The position numbers were made by a program, and so were the translations under genes. 34,091 nucleotides of DNA from a virus. Below the pieces are notes generated by a model. It was not told the origin of the DNA. It saw only the letters and a list, made by a program, of their open reading frames with translations, and searched no databases. The stretch is taken from positions 1 to 34,091 of the IMG/VR virus record IMGVR_UViG_3300021420_000092, one strand, 5' to 3'. Shown here piece by piece: positions 1 to 34,091 of this stretch (the stretch's first letter is position 1; the number at the start of each line of letters is the position of its first letter).

Positions 1-228
1 CCAACTCATTCCCAACATAGGATTCCTCGGATGTTTCAGTACCTTTACGTTGGCCCTCTCTGTTGGCGGAACATCGGCCAGAGTCTTGACTACTTTCCCG
101 GCATCGTCATATTCGACAGCGAATTGACGTTCGACATCCCTGAGACGTTGCTCTAGGGCATCAATTGACAGCAACATTTCTTTGACGGTATCGTCATGTT
201 CGGACCGGAGAATGAATGGTAGTTTCAT
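1..228 (-). CDS. Partial small coiled-coil-like phage protein (C-terminus off window)
   Basis: Reading leftward from an ATG at 228-226, an open frame of 76 codons runs off the left edge without a stop. It begins MKLPFILRSEHDD and has a charged helical stretch (SIDALEQRLRDVERQFAVEY) that could form a short coiled coil. It lies 21 bases beyond the stop of the SGNH/LamG gene, in the same direction, so it belongs to the same leftward virion operon. No family is recognised. The frame is supported by its strand, spacing and lack of stops; the ribosome site is weak (GGAAA). The role is unknown; a small virion or assembly protein is possible from position alone. Confidence 0.6.
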   Translation of the reverse strand, partial: MKLPFILRSEHDDTVKEMLLSIDALEQRLRDVERQFAVEYDDAGKVVKTLADVPPTERANVKVLKHPRNPMLGMSW

Positions 229-249
229 TAATTTTCCATTAGATGGACT

Positions 250-2595
250 TCATTGCAACCTTAACCATTTACATCCGCCAGCCGTATTGCTCGTCAGTAC
301 TGAGCTAAGAATCGCCACAGCGTTAGAAGTCACCGTCGTACTTCCAACGAAAGTTTCAGAGTTGAACGGCACGAGTGTGCCGGACGACCCGTTGATGTTC
401 CAGAGGTTCACGTTTCGGCCGACCCAGTCAAGGCAGCTTGAAAGCAGGAAATTTCCGCCGCTGTTCAGGATGGCATAGTTGTCTGCCTGCTGAAGCTGTT
501 CACCTTGGCAGGTTCCCTGAACACTGATTGCGCCAAGCCCCGTCGTTCCATTGTAGGCAGTGACGGTCGTTCCGCCGTTCGAGAGGATTTGCCACACGCC
601 ATTGTATCCGGCCGGCGTGATCCCGGCGCAGACCATCCGAGTTCCGACGACAAACGTCGCCGCAGTCCATCCCGCCGAAGTGAACGTCATCGTGTTCGTG
701 GATTCCGATCCCGCGGTCGTTGCGATGGCCGCGGCACCAGCAGAGGAATATGTGTTTGCGGTTCCGAAGCTCCAATTTCCGTACAGGCTATTGATTGCGG
801 CCTGCACCATCACCGATACGTTGTTGTAGGAGCACGCCGTCGTGTAGTGCGTCTGATCTCCGAGGAAGCAAGTCCCTGTCGCCGCATTGCCCGGGGCGAA
901 GTTTGTGTCGGCGGCAATGTCGATCACCATGTCGGCGTAACCGTTCGCGACAAGTTGGCGAGTCAGGGGATTTACGCTTTCAGCAAAAGCAAAGGCGCTT
1001 GCTCCGCGAGCGATCATTGTCATCAAGCTGCATTTCCCGCCGAATTGATGGACAAGGGTGCAGAATTTTCTTTGGTTCCCTGCGGTCTGCGTTGCCGTAA
1101 GGCCACCTCCTACATCATTTGTACCTTCCCAGTAGTTGAAAAGTGAAAATTGAGCAGATGAACAGTAAAACGGCGGTATAATCACGGGGAAATTACTTAT
1201 TAACGTGTTGGTCTGTTGACCCGATACTCCGCGAACACCAGTCACCAAGGAATTATTGAGAGTAAGAAGAGTGGGATAGGCTACAGAACCTCCAGGGGAA
1301 CCTGTCAATGAATCCCCAACATCAATAGCATAATTAACCTGATCGGTTCCACCGACGCTAACCGGGAAACCATTACCTGCTTCGATTGAGGACATGCCTA
1401 TGTAGTCGGTCGTGACTTGCGGCGCACTCAGCGCGGAACTAAAGAATCGTATCCAGTAGACCGTCATTGTCAGATAGGTTGAACTGGCATATCCCGATCC
1501 GGCTGCTGCCCCGCAAATCTGAAAATTATTTCCCGTATCAACGCCCAACGTACCGGAATTTTGAACTAATTGACTGGATTGCTGGCCGTTCAAGTAAATC
1601 GCGTCAGCGCTCGATCCCTTGACCCAGGTTATGAGACCAGTCCCGTTGTACGAGTTCTCGTAGGCTTCACCAAATCCACCATTCTTAAATGCCCCGATGT
1701 CCGGTGCACCGGTATTCACTGGTCCTAGAAACGCATTGCTGGTGTCCACGAGGATACCGCTGGTATTTGAAGTTCCGCCGCCTCCGCTATTGATGATGAG
1801 CGCTCTCTGCTGTAATGCGCCAATGTTTGAGTATTGAACGCTGACATACATTTCCACCGACACGGCAGTTGTGGTGATCGAAGTCGGGACAGAAATGTAC
1901 TGGCTGCTGCCACTCGTGCAGGTAACACCACCGCCTGTAACCCAAGTAGGAGCATTTACGAGCGTCAGAGGACCGCTTTTACCGGAAACGTCAACATCCG
2001 TAGTACCGGAACCTTCGGTGAAACGGTAATCGCCAATTAAATTAGTAGTCACAAGAGCGGGAGCGCCGAATGGAATTTGCGCTGGCGGAGGCGAAGAAGA
2101 AACTCCCCATGCATTCAGAGCATTTCCGATGGAGGTGATAATTTGTCCACTGCCTCCAGGTGGAGGCGGGGATGAATTCGACCATGTGATTCGAACTTGA
2201 TTCGAAAGAGAGGTTGAAAGACTAACTGATCCAGTTATCGTCAGATTGATAGTCGCTACGCCGTATCCACCTTGCGCCGAGGTCGTAAAAGCCCACTGGG
2301 AATTTAGGCAAGTCGAATTAAATGAAGCATTTGTAGGTAGCGAGAAGCCGGAAAAAGAGCCGGTCGCATCGAGGGGTATAGTGTAGGACTTCGTGAAGGA
2401 GAAGTTTGGCGGATTTCCGAGACCGCATTGACCTGCACCGGGAACGAAGTTAATCAGCAACGTCCCGAGGGCATATGGAGTCGAAGATGTGTCCGTAATT
2501 GTTCCACTCAATGTGGCGAGCGTCACCTGGGCGTGCGCTCGGGCGGATAGAAGCATCAATGCGAGAAATAACAGTGCTTTTTTCATATCGGTCAT
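250..2595 (-). CDS. Secreted LamG + SGNH/GDSL hydrolase-like protein
   Basis: 781 residues. Residues 4-23 (MKKALLFLALMLLSARAHAQ) form a classic signal peptide with an AHA-Q type cleavage site. About 185-395 reads as a LamG/concanavalin-like beta-sandwich (starts IGDYRFTEGSG, includes DAIYLNGQ). About 420-600 carries SGNH hydrolase blocks: GDSL at 427-430, GTND at 491-494 and D580-Q-T-H583, giving a plausible Ser-His-Asp set. SGNH enzymes are esterases or deacetylases, often acting on acylated glycans. The gene follows portal by 6 bases. An export signal is odd for a virion protein: it may be a tail or host-surface glycan esterase, or an exported enzyme. The start could also be Met4 at 2586, which gives a cleaner signal peptide. 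The C-terminal 170 residues are Gly/Ser/Thr-rich with no recognised domain. Confidence 0.8.
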   Translation of the reverse strand: MTDMKKALLFLALMLLSARAHAQVTLATLSGTITDTSSTPYALGTLLINFVPGAGQCGLGNPPNFSFTKSYTIPLDATGSFSGFSLPTNASFNSTCLNSQWAFTTSAQGGYGVATINLTITGSVSLSTSLSNQVRITWSNSSPPPPGGSGQIITSIGNALNAWGVSSSPPPAQIPFGAPALVTTNLIGDYRFTEGSGTTDVDVSGKSGPLTLVNAPTWVTGGGVTCTSGSSQYISVPTSITTTAVSVEMYVSVQYSNIGALQQRALIINSGGGGTSNTSGILVDTSNAFLGPVNTGAPDIGAFKNGGFGEAYENSYNGTGLITWVKGSSADAIYLNGQQSSQLVQNSGTLGVDTGNNFQICGAAAGSGYASSTYLTMTVYWIRFFSSALSAPQVTTDYIGMSSIEAGNGFPVSVGGTDQVNYAIDVGDSLTGSPGGSVAYPTLLTLNNSLVTGVRGVSGQQTNTLISNFPVIIPPFYCSSAQFSLFNYWEGTNDVGGGLTATQTAGNQRKFCTLVHQFGGKCSLMTMIARGASAFAFAESVNPLTRQLVANGYADMVIDIAADTNFAPGNAATGTCFLGDQTHYTTACSYNNVSVMVQAAINSLYGNWSFGTANTYSSAGAAAIATTAGSESTNTMTFTSAGWTAATFVVGTRMVCAGITPAGYNGVWQILSNGGTTVTAYNGTTGLGAISVQGTCQGEQLQQADNYAILNSGGNFLLSSCLDWVGRNVNLWNINGSSGTLVPFNSETFVGSTTVTSNAVAILSSVLTSNTAGGCKWLRLQ

Positions 2596-2601
2596 CTCAT
2601 T

Positions 2602-4335
2602 CTATCTAGGGCGTTTAAGGCGAGCTACCGCCGCAAGTTCTTGCGCATGCTGTGCATCTTCCGCCAATTGTTCAGCTTGCGGCAACCCAAGGGTCTCGAA
2701 GATGAATTTCGGAGGCAAAGCGCCCGTCTTCGAAAGCGCCATTACGAGATTTTTCATCATAGAGCTTGAAACCGCCTGTAGCGAAACTGCATCGAGTTCA
2801 AGATCGCATTCCGCTCCATCGGGAATCGGCAGCCACGAGCACGATTTCTGCTTTTTGCGCTCTGGCATGAGCATATCTTCTTGCCGTTTGAACCGGGCCA
2901 TCGTATAAAAAACCATTCGAGCAAGACGCTGATAACTTTCGGCGAGCAGACGAGCCTTCATCCGAACAAAGGTCTGCCCTTGAAATACCGCCGCATCGAA
3001 TAGTTCCGGTGAAATATTTCCTCCCCCGGATTGCCCCTGCCTCTCCGGGGTTGTGCCCGAATATCGAGCCACTTTTTGTAGCAACAGTTCCGGTATTTGC
3101 GTCATATGCTGCGGAATCTGCGGCGGCGAACTCATGGTCGGAGGCTTGTCGCCGTCGTAAACCTGCACTTCTCCAGGCAATCCACCGTAAGCGTCGATAT
3201 CGATATTCGAATCTCGGGGAATCCAGCATTGCACGTTATTCGTGCGGATCATGTTTTCGATGAGTTGCGTGTACATCCGTTCCGCAATATCCTGTGGAGA
3301 CTTAACGTACCGAACTGGAGGAGGACCGTACATGCTATCAAGGTGAGGCATAGACCACATGCCAATAAATGGGAAAGTTCCAAAATCATCTTCGGGAAGG
3401 CGAGGAATGAAATTCGGCCCATCGGCAAGAATGATTCCGTTGCACTCGACGATGAATCGGCCATTCGGGAATCTCCACTTAAATTTAGGCTGGACTACAA
3501 GTTCGAAGCCTTCTCCCGCTCGAACTCCCGCAATTTCTTCCACTCGGTCTCGGGCATAATCCTTAACCCAAGCGTACCGTACACGCACACGAGGTCCGTT
3601 CCTTTGATGCTCGAAACCTTCGGGGGCATCGATGCGCAGCGGCCCAGGCGGAAGTTCCATCCCGAGGTCGAATCTCGACCCTTCCATCTCGTTGTCTTCG
3701 TAATCGTCATAACCGCCGCCAATCTTGACGTACTTCCCCTTTTCCGGGAACATGCGCCGAATTTCATCGACGTAGAAGTACCGCTCCTTGATGACGTAAG
3801 CCCAGGTTCGGTCGTCCTTCGCGTGCGGGTCGGGGAAAATCGTCTCGGGATCATCGGCTGCAATCCAGGCCATTCCCTTGCCGCTTCGAGCGTCGGGAGA
3901 CCATCCCACTTGCAGATAGGCCGGATTCACGAATTGGGACCAGAGCACAGCGTCGAAGATTCGGTTATTGAACATCCCGAGACGCCAAGCTGCCGAAAAT
4001 GCCTTCTCTCGCTGTTCGTCCGCTTTCCCATTCACCGAGATATAGATACGTGGCGTATCATTAGTTAAATCAGTAGCTTCGCAGCACATTAGGAATTGCG
4101 CTTCGGGGAGGATGACGCGTGGCCGGAAGGAAGGGGTAGCTGCCGAGGGGTACACGTTCAAATTGTAGAAGTTCCGCATCTCCTCGGCATGGTTCGATCC
4201 CTGTTTTTGCTCCCGTTCGAGCTTCGACATTCTTTGTAATTCGTCAATTTGCTTCGATATTTTCTTGTCGCCGGGAAATGCGACAGTTTTATTCTCGGTG
4301 GTGATAAACGGTGCTTGGACAAAAGTTAGTGACAT
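2602..4335 (-). CDS. Phage portal protein
   Basis: 577 residues, a usual portal length. Portal proteins form the dodecameric ring at the capsid vertex through which DNA is packaged and ejected. The sequence has the general portal character: an acidic/aromatic N-terminal half with repeated short beta segments (RIYISVNG, FVNPAYLQVGW, DDPETIFPDP), then a helical C-terminal region rich in Gln, Met and Arg (VAAVFQ-like crown region near the end). It sits downstream of TerL on the same strand, the expected place. Its ATG lies inside the last codons of the HNH gene (10-base overlap), so translation is probably coupled. The call rests on overall resemblance and context, since portals have no short diagnostic motif. 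Confidence 0.8.
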   Translation of the reverse strand: MSLTFVQAPFITTENKTVAFPGDKKISKQIDELQRMSKLEREQKQGSNHAEEMRNFYNLNVYPSAATPSFRPRVILPEAQFLMCCEATDLTNDTPRIYISVNGKADEQREKAFSAAWRLGMFNNRIFDAVLWSQFVNPAYLQVGWSPDARSGKGMAWIAADDPETIFPDPHAKDDRTWAYVIKERYFYVDEIRRMFPEKGKYVKIGGGYDDYEDNEMEGSRFDLGMELPPGPLRIDAPEGFEHQRNGPRVRVRYAWVKDYARDRVEEIAGVRAGEGFELVVQPKFKWRFPNGRFIVECNGIILADGPNFIPRLPEDDFGTFPFIGMWSMPHLDSMYGPPPVRYVKSPQDIAERMYTQLIENMIRTNNVQCWIPRDSNIDIDAYGGLPGEVQVYDGDKPPTMSSPPQIPQHMTQIPELLLQKVARYSGTTPERQGQSGGGNISPELFDAAVFQGQTFVRMKARLLAESYQRLARMVFYTMARFKRQEDMLMPERKKQKSCSWLPIPDGAECDLELDAVSLQAVSSSMMKNLVMALSKTGALPPKFIFETLGLPQAEQLAEDAQHAQELAAVARLKRPR

Positions 4336-4931
4336 TCAAATTCCCTATAAATCCTCTTCCATGTCCTACCGATAAATATGTTCGATATGGCAGATGGAGT
4401 GACGCCAAATTTAGAAGCCAATAATGTCTGGCTGATCCCTTTGGTTTTATGGAGACTAATTATTTCGCGTACAGTATCGGAGGTTAGAACGGAATTCCAC
4501 ACACGCTCGCCGTAGACCGTTCTATTTTTCATTGCCGAATCGATACGATTATCGGCATCCGTGCCCAGAAATAAATCGTCAGGATTTACACATGGTGGAT
4601 TGTCGCATCGATGACAAATTAGTTTGTCATCTGGTAGAAATCCATAGTGCAGTCTAAAAGAAAATCTGTGGGCGTATATCAACTTTCCATTTTCATCTGG
4701 TAATTGACCATAACCAGCTTTACCCAATGTCCCTTTCCATATCCAGCAACTACCAATAGGACGATTGGGGACGTAATGCCAAAATCGCTCCTCTGGAGTC
4801 ATGGCTCCACATCTATGCCACATAGCGCATTTTATGGAACAGAATTTCCCTCTGCCGCGATTGACTTCGGAAACTAGAACTTCGATAGTTTTCTGGCAGG
4901 CGAGACACTGCCGTATTATAGTAGTTTTCAT
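4326..4931 (-). CDS. HNH homing endonuclease, free-standing
   Basis: 201 residues from the ATG at 4931, chosen because GAGGAAG lies 4 bases upstream and TGATG overlaps the previous stop. An upstream in-frame start would overlap the neighbour fully. Order: a zinc-type pair CLAC with C...C (about 9-35), then an HNH core: CWIWKG, AHRFSF, CHRCDNPPCVNPDDLFLGT, as in phage HNH homing nucleases. The C-terminus is a helix-turn-helix (SQTLLASKFGVTPSAISNIF) followed by RTWKRI, giving target recognition. It is wedged between a small zinc gene and portal and is visibly more A+T-rich than both, which fits a recent insertion. Homologous in plan to the broken HNH gene at 32998. Confidence 0.9.
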   Translation of the reverse strand: MKTTIIRQCLACQKTIEVLVSEVNRGRGKFCSIKCAMWHRCGAMTPEERFWHYVPNRPIGSCWIWKGTLGKAGYGQLPDENGKLIYAHRFSFRLHYGFLPDDKLICHRCDNPPCVNPDDLFLGTDADNRIDSAMKNRTVYGERVWNSVLTSDTVREIISLHKTKGISQTLLASKFGVTPSAISNIFIGRTWKRIYREFECH

Positions 4932-5092
4932 CACTTCCTCGCTTTCCGAAGTTCGAGCGGCGGTTTCCACTGCGGCACATTGACATAATGAACGTATCCC
5001 CGGCACCCGCAAATGAACTGTTGCTGCGTTTCGGTGCTAGTCGCAGTGTTCAATTGCATCGGACGCTGGCAGTAGGGGCACGTCGGAATCAA
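4931..5092 (-). CDS. Small zinc-ribbon protein, TTG start
   Basis: 53 residues with CPYC and CGC knuckles spaced like a zinc ribbon, then a basic tail (ELRKARK). The start is taken as TTG at 5092-5090: AAGGAG (5106-5101) lies 8 bases upstream, and TTGA overlaps the TGA of the preceding gene. A longer reading from 5149 is open but would overlap that gene by 61 bases. Small zinc ribbons of this kind in phages often bind nucleic acid or partner proteins, but no specific role can be given. Lies between TerL-side genes and the homing endonuclease. Confidence 0.7.
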   Translation of the reverse strand: MIPTCPYCQRPMQLNTATSTETQQQFICGCRGYVHYVNVPQWKPPLELRKARK

Positions 5093-5391
5093 TGTGTCCG
5101 CTCCTTGACCATCGAAATTCGGGAAAGGTCCGTCTTTCCAGACAGCCAATCGCTCATATTCGTCAACGGGTCGTCATTATTCGATTCTCGATCCCCTTTC
5201 GAAAACTGCTCGCAATCGAAAATCATGGTCATTAATTCCTTCGCCGTCGCGTAGGCGGGAACAAGGTCTCCGGCATGTTCAGCAAGCGCCCGTTGCAGCT
5301 TCGCGCTCGCGGAGGCGCGACCTTCCTTCCGGTCAACGGAGAATTGACGCCAGATTCGCTCGAATATCGCTTTGGCACTTTCTTCGGTCAT
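5089..5391 (-). CDS. Hypothetical protein, 100 aa
   Basis: 100 residues, acidic and largely helical (KAIFERIWRQF, KLQRALAEHAG, KELMTMIFDCEQF). No domain is recognised. The ATG overlaps the previous stop (5391-5388) and its stop overlaps the next TTG, so it is one link in a translationally coupled chain between TerL and portal. In many phages this interval holds small head-packaging accessory proteins; that is inference from position only. Confidence 0.65.
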   Translation of the reverse strand: MTEESAKAIFERIWRQFSVDRKEGRASASAKLQRALAEHAGDLVPAYATAKELMTMIFDCEQFSKGDRESNNDDPLTNMSDWLSGKTDLSRISMVKERTH

Positions 5392-5639
5392 TGTAATTTT
5401 ATCCTAGATAAAACCTTTTTAGCCCGATCCCGATTGAGTTCCTCTTCGCGTACTCCCTGAGAAATCTGCGTAGCAACAATCGCACGTTCTTGATGTTCGA
5501 GCAATCTTTTCGCTCGTTCGAGCATGGAAATACCGAAATCGAGCGACATATTCGGAGCGTCGATATTGAGTTCCAGAGTGTCGGGATGGAAAGTTAGGAG
5601 CATGGTCCGTAATACGACTTCGTGCTCGTCCATTTTCAA
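5388..5639 (-). CDS. Hypothetical protein, 83 aa
   Basis: 83 residues. The N-terminal half is probably beta (EHEVVLRTMLLTF, TLELNI), and the C-terminal half is a long charged helix (SMLERAKRLLEHQERAIVA, EELNRDRAKKVL). Start and stop both make 4-base overlaps with neighbours, showing it belongs to the TerL-portal chain. No family recognised. The helix could mediate oligomerisation. Confidence 0.65.
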   Translation of the reverse strand: MKMDEHEVVLRTMLLTFHPDTLELNIDAPNMSLDFGISMLERAKRLLEHQERAIVATQISQGVREEELNRDRAKKVLSRIKLQ

Positions 5640-6058
5640 GCCTCCGGCTGACGTTGCCGTTTCTTCAAATCCTCGCTAATCATCGACGCAACCCTGCGTT
5701 TAGTCAACTGCCTTTCGAGTTCGGTGAGTTTTTGGTCATCAAGTGTGGACCCCTTCGGAGCGAATAGATTCGGCTCTTCTGGGACCTGCTTCCGAATCGG
5801 ATCGGCGGCAATCACTTCCTTGGTCGGTTGTTTCTCCGGGATCACGCGATAAACCTCCGTAAATGTCCCCATCGTGGTCCGAAGCACCAATTCCTGCGAG
5901 GCCGAATCCCAACTTTTCATTAGCGTAACCGGCTGGTCGATTACGTCGATTAATTCGCCTTTGACCCGAATCTCTCCACCACGCTCTTTGCACAGAGCGG
6001 CAATGATTTTTACGAGGTAGGATTCTAGGCTCGCATCGCCACGAGAATAAGCTGGCAT
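5636..6058 (-). CDS. Hypothetical protein, 140 aa
   Basis: 140 residues, starting ATG immediately (1 base) after the TerL stop. The first 80 residues look like a small mixed fold (GEIRVKGELIDVID, ELVLRTTMGTFTEVYRV). The C-terminal 45 are a basic helix (KLTELERQLTKRRVASMISEDLKK). No domain recognised. Position directly after TerL and coupling to downstream genes suggest a head or packaging accessory role, unproven. Confidence 0.65.
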   Translation of the reverse strand: MPAYSRGDASLESYLVKIIAALCKERGGEIRVKGELIDVIDQPVTLMKSWDSASQELVLRTTMGTFTEVYRVIPEKQPTKEVIAADPIRKQVPEEPNLFAPKGSTLDDQKLTELERQLTKRRVASMISEDLKKRQRQPEA

Positions 6059-6059
6059 T

Positions 6060-8882
6060 TCACACTCCGACTAGTCTGTCACGATGTTTTGTTTTCGCGG
6101 CCTTCATAAACATAGTCATTTCACGGCGTATCATGCCAGAAATTTCCTCTTTTATGGGAATACCGGCAAGCATCTCCTTTGGATTCTGCGGGTCCATGAT
6201 ATTTTTCGGAGCGAACTTCATCCGGGGAGGAGGATATTGCTCGCGTGTCAAACAGGCAATCATCCAGGCTACGGCGATATCATCATGGTCGCGCTTTATT
6301 TCCCACCGCCATTCTTTGATTGTCATACCGCCAATTTGTCCCATTAAGGCTCGGTCATTCAATACCAAGCCTCCAGGCTGGAAATTCATGCCCATCCTGA
6401 TACCACTACGAGCAGCATCTACGATTAGTCGTCGCGTAGCTTGGTTCATTTCGAATCCAAGAGATATACTTCTTGTTTTCCCACGTCTGCGATCATCCCT
6501 TCCTTTCCATGTATAAATATTGGAGTATCTATATGTATCCCGCAAAACTTTGAGCGCCCATCGACCTAAATTCCCGGTCAATTCAATATTGACCATTGCG
6601 AGATTGTAGAAGTTCCCGCACATGTTAAGTTGCTCGGCTAGAATTTCAGGGGGCACTCTTTCCGCAAATCGACACGCGAGTTCCCCAGTTTCCCCGCATA
6701 AACAGCAATAAGCTGTGAAATCACCCTCCTCAGTTCCGAGAGCCGCATCTGCGCCAATGAAATAGTGCAATCCATCAGGTTTGTTGTTTTCGTTTACGGG
6801 ATATTTCCATAGGAATACAGGGCCGTTATCGTCTTTGTGAAATTCGATTTTAGCGTGAGGTGAAGGACGATAGAATTTTCCTCTTGCAATAGGTGGTCTA
6901 ATCGTCTTTTCACAGTATGCCAATTCTTCTCTCGGAAGCGCAGGATCGCCGCTGATTTGGAAGGCAACTTCCGGGCAATTATGTGTGATTAGTCCATTTG
7001 CATTGAAAAGATTATCTCCGGTAAGTCTGACATCGTAAACTTCCCGAAGACCAACACTTTCGATGGTCGATATCGTATCAGCTAAAATGATTGGTAGAGA
7101 TTTTCTTCCCAAATGTTTATAGGGAGCGCATACATTTTTCCGCTTACCAATAAATCCAATATCCTGATGATATCTAAGAGATTCACTAGCTCTCAGATAT
7201 AACCACCACCCTTCAAAAACCTTTCCTTCCCTTCGTGTACTGGCTCGTTTTATCGTGGATGTAACTCCAAATCCAAGGAGGAGAAGTTGAACTTCCTGCA
7301 CGAAACTCCGATATTGACTATAAAATTTTATACTATGGCCTTCCCATGCATTCCAACCATCGGCTTCGAATAATGAACGTATAAATTCTCGCACCACAAT
7401 CCTCGGAGATCGCCAAATACATTCTGGGACGCATACTTTTCTCATTGGGAGACGGTCGCCCCTTTTATCCAATCCAGTTGCACGAATTCCCAATTTCTCC
7501 ATAAGGCCAAGAAATGCTGGACGAGAAACTCTTATTTCGGTTGATCCAACCGAAGGATTTCTAGTTTGATGGCCTCCCAAAATTTTGTCAAAAAGGCGTT
7601 CAACATCCTCCACTACATCATCATCCTTCCTAGTGCAGCAAATCGATACTTGAGCACCATGATAACTACCATCTCCCATGAAATATCCGAGAAATCTTCC
7701 CCAATCTTCATCTATTACAAGATGGCATTTAACCCCACCAAAATCTTCCCATTGAACCAAATAATAGGATGGCGCAAAATCTAGAATTGAAAGAGGGATC
7801 GTATCCCCAACTTTTAGATCAGATACGCGAGTCAATTTACCGCTTAATAGTGGGAATAGATGTTCATCTGTAACATCTATTTCACGTCCCGAATTGAATG
7901 TTATCCTTTTTGTTGGTTGCTCCCCCTCATGGAACACACCGATTATATTTTTGCCGGAAACTCTATCATCCAACTTTAGTTCCGACAGATAAATAATCCC
8001 CCTGGATGTCTGAACTCTAGTATTCCCCGAAAGACAATGGGGAAAGTCCGTCAAAAAAGCAGTTTCCACGTTTCTGCAATCTTCCGCTTTGGTCCTTCGC
8101 ATCCATGCAATCTGTTCTCGCGTTGCGTTAAAGGGAGGAGCCATTAATTCTTTTTCAAGATCGTCCCGAGGAGCATCTTCGGCTTCTTCCTCTGGACGAA
8201 TGAAATCTGGGTCTTCGAGCCATGATGCAAAATTAGCAATATATCCATTTTTACCGGCTACGGCTTCGTTCCAATATTCGTAGAATGCTTCTCCGGGACC
8301 TTCGCGGCCATTCGCAGTCGATTCAATAACCACGATACTTCCTGGACCCTTAGAAACAGAAGAAATCATGGCGACGAAAATTTCAGGATCGTAATATTTA
8401 GCAGCTTCACTAAGTAGCAATCCCGAGAGCGTTCCCCCACGACCAGCAGCCGGGGTTCCGGCTGTAGCAATGGTCAAATGGCTATCGCCATTGCTATGTC
8501 TAAAATAAATTTTCTTTTGTTGGATGTCCTCTAGAGGAAATTGGGGGAATCCCCTAGAAAGATCGCTCGGCACTCGAAATAATTCTTCCGCGCTCGGAGC
8601 GAGATGCGCGACAATCTTCATATTCATATTCGGAAAGCCAAGTCCACGGCACCAAAGTAGCCCTGTTGTCTGCGAAGAAAATCCGACACGCCTAGCTTTC
8701 AAATCAATAATACGAATGTGTCCCTCACGCCTCCATTGTTCGCGCATTTTTTGCAACCTTCTCTCCTGACTTGGAAAGAAAGTAAATTGGGTCATGGCAT
8801 GAGTCTGCCGATTCTTAATTGGTAGACGCGATAGCAACGTGCGAGAACGATCCAGCCAAGTTGGGTCGTAAATCTTAGGCAT
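6060..8882 (-). CDS. terL: Terminase large subunit precursor containing an intein
   Basis: 940 residues as translated; 587 after removal of a 353-residue intein. The extein is a packaging ATPase-nuclease. A Walker A variant LKARRVGFSS lies near residues 61-70, a Walker B-like LLLSEAAKYY near 155-164 and a coupling-type segment IESTANG follows. After the intein comes CPEVAFQISGDP, matching the conserved CPEEAF-type segment, then the RNase H-like nuclease with acidic residues in FIGADAA, NIELTG and DHDDIAVAW. The ATG at 8882 is chosen over a GTG at 8903: it overlaps the previous stop by 8 bases, has GGGA nearby and avoids a 29-base overlap. Cleaves concatemers and drives DNA into proheads with portal. 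The small subunit is not recognised here. Confidence 0.93.
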   Translation of the reverse strand: MPKIYDPTWLDRSRTLLSRLPIKNRQTHAMTQFTFFPSQERRLQKMREQWRREGHIRIIDLKARRVGFSSQTTGLLWCRGLGFPNMNMKIVAHLAPSAEELFRVPSDLSRGFPQFPLEDIQQKKIYFRHSNGDSHLTIATAGTPAAGRGGTLSGLLLSEAAKYYDPEIFVAMISSVSKGPGSIVVIESTANGREGPGEAFYEYWNEAVAGKNGYIANFASWLEDPDFIRPEEEAEDAPRDDLEKELMAPPFNATREQIAWMRRTKAEDCRNVETAFLTDFPHCLSGNTRVQTSRGIIYLSELKLDDRVSGKNIIGVFHEGEQPTKRITFNSGREIDVTDEHLFPLLSGKLTRVSDLKVGDTIPLSILDFAPSYYLVQWEDFGGVKCHLVIDEDWGRFLGYFMGDGSYHGAQVSICCTRKDDDVVEDVERLFDKILGGHQTRNPSVGSTEIRVSRPAFLGLMEKLGIRATGLDKRGDRLPMRKVCVPECIWRSPRIVVREFIRSLFEADGWNAWEGHSIKFYSQYRSFVQEVQLLLLGFGVTSTIKRASTRREGKVFEGWWLYLRASESLRYHQDIGFIGKRKNVCAPYKHLGRKSLPIILADTISTIESVGLREVYDVRLTGDNLFNANGLITHNCPEVAFQISGDPALPREELAYCEKTIRPPIARGKFYRPSPHAKIEFHKDDNGPVFLWKYPVNENNKPDGLHYFIGADAALGTEEGDFTAYCCLCGETGELACRFAERVPPEILAEQLNMCGNFYNLAMVNIELTGNLGRWALKVLRDTYRYSNIYTWKGRDDRRRGKTRSISLGFEMNQATRRLIVDAARSGIRMGMNFQPGGLVLNDRALMGQIGGMTIKEWRWEIKRDHDDIAVAWMIACLTREQYPPPRMKFAPKNIMDPQNPKEMLAGIPIKEEISGMIRREMTMFMKAAKTKHRDRLVGV
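6978..8036 (-). mobile_element. LAGLIDADG intein inside TerL
   Basis: 353 codons in frame with TerL. N-terminal splice block starts at Cys1 (CLSGNTRVQT). Block B carries the TDEH motif with His59. LAGLIDADG motifs are LGYFMGDGS at intein residues 116-124 and SLFEADGW at 221-228, each with an acidic catalytic position. Block F/G is EVYDVRLTG ... NGLITHN, ending His-Asn, followed by the +1 nucleophile Cys of the extein. All residues for standard class 1 splicing are present, so both splicing and homing endonuclease activity look intact. It sits just before the conserved CPEVAF segment joining ATPase and nuclease domains. The DNA is visibly richer in A+T than the flanking extein. Confidence 0.95.
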
Positions 8883-9438
8883 TTTCCCGTTCGGCGGCAG
8901 CACGAGCTAGTTCGCGCTGATGTCGTTCTTGGATGACTTTTGCATTAAAAAGAATCACGCAATGCTCGCCGCAGCAGTATATTGTTGGAACTAAGCCGGT
9001 TGTCGGGTCTTTATAACTGTGGTCGGTATACTTCGGCTGGCCCTCGAAATGCTTGCCACACATAAAACAATCGTACCCGGAAGTTCTCTGCATCGACCGC
9101 GCATTCAGGATTTTACCGGCGTTCTCGAATTCCGATTTCAGGTGTGCATAGAATTGCTGTCCTTCGTTCATCGGGATGTGTTCCCAATCGACTTCGATGG
9201 TGATATGATCGACGAAATGGGATACGGGATATACCGGCAACGCTTCGGTCGGAATTACTTCATCCTTCACTTCGGCAACCATCGTTCCGCGTTCAATGGG
9301 GGCATTCATCGGAACTTTGGCCATCGCTTCTCGGAGGGCAGGATCGGCGGGAACTTGCTGCTTTTCGGCCTTGCGTTTGATCCAACTTTCCTTCATCTTT
9401 GCGGATTGTAAAGCGCGTGCCTCGGCTGTCATTGCCAC
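8875..9438 (-). CDS. Hypothetical protein with C-terminal zinc-type cysteines, 187 aa
   Basis: 187 residues from GTG at 9438, chosen because GGAGG (9451-9447) lies 8 bases upstream and the previous stop is 1 base before. ATG at 9432 is a close alternative. The N-terminal half is charged and helical. The C-terminal half has YDCFMCGKHF, a His-containing linker and YCCGEHC, which looks like a small zinc finger, then a basic helix (VIQERHQRELARAAAE). The gene immediately precedes TerL, the usual slot for a small terminase, and a DNA-binding finger would fit that role, but no TerS fold is recognised. Confidence 0.65.
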   Translation of the reverse strand: MAMTAEARALQSAKMKESWIKRKAEKQQVPADPALREAMAKVPMNAPIERGTMVAEVKDEVIPTEALPVYPVSHFVDHITIEVDWEHIPMNEGQQFYAHLKSEFENAGKILNARSMQRTSGYDCFMCGKHFEGQPKYTDHSYKDPTTGLVPTIYCCGEHCVILFNAKVIQERHQRELARAAAERENA

Positions 9439-9439
9439 G

Positions 9440-9763
9440 TCATTTTCCTCCACTAGCCGGGAATGAATACTCTGGTCGGCTAGACTCATATCGAATTTGT
9501 GCTTCCCGAGCGGCCTGCTTCTTCAAAAATGCCTGATAGCGTCCGGCGTTTTCATCTCGCTCTTTCGGGAATACGTTGATTGAGGAACAAGTTCGGCAGG
9601 TTAGAACGAAGACAGTATCGGTCTCTCGGGACACATAAACCGAAGATCGTTCACACGTTCCGGCTAAAGCATTTCCGCAGGTCGGCAATTCGGGCATCGG
9701 GAGAAAGATACGCCTATTCCCAACTTGAATGCAAGCCCGACAAAGAGTATCATGCCCAACCAT
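9440..9763 (-). CDS. Cysteine-rich hypothetical protein, 107 aa
   Basis: 107 residues from ATG 9763 (GTG 9772 is possible). Cysteines are CRAC near the N-terminus, then TCGNALAGTC and CRTC, a pattern that fits one or two zinc sites. The C-terminus is a basic helix (YQAFLKKQAAREAQIRYE). It is the promoter-proximal gene of the leftward packaging operon. No good ribosome site is seen before either start. The start region abuts the start of the divergent rightward gene at 9762, sharing a CATG. Confidence 0.6.
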   Translation of the reverse strand: MVGHDTLCRACIQVGNRRIFLPMPELPTCGNALAGTCERSSVYVSRETDTVFVLTCRTCSSINVFPKERDENAGRYQAFLKKQAAREAQIRYESSRPEYSFPASGGK

Positions 9764-9947
9764 GCGCGGCACTGAAACTATCGGACTTTGCCCAATTCAC
9801 AATCGCCCTATTCCTTGTTTGTCATGCAGGGCTGCCAAGGGTGGTCGAGTGTCGAGTCCGGCCAAGTCGGAAGCGAATCGAGCCAAGGCCAAACACGCAG
9901 CGAATGTTCGTTGGGGACGGAAGGAGACCGATCCTGCCGGGTTATAG
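9762..9947 (+). CDS. Small Cys/His protein, 61 aa
   Basis: 61 residues from ATG 9762; ATG 9729 gives 72 but would lie inside the divergent gene. The motif GLCPIHNRPIPCLSCRAAKGG has C-x2-H and C-x2-C, zinc-finger-like, followed by a basic Lys/Arg/Ala tail ending NVRWGRKETDPAGL. Such short Cys/His proteins are frequent in phage accessory blocks. No ribosome site is evident. First gene of a short rightward island between two leftward operons. Confidence 0.5.
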   Translation: MRGTETIGLCPIHNRPIPCLSCRAAKGGRVSSPAKSEANRAKAKHAANVRWGRKETDPAGL

Positions 9948-10341
9948 TGAAGCTTGTGTCTCGGGTCAACATGAGGCTTGCGTCGATCCTGATTGCCGCT
10001 GCCTTCATCATGCGAAAGTACAAGCTCTCATGCGTCCGAATGCCCAACTACCGATTAACTCGGAGAATCAATTCGTTTGCCCTCGATGCCAAACTAAACC
10101 AAGAAACGGAGACCTTTATTGCAGGGACGATGGGGAAAGGCTCGTAATACCGAAAAAGTGTGAATGTGGTCAGATTGGTGACAAATCGGATCGCTATTGT
10201 GGAAAATGCGGGAAGTCATTCGTAAGGCCGATTACACCCATTCCAGAACTGGAACTCTCCGAAGAGGAAATTGCGGCTATCGAAGCGAAGGCTCGAATGA
10301 GACCATCCGATGTCGAAGTTCCTCCGACTGAGGTTCACTGA
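9904..10341 (+). CDS. Multi-zinc-ribbon protein, about 135-145 aa
   Basis: The body is clear: CVSGQHEACVDPDCRCLHH, a Cys/His cluster known in many phage small proteins, then CPRC, YCRDDGER, and CECGQIGDKSDRYCGKC, making two more zinc ribbons, with an acidic C-terminal helix (LSEEEIAAIEAKA). The start is uncertain. ATG 9904 has no ribosome site and overlaps the previous gene by 44 bases. AAGGAG at 9921-9926 stands 7 bases before CTG 9934 and 4 before ATC 9931. Likely a nucleic-acid or protein adaptor; no specific function. Confidence 0.7.
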   Translation: MFVGDGRRPILPGYSEACVSGQHEACVDPDCRCLHHAKVQALMRPNAQLPINSENQFVCPRCQTKPRNGDLYCRDDGERLVIPKKCECGQIGDKSDRYCGKCGKSFVRPITPIPELELSEEEIAAIEAKARMRPSDVEVPPTEVH

Positions 10342-10343
10342 AA

Positions 10344-10607
10344 ATGGCAACCGTCAGCAAGAACTTCTACAAAAGATTGATGGAATCGCGTCCCGTTAAG
10401 TTTGATGCCGAGGAAGTGTCATACCGGGAAGCCGAAGGCGAAGAGAAGTGCCAAAATTGCCAGCACTTTTTCGAGCGCGTGATCGACAAGTTCCATACTT
10501 GCGAAATATTCCGAGATGAAGAGACCGACAAGAACGGGGTATCCCCAAATTTTCGGTGTGACTTTTTCACTTCTAACGGAACAGACTTTCCTCTATTGGA
10601 GGAGTAA
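10344..10607 (+). CDS. Cysteine-rich hypothetical protein, 87 aa
   Basis: 87 residues, ATG two bases after the preceding TGA with GAGG about 10 bases upstream. Motif order: CQNCQHFF, CEIFRDEE, NGVSPNFRCDFF. The C-x2-C-x-H-F-F ... C ... G-V ... C-D-F-F plan resembles small metal-binding proteins of phages in which four cysteines hold one metal. The rest is hydrophilic. Function unknown. Its TAA overlaps the ATG of the next gene. Confidence 0.75.
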   Translation: MATVSKNFYKRLMESRPVKFDAEEVSYREAEGEEKCQNCQHFFERVIDKFHTCEIFRDEETDKNGVSPNFRCDFFTSNGTDFPLLEE

Positions 10608-10714
10608 TGCGGGGCACCGGGAGGCAGCAATCGGCATGGGTGACACTATCGAGCGCGGGAATACTTCTGCTACTGGCTTTTCTGCTTGGATTGACCGGAA
10701 TTATAGGGCGATAA
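10607..10714 (+). CDS. Small membrane peptide, 35 aa
   Basis: 35 residues with one strongly hydrophobic segment (AGILLLLAFLLGLTGII) ending Gly-Arg. It starts at an ATG that shares an A with the previous stop (TAATG), with GGAG 5-7 bases upstream, and ends in another TAATG that starts the next gene. The double coupling argues that it is real despite its length. A holin-, antiholin- or spanin-associated role is possible but not shown; no lysozyme lies beside it. An alternative reading in another frame (ATG 10636, GGGAGG 11 bases upstream) would overlap it. Confidence 0.5.
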   Translation: MRGTGRQQSAWVTLSSAGILLLLAFLLGLTGIIGR

Positions 10715-10887
10715 TGCTTTTGTCGATGCTCGCCGAACTTCTACTTCTAGGATGTCTCGTTTACCTTGAATGTGTGCCAAGAAAAACCACTACAATCATT
10801 TCTCCCTCTACCGAAGTTCATGGTTGCATCCGAATGCGCAATACTGGTGGTAGCGAAGCATTTTGGGAAACAATTCCCTGTCCATAG
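10714..10887 (+). CDS. Small membrane or lipoprotein-like protein, 57 aa
   Basis: 57 residues from ATG 10714, coupled by TAATG to the upstream peptide, AGGG 6 bases before. Residues 1-18 are hydrophobic with a lipobox-like LLLGC, so it could be a lipoprotein or simply a single-span protein. The exposed part (RKTTTIISPSTEVHG ...) is polar. If translated from ATG 10636 in the same frame it gains 26 residues. The pair of overlapping short membrane genes recalls spanin pairs, but the inner-membrane member lacks the usual long coiled coil, so that is weak. Confidence 0.5.
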   Translation: MLLSMLAELLLLGCLVYLECVPRKTTTIISPSTEVHGCIRMRNTGGSEAFWETIPCP

Positions 10888-10889
10888 AA

Positions 10890-10925
10890 ATACGAGAGCG
10901 GTCTGGCCCTGCACCGCTCCCGTAT
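10890..10925 (-). terminator. Hairpin between converging operons
   Basis: Arms 10890-10902 and 10913-10925 are complementary (ATACG, one mismatch, GAGCGGT) around a 10-base loop. Read leftward, the stem is followed by TTTCTATGG, a weak U-run; read rightward it is followed by CCCTCCC. It lies just past the rightward gene end (10887) and 41 bases past the leftward glycosyltransferase stop (10966), where a terminator is expected. Confidence 0.6.
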
Positions 10926-10965
10926 CCCTCCCTAGCCTTGCTTCGATGGGCCGATTATACCGATT

Positions 10966-11640
10966 TTAGGTCCAAAGACAAGATTTTTGCTCGGGATGCC
11001 GGTCGAACGAGAGGCTACAGGCGTTGCATACCGTCCCTTCGCCGACGAGCACCGTGGACGTACTGCCGCACTTCGGGCATGGCTTGCCCATGTTCTTTCG
11101 GGTTCGGAAGTAGTAGTGGTAAAATACGCGATCTACATAATGTTCCGTTCTCAGAACGTCCCGAGCACGCATTCGGTCAGCCCATCGCTGATCTTCCCCG
11201 TGACCGCCCTCCATCGGCTCTAGGAGCGCCAAATCCCGGCGCATTGGGTTTATGTGTGAGATGTCCCGATAGAATCCAGTTTCGTCCTCGTACCAGGCGC
11301 CATATCGAAGGGAGTGATGCGTCAACTTCGGAAGAGGTTCCCCATCCACGTAACATTGGATATTAAATCCCACATAATCAACACCATCGAGGAGCGGTAG
11401 AATCGTCGAAATATATTCTGTACTCAGCAGGTCGTCGTCATCTAATTGGGCAATGTAGGCAGCTTCCGAGGAGCGCCGGAGCATATCCCGGTTCTCGCCG
11501 AGTGTATATTTCGGATCGCATGTTCGAACTCGAAGCGATACATTCGGATTACCGGCCATCTGTGGTTCGAGCGCAATGAACAGGCGACGAAGAAACTCCA
11601 CCCTCGATGGCATCGTGAGGACGAGCAACTCAAGTTTCAC
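10966..11640 (-). CDS. GT-A glycosyltransferase with C-terminal zinc ribbon
   Basis: 224 residues from GTG 11640, chosen because GTGA overlaps the upstream stop and CAAGG precedes it. A TTG-started longer form adds 8 unlikely residues. Begins with a short beta strand (KLELLVLTMPSR), then GENRDMLRRSSEAAYIAQL and a DDDDLLS acidic motif at the DxD position of GT2-like enzymes, which binds nucleotide-sugar and metal. After the catalytic domain comes CPKCGSTSTVLVGEGTVCNAC, a four-cysteine ribbon. The same ribbon ends the neighbouring gene. Last gene of the glycan operon. Donor and acceptor unknown. Confidence 0.85.
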   Translation of the reverse strand: MKLELLVLTMPSRVEFLRRLFIALEPQMAGNPNVSLRVRTCDPKYTLGENRDMLRRSSEAAYIAQLDDDDLLSTEYISTILPLLDGVDYVGFNIQCYVDGEPLPKLTHHSLRYGAWYEDETGFYRDISHINPMRRDLALLEPMEGGHGEDQRWADRMRARDVLRTEHYVDRVFYHYYFRTRKNMGKPCPKCGSTSTVLVGEGTVCNACSLSFDRHPEQKSCLWT

Positions 11641-12458
11641 CGGCAAAAGCCTTGGCCGCAACAATTGCAGGCAAACTTCCCGACTCCGACCGACACGGTC
11701 GATAGACTCTCACATCTCGGGCACATCCCGGCGCTTCGGATATTGCTATGCGGAGGACACCAGCCCTTCGTATCTTGTCGCTTGTCCATCAACTTCGCTA
11801 GTTTCTGAGCGTCACGCTGACGCTCGGCTTGCATTGCCGGGCTATAGTATAGAGTGTCGGGGTCATCCTCCCGGTGCCGTTGTAATCGGTCGGCGGTATT
11901 CTCATCGATCTCGGCCATCCCTTGCGAGAAATGATGATGCTCGATATTGAATGGCAGATAGCGACGGCGACCAATCATATTCGCCAGTTCGCAAAGCCAA
12001 GCATCACCAAAGTCACTACTAAAGTACGGTGCAATAAAGTAACCAAGGCAATCGACCCACTTTCGATGAACTCCCGCGTGCGGCCCAAAATTACTACCGT
12101 GTCCAAATCGGTCATTTCCGTGAACTAGCATAATTTTATCAGGGACTTCTGCAAATGCATTTTCGACCATCACATCCCAACCCTTGCTGGTCCAGACGGT
12201 ATCATCATTATTTTGGAAAACGATGTCTCCTGTACACGCTTCAAAACATTCATTCCAGCAAGCGGTGATCTTACGAATCCTGGGGCCAATAATTACCACT
12301 GCGCCGTCTTGCTCGGCTGATTTGGCGCTTTCTAAATCATCATCGTCAAATCGGGCTACAATTTCTACCGCATTCGTGGCCGTTTCTAGGATTGATTTGA
12401 CCATACGCGAGAATATTTTAGTACGTTTACGAGACGGAAGAAGCAAACTAATGCTCAT
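11637..12458 (-). CDS. GT2-like glycosyltransferase with C-terminal zinc ribbon
   Basis: 273 residues. Starts SISLLLPSRKR as GT2 enzymes do, with FDDDDLESA near 38-46 and VFQNNDDTVW near 79-88, the latter a likely DxD-type site. HGNDRFGHGSNFGPHAGVH and HHHFSQG may supply acceptor or metal residues. The tail CPRCESLSTVSVGVGKFACNCCGQGF matches the ribbon on the downstream glycosyltransferase in spacing and residues. ATGA overlap with the upstream gene and GTGA with the downstream gene. Substrates unknown; the shared ribbon suggests a shared partner or target, possibly nucleic acid. Confidence 0.85.
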   Translation of the reverse strand: MSISLLLPSRKRTKIFSRMVKSILETATNAVEIVARFDDDDLESAKSAEQDGAVVIIGPRIRKITACWNECFEACTGDIVFQNNDDTVWTSKGWDVMVENAFAEVPDKIMLVHGNDRFGHGSNFGPHAGVHRKWVDCLGYFIAPYFSSDFGDAWLCELANMIGRRRYLPFNIEHHHFSQGMAEIDENTADRLQRHREDDPDTLYYSPAMQAERQRDAQKLAKLMDKRQDTKGWCPPHSNIRSAGMCPRCESLSTVSVGVGKFACNCCGQGFCR

Positions 12459-13432
12459 GCCGACCTTCCGATTTCGTAGAAGGGTCTAACATTCGCCACA
12501 GAGAATGCCGCCCGAGCGATGGCTCGACTGTACATACTGCACGTCCTGGCGAATCCAATACTCGAAAAACAATTGTCGATGAAATCGCACATTGTATCGA
12601 AATTCTCTGTGTAGGTTCCGTTTCCGTTGATATAATCCTTGTAGTTGAGTCCCGGTAGGTCCCGAGCTACGACCGGCATACCGGCTGCCAAAGCCTCCGT
12701 GAAGGAAGTCGATAGCGGTCTCCCGGCTGCATTATCGAGATTCAGGAAGACCCGGTACTCGCTGTACATTTCGGCCATCTGTTTCGCGGTTTTAAATTCA
12801 GTCGCCCCATCGTGGTGATGGATTCTTCCGGGAAACCGTTCACTTAATTTCTCGAATAGATCGACGCCACAAACTGATTTGTCGAGCGGTCGCCAAAGGT
12901 CCTTCCCGGCGAGGACAAATAGCGCTTCTTCCCGACTGCCAGTCCATTCGCGCTCGAAGAACCAATCGCCGACCGGCACCGGAGCAAATTCGGCTTGGGG
13001 ATAGGCTGACTTCCAGGATGGGACAATGGACGGCATCCCGACCTTGATGGGCAGATTTTTAATCTTCTCCCGGTAGTTTGAAGGCAAGTAACCCGGGCCG
13101 TCGTACCAGCACACAAAGACCAGAATCGGACATTCGACCCGGTGACAATGGTTCTTCCAGTCGGCAGCATAATCGAAGGTCTCGACCGATTCGATCAACA
13201 GGTCAAACTTCGAGAAATCGCACTCAGAGTACGGCTTTTCCTCGAAATGGATATCGAGGCCCACTTCCTGCCACTCCTTGCCACGATCCTTGGCCTTTGC
13301 CAGATTCAGGATTCGCTTGTCCCAACTGTACAGTGCATCGCACTGGGGGCCGATGACGGTCAGACCGGGGAAGATAGCCGCCATTTTCTCGCAGAGTGCA
13401 GCTACGCAGGGGTACAATAAGGCTACGCGCAT
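12455..13432 (-). CDS. GT-B (GT4-like) glycosyltransferase
   Basis: 325 residues. Two Rossmann-like halves are visible. The C-terminal half carries RVFLNLDNAAGRPLSTSFTEALAAGMPVVARD, which matches the GT4 donor-binding segment with the E-x7-E style region and conserved Pro-Val-Val. The N-terminal half starts MRVALLYPCVAAL and includes FDLLIESVETF. Makes retaining glycosyl transfer from a nucleotide sugar in known families; sugar and acceptor unknown here. Coupled by overlaps on both sides (12458/12455; stop and start share 13432). Confidence 0.8.
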   Translation of the reverse strand: MRVALLYPCVAALCEKMAAIFPGLTVIGPQCDALYSWDKRILNLAKAKDRGKEWQEVGLDIHFEEKPYSECDFSKFDLLIESVETFDYAADWKNHCHRVECPILVFVCWYDGPGYLPSNYREKIKNLPIKVGMPSIVPSWKSAYPQAEFAPVPVGDWFFEREWTGSREEALFVLAGKDLWRPLDKSVCGVDLFEKLSERFPGRIHHHDGATEFKTAKQMAEMYSEYRVFLNLDNAAGRPLSTSFTEALAAGMPVVARDLPGLNYKDYINGNGTYTENFDTMCDFIDNCFSSIGFARTCSMYSRAIARAAFSVANVRPFYEIGRSA

Positions 13433-14064
13433 TAGAAAGAGAACACTTTCTGTGCCAGTCGTTTAACTGCAATCTCGCAGTATTTCTCTTCGATCTCGAT
13501 GCCGATAGCGCGACGGCCTAAATCTTTGGCTGCGCGGAGAGTGGTGCCGCCTCCCATGCATGGATCAAGCACTAGATCGAGTGGCTTAGTTCGCTTCTCT
13601 ATATGCTCGAATGCAAATCCTGCGCCCTGTCCCCATTCGTGATACAGCTTGTCCGCTTTTTCATTCGCCCACTCGGTGCATACCCACTCGAGGTCCTGCT
13701 GCCTGACTATTCCATTGGTCAACGCCAAAACTGGCTTCTCAGCGACCATGAGACACTTGTTCCACATTCTCGGATGGGCTCCATTGTGGTCGATGGTAAA
13801 CAACCAGAACCAATAGAGATAAGCGACCATCGCTGCTATATTTTCGGGAAGCATATCGCCTCCGCAGTACGCATAGCAGAAGCGTCTTTCCTTCAGAAGA
13901 TCACGCCCATGTTTAGCTATTTCTGAATAAATCCACAGCGATTCTCGATCATAGGGAGGGTCGGTCAAGATCAAGTCAACGGACTGCGGCTCGATCTGCG
14001 GCAGCACTTCCCTGCAATCCCCGTGGTAGATCGTGATTCCGTCCTCTTGGAAGTACGGTTTCAC
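13432..14064 (-). CDS. Site-specific DNA methyltransferase (N6-adenine/N4-cytosine type)
   Basis: 210 residues. Motif IV is DPPY at residues 35-38. The SAM-binding motif I follows near 167-175 (LDPCMGGGTT), then GRRAIGIEIEEKYCEIA. This IV-before-I order is the beta-class layout of PF01555 enzymes, which methylate the amino group of adenine or cytosine in DNA. No large target-recognition domain is present between the motifs (about 130 residues), so the site is likely short. No restriction enzyme partner lies next to it, which fits an orphan phage methylase protecting phage DNA. Its place inside a glycosyltransferase operon is notable. Confidence 0.92.
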   Translation of the reverse strand: MKPYFQEDGITIYHGDCREVLPQIEPQSVDLILTDPPYDRESLWIYSEIAKHGRDLLKERRFCYAYCGGDMLPENIAAMVAYLYWFWLFTIDHNGAHPRMWNKCLMVAEKPVLALTNGIVRQQDLEWVCTEWANEKADKLYHEWGQGAGFAFEHIEKRTKPLDLVLDPCMGGGTTLRAAKDLGRRAIGIEIEEKYCEIAVKRLAQKVFSF

Positions 14065-14771
14065 GTCAGTGTCTCCGCTAAATCGAGTTTGGCAAATCCC
14101 CAGTCCTCGTCATTCTTATATCCAACGAACCAATGGAGGTCGGAAGAGTGGATCGACATGCGCACTTTATGAATTGTACGGTCGTGCTCCTGATGGAAGA
14201 TCGGGCAGGGAAGTTCGACCTTTGGAATGCCCATAGACTCCGCATTCCATATAAGCAGCGAATCGATATGCGAATAACTGACAATATCGAGATACCCTCG
14301 GAGGTCGAACCACTTGTCCCGATGCATCAGAACGAAGTCTCCCGGCCCACTTGTAATCTGAACGAGTTTCCCGTCTTTGATATCATGTCTCGGAGCCTCG
14401 TAGCAGCAATGGTAATCGAAGTCGTACCCGAGACGTTCGAGCATTTCCTGCCCTAAAATGATGTCGGGATTCATCGATAAAATCCAGTTGCCGTGCGCCC
14501 TCCGAATGCCGACATTCTTGGCCCGATATTCGAAGAACGGAAGCCAGTCATGCCCATGCATCTGATTGTGCAATTCCCGTGAAACGGTAATAACCCGAAC
14601 GCCCCGTCGCCGGATCGTCGAGGCAAGCGGAGGCCGATCCTCGGGAGGATTCCATTCGACCATGATGATTTCGGCATCGGATGGAAGCGTTTCGAAGGAG
14701 CAGTTCATCCGGTCGATGAAGTCTCCGCAATGCCCATCGTTTCGGCCTGCACAGATGATACTCAGTTTCAT
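14061..14771 (-). CDS. GT2-like glycosyltransferase
   Basis: 236 residues from ATG 14771, which makes an ATGA overlap with the RNA ligase stop; an in-frame ATG 14786 is less likely. Starts KLSIICAGRNDGHCGDF, then EIIMVEWNPPEDRPPL, and RAKNVGIRRAHGNWILSMNPDIILG, where NPD sits at the DxD position. Later GDFVLMHRDKWFDLRGY resembles the acceptor part of GT2/galactosyltransferase-like enzymes. No zinc ribbon at the end, unlike two sister glycosyltransferases. Substrates unknown. Confidence 0.82.
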   Translation of the reverse strand: MKLSIICAGRNDGHCGDFIDRMNCSFETLPSDAEIIMVEWNPPEDRPPLASTIRRRGVRVITVSRELHNQMHGHDWLPFFEYRAKNVGIRRAHGNWILSMNPDIILGQEMLERLGYDFDYHCCYEAPRHDIKDGKLVQITSGPGDFVLMHRDKWFDLRGYLDIVSYSHIDSLLIWNAESMGIPKVELPCPIFHQEHDRTIHKVRMSIHSSDLHWFVGYKNDEDWGFAKLDLAETLT

Positions 14772-15472
14772 GGCGTCCAATTCCATACAGGATCAAGGCC
14801 AGAAACTTCCGGTAGATAGGCTCCGTCAACTTTAGTCGGACGAACGAACTTCGCCATGAAATCGAATTCACCTTTACGCTCAATCCTCCATACCATCCCT
14901 TCAACCGGATCAATGGCCCCATGAAATCCGTTTCTTCCGCCACGCTCCAATTCTTCAAATCCAAGTCCTACACAAATAGGACCGCCCTTCTGGATCACAT
15001 GCGCGAGCACAAAACGATCTTGTAGCTGTTCGATGGCCGAGTAGGGCAAGCGCCGGTCATCTTCCATGAGATCGAATACTACGAATGGCTCATGCGTGAG
15101 TTTATATCTAGTGCCGTGCGCTTGAGCAAGCCATTCTCCGACAATACGCTGGCCGGGCTGTAGCGCAGACCGAAAACGATCCTCATTCTTTCTAACCCAA
15201 TCAGCAAACCATTGATGCTGTATGAACTTGGAAGTTTGAGCGAGATACCCGGCACGGCCAAGAGCCAAAATATCATCTCCGATTCTTGCTACGCCGACGT
15301 TCGAACCGTCAAGTTTCTCCGTGCAGATTACAAGATCGTGACGGTCCCGTAACCGATTCGTGCAAATTTCTTCCTGTCCTTCGTGGCAATGGTGGTCCCC
15401 TGGTCCCATTCGGCTGTCCGGAAGATGCGGAATGCTGCCATAGTTTTTTCGGCCAAGGGGCTTCGTCGTCAT
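14768..15472 (-). CDS. RNA ligase, T4 Rnl2-like
   Basis: 234 residues. Nucleotidyltransferase motifs in order: I KLDGSN with Lys53 as the adenylylation site, GEWLAQAHGTRY (motif III-adjacent), FVVFDL (III/IIIa), EGMVWRIER (IV) and MAKFVRP (V). This fits the RNA_ligase PF09414 fold. It is short, ending soon after motif V, so it lacks the extra C-terminal domain of T4 Rnl2. In phages such enzymes repair RNA cut by host nucleases. No polynucleotide kinase is seen in the window. ATGA overlaps on both sides bind it into the glycan operon. Confidence 0.9.
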   Translation of the reverse strand: MTTKPLGRKNYGSIPHLPDSRMGPGDHHCHEGQEEICTNRLRDRHDLVICTEKLDGSNVGVARIGDDILALGRAGYLAQTSKFIQHQWFADWVRKNEDRFRSALQPGQRIVGEWLAQAHGTRYKLTHEPFVVFDLMEDDRRLPYSAIEQLQDRFVLAHVIQKGGPICVGLGFEELERGGRNGFHGAIDPVEGMVWRIERKGEFDFMAKFVRPTKVDGAYLPEVSGLDPVWNWTP

Positions 15473-16827
15473 CGGGTCGCAAGCCGGAGAGAGATATTAT
15501 CCGTGATCCAGTTGTGCAGATTCTTACGTGCTTGGAAAAGTTCTGCTGTAGTCATTGTCGGTAAGTCTAGAACCGTCGTTTTCGGGTCGTCATCCATCAA
15601 TTCCCACATCATAGAGAACTTATCCGGTGGGATAGAAACCCCGAATTTTTCGGGCGTGTTCCACACTTCACATCCAGGATACGGCTGGAACATATGCAAA
15701 CTGGCGGCATCCGGTCGGCAGGTGTCCAGCCAGTCCTGCATTTCCTGAATCGACTCCCAAGTTTCACCCGGAAACCCGATCAAAAGATAGGCCCGTGCCG
15801 AAATACCGGCCTCCTGGCAGATATGGATGCCCTTAGTATTCGCTTCTGGTGTAGTGCCCTTGTTCATGGCTCTCAGCATTCGGGCCGAGCCGTGCTCAAC
15901 GCCGAACCCAAGTTCCGTGCAACCGAGGCGAGCAAGGTCCTTGAACAGTTCCGGGTCGAACAGATTGACTCGGCTCCATCCACGCCACAACATACCGTAG
16001 TCGTGGAATAAGGCAGCTAATTCCCGGCATCGCTTGGCCTTGATGGTCAGCACATCGTCCCAAACCCGAAGTGCCGTTACTCCGATTTCGGCAAGGGCCT
16101 TCACTTCCGCTTCGATTTGGGCGAACGTTTCTTCCCGAAGTTTGGTCCTAGCATCCGCGCAAAAAGAGCAACCATACGGGCATCCTCTCGCTGTCCATAG
16201 GGACCCAATAGTTCTTTCAGCAGCATCGATAGATTGTCCGTGGATTGAGGCAACTTGTAGTCCTCCCTTCGAATAATTGGTCCAAAGGTCGTAAGCGGGA
16301 GTAGGCATCTTCGTAACATCGGGAAGCGGCGCAGAGGGATTATGTTGCATTCCGAACGGACCGAACCACGTCACTCCCGGCACTCTTGTTACATCGCCGC
16401 CCGCCTGCCATATATTACAGAACTGGACGAATGATTCCTCGCACTCGCCGGTCATCAGGAAGTCGAAACCTTCGAAATATTTCTTTTGCTTGAACTGAGC
16501 GTGCGGTCCTTCGATGATATACGTCACATGCGGCCCACCGGCTACTTTGACCTTGGCAGGCCATAGGGCGGCAAGTTGACCTCCAAACTCGGCATTCGGA
16601 GTAACAATCGAGACGCCAAGAATATCGCACGGCTCCATGAGATCAGGATCGACCTTAAGTTTATTTTCCAAGGCGTCGAATGTCGAGATACGGTGGCAGT
16701 CGATGATTTTGACTTCGTGGCCTGCTTCGCGGAGCGATGCAGCCAAGTAAAGTAATCCGAGCGAGGCATGGAGCGACGGATTAAAGAGCGCGAACGATGG
16801 ACCGCCAGCTAGGATGACTTTTGCCAT
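15469..16827 (-). CDS. B12-binding-type radical SAM enzyme
   Basis: 452 residues. Residues 1 to about 140 look like a cobalamin-binding Rossmann domain (SLGLLYLAASLREAGHEVKI; VAGGPHVTYI), though the base-off DxHxxG motif is not seen. The radical SAM core has CPYGCSFC with Cys216, Cys220 and Cys223 holding the 4Fe-4S cluster, then the GFGVEHGSARML and LIGFPGETWESI segments typical of this class. Such enzymes do methylations or rearrangements on unreactive carbons. This is uncommon in phages. The start follows AAGGG 9 bases upstream and the previous stop directly. The substrate is unknown; a sugar, lipid or base intermediate of this operon is possible. Confidence 0.9.
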   Translation of the reverse strand: MAKVILAGGPSFALFNPSLHASLGLLYLAASLREAGHEVKIIDCHRISTFDALENKLKVDPDLMEPCDILGVSIVTPNAEFGGQLAALWPAKVKVAGGPHVTYIIEGPHAQFKQKKYFEGFDFLMTGECEESFVQFCNIWQAGGDVTRVPGVTWFGPFGMQHNPSAPLPDVTKMPTPAYDLWTNYSKGGLQVASIHGQSIDAAERTIGSLWTARGCPYGCSFCADARTKLREETFAQIEAEVKALAEIGVTALRVWDDVLTIKAKRCRELAALFHDYGMLWRGWSRVNLFDPELFKDLARLGCTELGFGVEHGSARMLRAMNKGTTPEANTKGIHICQEAGISARAYLLIGFPGETWESIQEMQDWLDTCRPDAASLHMFQPYPGCEVWNTPEKFGVSIPPDKFSMMWELMDDDPKTTVLDLPTMTTAELFQARKNLHNWITDNISLRLATR

Positions 16828-17034
16828 CTAGGAATCCCTTCCATCAATGCTTTCCAGGCTTCCGTCTGGATTGAAGTTGAATCTAATCCATTGTTCTCCT
16901 GTATCCCGTTTCTCTAAAATCTCTATCGTCCCACTGCCATCATCATCGCGAGTTTTTGAAAAGCATTCTTCTAATGGTCGAATCTTTATTCCAGCACGAT
17001 TAAGCATATCGGCAACGATTTCTTTGTCCGTCAT
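16828..17034 (-). CDS. Hypothetical protein, 68 aa
   Basis: 68 residues, mixed: a short helix (DKEIVADMLNRAGIK) then beta strands (GTIEILEKR, QWIRFNFNPDGSLESID). The strand part resembles small phage proteins that form a beta-hairpin sheet, but no family is identified. It sits between the GT75-like gene (7 bases) and the radical SAM gene (adjacent) on the same strand. Confidence 0.65.
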   Translation of the reverse strand: MTDKEIVADMLNRAGIKIRPLEECFSKTRDDDGSGTIEILEKRDTGEQWIRFNFNPDGSLESIDGRDS

Positions 17035-17041
17035 ATATATT

Positions 17042-18067
17042 TCATCCGATCCTCTTTACGGCTTGTGACCACATGCGCATCAGTCTAGCCGTTTCGGAAT
17101 AAAATGGCGATGCTTGGCTTTCGACAAAGTCCGAAAGAGACAAATACGCTTCCTCGACCGTCGTGCCGGTCAATTTCGTTTCTATGAGTTTCGGGAGCAG
17201 TTCTTCGAGGAGTAGGATCGGCTCGATTTCCTTCTGTACATCCTTTAGGTAGACATGGGAGTTCCGGCGATGCGTGACCACCGGCGAGCCGAACCGGGCC
17301 GTCCAGCCCATGTGCTTTGCCACTTTGAGAGCGAAATATCCCTGGAAAATGTCACCGAATCGATCCATCATCGAGGTCATACGCACGAAGTAGTACGCGC
17401 CCATCAAATCCCGATGCACCGCTGTATTCTGTGAGTTGATCGGACACCAAGTTTCAGGTCCAAGTACTAATTCGCTAGAGCATCGGATTGCCTGAAATGG
17501 AAGATGTAGCCAACTCATCGCATCTAGATCGGGATCGCCAATCCACATCCCGGCGTTGATTCTAACGGTAGATTCGGTTAACGGTAGTTTTATCGACTTT
17601 GTTGTTCCCCTTGCAAAAAAAGGGAATCCTCTCGGATATTCGTATGGAGGAGCATCCAGTAAAGCGAGATTATTATACCAGTGTCCTTCTTTCTCATAGC
17701 CCACAGACCTTGAAAAACCGTACTCATGCGCCTGCAAGTAATCCTCATTCTCTGAGCAGTAGTTATCATCGTCGATGGACACAACCATTTCCGCTCCATC
17801 GGCAAGCGCCATCAGATAGCCGACATTGCGCCGATTGTCGGAGTTCTCTGGAATATCGTGCGAGCGGAATCCACTGTCATTTAGGAAATCAAACTGAGTC
17901 GTGAGTTCTGGGCAAAGCACGCCTTTTGGAATGTTAAATACAGGAGTTTTGCGATCAGGGATTAAGAAGATTGTCGCTTCACGCCCGAATTTCGCGAAGT
18001 TTCGGAGATAGCCGTCGAGGAGAACCGAACAGTCGTGGATTGTGGTGACGACAACGGCGGCTTTCAC
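17042..18067 (-). CDS. GT75/RGP-like (reversibly glycosylated polypeptide) protein
   Basis: 341 residues from GTG 18067 (GTGA overlap with the methyltransferase stop). Starts VKAAVVVTTIHDC. MVVSIDDDNYC matches the DDD motif of plant and bacterial RGP/UDP-arabinopyranose mutases, and VRINAGMWIGDPDLDAMSWL matches the family's GLWLNIPDYDA segment. Known members interconvert UDP-arabinopyranose and UDP-arabinofuranose, carrying the sugar on an arginine. Whether that arginine is kept cannot be told by eye. Length matches the family (about 350). It follows a sugar-dehydrogenase-like gene and a methyltransferase. A plain glycosyltransferase function remains possible. Confidence 0.75.
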   Translation of the reverse strand: MKAAVVVTTIHDCSVLLDGYLRNFAKFGREATIFLIPDRKTPVFNIPKGVLCPELTTQFDFLNDSGFRSHDIPENSDNRRNVGYLMALADGAEMVVSIDDDNYCSENEDYLQAHEYGFSRSVGYEKEGHWYNNLALLDAPPYEYPRGFPFFARGTTKSIKLPLTESTVRINAGMWIGDPDLDAMSWLHLPFQAIRCSSELVLGPETWCPINSQNTAVHRDLMGAYYFVRMTSMMDRFGDIFQGYFALKVAKHMGWTARFGSPVVTHRRNSHVYLKDVQKEIEPILLLEELLPKLIETKLTGTTVEEAYLSLSDFVESQASPFYSETARLMRMWSQAVKRIG

Positions 18068-18831
18068 GCTTTCACCGCACGGACGAGCAGGTGATGGCCG
18101 AGATATGGTTCGAGCCAGCAATGCGGTACTACATTCCACGGAAACGATTTCGTATACCGATGCTGCACGTAATCACGAACTCGCCACGGGAAAATGTGAA
18201 TCTTTCGAATCGATAAGACTCGAAATCCGCACGATTCGAGGAGATGCCGCGCCGAGCGTTCCGAGTACCAGCGAACCAGCGGACATCCCGCCTGCGCTTC
18301 CGGCTGAATCCCGAGCAGATGCTTTAGACTCCATCGAGCGTAGAGCATAACCCGAAGTTCGCCGCCCGGAGCGAGGCGTCGAGCCGCTTTCGTCAATACC
18401 ATTTCCGGGCGCGGCGTGTGATGCAGGACCCCAAACGAATAAATCAGGTCATACGGTCCATCGGGAAGGAACTTCTCCGCGTCGGCCAAATAGAAATTTA
18501 CCCGGTTGATGGAAATAAGATGGCCGAGTCCCTCCACATCGAATCGCTGCATGGCTATGATCCGACTACGGCTCGATAGTTCAACGGCATCGACCAAGGC
18601 TCCCGAGCTTGCGAACTTCAACGTATCGGTGCCGATTCCACAGCCGATTTCTAGAACCTTTTTGCCATCCCACTTTTTGAAATCCGCGAAGGCAGGGATA
18701 TGCGATTCGACGAAATAGCGACGCTCCGATACTCCATGCGACCAAAAGGCGGTTCCGACTTCGCCTTCGCCATGTCGAATGTTGCAAGGGCTGGCGTTCC
18801 AGTAGGCTTCGATCTCAGAAATCTTCGTCAT
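18064..18831 (-). CDS. Class I SAM-dependent methyltransferase
   Basis: 255 residues. N-terminal signature WNASPCNIRHGEGEVG ... GVSERRYFVESHIPAFADF, then SAM motif I VLEIGCGIGTD at about 59-69, an acidic motif II (VDAVELS) and YSFGVLHHTPRPEMVL. Family members with the WNxxPCNIRH opening are common beside polysaccharide genes and act on small molecules or lipids/sugars. The C-terminal third (VRWYSERSARHLLESCGFRVLSI) is the usual cap. Overlaps the upstream gene by 17 bases and the downstream by 4. Target unknown; a sugar methylation is plausible. Confidence 0.88.
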   Translation of the reverse strand: MTKISEIEAYWNASPCNIRHGEGEVGTAFWSHGVSERRYFVESHIPAFADFKKWDGKKVLEIGCGIGTDTLKFASSGALVDAVELSSRSRIIAMQRFDVEGLGHLISINRVNFYLADAEKFLPDGPYDLIYSFGVLHHTPRPEMVLTKAARRLAPGGELRVMLYARWSLKHLLGIQPEAQAGCPLVRWYSERSARHLLESCGFRVLSIRKIHIFPWRVRDYVQHRYTKSFPWNVVPHCWLEPYLGHHLLVRAVKA

Positions 18832-19606
18832 AGATCATCGCATTGATCGAATCGGCGGCTATCGAAAGATGCGCCTCGATTCCCACTTGTTCGGCAACGT
18901 ACTGAAACATCCGGTTATCCCTATCGAGACAAGGTCCAGCATACGGCCATCCCGGTTTGAGATACCGATTGTTAATCCGAGGATCGGTTCCGACTGCATC
19001 CATGATCTTTGCGGAATCGGCCCCAAGTTTCCGGGCCACGAGATGCAGTTGATTCGCAAGTGAAATCTTCATGGTTAGCGCACAATTGAGCGTGATCTTG
19101 GCAAGTTCGGCCTCGATAAGCGACATTCGCTTGACCGGGGCATCCGAAATCTTCTCGTAGATTCTCTCGACTCGGTCTCCGGCTTCTTTTCGATGCTCGC
19201 CGATTAGCACAAAGGACGGTGCCCGGAGATCGGCTTCGACGTATTCCAGGCGAATGAATTCCGGCTTGTAGACCACGTTTTCGCCGACTATCTCTCGAAA
19301 CTGGTCGCAGCTTCCCGGCGTTGTGGTGCTGGTGATGATGTACAGATAATCCGGCTTCATGGCAATCGAGCGTTTGAATTTGCCGAGCGCGTCGAGCAGG
19401 CAATCGTTCGAGAAGGACCCGTCTTCCTTCGATGGGGTCGGCACAATGAAGATCGCGGCGTCCGTCCGATCCACCGCCTGTTCGAGACTCACCTCGGAAT
19501 CCTTGGGGATATGATCGTAACCGAAGGCTCGGAAGCCCTTCTCCCGAAGCATGCCGAGGATGGGACGCCCGACTTTGCCGAGTCCGACGACGCAGATTCG
19601 TTCCAT
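18815..19606 (-). CDS. Short nucleotide-sugar dehydrogenase-like protein
   Basis: 263 residues, about 60% of a UDP-glucose/GDP-mannose dehydrogenase. NAD-binding VVGLGKVGRP, then the central helical domain with AELAKITLNCALTMKISLANQ (Lys and Asn kept) and RINNRYLKPGWPYAGPCLDRDN, equivalent to GGSCFPKD: the catalytic Cys is present but Lys is Arg. The C-terminal UDP-binding domain is absent. The family oxidises a nucleotide sugar to its uronic acid. Missing that domain means it may use another substrate or pair with another subunit. GAGG is 6 bases before the ATG. First gene of the glycan operon. Confidence 0.85.
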   Translation of the reverse strand: MERICVVGLGKVGRPILGMLREKGFRAFGYDHIPKDSEVSLEQAVDRTDAAIFIVPTPSKEDGSFSNDCLLDALGKFKRSIAMKPDYLYIITSTTTPGSCDQFREIVGENVVYKPEFIRLEYVEADLRAPSFVLIGEHRKEAGDRVERIYEKISDAPVKRMSLIEAELAKITLNCALTMKISLANQLHLVARKLGADSAKIMDAVGTDPRINNRYLKPGWPYAGPCLDRDNRMFQYVAEQVGIEAHLSIAADSINAMIYDEDF

Positions 19607-19615
19607 TGCGATCCT

Positions 19616-20107
19616 CTAGACCGTCCTCCGTCCTTCGAATTTCGGTTCATCCCACACATCGATATAATATCGAATCCCGGCATAGTACATGACCAGAAAT
19701 GGATCGGGCCTGACCCTCTCTTCCCGCACCGGAAATTCAATGGTGAATATGGCGTTCGGAAGATGTTCCTTCAATTCGACAGCCCGCGAGAGAACAAATT
19801 CCGGGATTGGTTCAGCATAGTTCTCTATCCGCGCCGATTCCCAATGCACACCCTGCCAACTGAATGTCCCGGAATGCTTTTGTCGATACCACCGTTGATA
19901 TTTCTGGACCTGCCTTTCATTCAGCGGCTCGATGCCTAACTTCTTGAAAACAGCGCTCACTTCCGATGACGAGCGATTCGGAATCGTTTGCTCCAAAACC
20001 GAATAGCCCAAGATGGTTTTCGCCTTGACCGCGAGTTCCTTCCTCGATTCATCCGGCTCCTCGACTTCCGATTCCCGGTACAACTTCGGTTTCGTATTGA
20101 AGATCAT
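19616..20107 (-). CDS. Hypothetical protein, 163 aa
   Basis: 163 residues. A helical N-terminus (SRKELAVKAKTILG), a basic mid-segment (NERQVQKYQRWYRQKHSG) and a C-terminal part with beta and aromatic residues (PDPFLVMYYAGIRYYIDVWDEPKF). No domain is recognised. ATGA overlap with the upstream gene. Lies between the regulatory cluster and the glycan operon, 9 bases before the dehydrogenase-like gene's ATG, so it is probably cotranscribed. Confidence 0.65.
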   Translation of the reverse strand: MIFNTKPKLYRESEVEEPDESRKELAVKAKTILGYSVLEQTIPNRSSSEVSAVFKKLGIEPLNERQVQKYQRWYRQKHSGTFSWQGVHWESARIENYAEPIPEFVLSRAVELKEHLPNAIFTIEFPVREERVRPDPFLVMYYAGIRYYIDVWDEPKFEGRRTV

Positions 20108-20370
20108 ATCTTTCCTCCTGTGATTGGCGGTTCATAGTGACTGATGAAGACGGTCAACCCTCGACGCTGAACCCTGAACTTAGTTCCATTATTGCGACGA
20201 TTGTGCGTGTTAAAAATGAAATACTGCAAAGCCAAACCTTCCTTCCTCGAATCCGTTTCCACCGGCAAGGCAAAACCTTTTGGCAACTTCTCAAGAGCCG
20301 CAACCACTTCGAGCCATCGAGACGATCCACGAATCGTTATTTGCTGATCCACCGGCTCCAAAATCTTCAT
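20104..20370 (-). CDS. Hypothetical protein, 88 aa
   Basis: 88 residues from ATG 20370, chosen because GGGAGG is 4 bases upstream and ATGA overlaps the previous stop. Middle: SSRWLEVVAALEKLPKGFALPV, then KFRVQRRGLTVFISHYEPP, a small mixed fold. Similar small proteins occur in phage regulatory blocks, but no family is named. Spacer AACC between ribosome site and ATG matches the motif described for other leftward genes. Confidence 0.6.
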   Translation of the reverse strand: MKILEPVDQQITIRGSSRWLEVVAALEKLPKGFALPVETDSRKEGLALQYFIFNTHNRRNNGTKFRVQRRGLTVFISHYEPPITGGKI

Positions 20371-20966
20371 GGTTCCTCCCGTAGAACGTGCCACGCCTCG
20401 ATGTAATCCCGGTAATGATGCGCATTCGATAGCACTCTACCATTGGTTGTTTTCGGCTCCTCTAACCGAAAGCATGTCTGCGATTCGGGCCACAATTCCT
20501 GGGGCATAATCAGAAACCTGCCGTCCGGTAATTCCCAAGCGCAAATATCAGCCGGTCGAAGCGGCGCTCGAAGTGCGATCACTTTGTAGGAACCACGAAT
20601 AAATTTACTCGGTGCACTTCGTACTCGAACTAGTTTCGTCCCAACAATGAACGATTTCGGCCCTTCGGGACTCCAATTTACCTCGAATCCCTCCTCAATC
20701 GCCCTACGGTAAAACCGATTCTTCTCCATCCCGGTCAACATCCGCTCGAACTTACGCTTTGCTGTCTGCTCTCGGCCCGTTCCGAAGCCCCACTTATTCG
20801 ACAATTGCCTAACCCGCTCTCGGGTCACTCCCAATCGATCCGCAATCTCCCTCTGCATCAACTGCCCTTCTTCGAGCATCTTGCGCAATCGGGCGCGGTC
20901 AGCCTTCGGCTTCTTCCAATCGCCTTTCTCTAGAATCGCAGGAACCGGCGTGCCAATTCGGACCAT
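20367..20966 (-). CDS. Helix-turn-helix DNA-binding protein
   Basis: 199 residues. REIADRLGVTRERVRQLSNKWGF near 39-61 is a sigma70 region 4-like helix-turn-helix, preceded by a basic stretch (KKPKADRARLRKML). The C-terminal half is mixed (GTKLVRVRSAPSKFIRGSYKVIALRA; DICAWELPDGRFLIMP) and may be a ligand or protein contact domain. Likely a transcription regulator of the adjacent genes. It is downstream of the ribbon-helix-helix gene, so two DNA-binding proteins are made from the same promoter. Confidence 0.7.
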   Translation of the reverse strand: MVRIGTPVPAILEKGDWKKPKADRARLRKMLEEGQLMQREIADRLGVTRERVRQLSNKWGFGTGREQTAKRKFERMLTGMEKNRFYRRAIEEGFEVNWSPEGPKSFIVGTKLVRVRSAPSKFIRGSYKVIALRAPLRPADICAWELPDGRFLIMPQELWPESQTCFRLEEPKTTNGRVLSNAHHYRDYIEAWHVLREEP

Positions 20967-20969
20967 CGA

Positions 20970-21140
20970 TCAAAACTCGTCCGGGGGATCAACCCGCTGC
21001 GCCAACCTTTCCCGCTTGTCCTGACAACTCCGGCACATGCACGTCTGCCACTTCGACTCCCCTGTATGCTCCTCAATCACCGTATAGTGCTCTCTCGGAT
21101 GTAGATACCGAGCCTCTTCCCGCTCCAAATCACTCAGCAT
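20970..21140 (-). CDS. Small zinc-knuckle protein, 56 aa
   Basis: 56 residues from ATG 21140: GGAGGG lies 8 bases upstream and the start overlaps the previous gene's end by 7 bases. A longer form from 21167 is unlikely. Contains WQTCMCRSCQDKRERLAQR, a C-x-C-x2-C cluster followed by a basic helix. With only three visible cysteines plus upstream His, one metal site is possible. Function unknown. Confidence 0.55.
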   Translation of the reverse strand: MLSDLEREEARYLHPREHYTVIEEHTGESKWQTCMCRSCQDKRERLAQRVDPPDEF

Positions 21141-21634
21141 TTCGCCATCCCTCCGCACTGCCAACATCGGAATCCCTTCTCCGTTCCATGCTCACATCGA
21201 ACCTTGGCCTTCTTGTTCCTGTTTCGGCACGTCCCATATGGGCACTTCCCAACCCCATACCCGAAATCGTGATCGCAAGGTCCCCCACCAGCCTCCACGG
21301 GCATAGGCTCCCGTCGCTTCGGAGTAGGTACTTCTCCACCCCTTGACACGTCCGAATCTCGATGATCTTCGACACTTTCCTCCATCTTGGTCGGGGCAGT
21401 CGGCATCTCAGCCGAGTTGGAAACAGATTGTCGAGATGGAGGTTTTTGCCGAACATCAACCTCGACAGGAACCGGTATCTGTCCCGCTCTGCGCGGCTCT
21501 GCCCCATCGATATTGCACCGCTTCCGAATCCAATTCGTTAACGTCTGCTCCCCACTCGCAAACGCCCGCTCCCGCCACACAGCCGCCTCTTCCGGCTCCA
21601 ATCTCAAACTGATCGTCACTGTATTACGCGCCAT
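21134..21634 (-). CDS. Ribbon-helix-helix protein with C-terminal zinc cluster
   Basis: 166 residues. Residues 4-40 are a ribbon-helix-helix: strand TVTISLRLEP, helix EEAAVWRERAFASGE, turn and helix TLTNWIRKRCN, as in MobC/Arc-type DNA-binding proteins. A low-complexity linker follows, then CDHDFGYGVGKCPYGTC and CEHGTEKGFRCWQCGG, giving two possible zinc sites. The promoter directly upstream sits within repeated GTATTAC boxes, one of which lies inside codons 2-5, so autoregulation is likely. No ribosome site precedes the ATG. First gene of the leftward regulatory/glycan transcription unit. Confidence 0.75.
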   Translation of the reverse strand: MARNTVTISLRLEPEEAAVWRERAFASGEQTLTNWIRKRCNIDGAEPRRAGQIPVPVEVDVRQKPPSRQSVSNSAEMPTAPTKMEESVEDHRDSDVSRGGEVPTPKRREPMPVEAGGGPCDHDFGYGVGKCPYGTCRNRNKKAKVRCEHGTEKGFRCWQCGGMAKC

Positions 21635-21687
21635 CTGTATTACGTATTACACAGCCGTATTACGTTGTCAAGCAAATTTGTATTACG
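21621..21687 (-). promoter_or_regulatory. GTATTAC repeat cluster, probable operator with promoter
   Basis: GTATTACG occurs at 21621, 21637, 21657 and 21680 and GTATTACA at 21644 (top-strand coordinates). On the leftward strand a perfect TTGACA (21671-21666) is 16 bases from TAATAC (21649-21644), which is itself one of the boxes. Boxes overlap -10, the start codon region and both sides of -35. Best read as the operator of the ribbon-helix-helix gene that starts at 21634. The predicted RNA start is about 3 bases before the ATG. Confidence 0.7.
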
Positions 21688-21906
21688 AACAAGTTGGGCA
21701 TGAAATGGGGATTTTATGCGGATTGGCTTAGCAGTAGCCAGTTTCCCGCCGCCGATCTGCGAACGCGGTGGCTTGCACTTTCCTCGATGGGATGGTTAGA
21801 GACGTTACTGTCTTAGAATCAGAGAGTTACGAGCGTCTATGCCCAACTTAGTAACAGATTGTTGATTATAGGACGTGAACGCGCATCTACCTATAGATTG
21901 AATGAC
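21688..21906. other. Non-coding spacer with an 11-base inverted repeat
   Basis: About 220 bases between the regulatory promoter and the next gene, with no convincing gene. AAGTTGGGCAT at 21691-21701 and its complement ATGCCCAACTT at 21839-21849 are 137 bases apart. The core AGTTGGGCAT recurs near 25935, at another control region. Could be distant operators or a looping site; a chance repeat is possible. Confidence 0.35.
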
Positions 21907-22158
21907 TTACGCAATCGGTAGTACTTTGCTTCGCTTCGCCTTCGCCTGACCGTCTTTCTTCGGCCATCGAAACTTGCGTGCGTGCGCCATCGCATCAATA
22001 CCTCGTAACCTATACATTTCTTGAGTCTTACGTCCGCTATAGATTGCGAACAACCGCATACCCCAAGCCTTACGCTCCTCTTCACTCAAGCGCCTAAGTC
22101 TCGCGATGTGAGCAATAGTGGCCGCGCTAGTACGCTTTGCGTGAGGTTTGGAGTTCAA
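21907..22158 (-). CDS. Hypothetical basic protein, 83 aa, TTG start
   Basis: 83 residues from TTG 22158, making a TTGA overlap with the upstream stop. Very basic: an N-terminal helix (TSAATIAHIARLRRLSEEERKAWGMRLFAIY) and a Lys/Arg tail (FRWPKKDGQAKAKRSKVL). Likely binds nucleic acid, but no fold is identified. No ribosome site is seen, so translation probably depends on coupling. Confidence 0.55.
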   Translation of the reverse strand: MNSKPHAKRTSAATIAHIARLRRLSEEERKAWGMRLFAIYSGRKTQEMYRLRGIDAMAHARKFRWPKKDGQAKAKRSKVLPIA

Positions 22159-22349
22159 GGCCGGGCCGTAGAACGTGCATTACTGGCGTTGGCGTGCGTT
22201 CGCAGCATCGAAATGGCGTGTTTCAGGTCCGAGAGCATCGGAATTGGGATGGATGCGTTAAATCGAAGCGTAATGCGTTCTAGGAGTGTCGAAGTGTCGA
22301 GCATGATCGAGCGTTGCTCAACTGGGGATAACCGAGGTTTCGCGTCCAT
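22155..22349 (-). CDS. Hypothetical protein, 64 aa
   Basis: 64 residues, probably helical (LLERITLRFNAS; LSDLKHAISMLRTHANA), basic at the end. Ribosome site weak. Coupled by TTGA to the next gene. No family recognised; existence rests on tiling with neighbours. Confidence 0.45.
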   Translation of the reverse strand: MDAKPRLSPVEQRSIMLDTSTLLERITLRFNASIPIPMLSDLKHAISMLRTHANASNARSTARP

Positions 22350-22381
22350 GCCGAGAGAATGCGCCTATCGGGGATTCGGAG

Positions 22382-22510
22382 TCAAGGCCGAATGTTCGGT
22401 TTGTGTCCGAAAGCTAGCCATTCGACAATCTTCCAGAGAACGTAAAGCGTAACAAGGCCAATGAGCGACATAAGCCATAGACCGAAAACGAGTTCCAGTA
22501 ATTCGCACAT
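22382..22510 (-). CDS. Small membrane protein, 42 aa
   Basis: 42 residues from ATG 22510, one base after the previous stop (TAACATG). One long hydrophobic span (LLELVFGLWLMSLIGLVTLY) then a shorter amphipathic part and a basic tail. Single-pass inner-membrane peptide; role unknown. A longer form from 22570 would overlap the upstream gene by 59 bases and is rejected. Third of three tiny membrane genes in a row. Confidence 0.55.
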   Translation of the reverse strand: MCELLELVFGLWLMSLIGLVTLYVLWKIVEWLAFGHKPNIRP

Positions 22511-22511
22511 G

Positions 22512-22694
22512 TTATCGACGTTCCGGGATGCAATAGACGTAATCTTTCCCTGCCAATGCTTCGCTTTCATCGGCCCATATGTCAGTGTTAATAGGACAGT
22601 TAAACCGCTTACCGTCCCATTTCGCGTGTCGAATCCTCGGCATGTAGAACCAAGCCGCTACCAAAAGCGTTGCAAGCGTAATCGCCGTTCGCAT
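22512..22694 (-). CDS. Small exported or membrane-anchored protein, 60 aa
   Basis: 60 residues. Residues 2-17 form a hydrophobic anchor (TAITLATLLVAAWFYM), then a polar domain with two cysteines (FNCPINTDIW ... YVYCIPERR) that could form a disulfide outside the cytoplasm. GGAGG is 10 bases before the ATG and directly follows a conserved hairpin. Function unknown; envelope location is inferred. Confidence 0.6.
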   Translation of the reverse strand: MRTAITLATLLVAAWFYMPRIRHAKWDGKRFNCPINTDIWADESEALAGKDYVYCIPERR

Positions 22695-22706
22695 CGTGTT
22701 CTATCC

Positions 22707-22748
22707 TCCGGGATTGGCACCGTTTCCGAATGCCGCACCCGCAAAACA
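22707..22748 (-). repeat. Intercistronic hairpin element, copy A
   Basis: Leftward RNA reads TTTGCGGGTGCGGCATT, a short loop, then GGTGCCAATCCCGG. CGGG/CCCG and GGCAUU/GGUGCC arms pair, with U-G wobbles that would be mismatches on the other strand, so the transcribed leftward strand is the likely functional one. Starts 3-4 bases after the stop of the 30-residue gene and ends against the ribosome site of the next. Same element at 24759 and 25237. Confidence 0.6.
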
Positions 22749-22751
22749 GAA

Positions 22752-22844
22752 TCAACCGGGAAAGCGTATCCGTAGATGCCAAACTAAGCACCCGATTACC
22801 GGAATTGCCGCTATCCCTAACGCAATCCATGCGATTGTCAACAT
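22752..22844 (-). CDS. Tiny membrane peptide, 30 aa
   Basis: 30 residues from ATG 22844, directly after the metallopeptidase stop (TGAATG), with GGAAGAGG about 10 bases upstream. Almost entirely one hydrophobic span (MLTIAWIALGIAAIPVIGCL) followed by VWHLRIRFPG. Position between a stop and a conserved hairpin supports it. Function unknown; membrane-active host-takeover peptides of this size are common in phages. Confidence 0.5.
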   Translation of the reverse strand: MLTIAWIALGIAAIPVIGCLVWHLRIRFPG

Positions 22845-23348
22845 TCAGTTTACCCTCTTCCTCTCCGAAAAATTGTCAATCGAATCGACTAGCGCATCTA
22901 TCAGAATCGCAGACTTGAGCTTTGAATCGAGTTCTACGCGATGGTCCGCGTAGCTATCGAAATTGCGCTTCGCTTCCGATTCGTCCAAATCGGGTGCGAT
23001 GAGACGCGCTATTTCCCAAGCTTCGCGTTCCGATTCGATGACTGCTTCCGCTGGATGCTCTGTCCAGCGATTGCCCATCGGTTTACTACGTGGATCATTC
23101 GCGTTTGTTTTGGTGTGCGCAAGACTCGCCACTACGTGTCCCAGTTCATGCGCGAGACTCGTTTTCAGGCTTTCCGGTGTTAGCTTCGATGCTTCGCCGT
23201 TTACGTCATTCGGGAAGATTTGAATATGAAAAGCTTGTGCCGTTTCTCCCGTAACTGGATTAACCGCTGTGCCCATCGGGCTTGTGCTACTCGCTTTCGG
23301 TTTGGCATCAGGATCAATTTCGATCACTACAAAAGCTAATGTTTTCAT
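22845..23348 (-). CDS. HExxH zinc metallopeptidase-like protein
   Basis: 167 residues. SLAHELGHVVASLAH holds His67-Glu68-x-x-His71, the zinc-binding and catalytic helix of gluzincin-type peptidases. ESEREAWEIARLIAP about 35 residues later offers the third ligand in an ExxA-W pattern seen in many such proteins. The N-terminal part is beta (TLAFVVIEID, AFHIQIFP). No signal peptide, so it acts in the cytoplasm. ATAGGAGCGAAAACC precedes the ATG. In a phage early block it could cleave a host or phage regulator (ImmA-like enzymes cleave repressors), but the target is unknown. Confidence 0.75.
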   Translation of the reverse strand: MKTLAFVVIEIDPDAKPKASSTSPMGTAVNPVTGETAQAFHIQIFPNDVNGEASKLTPESLKTSLAHELGHVVASLAHTKTNANDPRSKPMGNRWTEHPAEAVIESEREAWEIARLIAPDLDESEAKRNFDSYADHRVELDSKLKSAILIDALVDSIDNFSERKRVN

Positions 23349-23397
23349 CGGTTTTCGCTCCTATCGGTCGGCTGTTGATGCAAAAAGAACGCATCCC

Positions 23398-23423
23398 CCG
23401 AGACTCTCTTTCGAGAATCCCGG
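23398..23423 (-). terminator. Hairpin with GAAA tetraloop between two genes
   Basis: On the leftward strand CCGGGATTCTC, GAAA, GAGAGTCTCGG pair over 11 positions with two G-U wobbles and a GNRA loop, then GGGATGCGTTCTTTTTGC gives a U-rich run. It lies between the stop at 23432 and the ATG at 23348. May be a partial terminator or an RNA-stabilising or processing site. Confidence 0.55.
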
Positions 23424-23431
23424 AAGGACGT

Positions 23432-23635
23432 TCACTCCGCTAATGTGTCCGCTGTAGCGTATCCAAGTGCCTCCGCTAACCTCTCGAACGCTACTCCTAC
23501 CGTGATTGCTTCGCCCGTGTTCGCCAAAACGATTAGGACCGCAAAGACCGCTAGGCAAGTAATGCCTGCCCGGATTGCGAATCCCTTACATCGCTTGGCG
23601 CATCGAATCGCCCACTTACGTGCTCTTTTTGCCAT
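23432..23635 (-). CDS. Small membrane protein, 67 aa
   Basis: 67 residues. Very basic N-terminus (AKRARKWAIRCAKRCKGFAIR), one span (AGITCLAVFAVLIVLAN), then a short polar tail. Positive-inside rule predicts N-in. GGAGACCA stands just before ATG. The start overlaps the upstream stop by about 20 bases. Role unknown. Another frame across the same DNA is judged a shadow. Confidence 0.6.
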   Translation of the reverse strand: MAKRARKWAIRCAKRCKGFAIRAGITCLAVFAVLIVLANTGEAITVGVAFERLAEALGYATADTLAE

Positions 23636-23816
23636 TGGTCTCCGCCTTGTATGGACAAGCTACCTCGCCCGCAAAGCTTCCATACGTGTTAACTTGCCAT
23701 TCGGAAAGCTTGGGAGTCATGTAAGCCGCGTACCAGACGTGCCAGTCTCCCGTGTCTCCCGATGCTTTGTGCTCTCGCTCACACTCCGCGAGTAATGCTC
23801 TCAGAAATCCTGTCAC
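23616..23816 (-). CDS. Hypothetical protein, 66 aa, GTG start
   Basis: 66 residues from GTG 23816: GGAGG sits 9 bases upstream and the spacer AAACCAACA matches that of other leftward genes. The longer frame from 23900 is rejected because it overlaps the neighbour by over 120 bases. Contains FLRALLAECEREHKASGD then GDWHVWYAAYMTPKLSEWQVN. No domain recognised. Confidence 0.6.
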   Translation of the reverse strand: MTGFLRALLAECEREHKASGDTGDWHVWYAAYMTPKLSEWQVNTYGSFAGEVACPYKAETNGKKST

Positions 23817-24198
23817 TGTTGGTTTCCTCCATTCGATTGTCGGCATTCCAGATTCCTCGAATCTTTGCTCCGTTGCTTCCAAGTATCTGACATTCCACAC
23901 ACTTAACCTCGATTCCTTCGTTAAGCATGATTTGAGCTAACTCATGGCAGGCTGTAAGAGCCATGTTTTCGCATGACTCCGCATGCCAAGGCTTCGCGAG
24001 ATGTCCAAAGCGATGATCAAAATAGCTTTGGATTCGCTCGTTATTGAAGATATAGCCTTCGGGTGATAGCTTTCGGTCTGTGGCTTCGATACGCACGGCG
24101 TACGGATAGGTCTTCGTCCGCATCGCCGCGCACTTGGTCGGATTGGGAATCATCGTGGACGCATGAATCTTCCCGGCTCTAGTAAGCTCGATTAGCAT
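23779..24198 (-). CDS. Hypothetical protein, 139 aa
   Basis: 139 residues. Mixed composition with four or five cysteines (CAAMRT, SCENMALTACHEL, VKCVEC) and a helix MALTACHELAQIML. YPYAVRIEATDRKLSPEGYIFNNERIQSYFDH looks structured. No family is named. The start overlaps the upstream gene by 20 bases and the end overlaps the GTG gene by 38. Ribosome site weak (GGAG 12 bases away). Confidence 0.55.
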   Translation of the reverse strand: MLIELTRAGKIHASTMIPNPTKCAAMRTKTYPYAVRIEATDRKLSPEGYIFNNERIQSYFDHRFGHLAKPWHAESCENMALTACHELAQIMLNEGIEVKCVECQILGSNGAKIRGIWNADNRMEETNSDRISESITRGV

Positions 24199-24379
24199 TT
24201 TCGTGAATCTCTCCCGATGCGATTCTCCGGGCCGCTTCCCTTCCGTACATCCCCTGCAATTGCCAAGCTAACCCGGTATCGACAAGGTGTTGGAATAGCT
24301 CATTTGTCTCTTCCTCGGTTAGCTCGCCTGCCTCCCACGCGAACATCTTGTTCGCCCACTTCAAACTACCTAACGCCAT
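24179..24379 (-). CDS. Small conserved phage-type protein, 66 aa
   Basis: 66 residues from ATG 24379, chosen because GGGAGGGGAACCA precedes it; the longer frame from 24463 has no such signal. AWEAGELTEEETNELFQHLVDTGLAWQLQGMYGREAARRIASGEI matches the pattern of a small phage protein seen in many genomes (FQ-LV-GLAWQLQG-YGR). I recognise the pattern, but its function is not known to me. Confidence 0.8.
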   Translation of the reverse strand: MALGSLKWANKMFAWEAGELTEEETNELFQHLVDTGLAWQLQGMYGREAARRIASGEIHENANRAY

Positions 24380-24433
24380 TGGTTCCCCTCCCGTTCTGGA
24401 ATCCACCATCGTGCTAGGCGTGCGTTCCCGAAG

Positions 24434-24454
24434 GGACTCCCGATTTGGGAGTCC
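24434..24454 (-). other. Intercistronic hairpin
   Basis: GGACTCCC (24434-24441) and GGGAGTCC (24447-24454) pair perfectly around 5 bases. Lies in the 90-base spacer between the stop at 24470 and ATG 24379. No U-run follows on either strand, so a terminator is doubtful; RNA stability or processing is likelier. Confidence 0.55.
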
Positions 24455-24469
24455 TATCGGCAATGCGCC

Positions 24470-24661
24470 TTACGCGAGCGAGTCGGAATCCGGGCCGTCA
24501 TCCGACAAACCATCGGGTTCAGAGCCAAGCAATTCCTGCATGAATTCCGCTCTCTCTTCCTCGGACGGCTGTGCAGGGGGATGGATGTGTACGTGCACAT
24601 TGGTCGCTCGCGTCCGCTTGCGCATCTTCGGGGTTACTTTCGCTTTCGCTGTTCGTGGCAT
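24470..24661 (-). CDS. Hypothetical protein, 63 aa
   Basis: 63 residues with two halves: a basic Lys/Arg/Thr N-terminus (PRTAKAKVTPKMRKRTRA), a His-rich VHVHIHPP, and an acidic tail (SEEERAEFMQELL ... DDGPDSDS). Probably partly disordered. ATAGGAGAGAAAACC before the ATG. Function unknown. Confidence 0.55.
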   Translation of the reverse strand: MPRTAKAKVTPKMRKRTRATNVHVHIHPPAQPSEEERAEFMQELLGSEPDGLSDDGPDSDSLA

Positions 24662-24758
24662 GTTTGGTTTTCTCTCCTATGTGTTAGAATTTGGAACGGT
24701 TATCGAATAACTAAGAAGTTTTTTACTTCGTCCCCTTACCTAGCTAACCGATAATCCG

Positions 24759-24800
24759 TTCCGGGATTGGCACGCTGTTGGGCATGCCGCACCCGCAAAG
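24759..24800 (-). repeat. Intercistronic hairpin element, copy B
   Basis: Same element as at 22707 and 25237: leftward CTTTGCGGGTGCGGCATG, loop, CGTGCCAATCCCGG. Begins 3 bases after the stop at 24803. The next gene starts about 100 bases on. GGCAUG/CGUGCC contains a U-G wobble. Confidence 0.6.
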
Positions 24801-24802
24801 GA

Positions 24803-25192
24803 CTACATCTCCTCCGCTTCGCCGTCCGTATCGAGTGTATCGAGTTCTGCATCGATGATCGAATCGCAGAGTGCTTCATCGGGCGAATCGTCTTCCAAAT
24901 CGTCACACGGTCCGTTGTCCGCGTATCCCGGAGTCCCGATTGGCGCATCCATCGGTTTCCAGTCTCCCGTTTCCGTTGACGTGCTTCCCGGATCAGCAAC
25001 GTCCGTTATGTCCACGTCCGCGTAGTCGAGAGCATCTTTGTCCGCGAACGACACCCGAAGTCCGTTTTGTTGGGCAAGGCGAACGTCAAGAGGCGGAAAC
25101 AAGGGACGGCGAATGAGAATCGATTGAATGAAGTCTCTTCCCGCTTGCGTAATCCCTTGTTCCCCATAGGAAGTAAAGTACAAATCGTACAT
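24803..25192 (-). CDS. Acidic hypothetical protein, 129 aa
   Basis: 129 residues from ATG 25192, preceded by ATAGGAGCAAACCAAC; the longer frame from 25369 lacks a signal. N-terminal YDLYFTSYGEQGITQAGRDFIQSILIRR may be structured. The rest is extremely acidic (DADVDITDVADPG, DDLEDDSPDEALCDSIIDAELDTLD). Such DNA-mimic-like acidity occurs in phage inhibitors, but that is speculation. Confidence 0.6.
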   Translation of the reverse strand: MYDLYFTSYGEQGITQAGRDFIQSILIRRPLFPPLDVRLAQQNGLRVSFADKDALDYADVDITDVADPGSTSTETGDWKPMDAPIGTPGYADNGPCDDLEDDSPDEALCDSIIDAELDTLDTDGEAEEM

Positions 25193-25236
25193 AGTTGGTT
25201 TGCTCCTATCGTTCAGATTTGGAACGTTGTGCGCGT

Positions 25237-25277
25237 TCCGGGATTGGCACGGTTTGTGACGTGCCATACCCGCAAAG
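25237..25277 (-). repeat. Intercistronic hairpin element, copy C
   Basis: Best-paired copy: leftward CGGGTATGGCACG, loop TCACAAAC, CGTGCCAATCCCG, with a 2-base internal mismatch. Begins 1-2 bases after the stop at 25279, ahead of the gene at 25192. Confidence 0.65.
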
Positions 25278-25278
25278 C

Positions 25279-25557
25279 TCACTCCGGCAGGTCTTCGGTT
25301 AGGACAACGGTTCCAACGGGCCGAAACCCGCCAACTAAAACCGTTGCTTCCGTCTCGTCTTCGTTCCACAAAAGCGAAACGTCATTACTGGCGAGATGCG
25401 ATTTGATCCGAGCGTATAAATCATCCCAAGCGGTAAATGGGAATGACTCGTTCGCTCTCGTTCTCCCGATACCGAATAGGTGTACTGTCACGGTTTCCTC
25501 CGTAAACACGCGTTCCAAGTCTCCCGCGCTATTTCCTCGGTACGCGGTCCAAACCAT
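25279..25557 (-). CDS. Hypothetical protein, 92 aa
   Basis: 92 residues from ATG 25557; TTG 25596 would couple to the upstream stop (25598) and is an alternative. Mostly beta-like (ETVTVHLFGIGR, DVSLLWNEDETEATVLVGGFRPVGTVVL), with an amphipathic helix (WDDLYARIKSHLAS). No family recognised. Ends at the conserved hairpin C. Confidence 0.55.
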   Translation of the reverse strand: MVWTAYRGNSAGDLERVFTEETVTVHLFGIGRTRANESFPFTAWDDLYARIKSHLASNDVSLLWNEDETEATVLVGGFRPVGTVVLTEDLPE

Positions 25558-25597
25558 TCCCGGTAAAACAGAACGGCTGTTGAGAGCAAGGCACAAA

Positions 25598-25921
25598 TCA
25601 CTCGCATATCGACGGATCCCCGCAATCGAACGCGTCGGACTCCGCACCAATCAAATGCGGACGGAGCGCAAAGGCTATGGCGTATCCGAGATAGGCAGGA
25701 TCATTTTCCTGTCCGGTTATTTTGTTGATTGAATGGAGAATCGGCAGGATAACTTCTTGCGCGATTCTCTCGGGTGCGCGGTCATTCCCGGTTATCTCTT
25801 CATCCCGGATAATGTCCATCGCCACATGGATTTGAGCGTTCGTGAGAATCTTGCCGAGTACGACACTCTTCCTCCCAATGTCGGGAGGTTTGAGCGTGAT
25901 CACGTTGTCTTGCTCTGCCAT
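25598..25921 (-). CDS. Hypothetical protein, 107 aa
   Basis: 107 residues. N-terminal EQDNVITLKPPDIG is typical of small early phage proteins, followed by helices (TNAQIHVAMDIIRDEE; APERIAQEVILPILHSINKITG). GGAGCGAAACCC precedes the ATG. A sigma70-like promoter candidate lies 40-70 bases upstream. Function unknown. Confidence 0.65.
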   Translation of the reverse strand: MAEQDNVITLKPPDIGRKSVVLGKILTNAQIHVAMDIIRDEEITGNDRAPERIAQEVILPILHSINKITGQENDPAYLGYAIAFALRPHLIGAESDAFDCGDPSICE

Positions 25922-25963
25922 TGGGTTTCGCTCCAGTTGGGCATGCGTTCTGCCACGTTCGAT

Positions 25964-25992
25964 AAGATGCGCGAAAGAGTGAAAAGTGTCAA
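25964..25992 (-). promoter_or_regulatory. Promoter candidate for the leftward early genes
   Basis: Perfect -35 TTGACA at 25992-25987 (leftward), 17 bases, then CATCTT (3 of 6 to TATAAT) at 25969-25964. Sits just upstream of the gene at 25921 and after the nuclease gene stop at 26023. GTGAAAAGTG is directly repeated beside it. Weak -10, so tentative. Confidence 0.4.
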
Positions 25993-26022
25993 GTGAAAAG
26001 TGAGTAGTGGGGAAAGTATTCG

Positions 26023-26463
26023 CTATTTCTGGTAGGATAACCGGAGGGTACCCTCCGTGAGTGCTCTAAATTGTTCCCGTTCTTTAGCATACCGTTGGTC
26101 TAATAGGGACCGCATACTGATAATGATTGTCGGGACCGTGATGGGCGAAACGAACGCTAAGTGGATTGCCGTACGCGAAAATGGAACCCCCTCTAGCCTA
26201 CATACATAGCAGTCCGCTTGAGAGCTAAGGACGATTCCCGCTTTGTGAATATTGAAACACCAACTAATAAAGTCTTTATGGTGTTTGCTTGTCCGATGGG
26301 GATTAGCGGTCTTTACGTCTACCCGGAGTCCGTCTACCAGTAAATCAAACGGATGATTGTACGGCATGCGTTGCACTTTGCGACCATAAACCGAGCAAAG
26401 TAGTTGGTAAACTGCCAGTTCCCCCTCTTGACCTATCTCGAATCTCGTCCGCTTTGGTTTCAT
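26023..26463 (-). CDS. PD-(D/E)XK nuclease-like protein
   Basis: 146 residues. Motif order fits a restriction-like nuclease: GELAVYQLL with Glu15, PFDLLVDG with Asp40, and RVDVKTA with Asp49-Val-Lys51, then a helix and SWCFNIHKAGIVLS. Known relatives of this plan include Holliday-junction resolvases and endonucleases of unknown target. In a phage this may resolve branched DNA or attack host DNA. The ATG lacks a ribosome site, and the predicted transcription start is only about 3 bases upstream, so the message may be leaderless. First gene of the leftward early block. Confidence 0.75.
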   Translation of the reverse strand: MKPKRTRFEIGQEGELAVYQLLCSVYGRKVQRMPYNHPFDLLVDGLRVDVKTANPHRTSKHHKDFISWCFNIHKAGIVLSSQADCYVCRLEGVPFSRTAIHLAFVSPITVPTIIISMRSLLDQRYAKEREQFRALTEGTLRLSYQK

Positions 26464-26472
26464 AATAGCGCC

Positions 26473-26501
26473 ATTTTATGTCAGTTGGGGTGCTATAACA
26501 A
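26473..26501 (-). promoter_or_regulatory. Leftward early promoter
   Basis: TTGTTA (26501-26496), 17 bases, TAAAAT (26478-26473): 4 of 6 and 5 of 6 matches to sigma70 boxes at ideal spacing. RNA would start near 26466, about 3 bases before the ATG at 26463. Confidence 0.6.
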
Positions 26502-26555
26502 GTAAAAAATACATTTCACTTCCCAAACGACACTCGATAGTGTAATCTTTTCCTG

Positions 26556-26572
26556 CTGTTGGTTGCTCCTAC
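26556..26572 (-). promoter_or_regulatory. Orphan ribosome-site leader resembling those of nearby genes
   Basis: Leftward GTAGGAGCAACCAACAG matches the leader of the gene at 25192 (ATAGGAGCAAACCAACT-ATG) but no ATG, GTG or TTG follows at the expected place. May be a vestige of a lost gene or a start on a non-standard codon. Confidence 0.4.
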
Positions 26573-26577
26573 GTGCT

Positions 26578-26634
26578 CCGAGAGGCGGGACTCGGAAAAC
26601 CCTCCGAAAGAGTCTACGAGTCCCGTTTTCTCGG
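26578..26634. other. Long imperfect hairpin in the divergent control region
   Basis: Outer arms CCGAGA/TCTCGG and inner arms CGGGACTCG (26586-26594)/CGAGTCCCG (26617-26625) pair with a small internal loop and a 22-base apical loop. The inner stem is followed rightward by TTTTC, so an attenuator in the rightward leader is possible; a protein-binding site is the alternative. No clear rightward promoter was found in the 274-base region. Confidence 0.55.
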
Positions 26635-26737
26635 ACTTTCAAAAAATCCGGGTGAATTTTCGAAGAATGGTTTTTGCTGCGAATTTTCCGAGGATGGATG
26701 AAGGAACGCCTATACGCCGACAGAATGGAGAATGAAA

Positions 26738-27124
26738 ATGAATGGTGAAGTAATCTCAAGATACCCGAAATTCTTGCCTGCCAATGGCAAGATTCCGAGT
26801 CAAGCTCAGTTCACTTGCAAGACATGCAACGAATGGTTCGCTTCGCAGACGGGCCGCGTGAACCACGGCAAGAAGAATCCCGATCACGTTCTGATCAACC
26901 TCAAGACCGGATTGCCTATCGGTTCAACTCCTAGATGGCGAAATAGGTTGGGCATCCGACCGACCAATGGTCACTCAACCGAAATTCCTCCCGCGCTCCT
27001 CGAATATGCTTTCGAGAAGATGCGTTCGACAATCGAATCGGAACTTGATCGACTCCATGACCAGCTAATCCAACCTACGACTGCGAAGCCGACATCCGGT
27101 CGTAAATTCTACGTCGCTCGATAA
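26738..27124 (+). CDS. C2H-type zinc-finger protein, 128 aa
   Basis: 128 residues from ATG 26738; GGAG is 7 bases upstream, whereas ATG 26732 is too close. FTCKTCNEWFASQTGRVNHGKKNPDH has C-x2-C-x11-H-type spacing of a classical finger. The C-terminal half holds a helix (PALLEYAFEKMRSTIESELDRLHDQLI) that may dimerise, then a basic tail. First gene of the rightward early block; probably a DNA-binding regulator. Confidence 0.7.
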   Translation: MNGEVISRYPKFLPANGKIPSQAQFTCKTCNEWFASQTGRVNHGKKNPDHVLINLKTGLPIGSTPRWRNRLGIRPTNGHSTEIPPALLEYAFEKMRSTIESELDRLHDQLIQPTTAKPTSGRKFYVAR

Positions 27125-27136
27125 AGGAGAATCGAA

Positions 27137-27631
27137 ATGTCAACGAAAGTGAATCGCATTGCCTTGAACGGCAAACACAAGAGTAGAGCCTTGTCGATTG
27201 TTCAAAAGTACTTCCCGAATGTTCAGTCCGTCGAGGAAGCGGACAAGCCAATCCACGTCGAAGTCACGAAACAAGACTCCAATTCCGCCGCCGTCCGAAA
27301 CCATGAAGGCTGTGCAATGGCGGTCGCCTGTAAGCGCAAGATGAAGGCCGATGGAGTGATTGTTTCGATTGGGACTGCCTACATCGTCAAAGGTAATAAG
27401 GCGTATCGCTATCGAGTCCCTCCATCCATTCAACGCGAAATTGTTAGTTTCGACCGCAACGCCGGTTTCGCGGAGGGAGAATACGAACTAGCGACTACAC
27501 TACCATCAATGAAACTTGGCGAGGAAAGACCGCCGAAGGGTCCAGAGAAAAGAACAGGTAAGCCGTTGAAATTCCGGCACGAGACGAGCGGTATTCGAAC
27601 GGTTCTCGGGTCCGATATGGAGCGTGTCTAA
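27137..27631 (+). CDS. Hypothetical protein, tandem paralogue 1, 164 aa
   Basis: 164 residues; AAGGAG 7 bases before ATG. Shared core with the next gene: ALSIVQKYFPNVQSVEEA, SNSAAVRNHEGCAMAVACKR, KMKADGV, TAYIVKG, YRYRVP, QREIVSFDR-AGFA-G-Y. Mostly mixed alpha/beta with a basic C-terminus. No known family recognised. Duplication within a phage early block often reflects dosage or divergence to two partners. Confidence 0.75.
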   Translation: MSTKVNRIALNGKHKSRALSIVQKYFPNVQSVEEADKPIHVEVTKQDSNSAAVRNHEGCAMAVACKRKMKADGVIVSIGTAYIVKGNKAYRYRVPPSIQREIVSFDRNAGFAEGEYELATTLPSMKLGEERPPKGPEKRTGKPLKFRHETSGIRTVLGSDMERV

Positions 27632-28092
27632 TGAAAGAGCGAACAGATCGAGCGTTAATCATCGTCAAGCGGTATTTCCCGCAAGTCGATAGCGTCGAAG
27701 ATGGAAAACAACCGTTGAGCATCGAAGTGACGGCAAACGATTCCGAATCCGCCGCCGTGCGAAGTCATGCTTCGTGCGCAATGGCCGTCGCTTCGAAACG
27801 AAAGATGAAGGCCGATGGCGTGCTCGTATCCTTGACGGTTGCCTATATCGTCAAGGGCAAGAAAGCGATTCGCTACCGGGTGCCGACTGCTGTCCAGCGC
27901 GAGATTGTCAGTTTCGACCGGGAGGCAGGCTTTGCGCCGGGAGACTATGTGCTCGCAGTTTTCCCGAAAAGTCAGAAACTTGGGCAACCGAAACCACGAG
28001 GGCCGCACAAGGTTCAAGGCCGGAAGATTAAGTACCATTACACGACCGGCATTCGAACGGACCTAAACTCAGTCAACACGGATGCGGCCTAA
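27631..28092 (+). CDS. Hypothetical protein, tandem paralogue 2, 153 aa
   Basis: 153 residues, starting on a TAATG shared with the stop of paralogue 1. The core is the same (RALIIVKRYFPQVDSVED, SESAAVRSHASCAMAVASKR, KMKADGVLVSL, AYIVKGKKAIRYRVP, QREIVSFDREAGFAPGDY) and the tail has diverged but keeps IRTDL/IRTVL near the end. An intact conserved block with tail drift suggests both are functional. Function unknown. Confidence 0.75.
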   Translation: MKERTDRALIIVKRYFPQVDSVEDGKQPLSIEVTANDSESAAVRSHASCAMAVASKRKMKADGVLVSLTVAYIVKGKKAIRYRVPTAVQREIVSFDREAGFAPGDYVLAVFPKSQKLGQPKPRGPHKVQGRKIKYHYTTGIRTDLNSVNTDAA

Positions 28093-28449
28093 ATGAAAAT
28101 CAAAGCGCTAGAAGGATACATGCCTCGGGAGGAATACAAAGCAGCACTCCTGGAAATCGAGAAACTGATTGACTCAAACGCGGCTAAAGGCACTCCCGAA
28201 GGGGATCGACTCGAAAAGTTAGCCCTCCGAGTCCAGTACTACGAAAGATTACTGACTTGGGAGAAAGTGTGTCACGAACCGCTATTCCAATTCCTGAAAC
28301 ACGACCCGAGCGGTCGAACAATCATGCACCTTTTCGCCAACGGTCAAATCAGCTTGGGCAAAGCGGCAGAAGCCATCACCGAAAAGTTTTGCTTGGGCAT
28401 CGAGCCGGAACTACCGCCCTGGGAGGGATACAACGATGTCGAAACGTAG
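28093..28449 (+). CDS. HigA-N-like small protein, 118 aa
   Basis: 118 residues. The first half, YKAALLEIEKLIDSNAAKGTPEGDRLEKLALRVQYYE, closely fits the N-terminal segment of HigA-type antitoxins (EI-L, GT-EGDRLE-L, YE). The helix-turn-helix that normally follows is absent. Instead there is LLTWEKVCHEPLFQFLKHDPSGRTIMHLFANGQISLGKAAEAITEKF. No HigB toxin is adjacent. It may bind a host HigB-like toxin or be a phage relative with another role; inference only. Confidence 0.65.
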   Translation: MKIKALEGYMPREEYKAALLEIEKLIDSNAAKGTPEGDRLEKLALRVQYYERLLTWEKVCHEPLFQFLKHDPSGRTIMHLFANGQISLGKAAEAITEKFCLGIEPELPPWEGYNDVET

Positions 28450-28699
28450 AACAGGAGTTAAAGCCGCAAAGAATCCTCCGCGTCCGAAACAGTCCGGCAT
28501 CATTCGGAATACACCCGAATGGAAAAACGCCGTACAGGACATCGAGGCCGGGAAAAGCATCGAAATCCGCTTGAATGGAGAACTTGATCTCCGAAACCCG
28601 GTGAACGCGTTCGTTCAGGCGCTCAAGCGGAAATACCGAAGGAGTCACAATGTCTACGCTCGTGAAGGAGTTATCTATGCCATCCCGAAGGCCGGTTAA
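28436..28699 (+). CDS. Hypothetical protein, 87 aa
   Basis: 87 residues, very basic N-terminus (SKRRTGVKAAKNPPRPKQSG), then a small alpha/beta part (WKNAVQDIEAGKSIEIRLNGELDL; AFVQALKRKYRRSHNVYAREGVIYAIPKAG). GGGAGG lies about 9 bases upstream. Overlaps the HigA-N-like gene by 14 bases. Probably nucleic-acid binding by composition; no family recognised. Confidence 0.6.
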   Translation: MSKRRTGVKAAKNPPRPKQSGIIRNTPEWKNAVQDIEAGKSIEIRLNGELDLRNPVNAFVQALKRKYRRSHNVYAREGVIYAIPKAG

Positions 28700-28820
28700 A
28701 ACCACTTCGGTCCGACAACTGCTCGAACTGATCCAGGTACTTTGCGCACGCGGCGAGTCGCTCGATGATATTTGGGCGACCGCCGAACAAGCGATTCAGA
28801 AACTAGATTCGAGGCACTGA
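28650..28820 (+). CDS. Small hypothetical protein, 56 aa, two possible starts
   Basis: Frame starting ATG 28650 (AAGGAG 5 bases upstream) or ATG 28677 (a second AAGGAG 6 bases upstream), in the same frame, giving 56 or 47 residues. Sequence RPVKTTSVRQLLELIQVLCARGESLDDIWATAEQAIQKLD is helical. Overlaps the 87-residue gene by 50 bases. Two full ribosome sites in frame suggest two forms or simply insurance. Function unknown. Confidence 0.6.
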   Translation: MSTLVKELSMPSRRPVKTTSVRQLLELIQVLCARGESLDDIWATAEQAIQKLDSRH

Positions 28821-28824
28821 AAAT

Positions 28825-29109
28825 ATGGACAAATCAGAACCAAATATACGAAAACATCGATTTAGTAATGTAAAGCGAATCGAACTTGCTGATTCAACTC
28901 TCGTCCATAGGCATAGAGAAAGCATGGATTCCTTACTTCGAACAATGGGATTTAGTCTTGATTCTGTATTGGTTACCGATTTAAGTTCCGTTGGAGATTT
29001 TTTGAGCGAAGAGTCGGAACTATCGGAGCTATCGAAGTCCATCGGATTCCCGGTCAGATGGAACGATCTACTTATCGACATTGCAATGCGACTCGAACGT
29101 CCAACATAA
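28825..29109 (+). CDS. Hypothetical protein, 94 aa
   Basis: 94 residues with GAGG 8 bases upstream. Acidic/serine-rich middle (VTDLSSVGDFLSEESELSELSKS) and amphipathic helices (RHRESMDSLLRTMGFSL; WNDLLIDIAMRLERP). More A+T-rich than neighbours. No family recognised. Confidence 0.6.
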   Translation: MDKSEPNIRKHRFSNVKRIELADSTLVHRHRESMDSLLRTMGFSLDSVLVTDLSSVGDFLSEESELSELSKSIGFPVRWNDLLIDIAMRLERPT

Positions 29110-29123
29110 AAAGGAGAAATAAA

Positions 29124-29327
29124 ATTAAAACACCCGCTGAGGAATATGAATCGCGAGCCAATCGAGATGTGATCGAACCGGATCATCCCTGCCGAAATTG
29201 CCTTCATCCGGCGTTTTGGCATGCGAATTCCGGTGAATGCCATTATTCGATGCCGAGGACGGCCTGCGATTGTTCGACGTTCGAACCGGCTACATGGGAC
29301 GATCTCGAAAGTGAGGGTGATGAATGA
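29124..29327 (+). CDS. Zinc-binding protein, 67 aa, apparent ATT start
   Basis: 67 residues beginning at ATT 29124: AAGGAG is 7 bases upstream, while the only in-frame ATG (29058) is deep in the previous gene. Contains PCRNCLHPAFWHANSGECHYSMPRTACDCSTFEP, the C-x2-C-L-H ... H ... C ... C-x-C-x2-F pattern of a small phage zinc protein. ATGA overlaps the ERF gene start. ATT initiation is rare but known (infC). Confidence 0.65.
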   Translation: MKTPAEEYESRANRDVIEPDHPCRNCLHPAFWHANSGECHYSMPRTACDCSTFEPATWDDLESEGDE

Positions 29328-30130
29328 GTGAAGAGACGAAAGCGCCAGAAGCCCCGAAACGAACTCTCGCGCAAAAAATTCTCGATATTCAAGAGAAAGT
29401 TGCCGTCGTGAAGAAACGCGGGAAATTCGGAACCGATATGGGAGGGTCGAGCTATCTCCGAATCGAGGATGCCGTCGTTGCGGTCAACAAACTTCTGAGC
29501 GGCAATAAACTGATCCTAACAGGAACGCTCAGGTCTTCGCTTCGAACGGCGCATGAACGTGTCGGCAAAGACGGGAATCTCGGTCGGAGCGGCTATATCT
29601 CCGAAGTGTTGATGGATTGGACCGTCGAAGACACGGAATCCGGCGAGCATCGAACCTGGACATTCCCCGGAGACGGATACGACGGGACCGATAAATCGAT
29701 TTACAAAGCCATGACCGGGTGCCGGAAATACGCCATTATCATCATTTTCAACTTGGCTATCGGAAATGATGTCGAGGAACACGGCATGACCTTCGAGGAA
29801 GGGAAAGCGAAGCAGAAGGATGTCGTCAACAAGACGCTCGCGCAAAAAGCGAATTCCGACGATCCGAAGGTTCGAAAAATCGCTGTCGATGCTCTAACTC
29901 AGGTCGAGCCAGAGAAGAAAATCGTAATCTCTCGACCGGAAGAGTACAACGGTCACTACATCAAGGTCGCCGGATTGCTCGCCGTGCCGCAAATCGAGCA
30001 ATATCTATTAGATACAGACTCGAAGCGCTTTCAATTGAAAGATAAGTCGGTCTATTGGCGCGTTGCGGCTGAATACGAACGCGGCCTGATCGAAACGGCC
30101 ATGAAACTCAATATCGACATCGAGGGATAA
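29324..30130 (+). CDS. erf: ERF-family single-strand annealing recombinase
   Basis: 268 residues. N-terminal AQKILDIQEKVAVVKKRGKFGTDMGGSSYLRIEDAVVAVNKLL, then a strand-rich section and GDGYDGTDKSIYKAMTGCRKYAIIIIFNLAIGNDVEE, matching the ERF/Sak signature (G-D-x-DK-xxKA-T-x-x-KY-x-I/L-xxF-x-I-xGxDxE). These proteins form rings, bind single-stranded DNA and anneal complementary strands for recombination and concatemer formation. The C-terminal 90 residues are charged and may bind partner SSB-like proteins. No exonuclease is adjacent; the VSR-like nuclease gene lies 2.5 kb on. Confidence 0.88.
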   Translation: MSEETKAPEAPKRTLAQKILDIQEKVAVVKKRGKFGTDMGGSSYLRIEDAVVAVNKLLSGNKLILTGTLRSSLRTAHERVGKDGNLGRSGYISEVLMDWTVEDTESGEHRTWTFPGDGYDGTDKSIYKAMTGCRKYAIIIIFNLAIGNDVEEHGMTFEEGKAKQKDVVNKTLAQKANSDDPKVRKIAVDALTQVEPEKKIVISRPEEYNGHYIKVAGLLAVPQIEQYLLDTDSKRFQLKDKSVYWRVAAEYERGLIETAMKLNIDIEG

Positions 30131-30138
30131 GAAAACAC

Positions 30139-30167
30139 TTGACGCCGACCGGCGAGCCTTTTATGCT
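30139..30167 (+). promoter_or_regulatory. Sigma70-like promoter after the recombinase gene
   Basis: TTGACG (30139-30144), 17 bases, TATGCT (30162-30167): 5 of 6 and 4 of 6 matches at ideal spacing. Nine bases past the ERF stop, with a structured leader following, so it is likely the start of the HTH-gene message. Confidence 0.6.
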
Positions 30168-30203
30168 CCCGAATCGGATCGAGCGTGCAATCGCCCGATC
30201 TTT

Positions 30204-30246
30204 GGTTTCGCTCCAGGGCCGGGGTGCCCGAAACCACCCTGGCCCT
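30204..30246 (+). promoter_or_regulatory. Two mutually exclusive hairpins in a leader (attenuator-like)
   Basis: Stem 1: GGTTTCG (30204-30210) with CGAAACC (30229-30235). Stem 2: AGGGCCGGGGTG (30215-30226) with CACCCTGGCCCT (30235-30246), one G-U, followed by CTTCCTGTTT. They overlap, so only one can form. Stem 2 plus the pyrimidine run is terminator-like; stem 1 blocks it. Lies between the promoter at 30139 and the ribosome site at 30258. Confidence 0.55.
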
Positions 30247-30268
30247 CTTCCTGTTTCGGGAGGAAGGT

Positions 30269-30805
30269 ACGTCAGGAAAATTAGTTGGACAAGCCTCCGC
30301 ATTAAAAATTCCTCGCCGCGAAAAATCAATACTTATTTGTTTCTGTGAACATGCCGACGATTGGGGCCGTCACATCTGGCCTAGTGTACGACGCATTGTA
30401 CAGAGAACTGGATATTCGGAGCGTAGTGTTCGATACGCTAGACGAAATCTAGAAAACTGGGGCATTATCAGTGCTCTCGGCAATGCGTTGGGGGGCCGTG
30501 GGAAATCCACAGAATATGAGGTTATTGTGGAAAACTTCATCAACCAAAGGGGGCAAAGGTTGCCGCTAAAGGGGGCAAAGGTTGCACCCTTTAAGGCCGA
30601 AAAGGGGGCAAAGGTTGCCCCCGAACCGCCATATATACAGGAACCACCATTGAACCCCGAAGCCTTCGCAGAAATCGCTCAGGCAATTCGGTCTATCGCT
30701 ACCTCGAAAAAGATTCCAAACTCAAAATCAACGGATAAAGACATCAATTCCGAGAGGAATCGGCAACGAGATGCTTTTGAGCGAGCTTTTGGAATTCGAC
30801 TATGA
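30269..30805 (+). CDS. Helix-turn-helix replication-type protein, apparent ACG start
   Basis: About 178 residues if initiated at ACG 30269, which is 5 bases after GGGAGG (30258-30263). GTG 30185 is in frame but lies before the hairpins and has no good ribosome site. SILICFCEHADDWGRHIWPSVRRIVQRTGYSERSVRYARRNLENWGII is a winged helix-turn-helix (HTH_36 type) as in phage replication initiators. The C-terminus is Pro/Lys-rich with repeated KGAKVAP and a basic end, resembling a linker and helicase-loader contact. Probably binds the phage origin; no helicase seen in the window. Confidence 0.65.
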   Translation, partial: TSGKLVGQASALKIPRREKSILICFCEHADDWGRHIWPSVRRIVQRTGYSERSVRYARRNLENWGIISALGNALGGRGKSTEYEVIVENFINQRGQRLPLKGAKVAPFKAEKGAKVAPEPPYIQEPPLNPEAFAEIAQAIRSIATSKKIPNSKSTDKDINSERNRQRDAFERAFGIRL

Positions 30806-30975
30806 ATGAAAATACCTGTCCGATTTGTGGCGGTTGGAAAGCGCAACAATCGAAGATGTGCTGGAACTGCCGGTGGGAGGCCCAGGACGTAGTTCAGGTG
30901 CCGGTCGAACCGGCTGATCCGGTCAAAGAGGCCCTACAAACGATTATCCGATCCTGTGTGGGTGAAATATCGTAA
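30802..30975 (+). CDS. Small zinc-ribbon protein, 57 aa
   Basis: 57 residues, ATGA overlap with the preceding stop. CPICGGWKAQQSKMCWNCRW is a clean two-knuckle zinc ribbon at the N-terminus; the rest is acidic and proline-containing, ending in a helix (VKEALQTIIRSCVGE). Small adaptor or nucleic-acid protein; role unknown. Confidence 0.7.
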   Translation: MNENTCPICGGWKAQQSKMCWNCRWEAQDVVQVPVEPADPVKEALQTIIRSCVGEIS

Positions 30976-30991
30976 GTCGGGAAGAAAGTTC

Positions 30992-31020
30992 TTGACATCG
31001 CGTAGCAATTCGTAGCAATG
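30992..31020 (+). promoter_or_regulatory. Promoter candidate with 10-base-period direct repeat
   Basis: Perfect TTGACA at 30992-30997, followed by CGTAGCAAT at 31001 and again at 31011, one helical turn apart. -10 is poor (AGCAAT or GCAATG at 16-17 bases). The repeats could be an operator. RNA would start close to GTG 31031, giving almost no leader. Confidence 0.4.
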
Positions 31021-31030
31021 TCACTCTACG

Positions 31031-31261
31031 GTGCGCCTCAACCATCCAAAGCAGGTCTGTCCGAACTGCGGGCAAAGGTTCCGGCCTAAAAGTCGGAGGG
31101 TGCAGGTTTATTGTGACGCTCAATGTAGGTGGGACGCATGGCAAAAAGCACATCCCCGAATGAATATCGGAACGCCAAGGAACTCTGTGTCTGCGGGCAC
31201 CCGAAAACGAAGCACCACCACGGAAAGGATTGTCTCGCAATCGTCGATACGGCGCAAGTGA
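31031..31261 (+). CDS. Zinc-ribbon protein, up to 76 aa
   Basis: GTG start at 31031. The N-terminal 40 residues carry CPNCGQRFRPKSRRVQVYCDAQCRWDAWQKAHP, an FCS/RNHCP-like zinc site common in phage small proteins. The C-terminal half is Ser/Thr/Arg-rich and lies over the next gene in another frame (124-base overlap), so it may be only tail. No ribosome site. Confidence 0.55.
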   Translation: MRLNHPKQVCPNCGQRFRPKSRRVQVYCDAQCRWDAWQKAHPRMNIGTPRNSVSAGTRKRSTTTERIVSQSSIRRK

Positions 31262-31299
31262 AATATTGCCCGTGCTACCTGTATCGGGAGATGAAATGA
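31138..31299 (+). CDS. Cys/His small protein, 53 aa
   Basis: 53 residues from ATG 31138 with AGGTGG 5 bases upstream. LCVCGHPKTKHHHGKDCLAIV ... YCPCYLYREM shows C-x-C-G-H ... H-H-H ... C ... C-x-C, a zinc-binding arrangement also seen in other phage small proteins. ATGA overlap with the following gene. Its ribosome site and overlap make it the stronger of the two overlapping frames. Confidence 0.65.
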   Translation: MAKSTSPNEYRNAKELCVCGHPKTKHHHGKDCLAIVDTAQVKYCPCYLYREMK

Positions 31300-31775
31300 G
31301 CAAATTTAGCCGGACTGACATTCCCACACTCGAAGATGTGAGTGAGGTTCTAACAATACCGGAATTGGTTGGGACGGAAGCAGGCTCCATCGAGCACACA
31401 ATTGGGATAATCCTAATTTTCAGTTGTTTTGTGGGGGAGAATATTGAACAACTTCATTTACAGACAGGCATTCCTGTGCCGGTTATTGACATAATCGCGC
31501 TGATACTTAGGAAGAACGGAGTATTTGGCGCAAATTTGGATCGATTCCATGAATATTTCGAAGATAAGCATTCCGGCATTGCTCTTAATCTGGATATTTC
31601 TTGTGGGCAAGATTTAATGCAACGCACCACGAAGAATGGAGGACCGGCTTTTAAAATGACCGATTTAGGAGTCGAATTCGCCAAAAATCTAATGGCCACC
31701 CATCCTGCCGCGCAGGAATTCCTAGAAAAAGTAATTGGTAACAAAGAAAAAAGGAAAAAGAATGCCCGAAAATGA
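31296..31775 (+). CDS. Hypothetical protein, 159 aa
   Basis: 159 residues from ATG 31296 (ATGA overlap; GGGAG 5 bases upstream), not from the earlier in-frame ATG. Helices and a hydrophobic stretch (IEHTIGIILIFSCFVGENIEQL; VPVIDIIALILRKNGVFG) suggest a winged or all-alpha fold, with KMTDLGVEFAKNLM near the end and a Lys-rich tail. Not clearly membrane. More A+T-rich than neighbours. No family recognised. Confidence 0.6.
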   Translation: MSKFSRTDIPTLEDVSEVLTIPELVGTEAGSIEHTIGIILIFSCFVGENIEQLHLQTGIPVPVIDIIALILRKNGVFGANLDRFHEYFEDKHSGIALNLDISCGQDLMQRTTKNGGPAFKMTDLGVEFAKNLMATHPAAQEFLEKVIGNKEKRKKNARK

Positions 31776-31989
31776 TCTTTGGCGAAGCATTTACCAGCAA
31801 ATGCCTCTCAGTCTCTACGAACGCTGGATGGTCCAAATACGCAGAATTGCACGAGTTAATGGTATTGCCGTCGAAGCCTTCGATTCGGATGATAAGTTCC
31901 AAAAGGCGCATGGACCGAGGGTTATGACGTATGAATCCCTGATTATTCTTTTGGAGCGGACTGAGGATGACAGTGTGTTACGAGTATGA
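31762..31989 (+). CDS. Hypothetical protein, 75 aa
   Basis: 75 residues from ATG 31762 (AAGGA about 7 bases upstream); overlaps the previous gene by 14 bases. MPLSLYERWMVQIRRIARVNGIAVEAF and HGPRVMTYESLIILLERTEDDSVLRV are helical. The last 13 residues are repeated, slightly changed, just downstream (32027-32065), without a start codon. Confidence 0.6.
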   Translation: MPENDLWRSIYQQMPLSLYERWMVQIRRIARVNGIAVEAFDSDDKFQKAHGPRVMTYESLIILLERTEDDSVLRV

Positions 31990-32020
31990 TTAGACTCAAT
32001 TCCATGTCAGGATTGGATGG

Positions 32021-32068
32021 GATAGTCTCCTCGAACGAACGGAAAGCGATGATGTGTTGAGGGTGTGA
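32021..32068 (+). pseudogene. Duplicated 3' end of the preceding gene
   Basis: Frame reads DSLLERTESDDVLRV then TGA, against ESLIILLERTEDDSVLRV-stop of the gene ending at 31989. There is no start codon and no ribosome site; an upstream in-frame stop exists (TAG). Looks like a truncated copy of the gene end, perhaps left by insertion and later loss of a homing gene. Confidence 0.65.
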
Positions 32069-32350
32069 ATGTTCGACAAGAAAAAGCCAATTCCGCCGAT
32101 TGCTACAAAGATTCAAACGCAGTTGACGGAACTGGCGCAACCTGTTCGGAGGCCGCTCCTCGAAGCCATGCGCATCGAGACGCAACGCAAGGAAGCGGCA
32201 CTTGCCGTGGCGCTCGAAACGGTTCGGCAGTTGACTATCGAAGTGCAGAGCGCTCGCCGGGAAGAGATGTGGCTCTCGATGAATCCCGAATTCGATTCGA
32301 TCTATAACCGACTAGCGGGGCCGGAAAAGGCGAAAGTAGCAACGCCATAA
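32069..32350 (+). CDS. Hypothetical protein, 93 aa
   Basis: 93 residues. A long charged helix (LEAMRIETQRKEAALAVALETVRQLTIEVQSARREEMW) suggests a coiled coil. The ATG directly follows the stop of the duplicated gene end (TGAATG). No family recognised. Its stop TAA overlaps the ATA proposed as start of the HNH gene (ATAA). Confidence 0.6.
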   Translation: MFDKKKPIPPIATKIQTQLTELAQPVRRPLLEAMRIETQRKEAALAVALETVRQLTIEVQSARREEMWLSMNPEFDSIYNRLAGPEKAKVATP

Positions 32351-32685
32351 CACGCAAAAAGCACGATTGGGATCGACAAGCTACTGCCGGGGCCGGTTTC
32401 TCGGACCCTAGGTCTTATATCACGCATAGCGGGCATCAATTTTTGTTCGGAGATGACGTTCGGCAGAGACGAGCCGAGATTTTCGAGCGTGACAAAGGTC
32501 TATGCCAGTTGAGAGTGTCGAAAGACTGCGTTTGGTATCCCGGCTGGTACGGACATCTCCATCACATCAAGGGCGGTAATACCGATGATCGGTGCTGGTG
32601 CAAATCGAATTTAGCTTGGAGTTGTCGGCACTGTCATGCCGAGATTCATCCGAGGGTAAAATGGAGACATGAAGATCAAGAATGA
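32347..32685 (+). CDS. HNH nuclease, unusual start
   Basis: HNH core is clear: QRRAEIFERDKGLCQL, HLHHIKGGNTDD, SNLAWSCRHCHAEIHPR. Only TTG 32443 is a standard start, with no ribosome site. The frame stays open back to ATA 32347 and reads coherently (TRKKHDWDRQATAGAGFSDP), with ATAA overlapping the previous stop. So the true start may be ATA or another non-standard codon, giving 112 residues instead of 80. Phage HNH proteins of this size cut DNA during packaging or homing. Overlaps the next nuclease by 17 bases. Confidence 0.7.
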   Translation: MTRKKHDWDRQATAGAGFSDPRSYITHSGHQFLFGDDVRQRRAEIFERDKGLCQLRVSKDCVWYPGWYGHLHHIKGGNTDDRCWCKSNLAWSCRHCHAEIHPRVKWRHEDQE

Positions 32686-33001
32686 AGCCGAGATTCTACT
32701 TTGGCAGCAGATTCAAGAACTTCGCGGCTATGTGCGATGGGCCAAAGAATATAAGTTTCACCCGGATCGGAAATGGCGAGCGGATTTCTGCATTTGGGAC
32801 AGTGAACATAATCGGGATTGGATGATCGAAATTGAGGGAGCGGTTTTCACGCAAGGCCGACACACCCGAGGCGCTGGTTTTATTGCAGATATGAGCAAAT
32901 ACAATCACGCCGCTATGCTCGGATTCAGGGTACTGAGATTTACTCCGAAAGATGTTTTGACTGGCAGAGCGATTGAATTCATTAAGAAGGTCTTGGAATG
33001 A
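32669..33001 (+). CDS. VSR-like/PD-(D/E)XK nuclease, 110 aa
   Basis: 110 residues. FHPDRKWRADFCIWD with Asp39 and WMIEIEGAV with Glu54-x-Glu56 form the active-site pattern of VSR/DUF559-type nucleases; TRGAGFIADMSKYNHAAMLGFRVLRF is the following helix-strand unit. Family members nick or cut DNA, and phage versions may resolve branched DNA. The C-terminus DVLTGRAIEFIKKVLE is found again, slightly diverged, at 33411-33464 behind the broken HNH gene. Ribosome site is only partial. Confidence 0.8.
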   Translation: MKIKNEAEILLWQQIQELRGYVRWAKEYKFHPDRKWRADFCIWDSEHNRDWMIEIEGAVFTQGRHTRGAGFIADMSKYNHAAMLGFRVLRFTPKDVLTGRAIEFIKKVLE

Positions 33002-33464
33002 ATAAGCTCAAACGTCCATTTCGCCTCATCGGATTACTTGGAAAGCTGAATTACGATCCTAATACTGGATGTTGGAATTGGCCGCTCAATGGCCGTCACA
33101 CCCAAGGATACGGGATAGCTTACTACAAAGGAAAGCGCATCAGGGCGCATCGCTTGGCAGCTATTCTTTGGTTGGGCTGTTCTGCACAAATGCGATAATC
33201 CTCCCTGTTTCAATCCAAAGCATCTCTATCTTGGAACTGATAAAGAAAACGTAAGGGATTCGGTAATTCGTGGCAGGCAATTTTGCGCTAGTAAGACCCA
33301 TTGTTAAGCGTGGGCACCCATTCGATGAAACAAACACGCGAAAATATCGCAATAGGAGAAACTGTCGAAAGTGCGATGTAATCAAATCACAGAAATATCA
33401 GGCTAAGAAGACAGTTCTCGACGGATCGGCTATTGCATTTATTAGGAAAGTTTTGGAGTTGTGA
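32998..33464 (+). pseudogene. HNH homing endonuclease broken by two frameshifts, ending in a duplicated gene tail
   Basis: Frame 1 (32998-33198) reads LNYDPNTGCWNWPLNGRHTQGYG ... AHRLAAILWLG then shifts. Frame 2 (from 33179) reads VLHKCDNPPCFNPKHLYLGTDKENVRDS ... KTHC-stop. Frame 3 (from 33306) reads KRGHPFDETNTRKYRNRRNCRKC. Together they rebuild a normal HNH homing nuclease like the one at 4326, with about 8 residues missing at the first junction. Frame 3 ends in TVLDGSAIAFIRKVLEL (33411-33464), a second copy of the C-terminus of the preceding nuclease gene. Looks like a decayed homing gene inserted near the end of that gene. Confidence 0.85.
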
Positions 33465-33523
33465 TCGGGAGTACGGGAGTTTGCCGACGAACTTCTCTGC
33501 GCTCTCGGAAGGAAGGTCGAGCC

Positions 33524-34003
33524 ATGAAATTGACACCGGAACGAATGATCGAACTACGCGATCCTGACAAATGGAGTGCTCAAGATTCGCTAGATGCGCT
33601 CGACACCATCGACGCCCTCACCGCCGAACGCGATGTAGTAGCTCGCGGGCAGGCGCTGCGGGATGCGGCTGCCGAAGCTGAGGATCAAGACAAGATTCCG
33701 ATGTCCAAGGGTATCGCAAAGCGCATCCTCGCCCTCTCTCCCGACGCCATCCGGCGAGCCGAGGAGCACGACCAAAGGACGCGGGAAAAATACCGCGCTG
33801 ATCTAATTGTCGAAGGATGGATTGGTCCAGTGCAAGCGGAGCAGGTTGTAGCCAAGGCGCGGAGGGATGAAGCGTCGAAGTGGATTCAGTATACGAGTGA
33901 TAGACACATCGCCCAAAATTGGGCAGCGAATCGCATCAAGGAACTCGCCGCCCTTCCCGCGTCAGGCCCCGAGCAAGTATTCAAGGATAAACTAAATGAC
34001 TGA
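33524..34003 (+). CDS. Hypothetical protein, 159 aa
   Basis: 159 residues from ATG 33524 (AAGG 7 bases upstream), not from the in-frame ATG 33461. Helical and charged: KWSAQDSLDALDTIDALTAERD, GKGIAKRILALSPDAIRRAEEHD, DEASKWIQYTSDRHIAQNWAANRIKELAAL. Such all-helical acidic/basic proteins are common in phages without known function. Ends with an 8-base overlap to the next gene. Confidence 0.6.
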   Translation: MKLTPERMIELRDPDKWSAQDSLDALDTIDALTAERDVVARGQALRDAAAEAEDQDKIPMSKGIAKRILALSPDAIRRAEEHDQRTREKYRADLIVEGWIGPVQAEQVVAKARRDEASKWIQYTSDRHIAQNWAANRIKELAALPASGPEQVFKDKLND

Positions 34004-34091
34004 TTGTCTTCATCTTCATCTATCTAAACTAGCCGATCATAGCGAGATTATCACTAGTGGAAAATTGATCTACCGCTGCGTTGAATGCCGT
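33996..34091 (+). CDS. Partial Cys/His protein (off right edge)
   Basis: Open frame of 32 codons from ATG 33996 (AAGGA about 7 bases upstream), running off the window. Reads TDCLHLHLSKLADHS ... YRCVECR, with C-x-H-x-H and C-x2-C, suggesting another small zinc protein. ATGACTGA overlaps the previous stop. Confidence 0.55.
   Translation, partial: MTDCLHLHLSKLADHSEIITSGKLIYRCVECR

Follow-up and report, generated by a model that had tools for sequence, protein, structure and literature searches.

A soil phage gene cassette predicted to make a GDP-derived furanose glycan, possibly for the virion

Which sugar would be made by a run of eleven genes in an uncultured soil phage, and to what would it be attached? 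Phages carry glycosyltransferases, and to our knowledge few of their sugar-supply pathways have a predictable product. The run lies in a 34,091-nt stretch of DNA (IMGVR_UViG_3300021420_000092; the window), where it occupies minus-strand positions 19606 down to 10966. The reading favoured here, with a probability of about one half, is that it encodes a soluble pathway converting a GDP-linked sugar into a furanose glycan, likeliest on a virion protein. The genes are as follows, in the order of transcription.

18815..19606, minus strand: truncated nucleotide-sugar dehydrogenase, 263 aa (PF00984, PF03721)
18064..18831, minus strand: SAM methyltransferase (Methyltransf_23), 255 aa (PF13489)
17042..18067, minus strand: GT75 MtdL-type NDP-pyranose mutase, predicted GDP-sugar furanose mutase, 341 aa, GTG start (match to MtdL, 7xpr)
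16828..17034, minus strand: accessory 68-aa ORF with no function given (among relatives, G003 only)
15469..16827, minus strand: B12-binding radical SAM protein, 452 aa (PF04055, PF02310)
14768..15472, minus strand: accessory RNA-ligase-family protein, 234 aa, KLDG motif (PF09414)
14061..14786, minus strand: O15, predicted GT-A-fold glycosyltransferase, 241 aa (AlphaFold2 model and Foldseek)
13432..14064, minus strand: accessory N6/N4 DNA methyltransferase, 210 aa (PF01555)
12455..13432, minus strand: O13, GT-B/GT4-like glycosyltransferase, 325 aa (weak PF13692; Foldseek)
11637..12458, minus strand: O12, GT2-like glycosyltransferase with a C-terminal Cys-rich, zinc-ribbon-like tail (PF00535, phrog_14945)
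10966..11640, minus strand: O11, GT2-like glycosyltransferase with a C-terminal Cys-rich, zinc-ribbon-like tail (phrog_14775)

Alignment to relatives places the GT75 start at GTG 18067 rather than 18139, and that of O11, the last gene, at GTG 11640 rather than 11664. With these corrections the junctions are, in gene order, -17, -4, +7, 0, -4, -19, -4, -1, -4 and -4 nt; the preliminary description's chain of eleven genes on one strand thus stands, and its overlaps of 1–17 nt give way to a spacing of -19 to +7 nt. Matches to sigma-70 promoters and to terminators are at chance level. A small block of plus-strand genes separates the cassette from the terminase genes in the window.

The cassette is not a chance assembly, because orthologues occur in relatives, which largely keep the eleven genes in conserved order. 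Every one of the 12 scorable clade contigs has the genes for the radical SAM protein, O13, O12 and O11. Two clade contigs lack GT75 and at least three lack the dehydrogenase, so that a furanose would not always be needed, which counts against the favoured reading. The SAM methyltransferase is full length in six of the first six relatives (55–92% identity), and the radical SAM protein is 82–97% identical in the clade and conserved beyond the terminase among relatives. The RNA ligase is found among relatives only in G001 and G003 (100% identical), and the N6/N4 DNA methyltransferase only in G005 (44%). Searches of the annotated phages brought up nothing closely related to the 10-kb region and nothing related to the portal.

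Profile searches, as the preliminary description had proposed, sustain its GT75/RGP (PF03214, E 6.4e-14) and dehydrogenase calls, and these together with the module and gene order kept in the related-phage clade support its proposal of a phage glycan cassette. The dehydrogenase (PF00984, 5.6e-24; PF03721, 1.6e-12) contains the NAD and central domains with the catalytic Cys226 in GPCLxRDN, and is truncated, as first described, in having no C-terminal nucleotide-binding domain, a feature common to relatives. Its TIGR03026 score of 157.2 bits is below the curated cut-off of 189.8, and its PDB matches to UGDH (3vtf, 3.6e-30) and GDP-mannose dehydrogenase (1mfz, 4.1e-28) are near equal. Also retained are the earlier assignments of the SAM methyltransferase (PF13489, 1.2e-18) and of the B12 radical SAM protein, which exceeds the Pfam cut-offs for both PF04055 (1.8e-19) and PF02310 (4.1e-10) and has its CxxxCxxC motif at GCPYGCSFC. 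It reaches no named B12-radical-SAM equivalog (PhpK, ApyD, AprD4 and others), with 122 bits for the PhpK family, the best score, against a cut-off of 600, and a sub-threshold 119 bits for ApyD. A known defence system was considered and rejected, PADLOC yielding only generic methyltransferase and radical SAM matches.

The glycosyltransferase-like genes besides GT75 number four (14061–14786, 12455–13432, 11637–12458 and 10966–11640) and not five as first counted, because two genes previously left unnamed encode an RNA-ligase-family protein (14768–15472; PF09414, 2.1e-18) and an N6/N4 DNA methyltransferase (13432–14064; PF01555, 2.4e-17). O15 has no Pfam match; its AlphaFold2 model (pLDDT 78.6, pTM 0.83) identifies it as a predicted GT-A-fold enzyme, with Foldseek matches to 6p61 (2.2e-9) and the fucosyltransferase WrtF (3.8e-8). 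O13 has a weak PF13692 match (4.4e-4) and a low-confidence model (pLDDT 65.7) whose Foldseek matches are GT4-type GT-B enzymes (7mi0, 3.7e-7). O12 matches PF00535 (7e-4) and phrog_14945 (1.8e-23), and O11 matches phrog_14775 (1.9e-30) and contains DDDD and GEDxRW motifs; the two are fused into one ORF in the distant cassette L090.

GT75 gives an indication of the sugar. In profile comparisons with the PDB it matches MtdL (7xpr) at 7.6e-87, a GDP-L-galactose/GDP-L-fucose furanose mutase (PMC9937993), and a UDP-arabinopyranose mutase (8cid) at only 2.1e-9, and where the two align it is ~46% identical to MtdL. Every MtdL catalytic residue tested is retained, including the DXD motif, the catalytic Arg159, Asp195, Asp260 and His287; invariant in seven phage rows are D87, D109–D111, N112, R159, D195, S228, Q229, R257, D260, H287, R289 and H292, which are important in MtdL by mutation or structure (PMC9937993). 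The base is selected by Thr13, Asn42 and Ser86 in the GDP-type MtdL and the corresponding positions are Pro, Asp and Asp in UDP-type members (PMC9937993). The UDP-type residues are absent from the phage proteins, which have Thr, Lys and Ser in all rows, such that T13 and S86 are GDP-type throughout and a Lys occupies the Asn42 site in all clade rows. This Lys at the third selector speaks against a GDP-sugar substrate, although it is also present in the GT75 of locus L059, which lies 60 bp from an epimerase gene. The phage GT75 is of the bacterial MtdL type and is predicted to be a GDP-sugar pyranose–furanose mutase. A literature search for phage GT75 or GDP-furanose found no papers.

Elsewhere, GT75 homologues have genes for GDP-mannose-derived sugars nearby. 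Homologues of GDP-mannose-3,5-epimerase are located near GT75 in six other loci (L042, L050, L054, L059, L064 and the cultured Synechococcus phage Sf-CH5). In L042 the two genes are 1 nt apart and the epimerase matches 2c59 at 5e-96; the epimerase homologues of L050, L054, L059 and L064 are 39–44% identical to it, and that of Sf-CH5 56%. Locus L033 has the order radical SAM–GT75–C-methyltransferase (PF08484)–GDP-mannose 4,6-dehydratase (TIGR01472, 5e-80).

In the proposed pathway a GDP-linked six-carbon sugar of the GDP-L-fucose or GDP-L-galactose type would be drawn from the host pool, and GT75 would contract its pyranose ring to a furanose through a covalent arginine–sugar intermediate with Mn2+. 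The truncated dehydrogenase would oxidise, and the B12-radical-SAM protein and SAM methyltransferase would tailor, either the sugar or the growing glycan, which the two GT2-type enzymes, the further GT-A enzyme and the GT-B enzyme would assemble and attach, most likely to a phage virion protein. Families, catalytic residues, operon structure, conservation and block swaps come from the tools used; from them we infer the substrates, order of steps, acceptor and benefit.

Two of these enzymes differ among relatives by exchanged blocks. Residues 103–205 of GT75 form a block that is swapped between relatives with near-identical flanks, and the hypervariable N-terminal (donor) half of O12 is likewise swapped, again with near-identical flanks. 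Recombination would exchange the part of GT75 that faces the sugar and, in one GT2 enzyme, the donor half, and relatives therefore probably display different sugars. Because the swapped parts are exactly those that handle the sugar in the two enzymes, the glycan itself would be under selection, and the pattern suggests selection to vary it. A tentative and rather unlikely extension is that the phage varies its own virion glycan in the manner of antigenic variation, homologous recombination between conserved motifs swapping both blocks so that each lineage would have its own B12-radical-SAM-tailored, GDP-derived furanose coat.

The acceptor was first described as equally open between virion and host-surface glycans; both are kept here, and the virion is favoured because by hydropathy none of the cassette proteins has a convincing membrane span and because, in the distant phage L089, an O11–O12–radical SAM–dehydrogenase set overlaps at its end, by 4 nt, a head-tail adaptor gene of the SU10 type. 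Virion genes beside the distant cassettes L090 and L049 were judged by eye and have no Pfam match. That cassettes lie close to virion genes may reflect no more than their location.

A credible minority reading is that infection would bring a change in the host's LPS or exopolysaccharide through the cassette, perhaps as a barrier to superinfection. The mixture of GT2, GT-A and GT-B enzymes with nucleotide-sugar genes resembles O-antigen pathways, the Sf-CH5 GT75 is surrounded by genes with heptose/phosphoheptose and glycosyltransferase annotations, and the related set in L090 has as neighbours genes for a polysaccharide deacetylase and a pyruvyl transferase. However, Gtr-type O-antigen conversion has a membrane flippase and a membrane-spanning transferase and the phage cassette has neither, nor a membrane-spanning polymerase.

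DNA decoration, suggested earlier by analogy to the arabinosylated hydroxymethylcytosine of RB69-like phages, is improbable. Phage glycosyltransferases often act on DNA (PMC6024577; PMC12838424), the window's cassette contains a DNA methyltransferase, and both GT2 enzymes have Cys-rich, zinc-ribbon-like tails; on this reading the glycosyltransferases would decorate a modified base, as in RB69 or T4. However, that methyltransferase is restricted to one relative, RB69's proposed route names neither mutase nor dehydrogenase (PMC6024577), and ten clade records, of which three are circular as judged by terminal repeats, contain no thymidylate-synthase-type hydroxymethylase (including dCMP hydroxymethylase), nor do the seven records searched for TET/JBP contain it; a C5 methylase occurs in one of the ten. 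When 99 non-virion proteins from four relatives were assigned to Pfam families, none of these three was among the families listed (25 of 29). Decoration of the arabinosyl-hydroxymethylcytosine type is unlikely on these records. A gene inside the G006 cassette (L019:7209-7844), considered as a possible DNA transglycosylase, is given no weight: its only match is to an unnamed PHROG, and it has none in the PDB.

The supply of UDP-pentose or UDP-arabinose first expected, with the dehydrogenase leading through UDP-uronate to UDP-arabinose and GT75 to UDP-arabinofuranose, has in its favour a dehydrogenase of the UDP-glucose/GDP-mannose dehydrogenase family and the membership of plant UDP-arabinopyranose mutases in GT75, but is rejected as very improbable on the MtdL-type sequence and base-selectivity residues and the GDP-mannose-derived sugar genes adjoining GT75 homologues, and moreover the cassette has no decarboxylase or epimerase and its dehydrogenase and GT75 are not always found together.

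Should the phage GT75 prove to make GDP-furanoses, donors of this kind would be available from phages, and the UDP-arabinose idea would fall. Block swapping in the sugar-handling parts bears on the purpose of phage glycans.

Among known systems, the sugar-modified cytosines of RB69 and Thanatos (PMC6024577, PMC12838424) share phage-encoded sugar supply and transferase, but their sugar-supply enzymes differ and no hydroxymethylase was found here. Plant UDP-arabinopyranose mutases (reversibly glycosylated polypeptides) share with the phage GT75 its family, catalytic arginine and DXD motif, but the match is far weaker (2e-9 vs 8e-87) and the UDP-type Pro and Asp residues are absent from the phage. 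Phage-encoded glycosyltransferases decorate virion proteins in mycobacteriophages (Freeman et al. 2023, as cited in PMC12619734); the soil phage differs in having a whole sugar-making and tailoring set, with glycosylation itself only predicted. The MtdL and Hyg20 mutases of the A201A and hygromycin A pathways (PMC9937993) share the ~46% identity, the catalytic and Mn2+ residues and T13/S86, whereas the phage GT75 is located in a glycosyltransferase array with a B12-radical-SAM gene, has Lys at the Asn42 site, and has a middle block that is swapped between relatives.

The eleven genes form an unusual, conserved phage glycan cassette. They are read on the minus strand from 19606 to 10966 of a virus record that fills the whole window (34,091 bases) and for which no near match was found among annotated phages. 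Two starts were moved after alignment with relatives (GT75 to GTG 18067, and the last gene to GTG 11640), and with these corrections the junctions measure -17, -4, +7, 0, -4, -19, -4, -1, -4 and -4 nt, a spacing that fits translational coupling within one operon. Genes referred to by position are:

18815-19606, minus: truncated nucleotide-sugar dehydrogenase
18064-18831, minus: SAM methyltransferase
17042-18067, minus: GT75/RGP protein
16828-17034, minus: 68-aa ORF
15469-16827, minus: B12-binding radical SAM protein
14768-15472, minus: RNA-ligase-family protein
14061-14786, minus: O15, 241 aa
12455-13432, minus: O13, 325 aa
11637-12458, minus: O12
10966-11640, minus: O11

Pfam matches support the dehydrogenase, SAM methyltransferase, GT75, radical SAM and RNA ligase genes as well as an N6/N4 DNA methyltransferase, with weak GT2/GT4 matches; the final two genes, O12 and O11, are glycosyltransferases according to PHROGs. 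O15 has no match in Pfam and adopts a GT-A fold in an AlphaFold2 model (pLDDT 78.6), and a low-confidence model of O13 resembles GT-B/GT4 enzymes. The gene calls of the preliminary description mostly stand; the sugar proposed with them is unsupported and the DNA target unlikely.

Scans of viral contigs reveal a clade of related contigs, several of ~55 kb; terminal repeats of 127, 90 and 127 bp indicate that G001, G002 and G004, respectively, are circular, complete assemblies. Gene order in the cassette is kept, and it adjoins the terminase-portal module. Among the 12 clade contigs holding the cassette core (G001–G011 plus the L028 contig; L072 is fragmentary), tblastn finds the radical SAM, O13, O12 and O11 genes in all 12, GT75 and O15 in 10 each, the methyltransferase in nine, and the dehydrogenase in eight (unscorable in G007, which begins within the methyltransferase gene); the DNA methyltransferase and the 68-aa ORF are each in one. 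The RNA-ligase-family gene is present in only two (G001 and G003), with 100% identical DNA, and is absent from other relatives, so it is apparently a recent arrival. Between the window and G002, G004, G005 and G006 the radical SAM protein is better conserved (84–88%) than the terminase (67–81%).

The terminase large subunit (6060-8903, minus; phrog_2, 1.4e-21) contains an intein with a LAGLIDADG endonuclease; it is 947 aa long here and in G001 and G003, and 596–611 aa in G002, G004, G005 and G006. An HNH endonuclease gene (4326-5012, minus) adjoins the portal gene. A 781-aa protein (250-2595, minus) weakly matches GDSL lipases (E 0.01), and the six first relatives have no homologue of it. The plus-strand region encodes an ERF-family recombinase (29324-30130; PF04404, 1.6e-7), and in one of G001, G002, G004 and G006 a protein from the non-virion region matches Acb2_Tad1_hairpin (8.8e-8) and is possibly an anti-CBASS protein.

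Parts of two cassette proteins are swapped between relatives. GT75 identities across residues 1–102, 103–205 and the remainder are 99, 39 and 99% between the window and G003, 70, 96 and 86% between the window and G002, and 72, 34 and 98% between G002 and G005. The swapped block extends from immediately past the DDDN motif to the vicinity of WCPINSQN; the catalytic Arg and Asp lie inside it and never vary. The donor half of O12 is just 42–69% identical between any two clade members, and yet the second half is 93–97% identical in the pairs window/G003, G009/G010 and G005/L028; DNA tiles give the same swap pattern. Chimeric assembly of single contigs could produce such a pattern, but it recurs in several contigs from different samples and the reading frames remain open. 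Block exchange may be driven by gene conversion through HNH/AP2 endonucleases, whose genes are inserted among the glycosyltransferase genes of G003 (L020:8130-8591 and 9732-10256). From their positions in the MtdL and GT2 folds, the swapped parts would set sugar choice.

A virion protein is the favoured, though unproven, glycan target, as suggested by DNA-modification gene searches, the lack of membrane spans and gene neighbourhoods. DNA, raised earlier as one idea, is unlikely: searches of ten clade records gave no thymidylate-synthase-type hydroxymethylase, those of seven records gave no TET/JBP, and a C5 methylase is present in one of ten. No convincing membrane span was found in the cassette proteins. 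In the distant phage contig L089 an O11-O12-radical SAM-dehydrogenase set overlaps an SU10-type adaptor gene by 4 nt at its end, and in L090 a single ORF fuses O12 and O11 and is followed by a dehydrogenase. A Ser/Thr-rich 914-aa protein adjoining the G006 cassette (by eye; no Pfam match) could be an acceptor.

The dehydrogenase keeps its catalytic Cys, lacks the third (nucleotide-binding) domain in the clade, and scores alike against UDP-glucose and GDP-mannose enzymes; in the G006 cassette it adjoins a 211-aa phrog_15826 protein of unknown function (L019:7209-7844, minus). The nearest families to the radical SAM protein are the B12-dependent methylases PhpK (122 bits) and ApyD (119 bits), far under family cut-offs. 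Read by eye, the radical SAM gene of the 119-kb phage contig L033 (8471-10888) has a seeming intein-like insertion (RGC|IVAGTLVTLHDG) exactly where the 4Fe-4S motif has its first Cys.

The GT75 sequences and their neighbouring genes point to GDP-mannose-derived furanoses, and the UDP-pentose proposed earlier is unsupported. GDP-mannose-3,5-epimerase homologues lie near GT75 in L042, L050, L054, L059, L064 and Synechococcus phage Sf-CH5; that of L042 matches the solved enzyme 2c59 (5e-96), and the others are 39–56% identical to it. L033 has the order radical SAM, GT75, sugar C-methyltransferase, GDP-mannose 4,6-dehydratase. Of three mapped base-choice sites, Thr13 and Ser86 are of the GDP type and Asn42 is replaced by Lys; in 20 additional homologues Thr13 is constant and Lys42 common, and the Lys42 GT75 of L059 lies 60 bp from its epimerase homologue. 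When seven phage GT75 proteins are combined into a profile, it matches MtdL at 7.6e-87, against only 2.1e-9 for the UDP-arabinopyranose mutase 8cid. MtdL, whose product in the A201A pathway is GDP-L-galactofuranose, interconverts GDP-L-fucopyranose and GDP-L-fucofuranose, as does Hyg20 of the hygromycin A pathway (PMC9937993). All of the catalytic and Mn2+ residues described for MtdL, including the proposed nucleophile Arg159 (PMC9937993), are invariant in the phage GT75 proteins.

Follow-up and report, generated by a model that had tools for sequence, protein, structure and literature searches.

A decayed HNH_3 gene between two versions of a nuclease gene's 3' end in a tailed phage, and similar arrangements at gene ends in other phages

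How does a phage nuclease gene come to have two versions of its 3' end, one in use and the other lying beyond a broken HNH gene? The question is raised by the metagenomic virus record IMGVR_UViG_3300021420_000092, analyzed here at its full length of 34,091 bases (hereafter, the window), which carries terminase, portal, Erf-like and O-like genes and is therefore assigned to a tailed phage. On its + strand, a gene for a VSR-like/DUF559-type nuclease (phrog_503; 32669-33001) closes with an ATGA at 32998-33001, in which its stop codon overlaps the start of an HNH_3-type homing-endonuclease remnant. The remnant is followed at 33411-33464 by a second version of the nuclease gene's end, encoding TVLDGSAIAFIRKVLEL (coding positions 33411-33461, stop codon 33462-33464); this tail is in frame with the last piece of the HNH remnant, and no stop codon lies between the two. 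A further HNH-like gene (phrog_333; 32350-32685) overlaps the start of the nuclease gene.

A preliminary description of the window had proposed a search for an empty allele carrying one of the two tails. Such an allele is found in a close relative, IMGVR_UViG_3300021171_000001 (hereafter, L002), which possesses the same VSR-like gene and no HNH gene at that place, and whose phage is ~90-96% identical to that of the window across most aligned stretches. The nuclease gene of L002 tracks that of the window to ~32944, covering the native body (32669-32943), and from 32945 the window gene departs abruptly. The C-terminus encoded in L002, VLDGSAIAFIRKVLE, equals the window's stranded tail in 15 of 15 residues, with the first 20 nucleotides identical; the stranded tail is therefore native and the end in use (32945-33001, encoding TPKDVLTGRAIEFIKKVLE and a stop codon) is the newcomer, such that the gene hosting the insertion joins a native body to a replacement 3' end. 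The stranded copy starts at the point where the window gene and L002 part, and the left and right breakpoints fall at most about 10 nucleotides apart on L002, as expected with insertion at one cut site. Further downstream, positions 33483-33542 are back to 97% identity with L002 (3731-3790). The earlier proposal that a homing gene arrived with a copy of its target's 3' end, leaving the old end stranded, is thus largely upheld by L002; homing activity of the HNH protein at the nuclease site is the part that we infer from the sequence.

L002 is not to be taken as the direct ancestor of this allele, because its end differs from the stranded one at 10 of 50 sites, mostly synonymous, while the bodies differ at 9 of 275 (Fisher P 7e-5); its own end may have been exchanged. 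Between window positions 33434-33463 and L002 positions 3306-3335 the differences are almost only synonymous, and in the second half of the stranded tail L002 lies nearer to the window's replacement end, so that the three ends look mosaic. Although alignment scans revealed many relatives of the VSR-like gene in Acinetobacter and others, L002 alone was near enough to be treated as an allele of the locus, and a DNA-level search for the locus among known phages gave no match. The two genomes also differ around the gene: about 385 bases of L002 (3346-3730, the 5' part of the next gene) are missing from the window just 3' of the stranded end (window 33465-33542), about 600 bases upstream of the nuclease gene (L002 2167-2769) are missing at window 32329-32437, and, where the phrog_333 gene overlaps the start of the nuclease gene, the start codon that L002 uses (2664-3017) seems to be missing from the window.

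Does the replacement end leave the nuclease gene in working order? The product of 110 amino acids matches the phrog_503 profile (E 4e-32) and carries the invariant residues E27, D39, E54 and H65, which places it among the VSR-like/DUF559 nucleases, its Pfam DUF559 match being only 13.6 bits and below the family cut-off. The AF2 model is confident (mean pLDDT 84.8), and its nearest solved folds are the putative endonuclease 3hrl and the catalytic domain of the homing endonuclease I-Bth0305I, both with weak E-values. In the model, the replaced segment forms the last two predicted helices, and the gene in use ends in RFTPKDVLTGRAIEFIKKVLE. Against the family profile the L002 gene scores 133.9 bits, the window gene with its new end 131.1 and the body alone 111.0; this fit, together with the near-invariance of G99 and A101 within the replaced segment, makes the new end a plausible working replacement. 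Loss of the segment with nothing in its place would, according to the predicted model, cost the nuclease conserved parts of its fold. A donor of the replacement end was not found, and within the window base composition pointed to none.

The HNH gene itself lies in three frames: a first fragment (MNKLKRPF...HRLAAILWLG) at 32998 to ~33172, a second (AVLHKCDNPPCFNPKHLYLGT...KTHC) from ~33176 to a stop codon at 33305-33307, and a third with a zinc-finger-like C-terminus (KRGHPFDETNTRKYRNRRNCRKCDVIKSQKYQAKK) at 33306-33410. Padded with X at the lesions, the remnant matches Pfam HNH_3 (PF13392) at 30.0 bits, above the cut-off of 24.8. Both of the frameshifts claimed in the preliminary description are present, and the first is more than a frameshift. 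The spacing from the HRxx to the HxCD motif is 15 residues in 93 of 109 intact relatives and 9 in the window, and for this reason lesion 1 (~33172-33180) is not plausibly a one-base sequencing error; judged by this spacing, it is a deletion of ~6 residues plus a frameshift, whereas lesion 2 (~33302-33308) is a simple frameshift. With two breaks and ~6 residues missing, the gene is, on its reading frames, the genuinely decayed remnant of an HNH_3 member and not a working member. The preliminary description had named an intact HNH gene fused to the tail as the finding that would overturn its reading. In a protein search that included known phages, no intact homologue owning the stranded tail as its C-terminus was found: matches to the HNH part end at or soon past the zinc-finger segment (that of L004 extends further and does not include the tail sequence), and the tail matches only the VSR-like gene.

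We find that this arrangement is not confined to the window. For 140 distinct HNH places among the loci analyzed, the two flanks were compared in all frames, with the inverted-orientation comparison as control, and flank repeats scoring at least 48 numbered 8 in direct orientation against 0 of 140 controls. Six of the eight are genuine (the window, L066, L302, L021, L073 and L082) and two are low-complexity. The window tails score 53 flank to flank; since no control reaches 48, and since the match between the L002 gene end and the second tail is stronger still, their similarity is not a matter of chance, confirming the earlier view that paralogous tails flank the HNH gene. Flank matches in L011 and L314 were rejected as low-complexity and out-of-frame and that in L093 as a tandem HNH pair, and the flank similarity at L050 (2447-2950) resembles a pair of tRNA-like sequences on the opposite strand.

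The five other cases belong to unrelated phages, and all five HNH genes are intact and above the HNH_3 cut-off. Two affect a 3' end: in L066, that of a PDDEXK_1 gene, with an ATGA overlap like the window's, and in L082, that of a tail-fibre-like gene, with the HNH gene on the opposite strand. Three affect a 5' end: L302 repeats the start MAEPNFGAI; L021 repeats MVDTGGAQRHPADTERL with 17 of 17 residues equal at a DNA identity of 73%; and L073 repeats the start of a small gene of unknown family, again with the HNH gene on the opposite strand. For L073, 49 related alleles lacking the HNH gene differ from the stranded start at 3-11 of 42 nucleotides and from the start in use at 13-18 of 42, and the stranded copy is therefore native there too. 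In L066, L302, L021 and L082, where no close empty allele was found, the native copy was assigned by gene context alone; for the host genes of L302 and L066, the available relatives were too remote for it to be named at the DNA level. The layout is infrequent: outside the window it is present at about 5 of 139 viral HNH places. An independent bacterial (Burkholderiales) HNH_3 set lends no support, as it yielded 0 of 15 with a top direct score of 46 and one control at or above 48.

At the protein level the paired copies agree, most of their differences being synonymous: six pairs together have 51 synonymous and 11 nonsynonymous codon differences. Codons for shared residues are changed in 51 of 70 cases, against 48.75 expected with random synonyms. 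Measured against host codon usage, six pairs including that of YungJamal (described below) have 44 changed codons against 34.7 expected (P 0.0036), a result that rests on small codon samples and to which L073 contributes most. The window pair alone, with 8 changed against 7.5 expected, does not exceed codon saturation. A second contrast concerns third-position G+C, which in L066, L021, L073 and L082 is 38-58% in the end in use and 88-100% in the stranded end; the window pair has no such contrast.

A cultured phage offers a counterpart. Gene 60 of mycobacteriophage YungJamal, a cluster O phage, has been reported as an opposite-strand insertion of unknown function; imperfect repeats lie on either side of it and differ without altering the encoded amino acids, with one copy in Dylan, Corndog and Firecracker (PMC4351075); it was published without a homing or rescue interpretation (PMC4351075). 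Checking the sequences, we find that YungJamal gene 59 ends GTPLRRWPL with changed codons, while in the stub past gene 60 the DNA is native (ACCCCGTTGCGTAGGTGGCCG) and matches Dylan's native end, the phages being ~99% identical. A Pfam search of gene 60 returned no family; by eye its C-terminal part is HNH-like, and several relatives carry an HNH endonuclease annotation. From these features, gene 60 is re-read as a cultured case of a recoded end beside a putative HNH-like gene. YungJamal gene 57, an HNH_3+AP2 gene, stands at the start codon of the tape-measure gene (L443 1507-2150), where the new YungJamal start reads ACG GCA ATA CAT ATT and that of Dylan ATG CCG ATA CAT ATA. This insertion may represent the same kind of event in shorter form and might account for the non-canonical start reported for Corndog, of which the peptide AIHIDIYAHLQK was detected via mass spectrometry (PMC4351075).

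We consider it quite probable that an HNH_3 cassette bearing a re-encoded nuclease end inserted into the nuclease gene, rescued it, left the native end stranded and later decayed. A free-standing HNH_3-type gene would have entered the VSR-like coding sequence ~18 codons from its end, within a cassette consisting of the re-encoded final codons, a stop codon overlapping the HNH start, and the HNH gene. The HNH protein would have cleaved the native gene close to its 3' terminus, and break repair, by a route that is our conjecture, would have inserted a cassette supplied by a co-infecting phage with the native end kept as a stub. With the replacement end the nuclease protein would remain complete and, as the replacement DNA is unlike the native sequence, the HNH protein's own target would be destroyed and little direct-repeat homology left for excision. 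Recoding would in this way give immunity to cutting by the HNH protein; it is tempting to speculate that the reduced homology also guards against loss by annealing, given that the phage encodes an Erf-like annealing protein. The HNH gene would have decayed after insertion, and the cassette would persist despite this decay, since the nuclease gene could not lose the new end without being disrupted. On the broader proposition, that the HNH_3 genes of tailed phages include a recurrent natural home-and-rescue class, placed at either gene end and in either orientation with a recoded end, the recoding being selected for escape from the enzyme and against repeat-mediated loss, we regard the case for and against as evenly balanced.

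The most serious competitor is plain intronless homing, in which an HNH gene beside a divergent donor allele carried part of that allele with it by co-conversion, the differences between the ends being ordinary divergence and the rescue fortuitous. This account overlaps with the explanation that we favor and departs from it in denying selection on the new end: the latter might simply have travelled with the HNH gene as a divergent allele whose recoding was never selected. Flank co-conversion is standard for free-standing phage endonucleases (PMC2988022), both ends fit the nuclease family, and the changed codons of the window equal saturation and no more. Ordinary co-conversion, however, replaces the recipient's end and leaves no stub behind the gene; moreover, the new start of L073 is farther from all 49 alleles than most of these are from each other, and the third-position G+C contrast is present in 4 of 6 pairs. 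We therefore regard plain intronless homing as possible and rather doubtful.

Far less probable is a tandem duplication of the nuclease gene followed by replacement of most of the second copy by the HNH gene. It would place two tails of the same family on either side of the HNH gene, but the tail of the single L002 copy equals the second of the two and differs from the first, the stub starts at the point of departure of the first copy from L002, and no further paralogous remnant was seen. Equally improbable is an assembly chimera or sequencing error, a concern because the window is one metagenomic virus record without reads; against it, lesion 1 drops ~6 residues besides shifting the frame, and the same architecture recurs in several further contigs as well as in a cultured and sequenced phage that has near-identical relatives with the empty allele. 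That the HNH protein itself terminates in the second tail, as the tail's uninterrupted frame with the last HNH fragment would allow, or that the similarity arose by chance, is scarcely credible when HNH relatives end without such a tail and 15 of 15 residues and 20 consecutive nucleotides equal the L002 nuclease gene end.

The preferred reading, insertion of a cassette with a re-encoded end, has close parallels in fungal mitochondria. Mobile-ORF hybrids are described for atp6 in Allomyces macrogynus and for atp6, atp9, cox2 and nad3 in Glomus (PMC3630166), and in Endoconidiophora the C-termini of atp6 and cob are duplicated in a similar way (PMC6279837). In the Allomyces and Glomus hybrids, an endonuclease gene lies near the host gene's 3' end, the functional end is foreign and the native end stranded, the two ends differ mostly at synonymous sites, and an element-free relative matches the native end (PMC3630166). 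The window likewise has a foreign functional end with the native end stranded past the endonuclease gene, and L002 is the relative that carries the native end and lacks the element. The fungal elements are LAGLIDADG or GIY-YIG and mitochondrial (PMC3630166), whereas the present cases are HNH_3 and belong to tailed phages. The phages also have 5'-end or opposite-strand cases (L302, L021, L073 and L082), of a kind not described in the consulted portions of the fungal papers (PMC3630166, PMC6279837).

The seg and mob genes of T4-type phages are also free-standing endonuclease genes, some of them within coding sequence (PMC2988022). There, insertion is intergenic or splits a gene into two polypeptides, as in Aeh1 nrdA, T4 39/60 and phage 25 gene 43 (PMC2988022), and no replacement end is described, unlike here (PMC2988022). 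The window does not conform to T4-type intronless homing, with its intergenic gene and co-converted recipient flank, because the insertion lies within coding sequence and the recipient's end survives as a stub. Synthetic home-and-rescue drives share the layout of a nuclease cassette within a gene whose recoded end restores function and resists cutting (PMC7968924); these are engineered CRISPR constructs (PMC7968924), with no relationship of descent to the phage cassettes. In the open-licence papers searched, we found no description of such elements as a phage class that affects 5' as well as 3' gene ends in either strand orientation. It thus appears undescribed, the same trick being already known in fungal mitochondria.

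Such a cassette would provide a route by which a selfish gene may enter a useful gene harmlessly, with no need of an intron or intein, and would be nature's equivalent of the engineered home-and-rescue drives, known until now chiefly from fungal mitochondria. In each phage case, the sequence between native body and native stub would mark the likely recognition site of the HNH protein. Native ends are predicted to be cut and replacement ends not, which is testable in the cultured mycobacteriophages (YungJamal versus Dylan). The same process may account for odd repeats and truncated gene ends near HNH genes in phage genomes.

Finally, the relative (G001) possesses an intact HNH gene of the same family between two genes (L014-L016, about 45250-45640). 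For this intergenic gene at ~45.4 kb the flank scan returned no duplicated end. The corresponding site of the window (about 9890-10240) does not contain the HNH gene present in that relative, and the flanking genes diverge around it.
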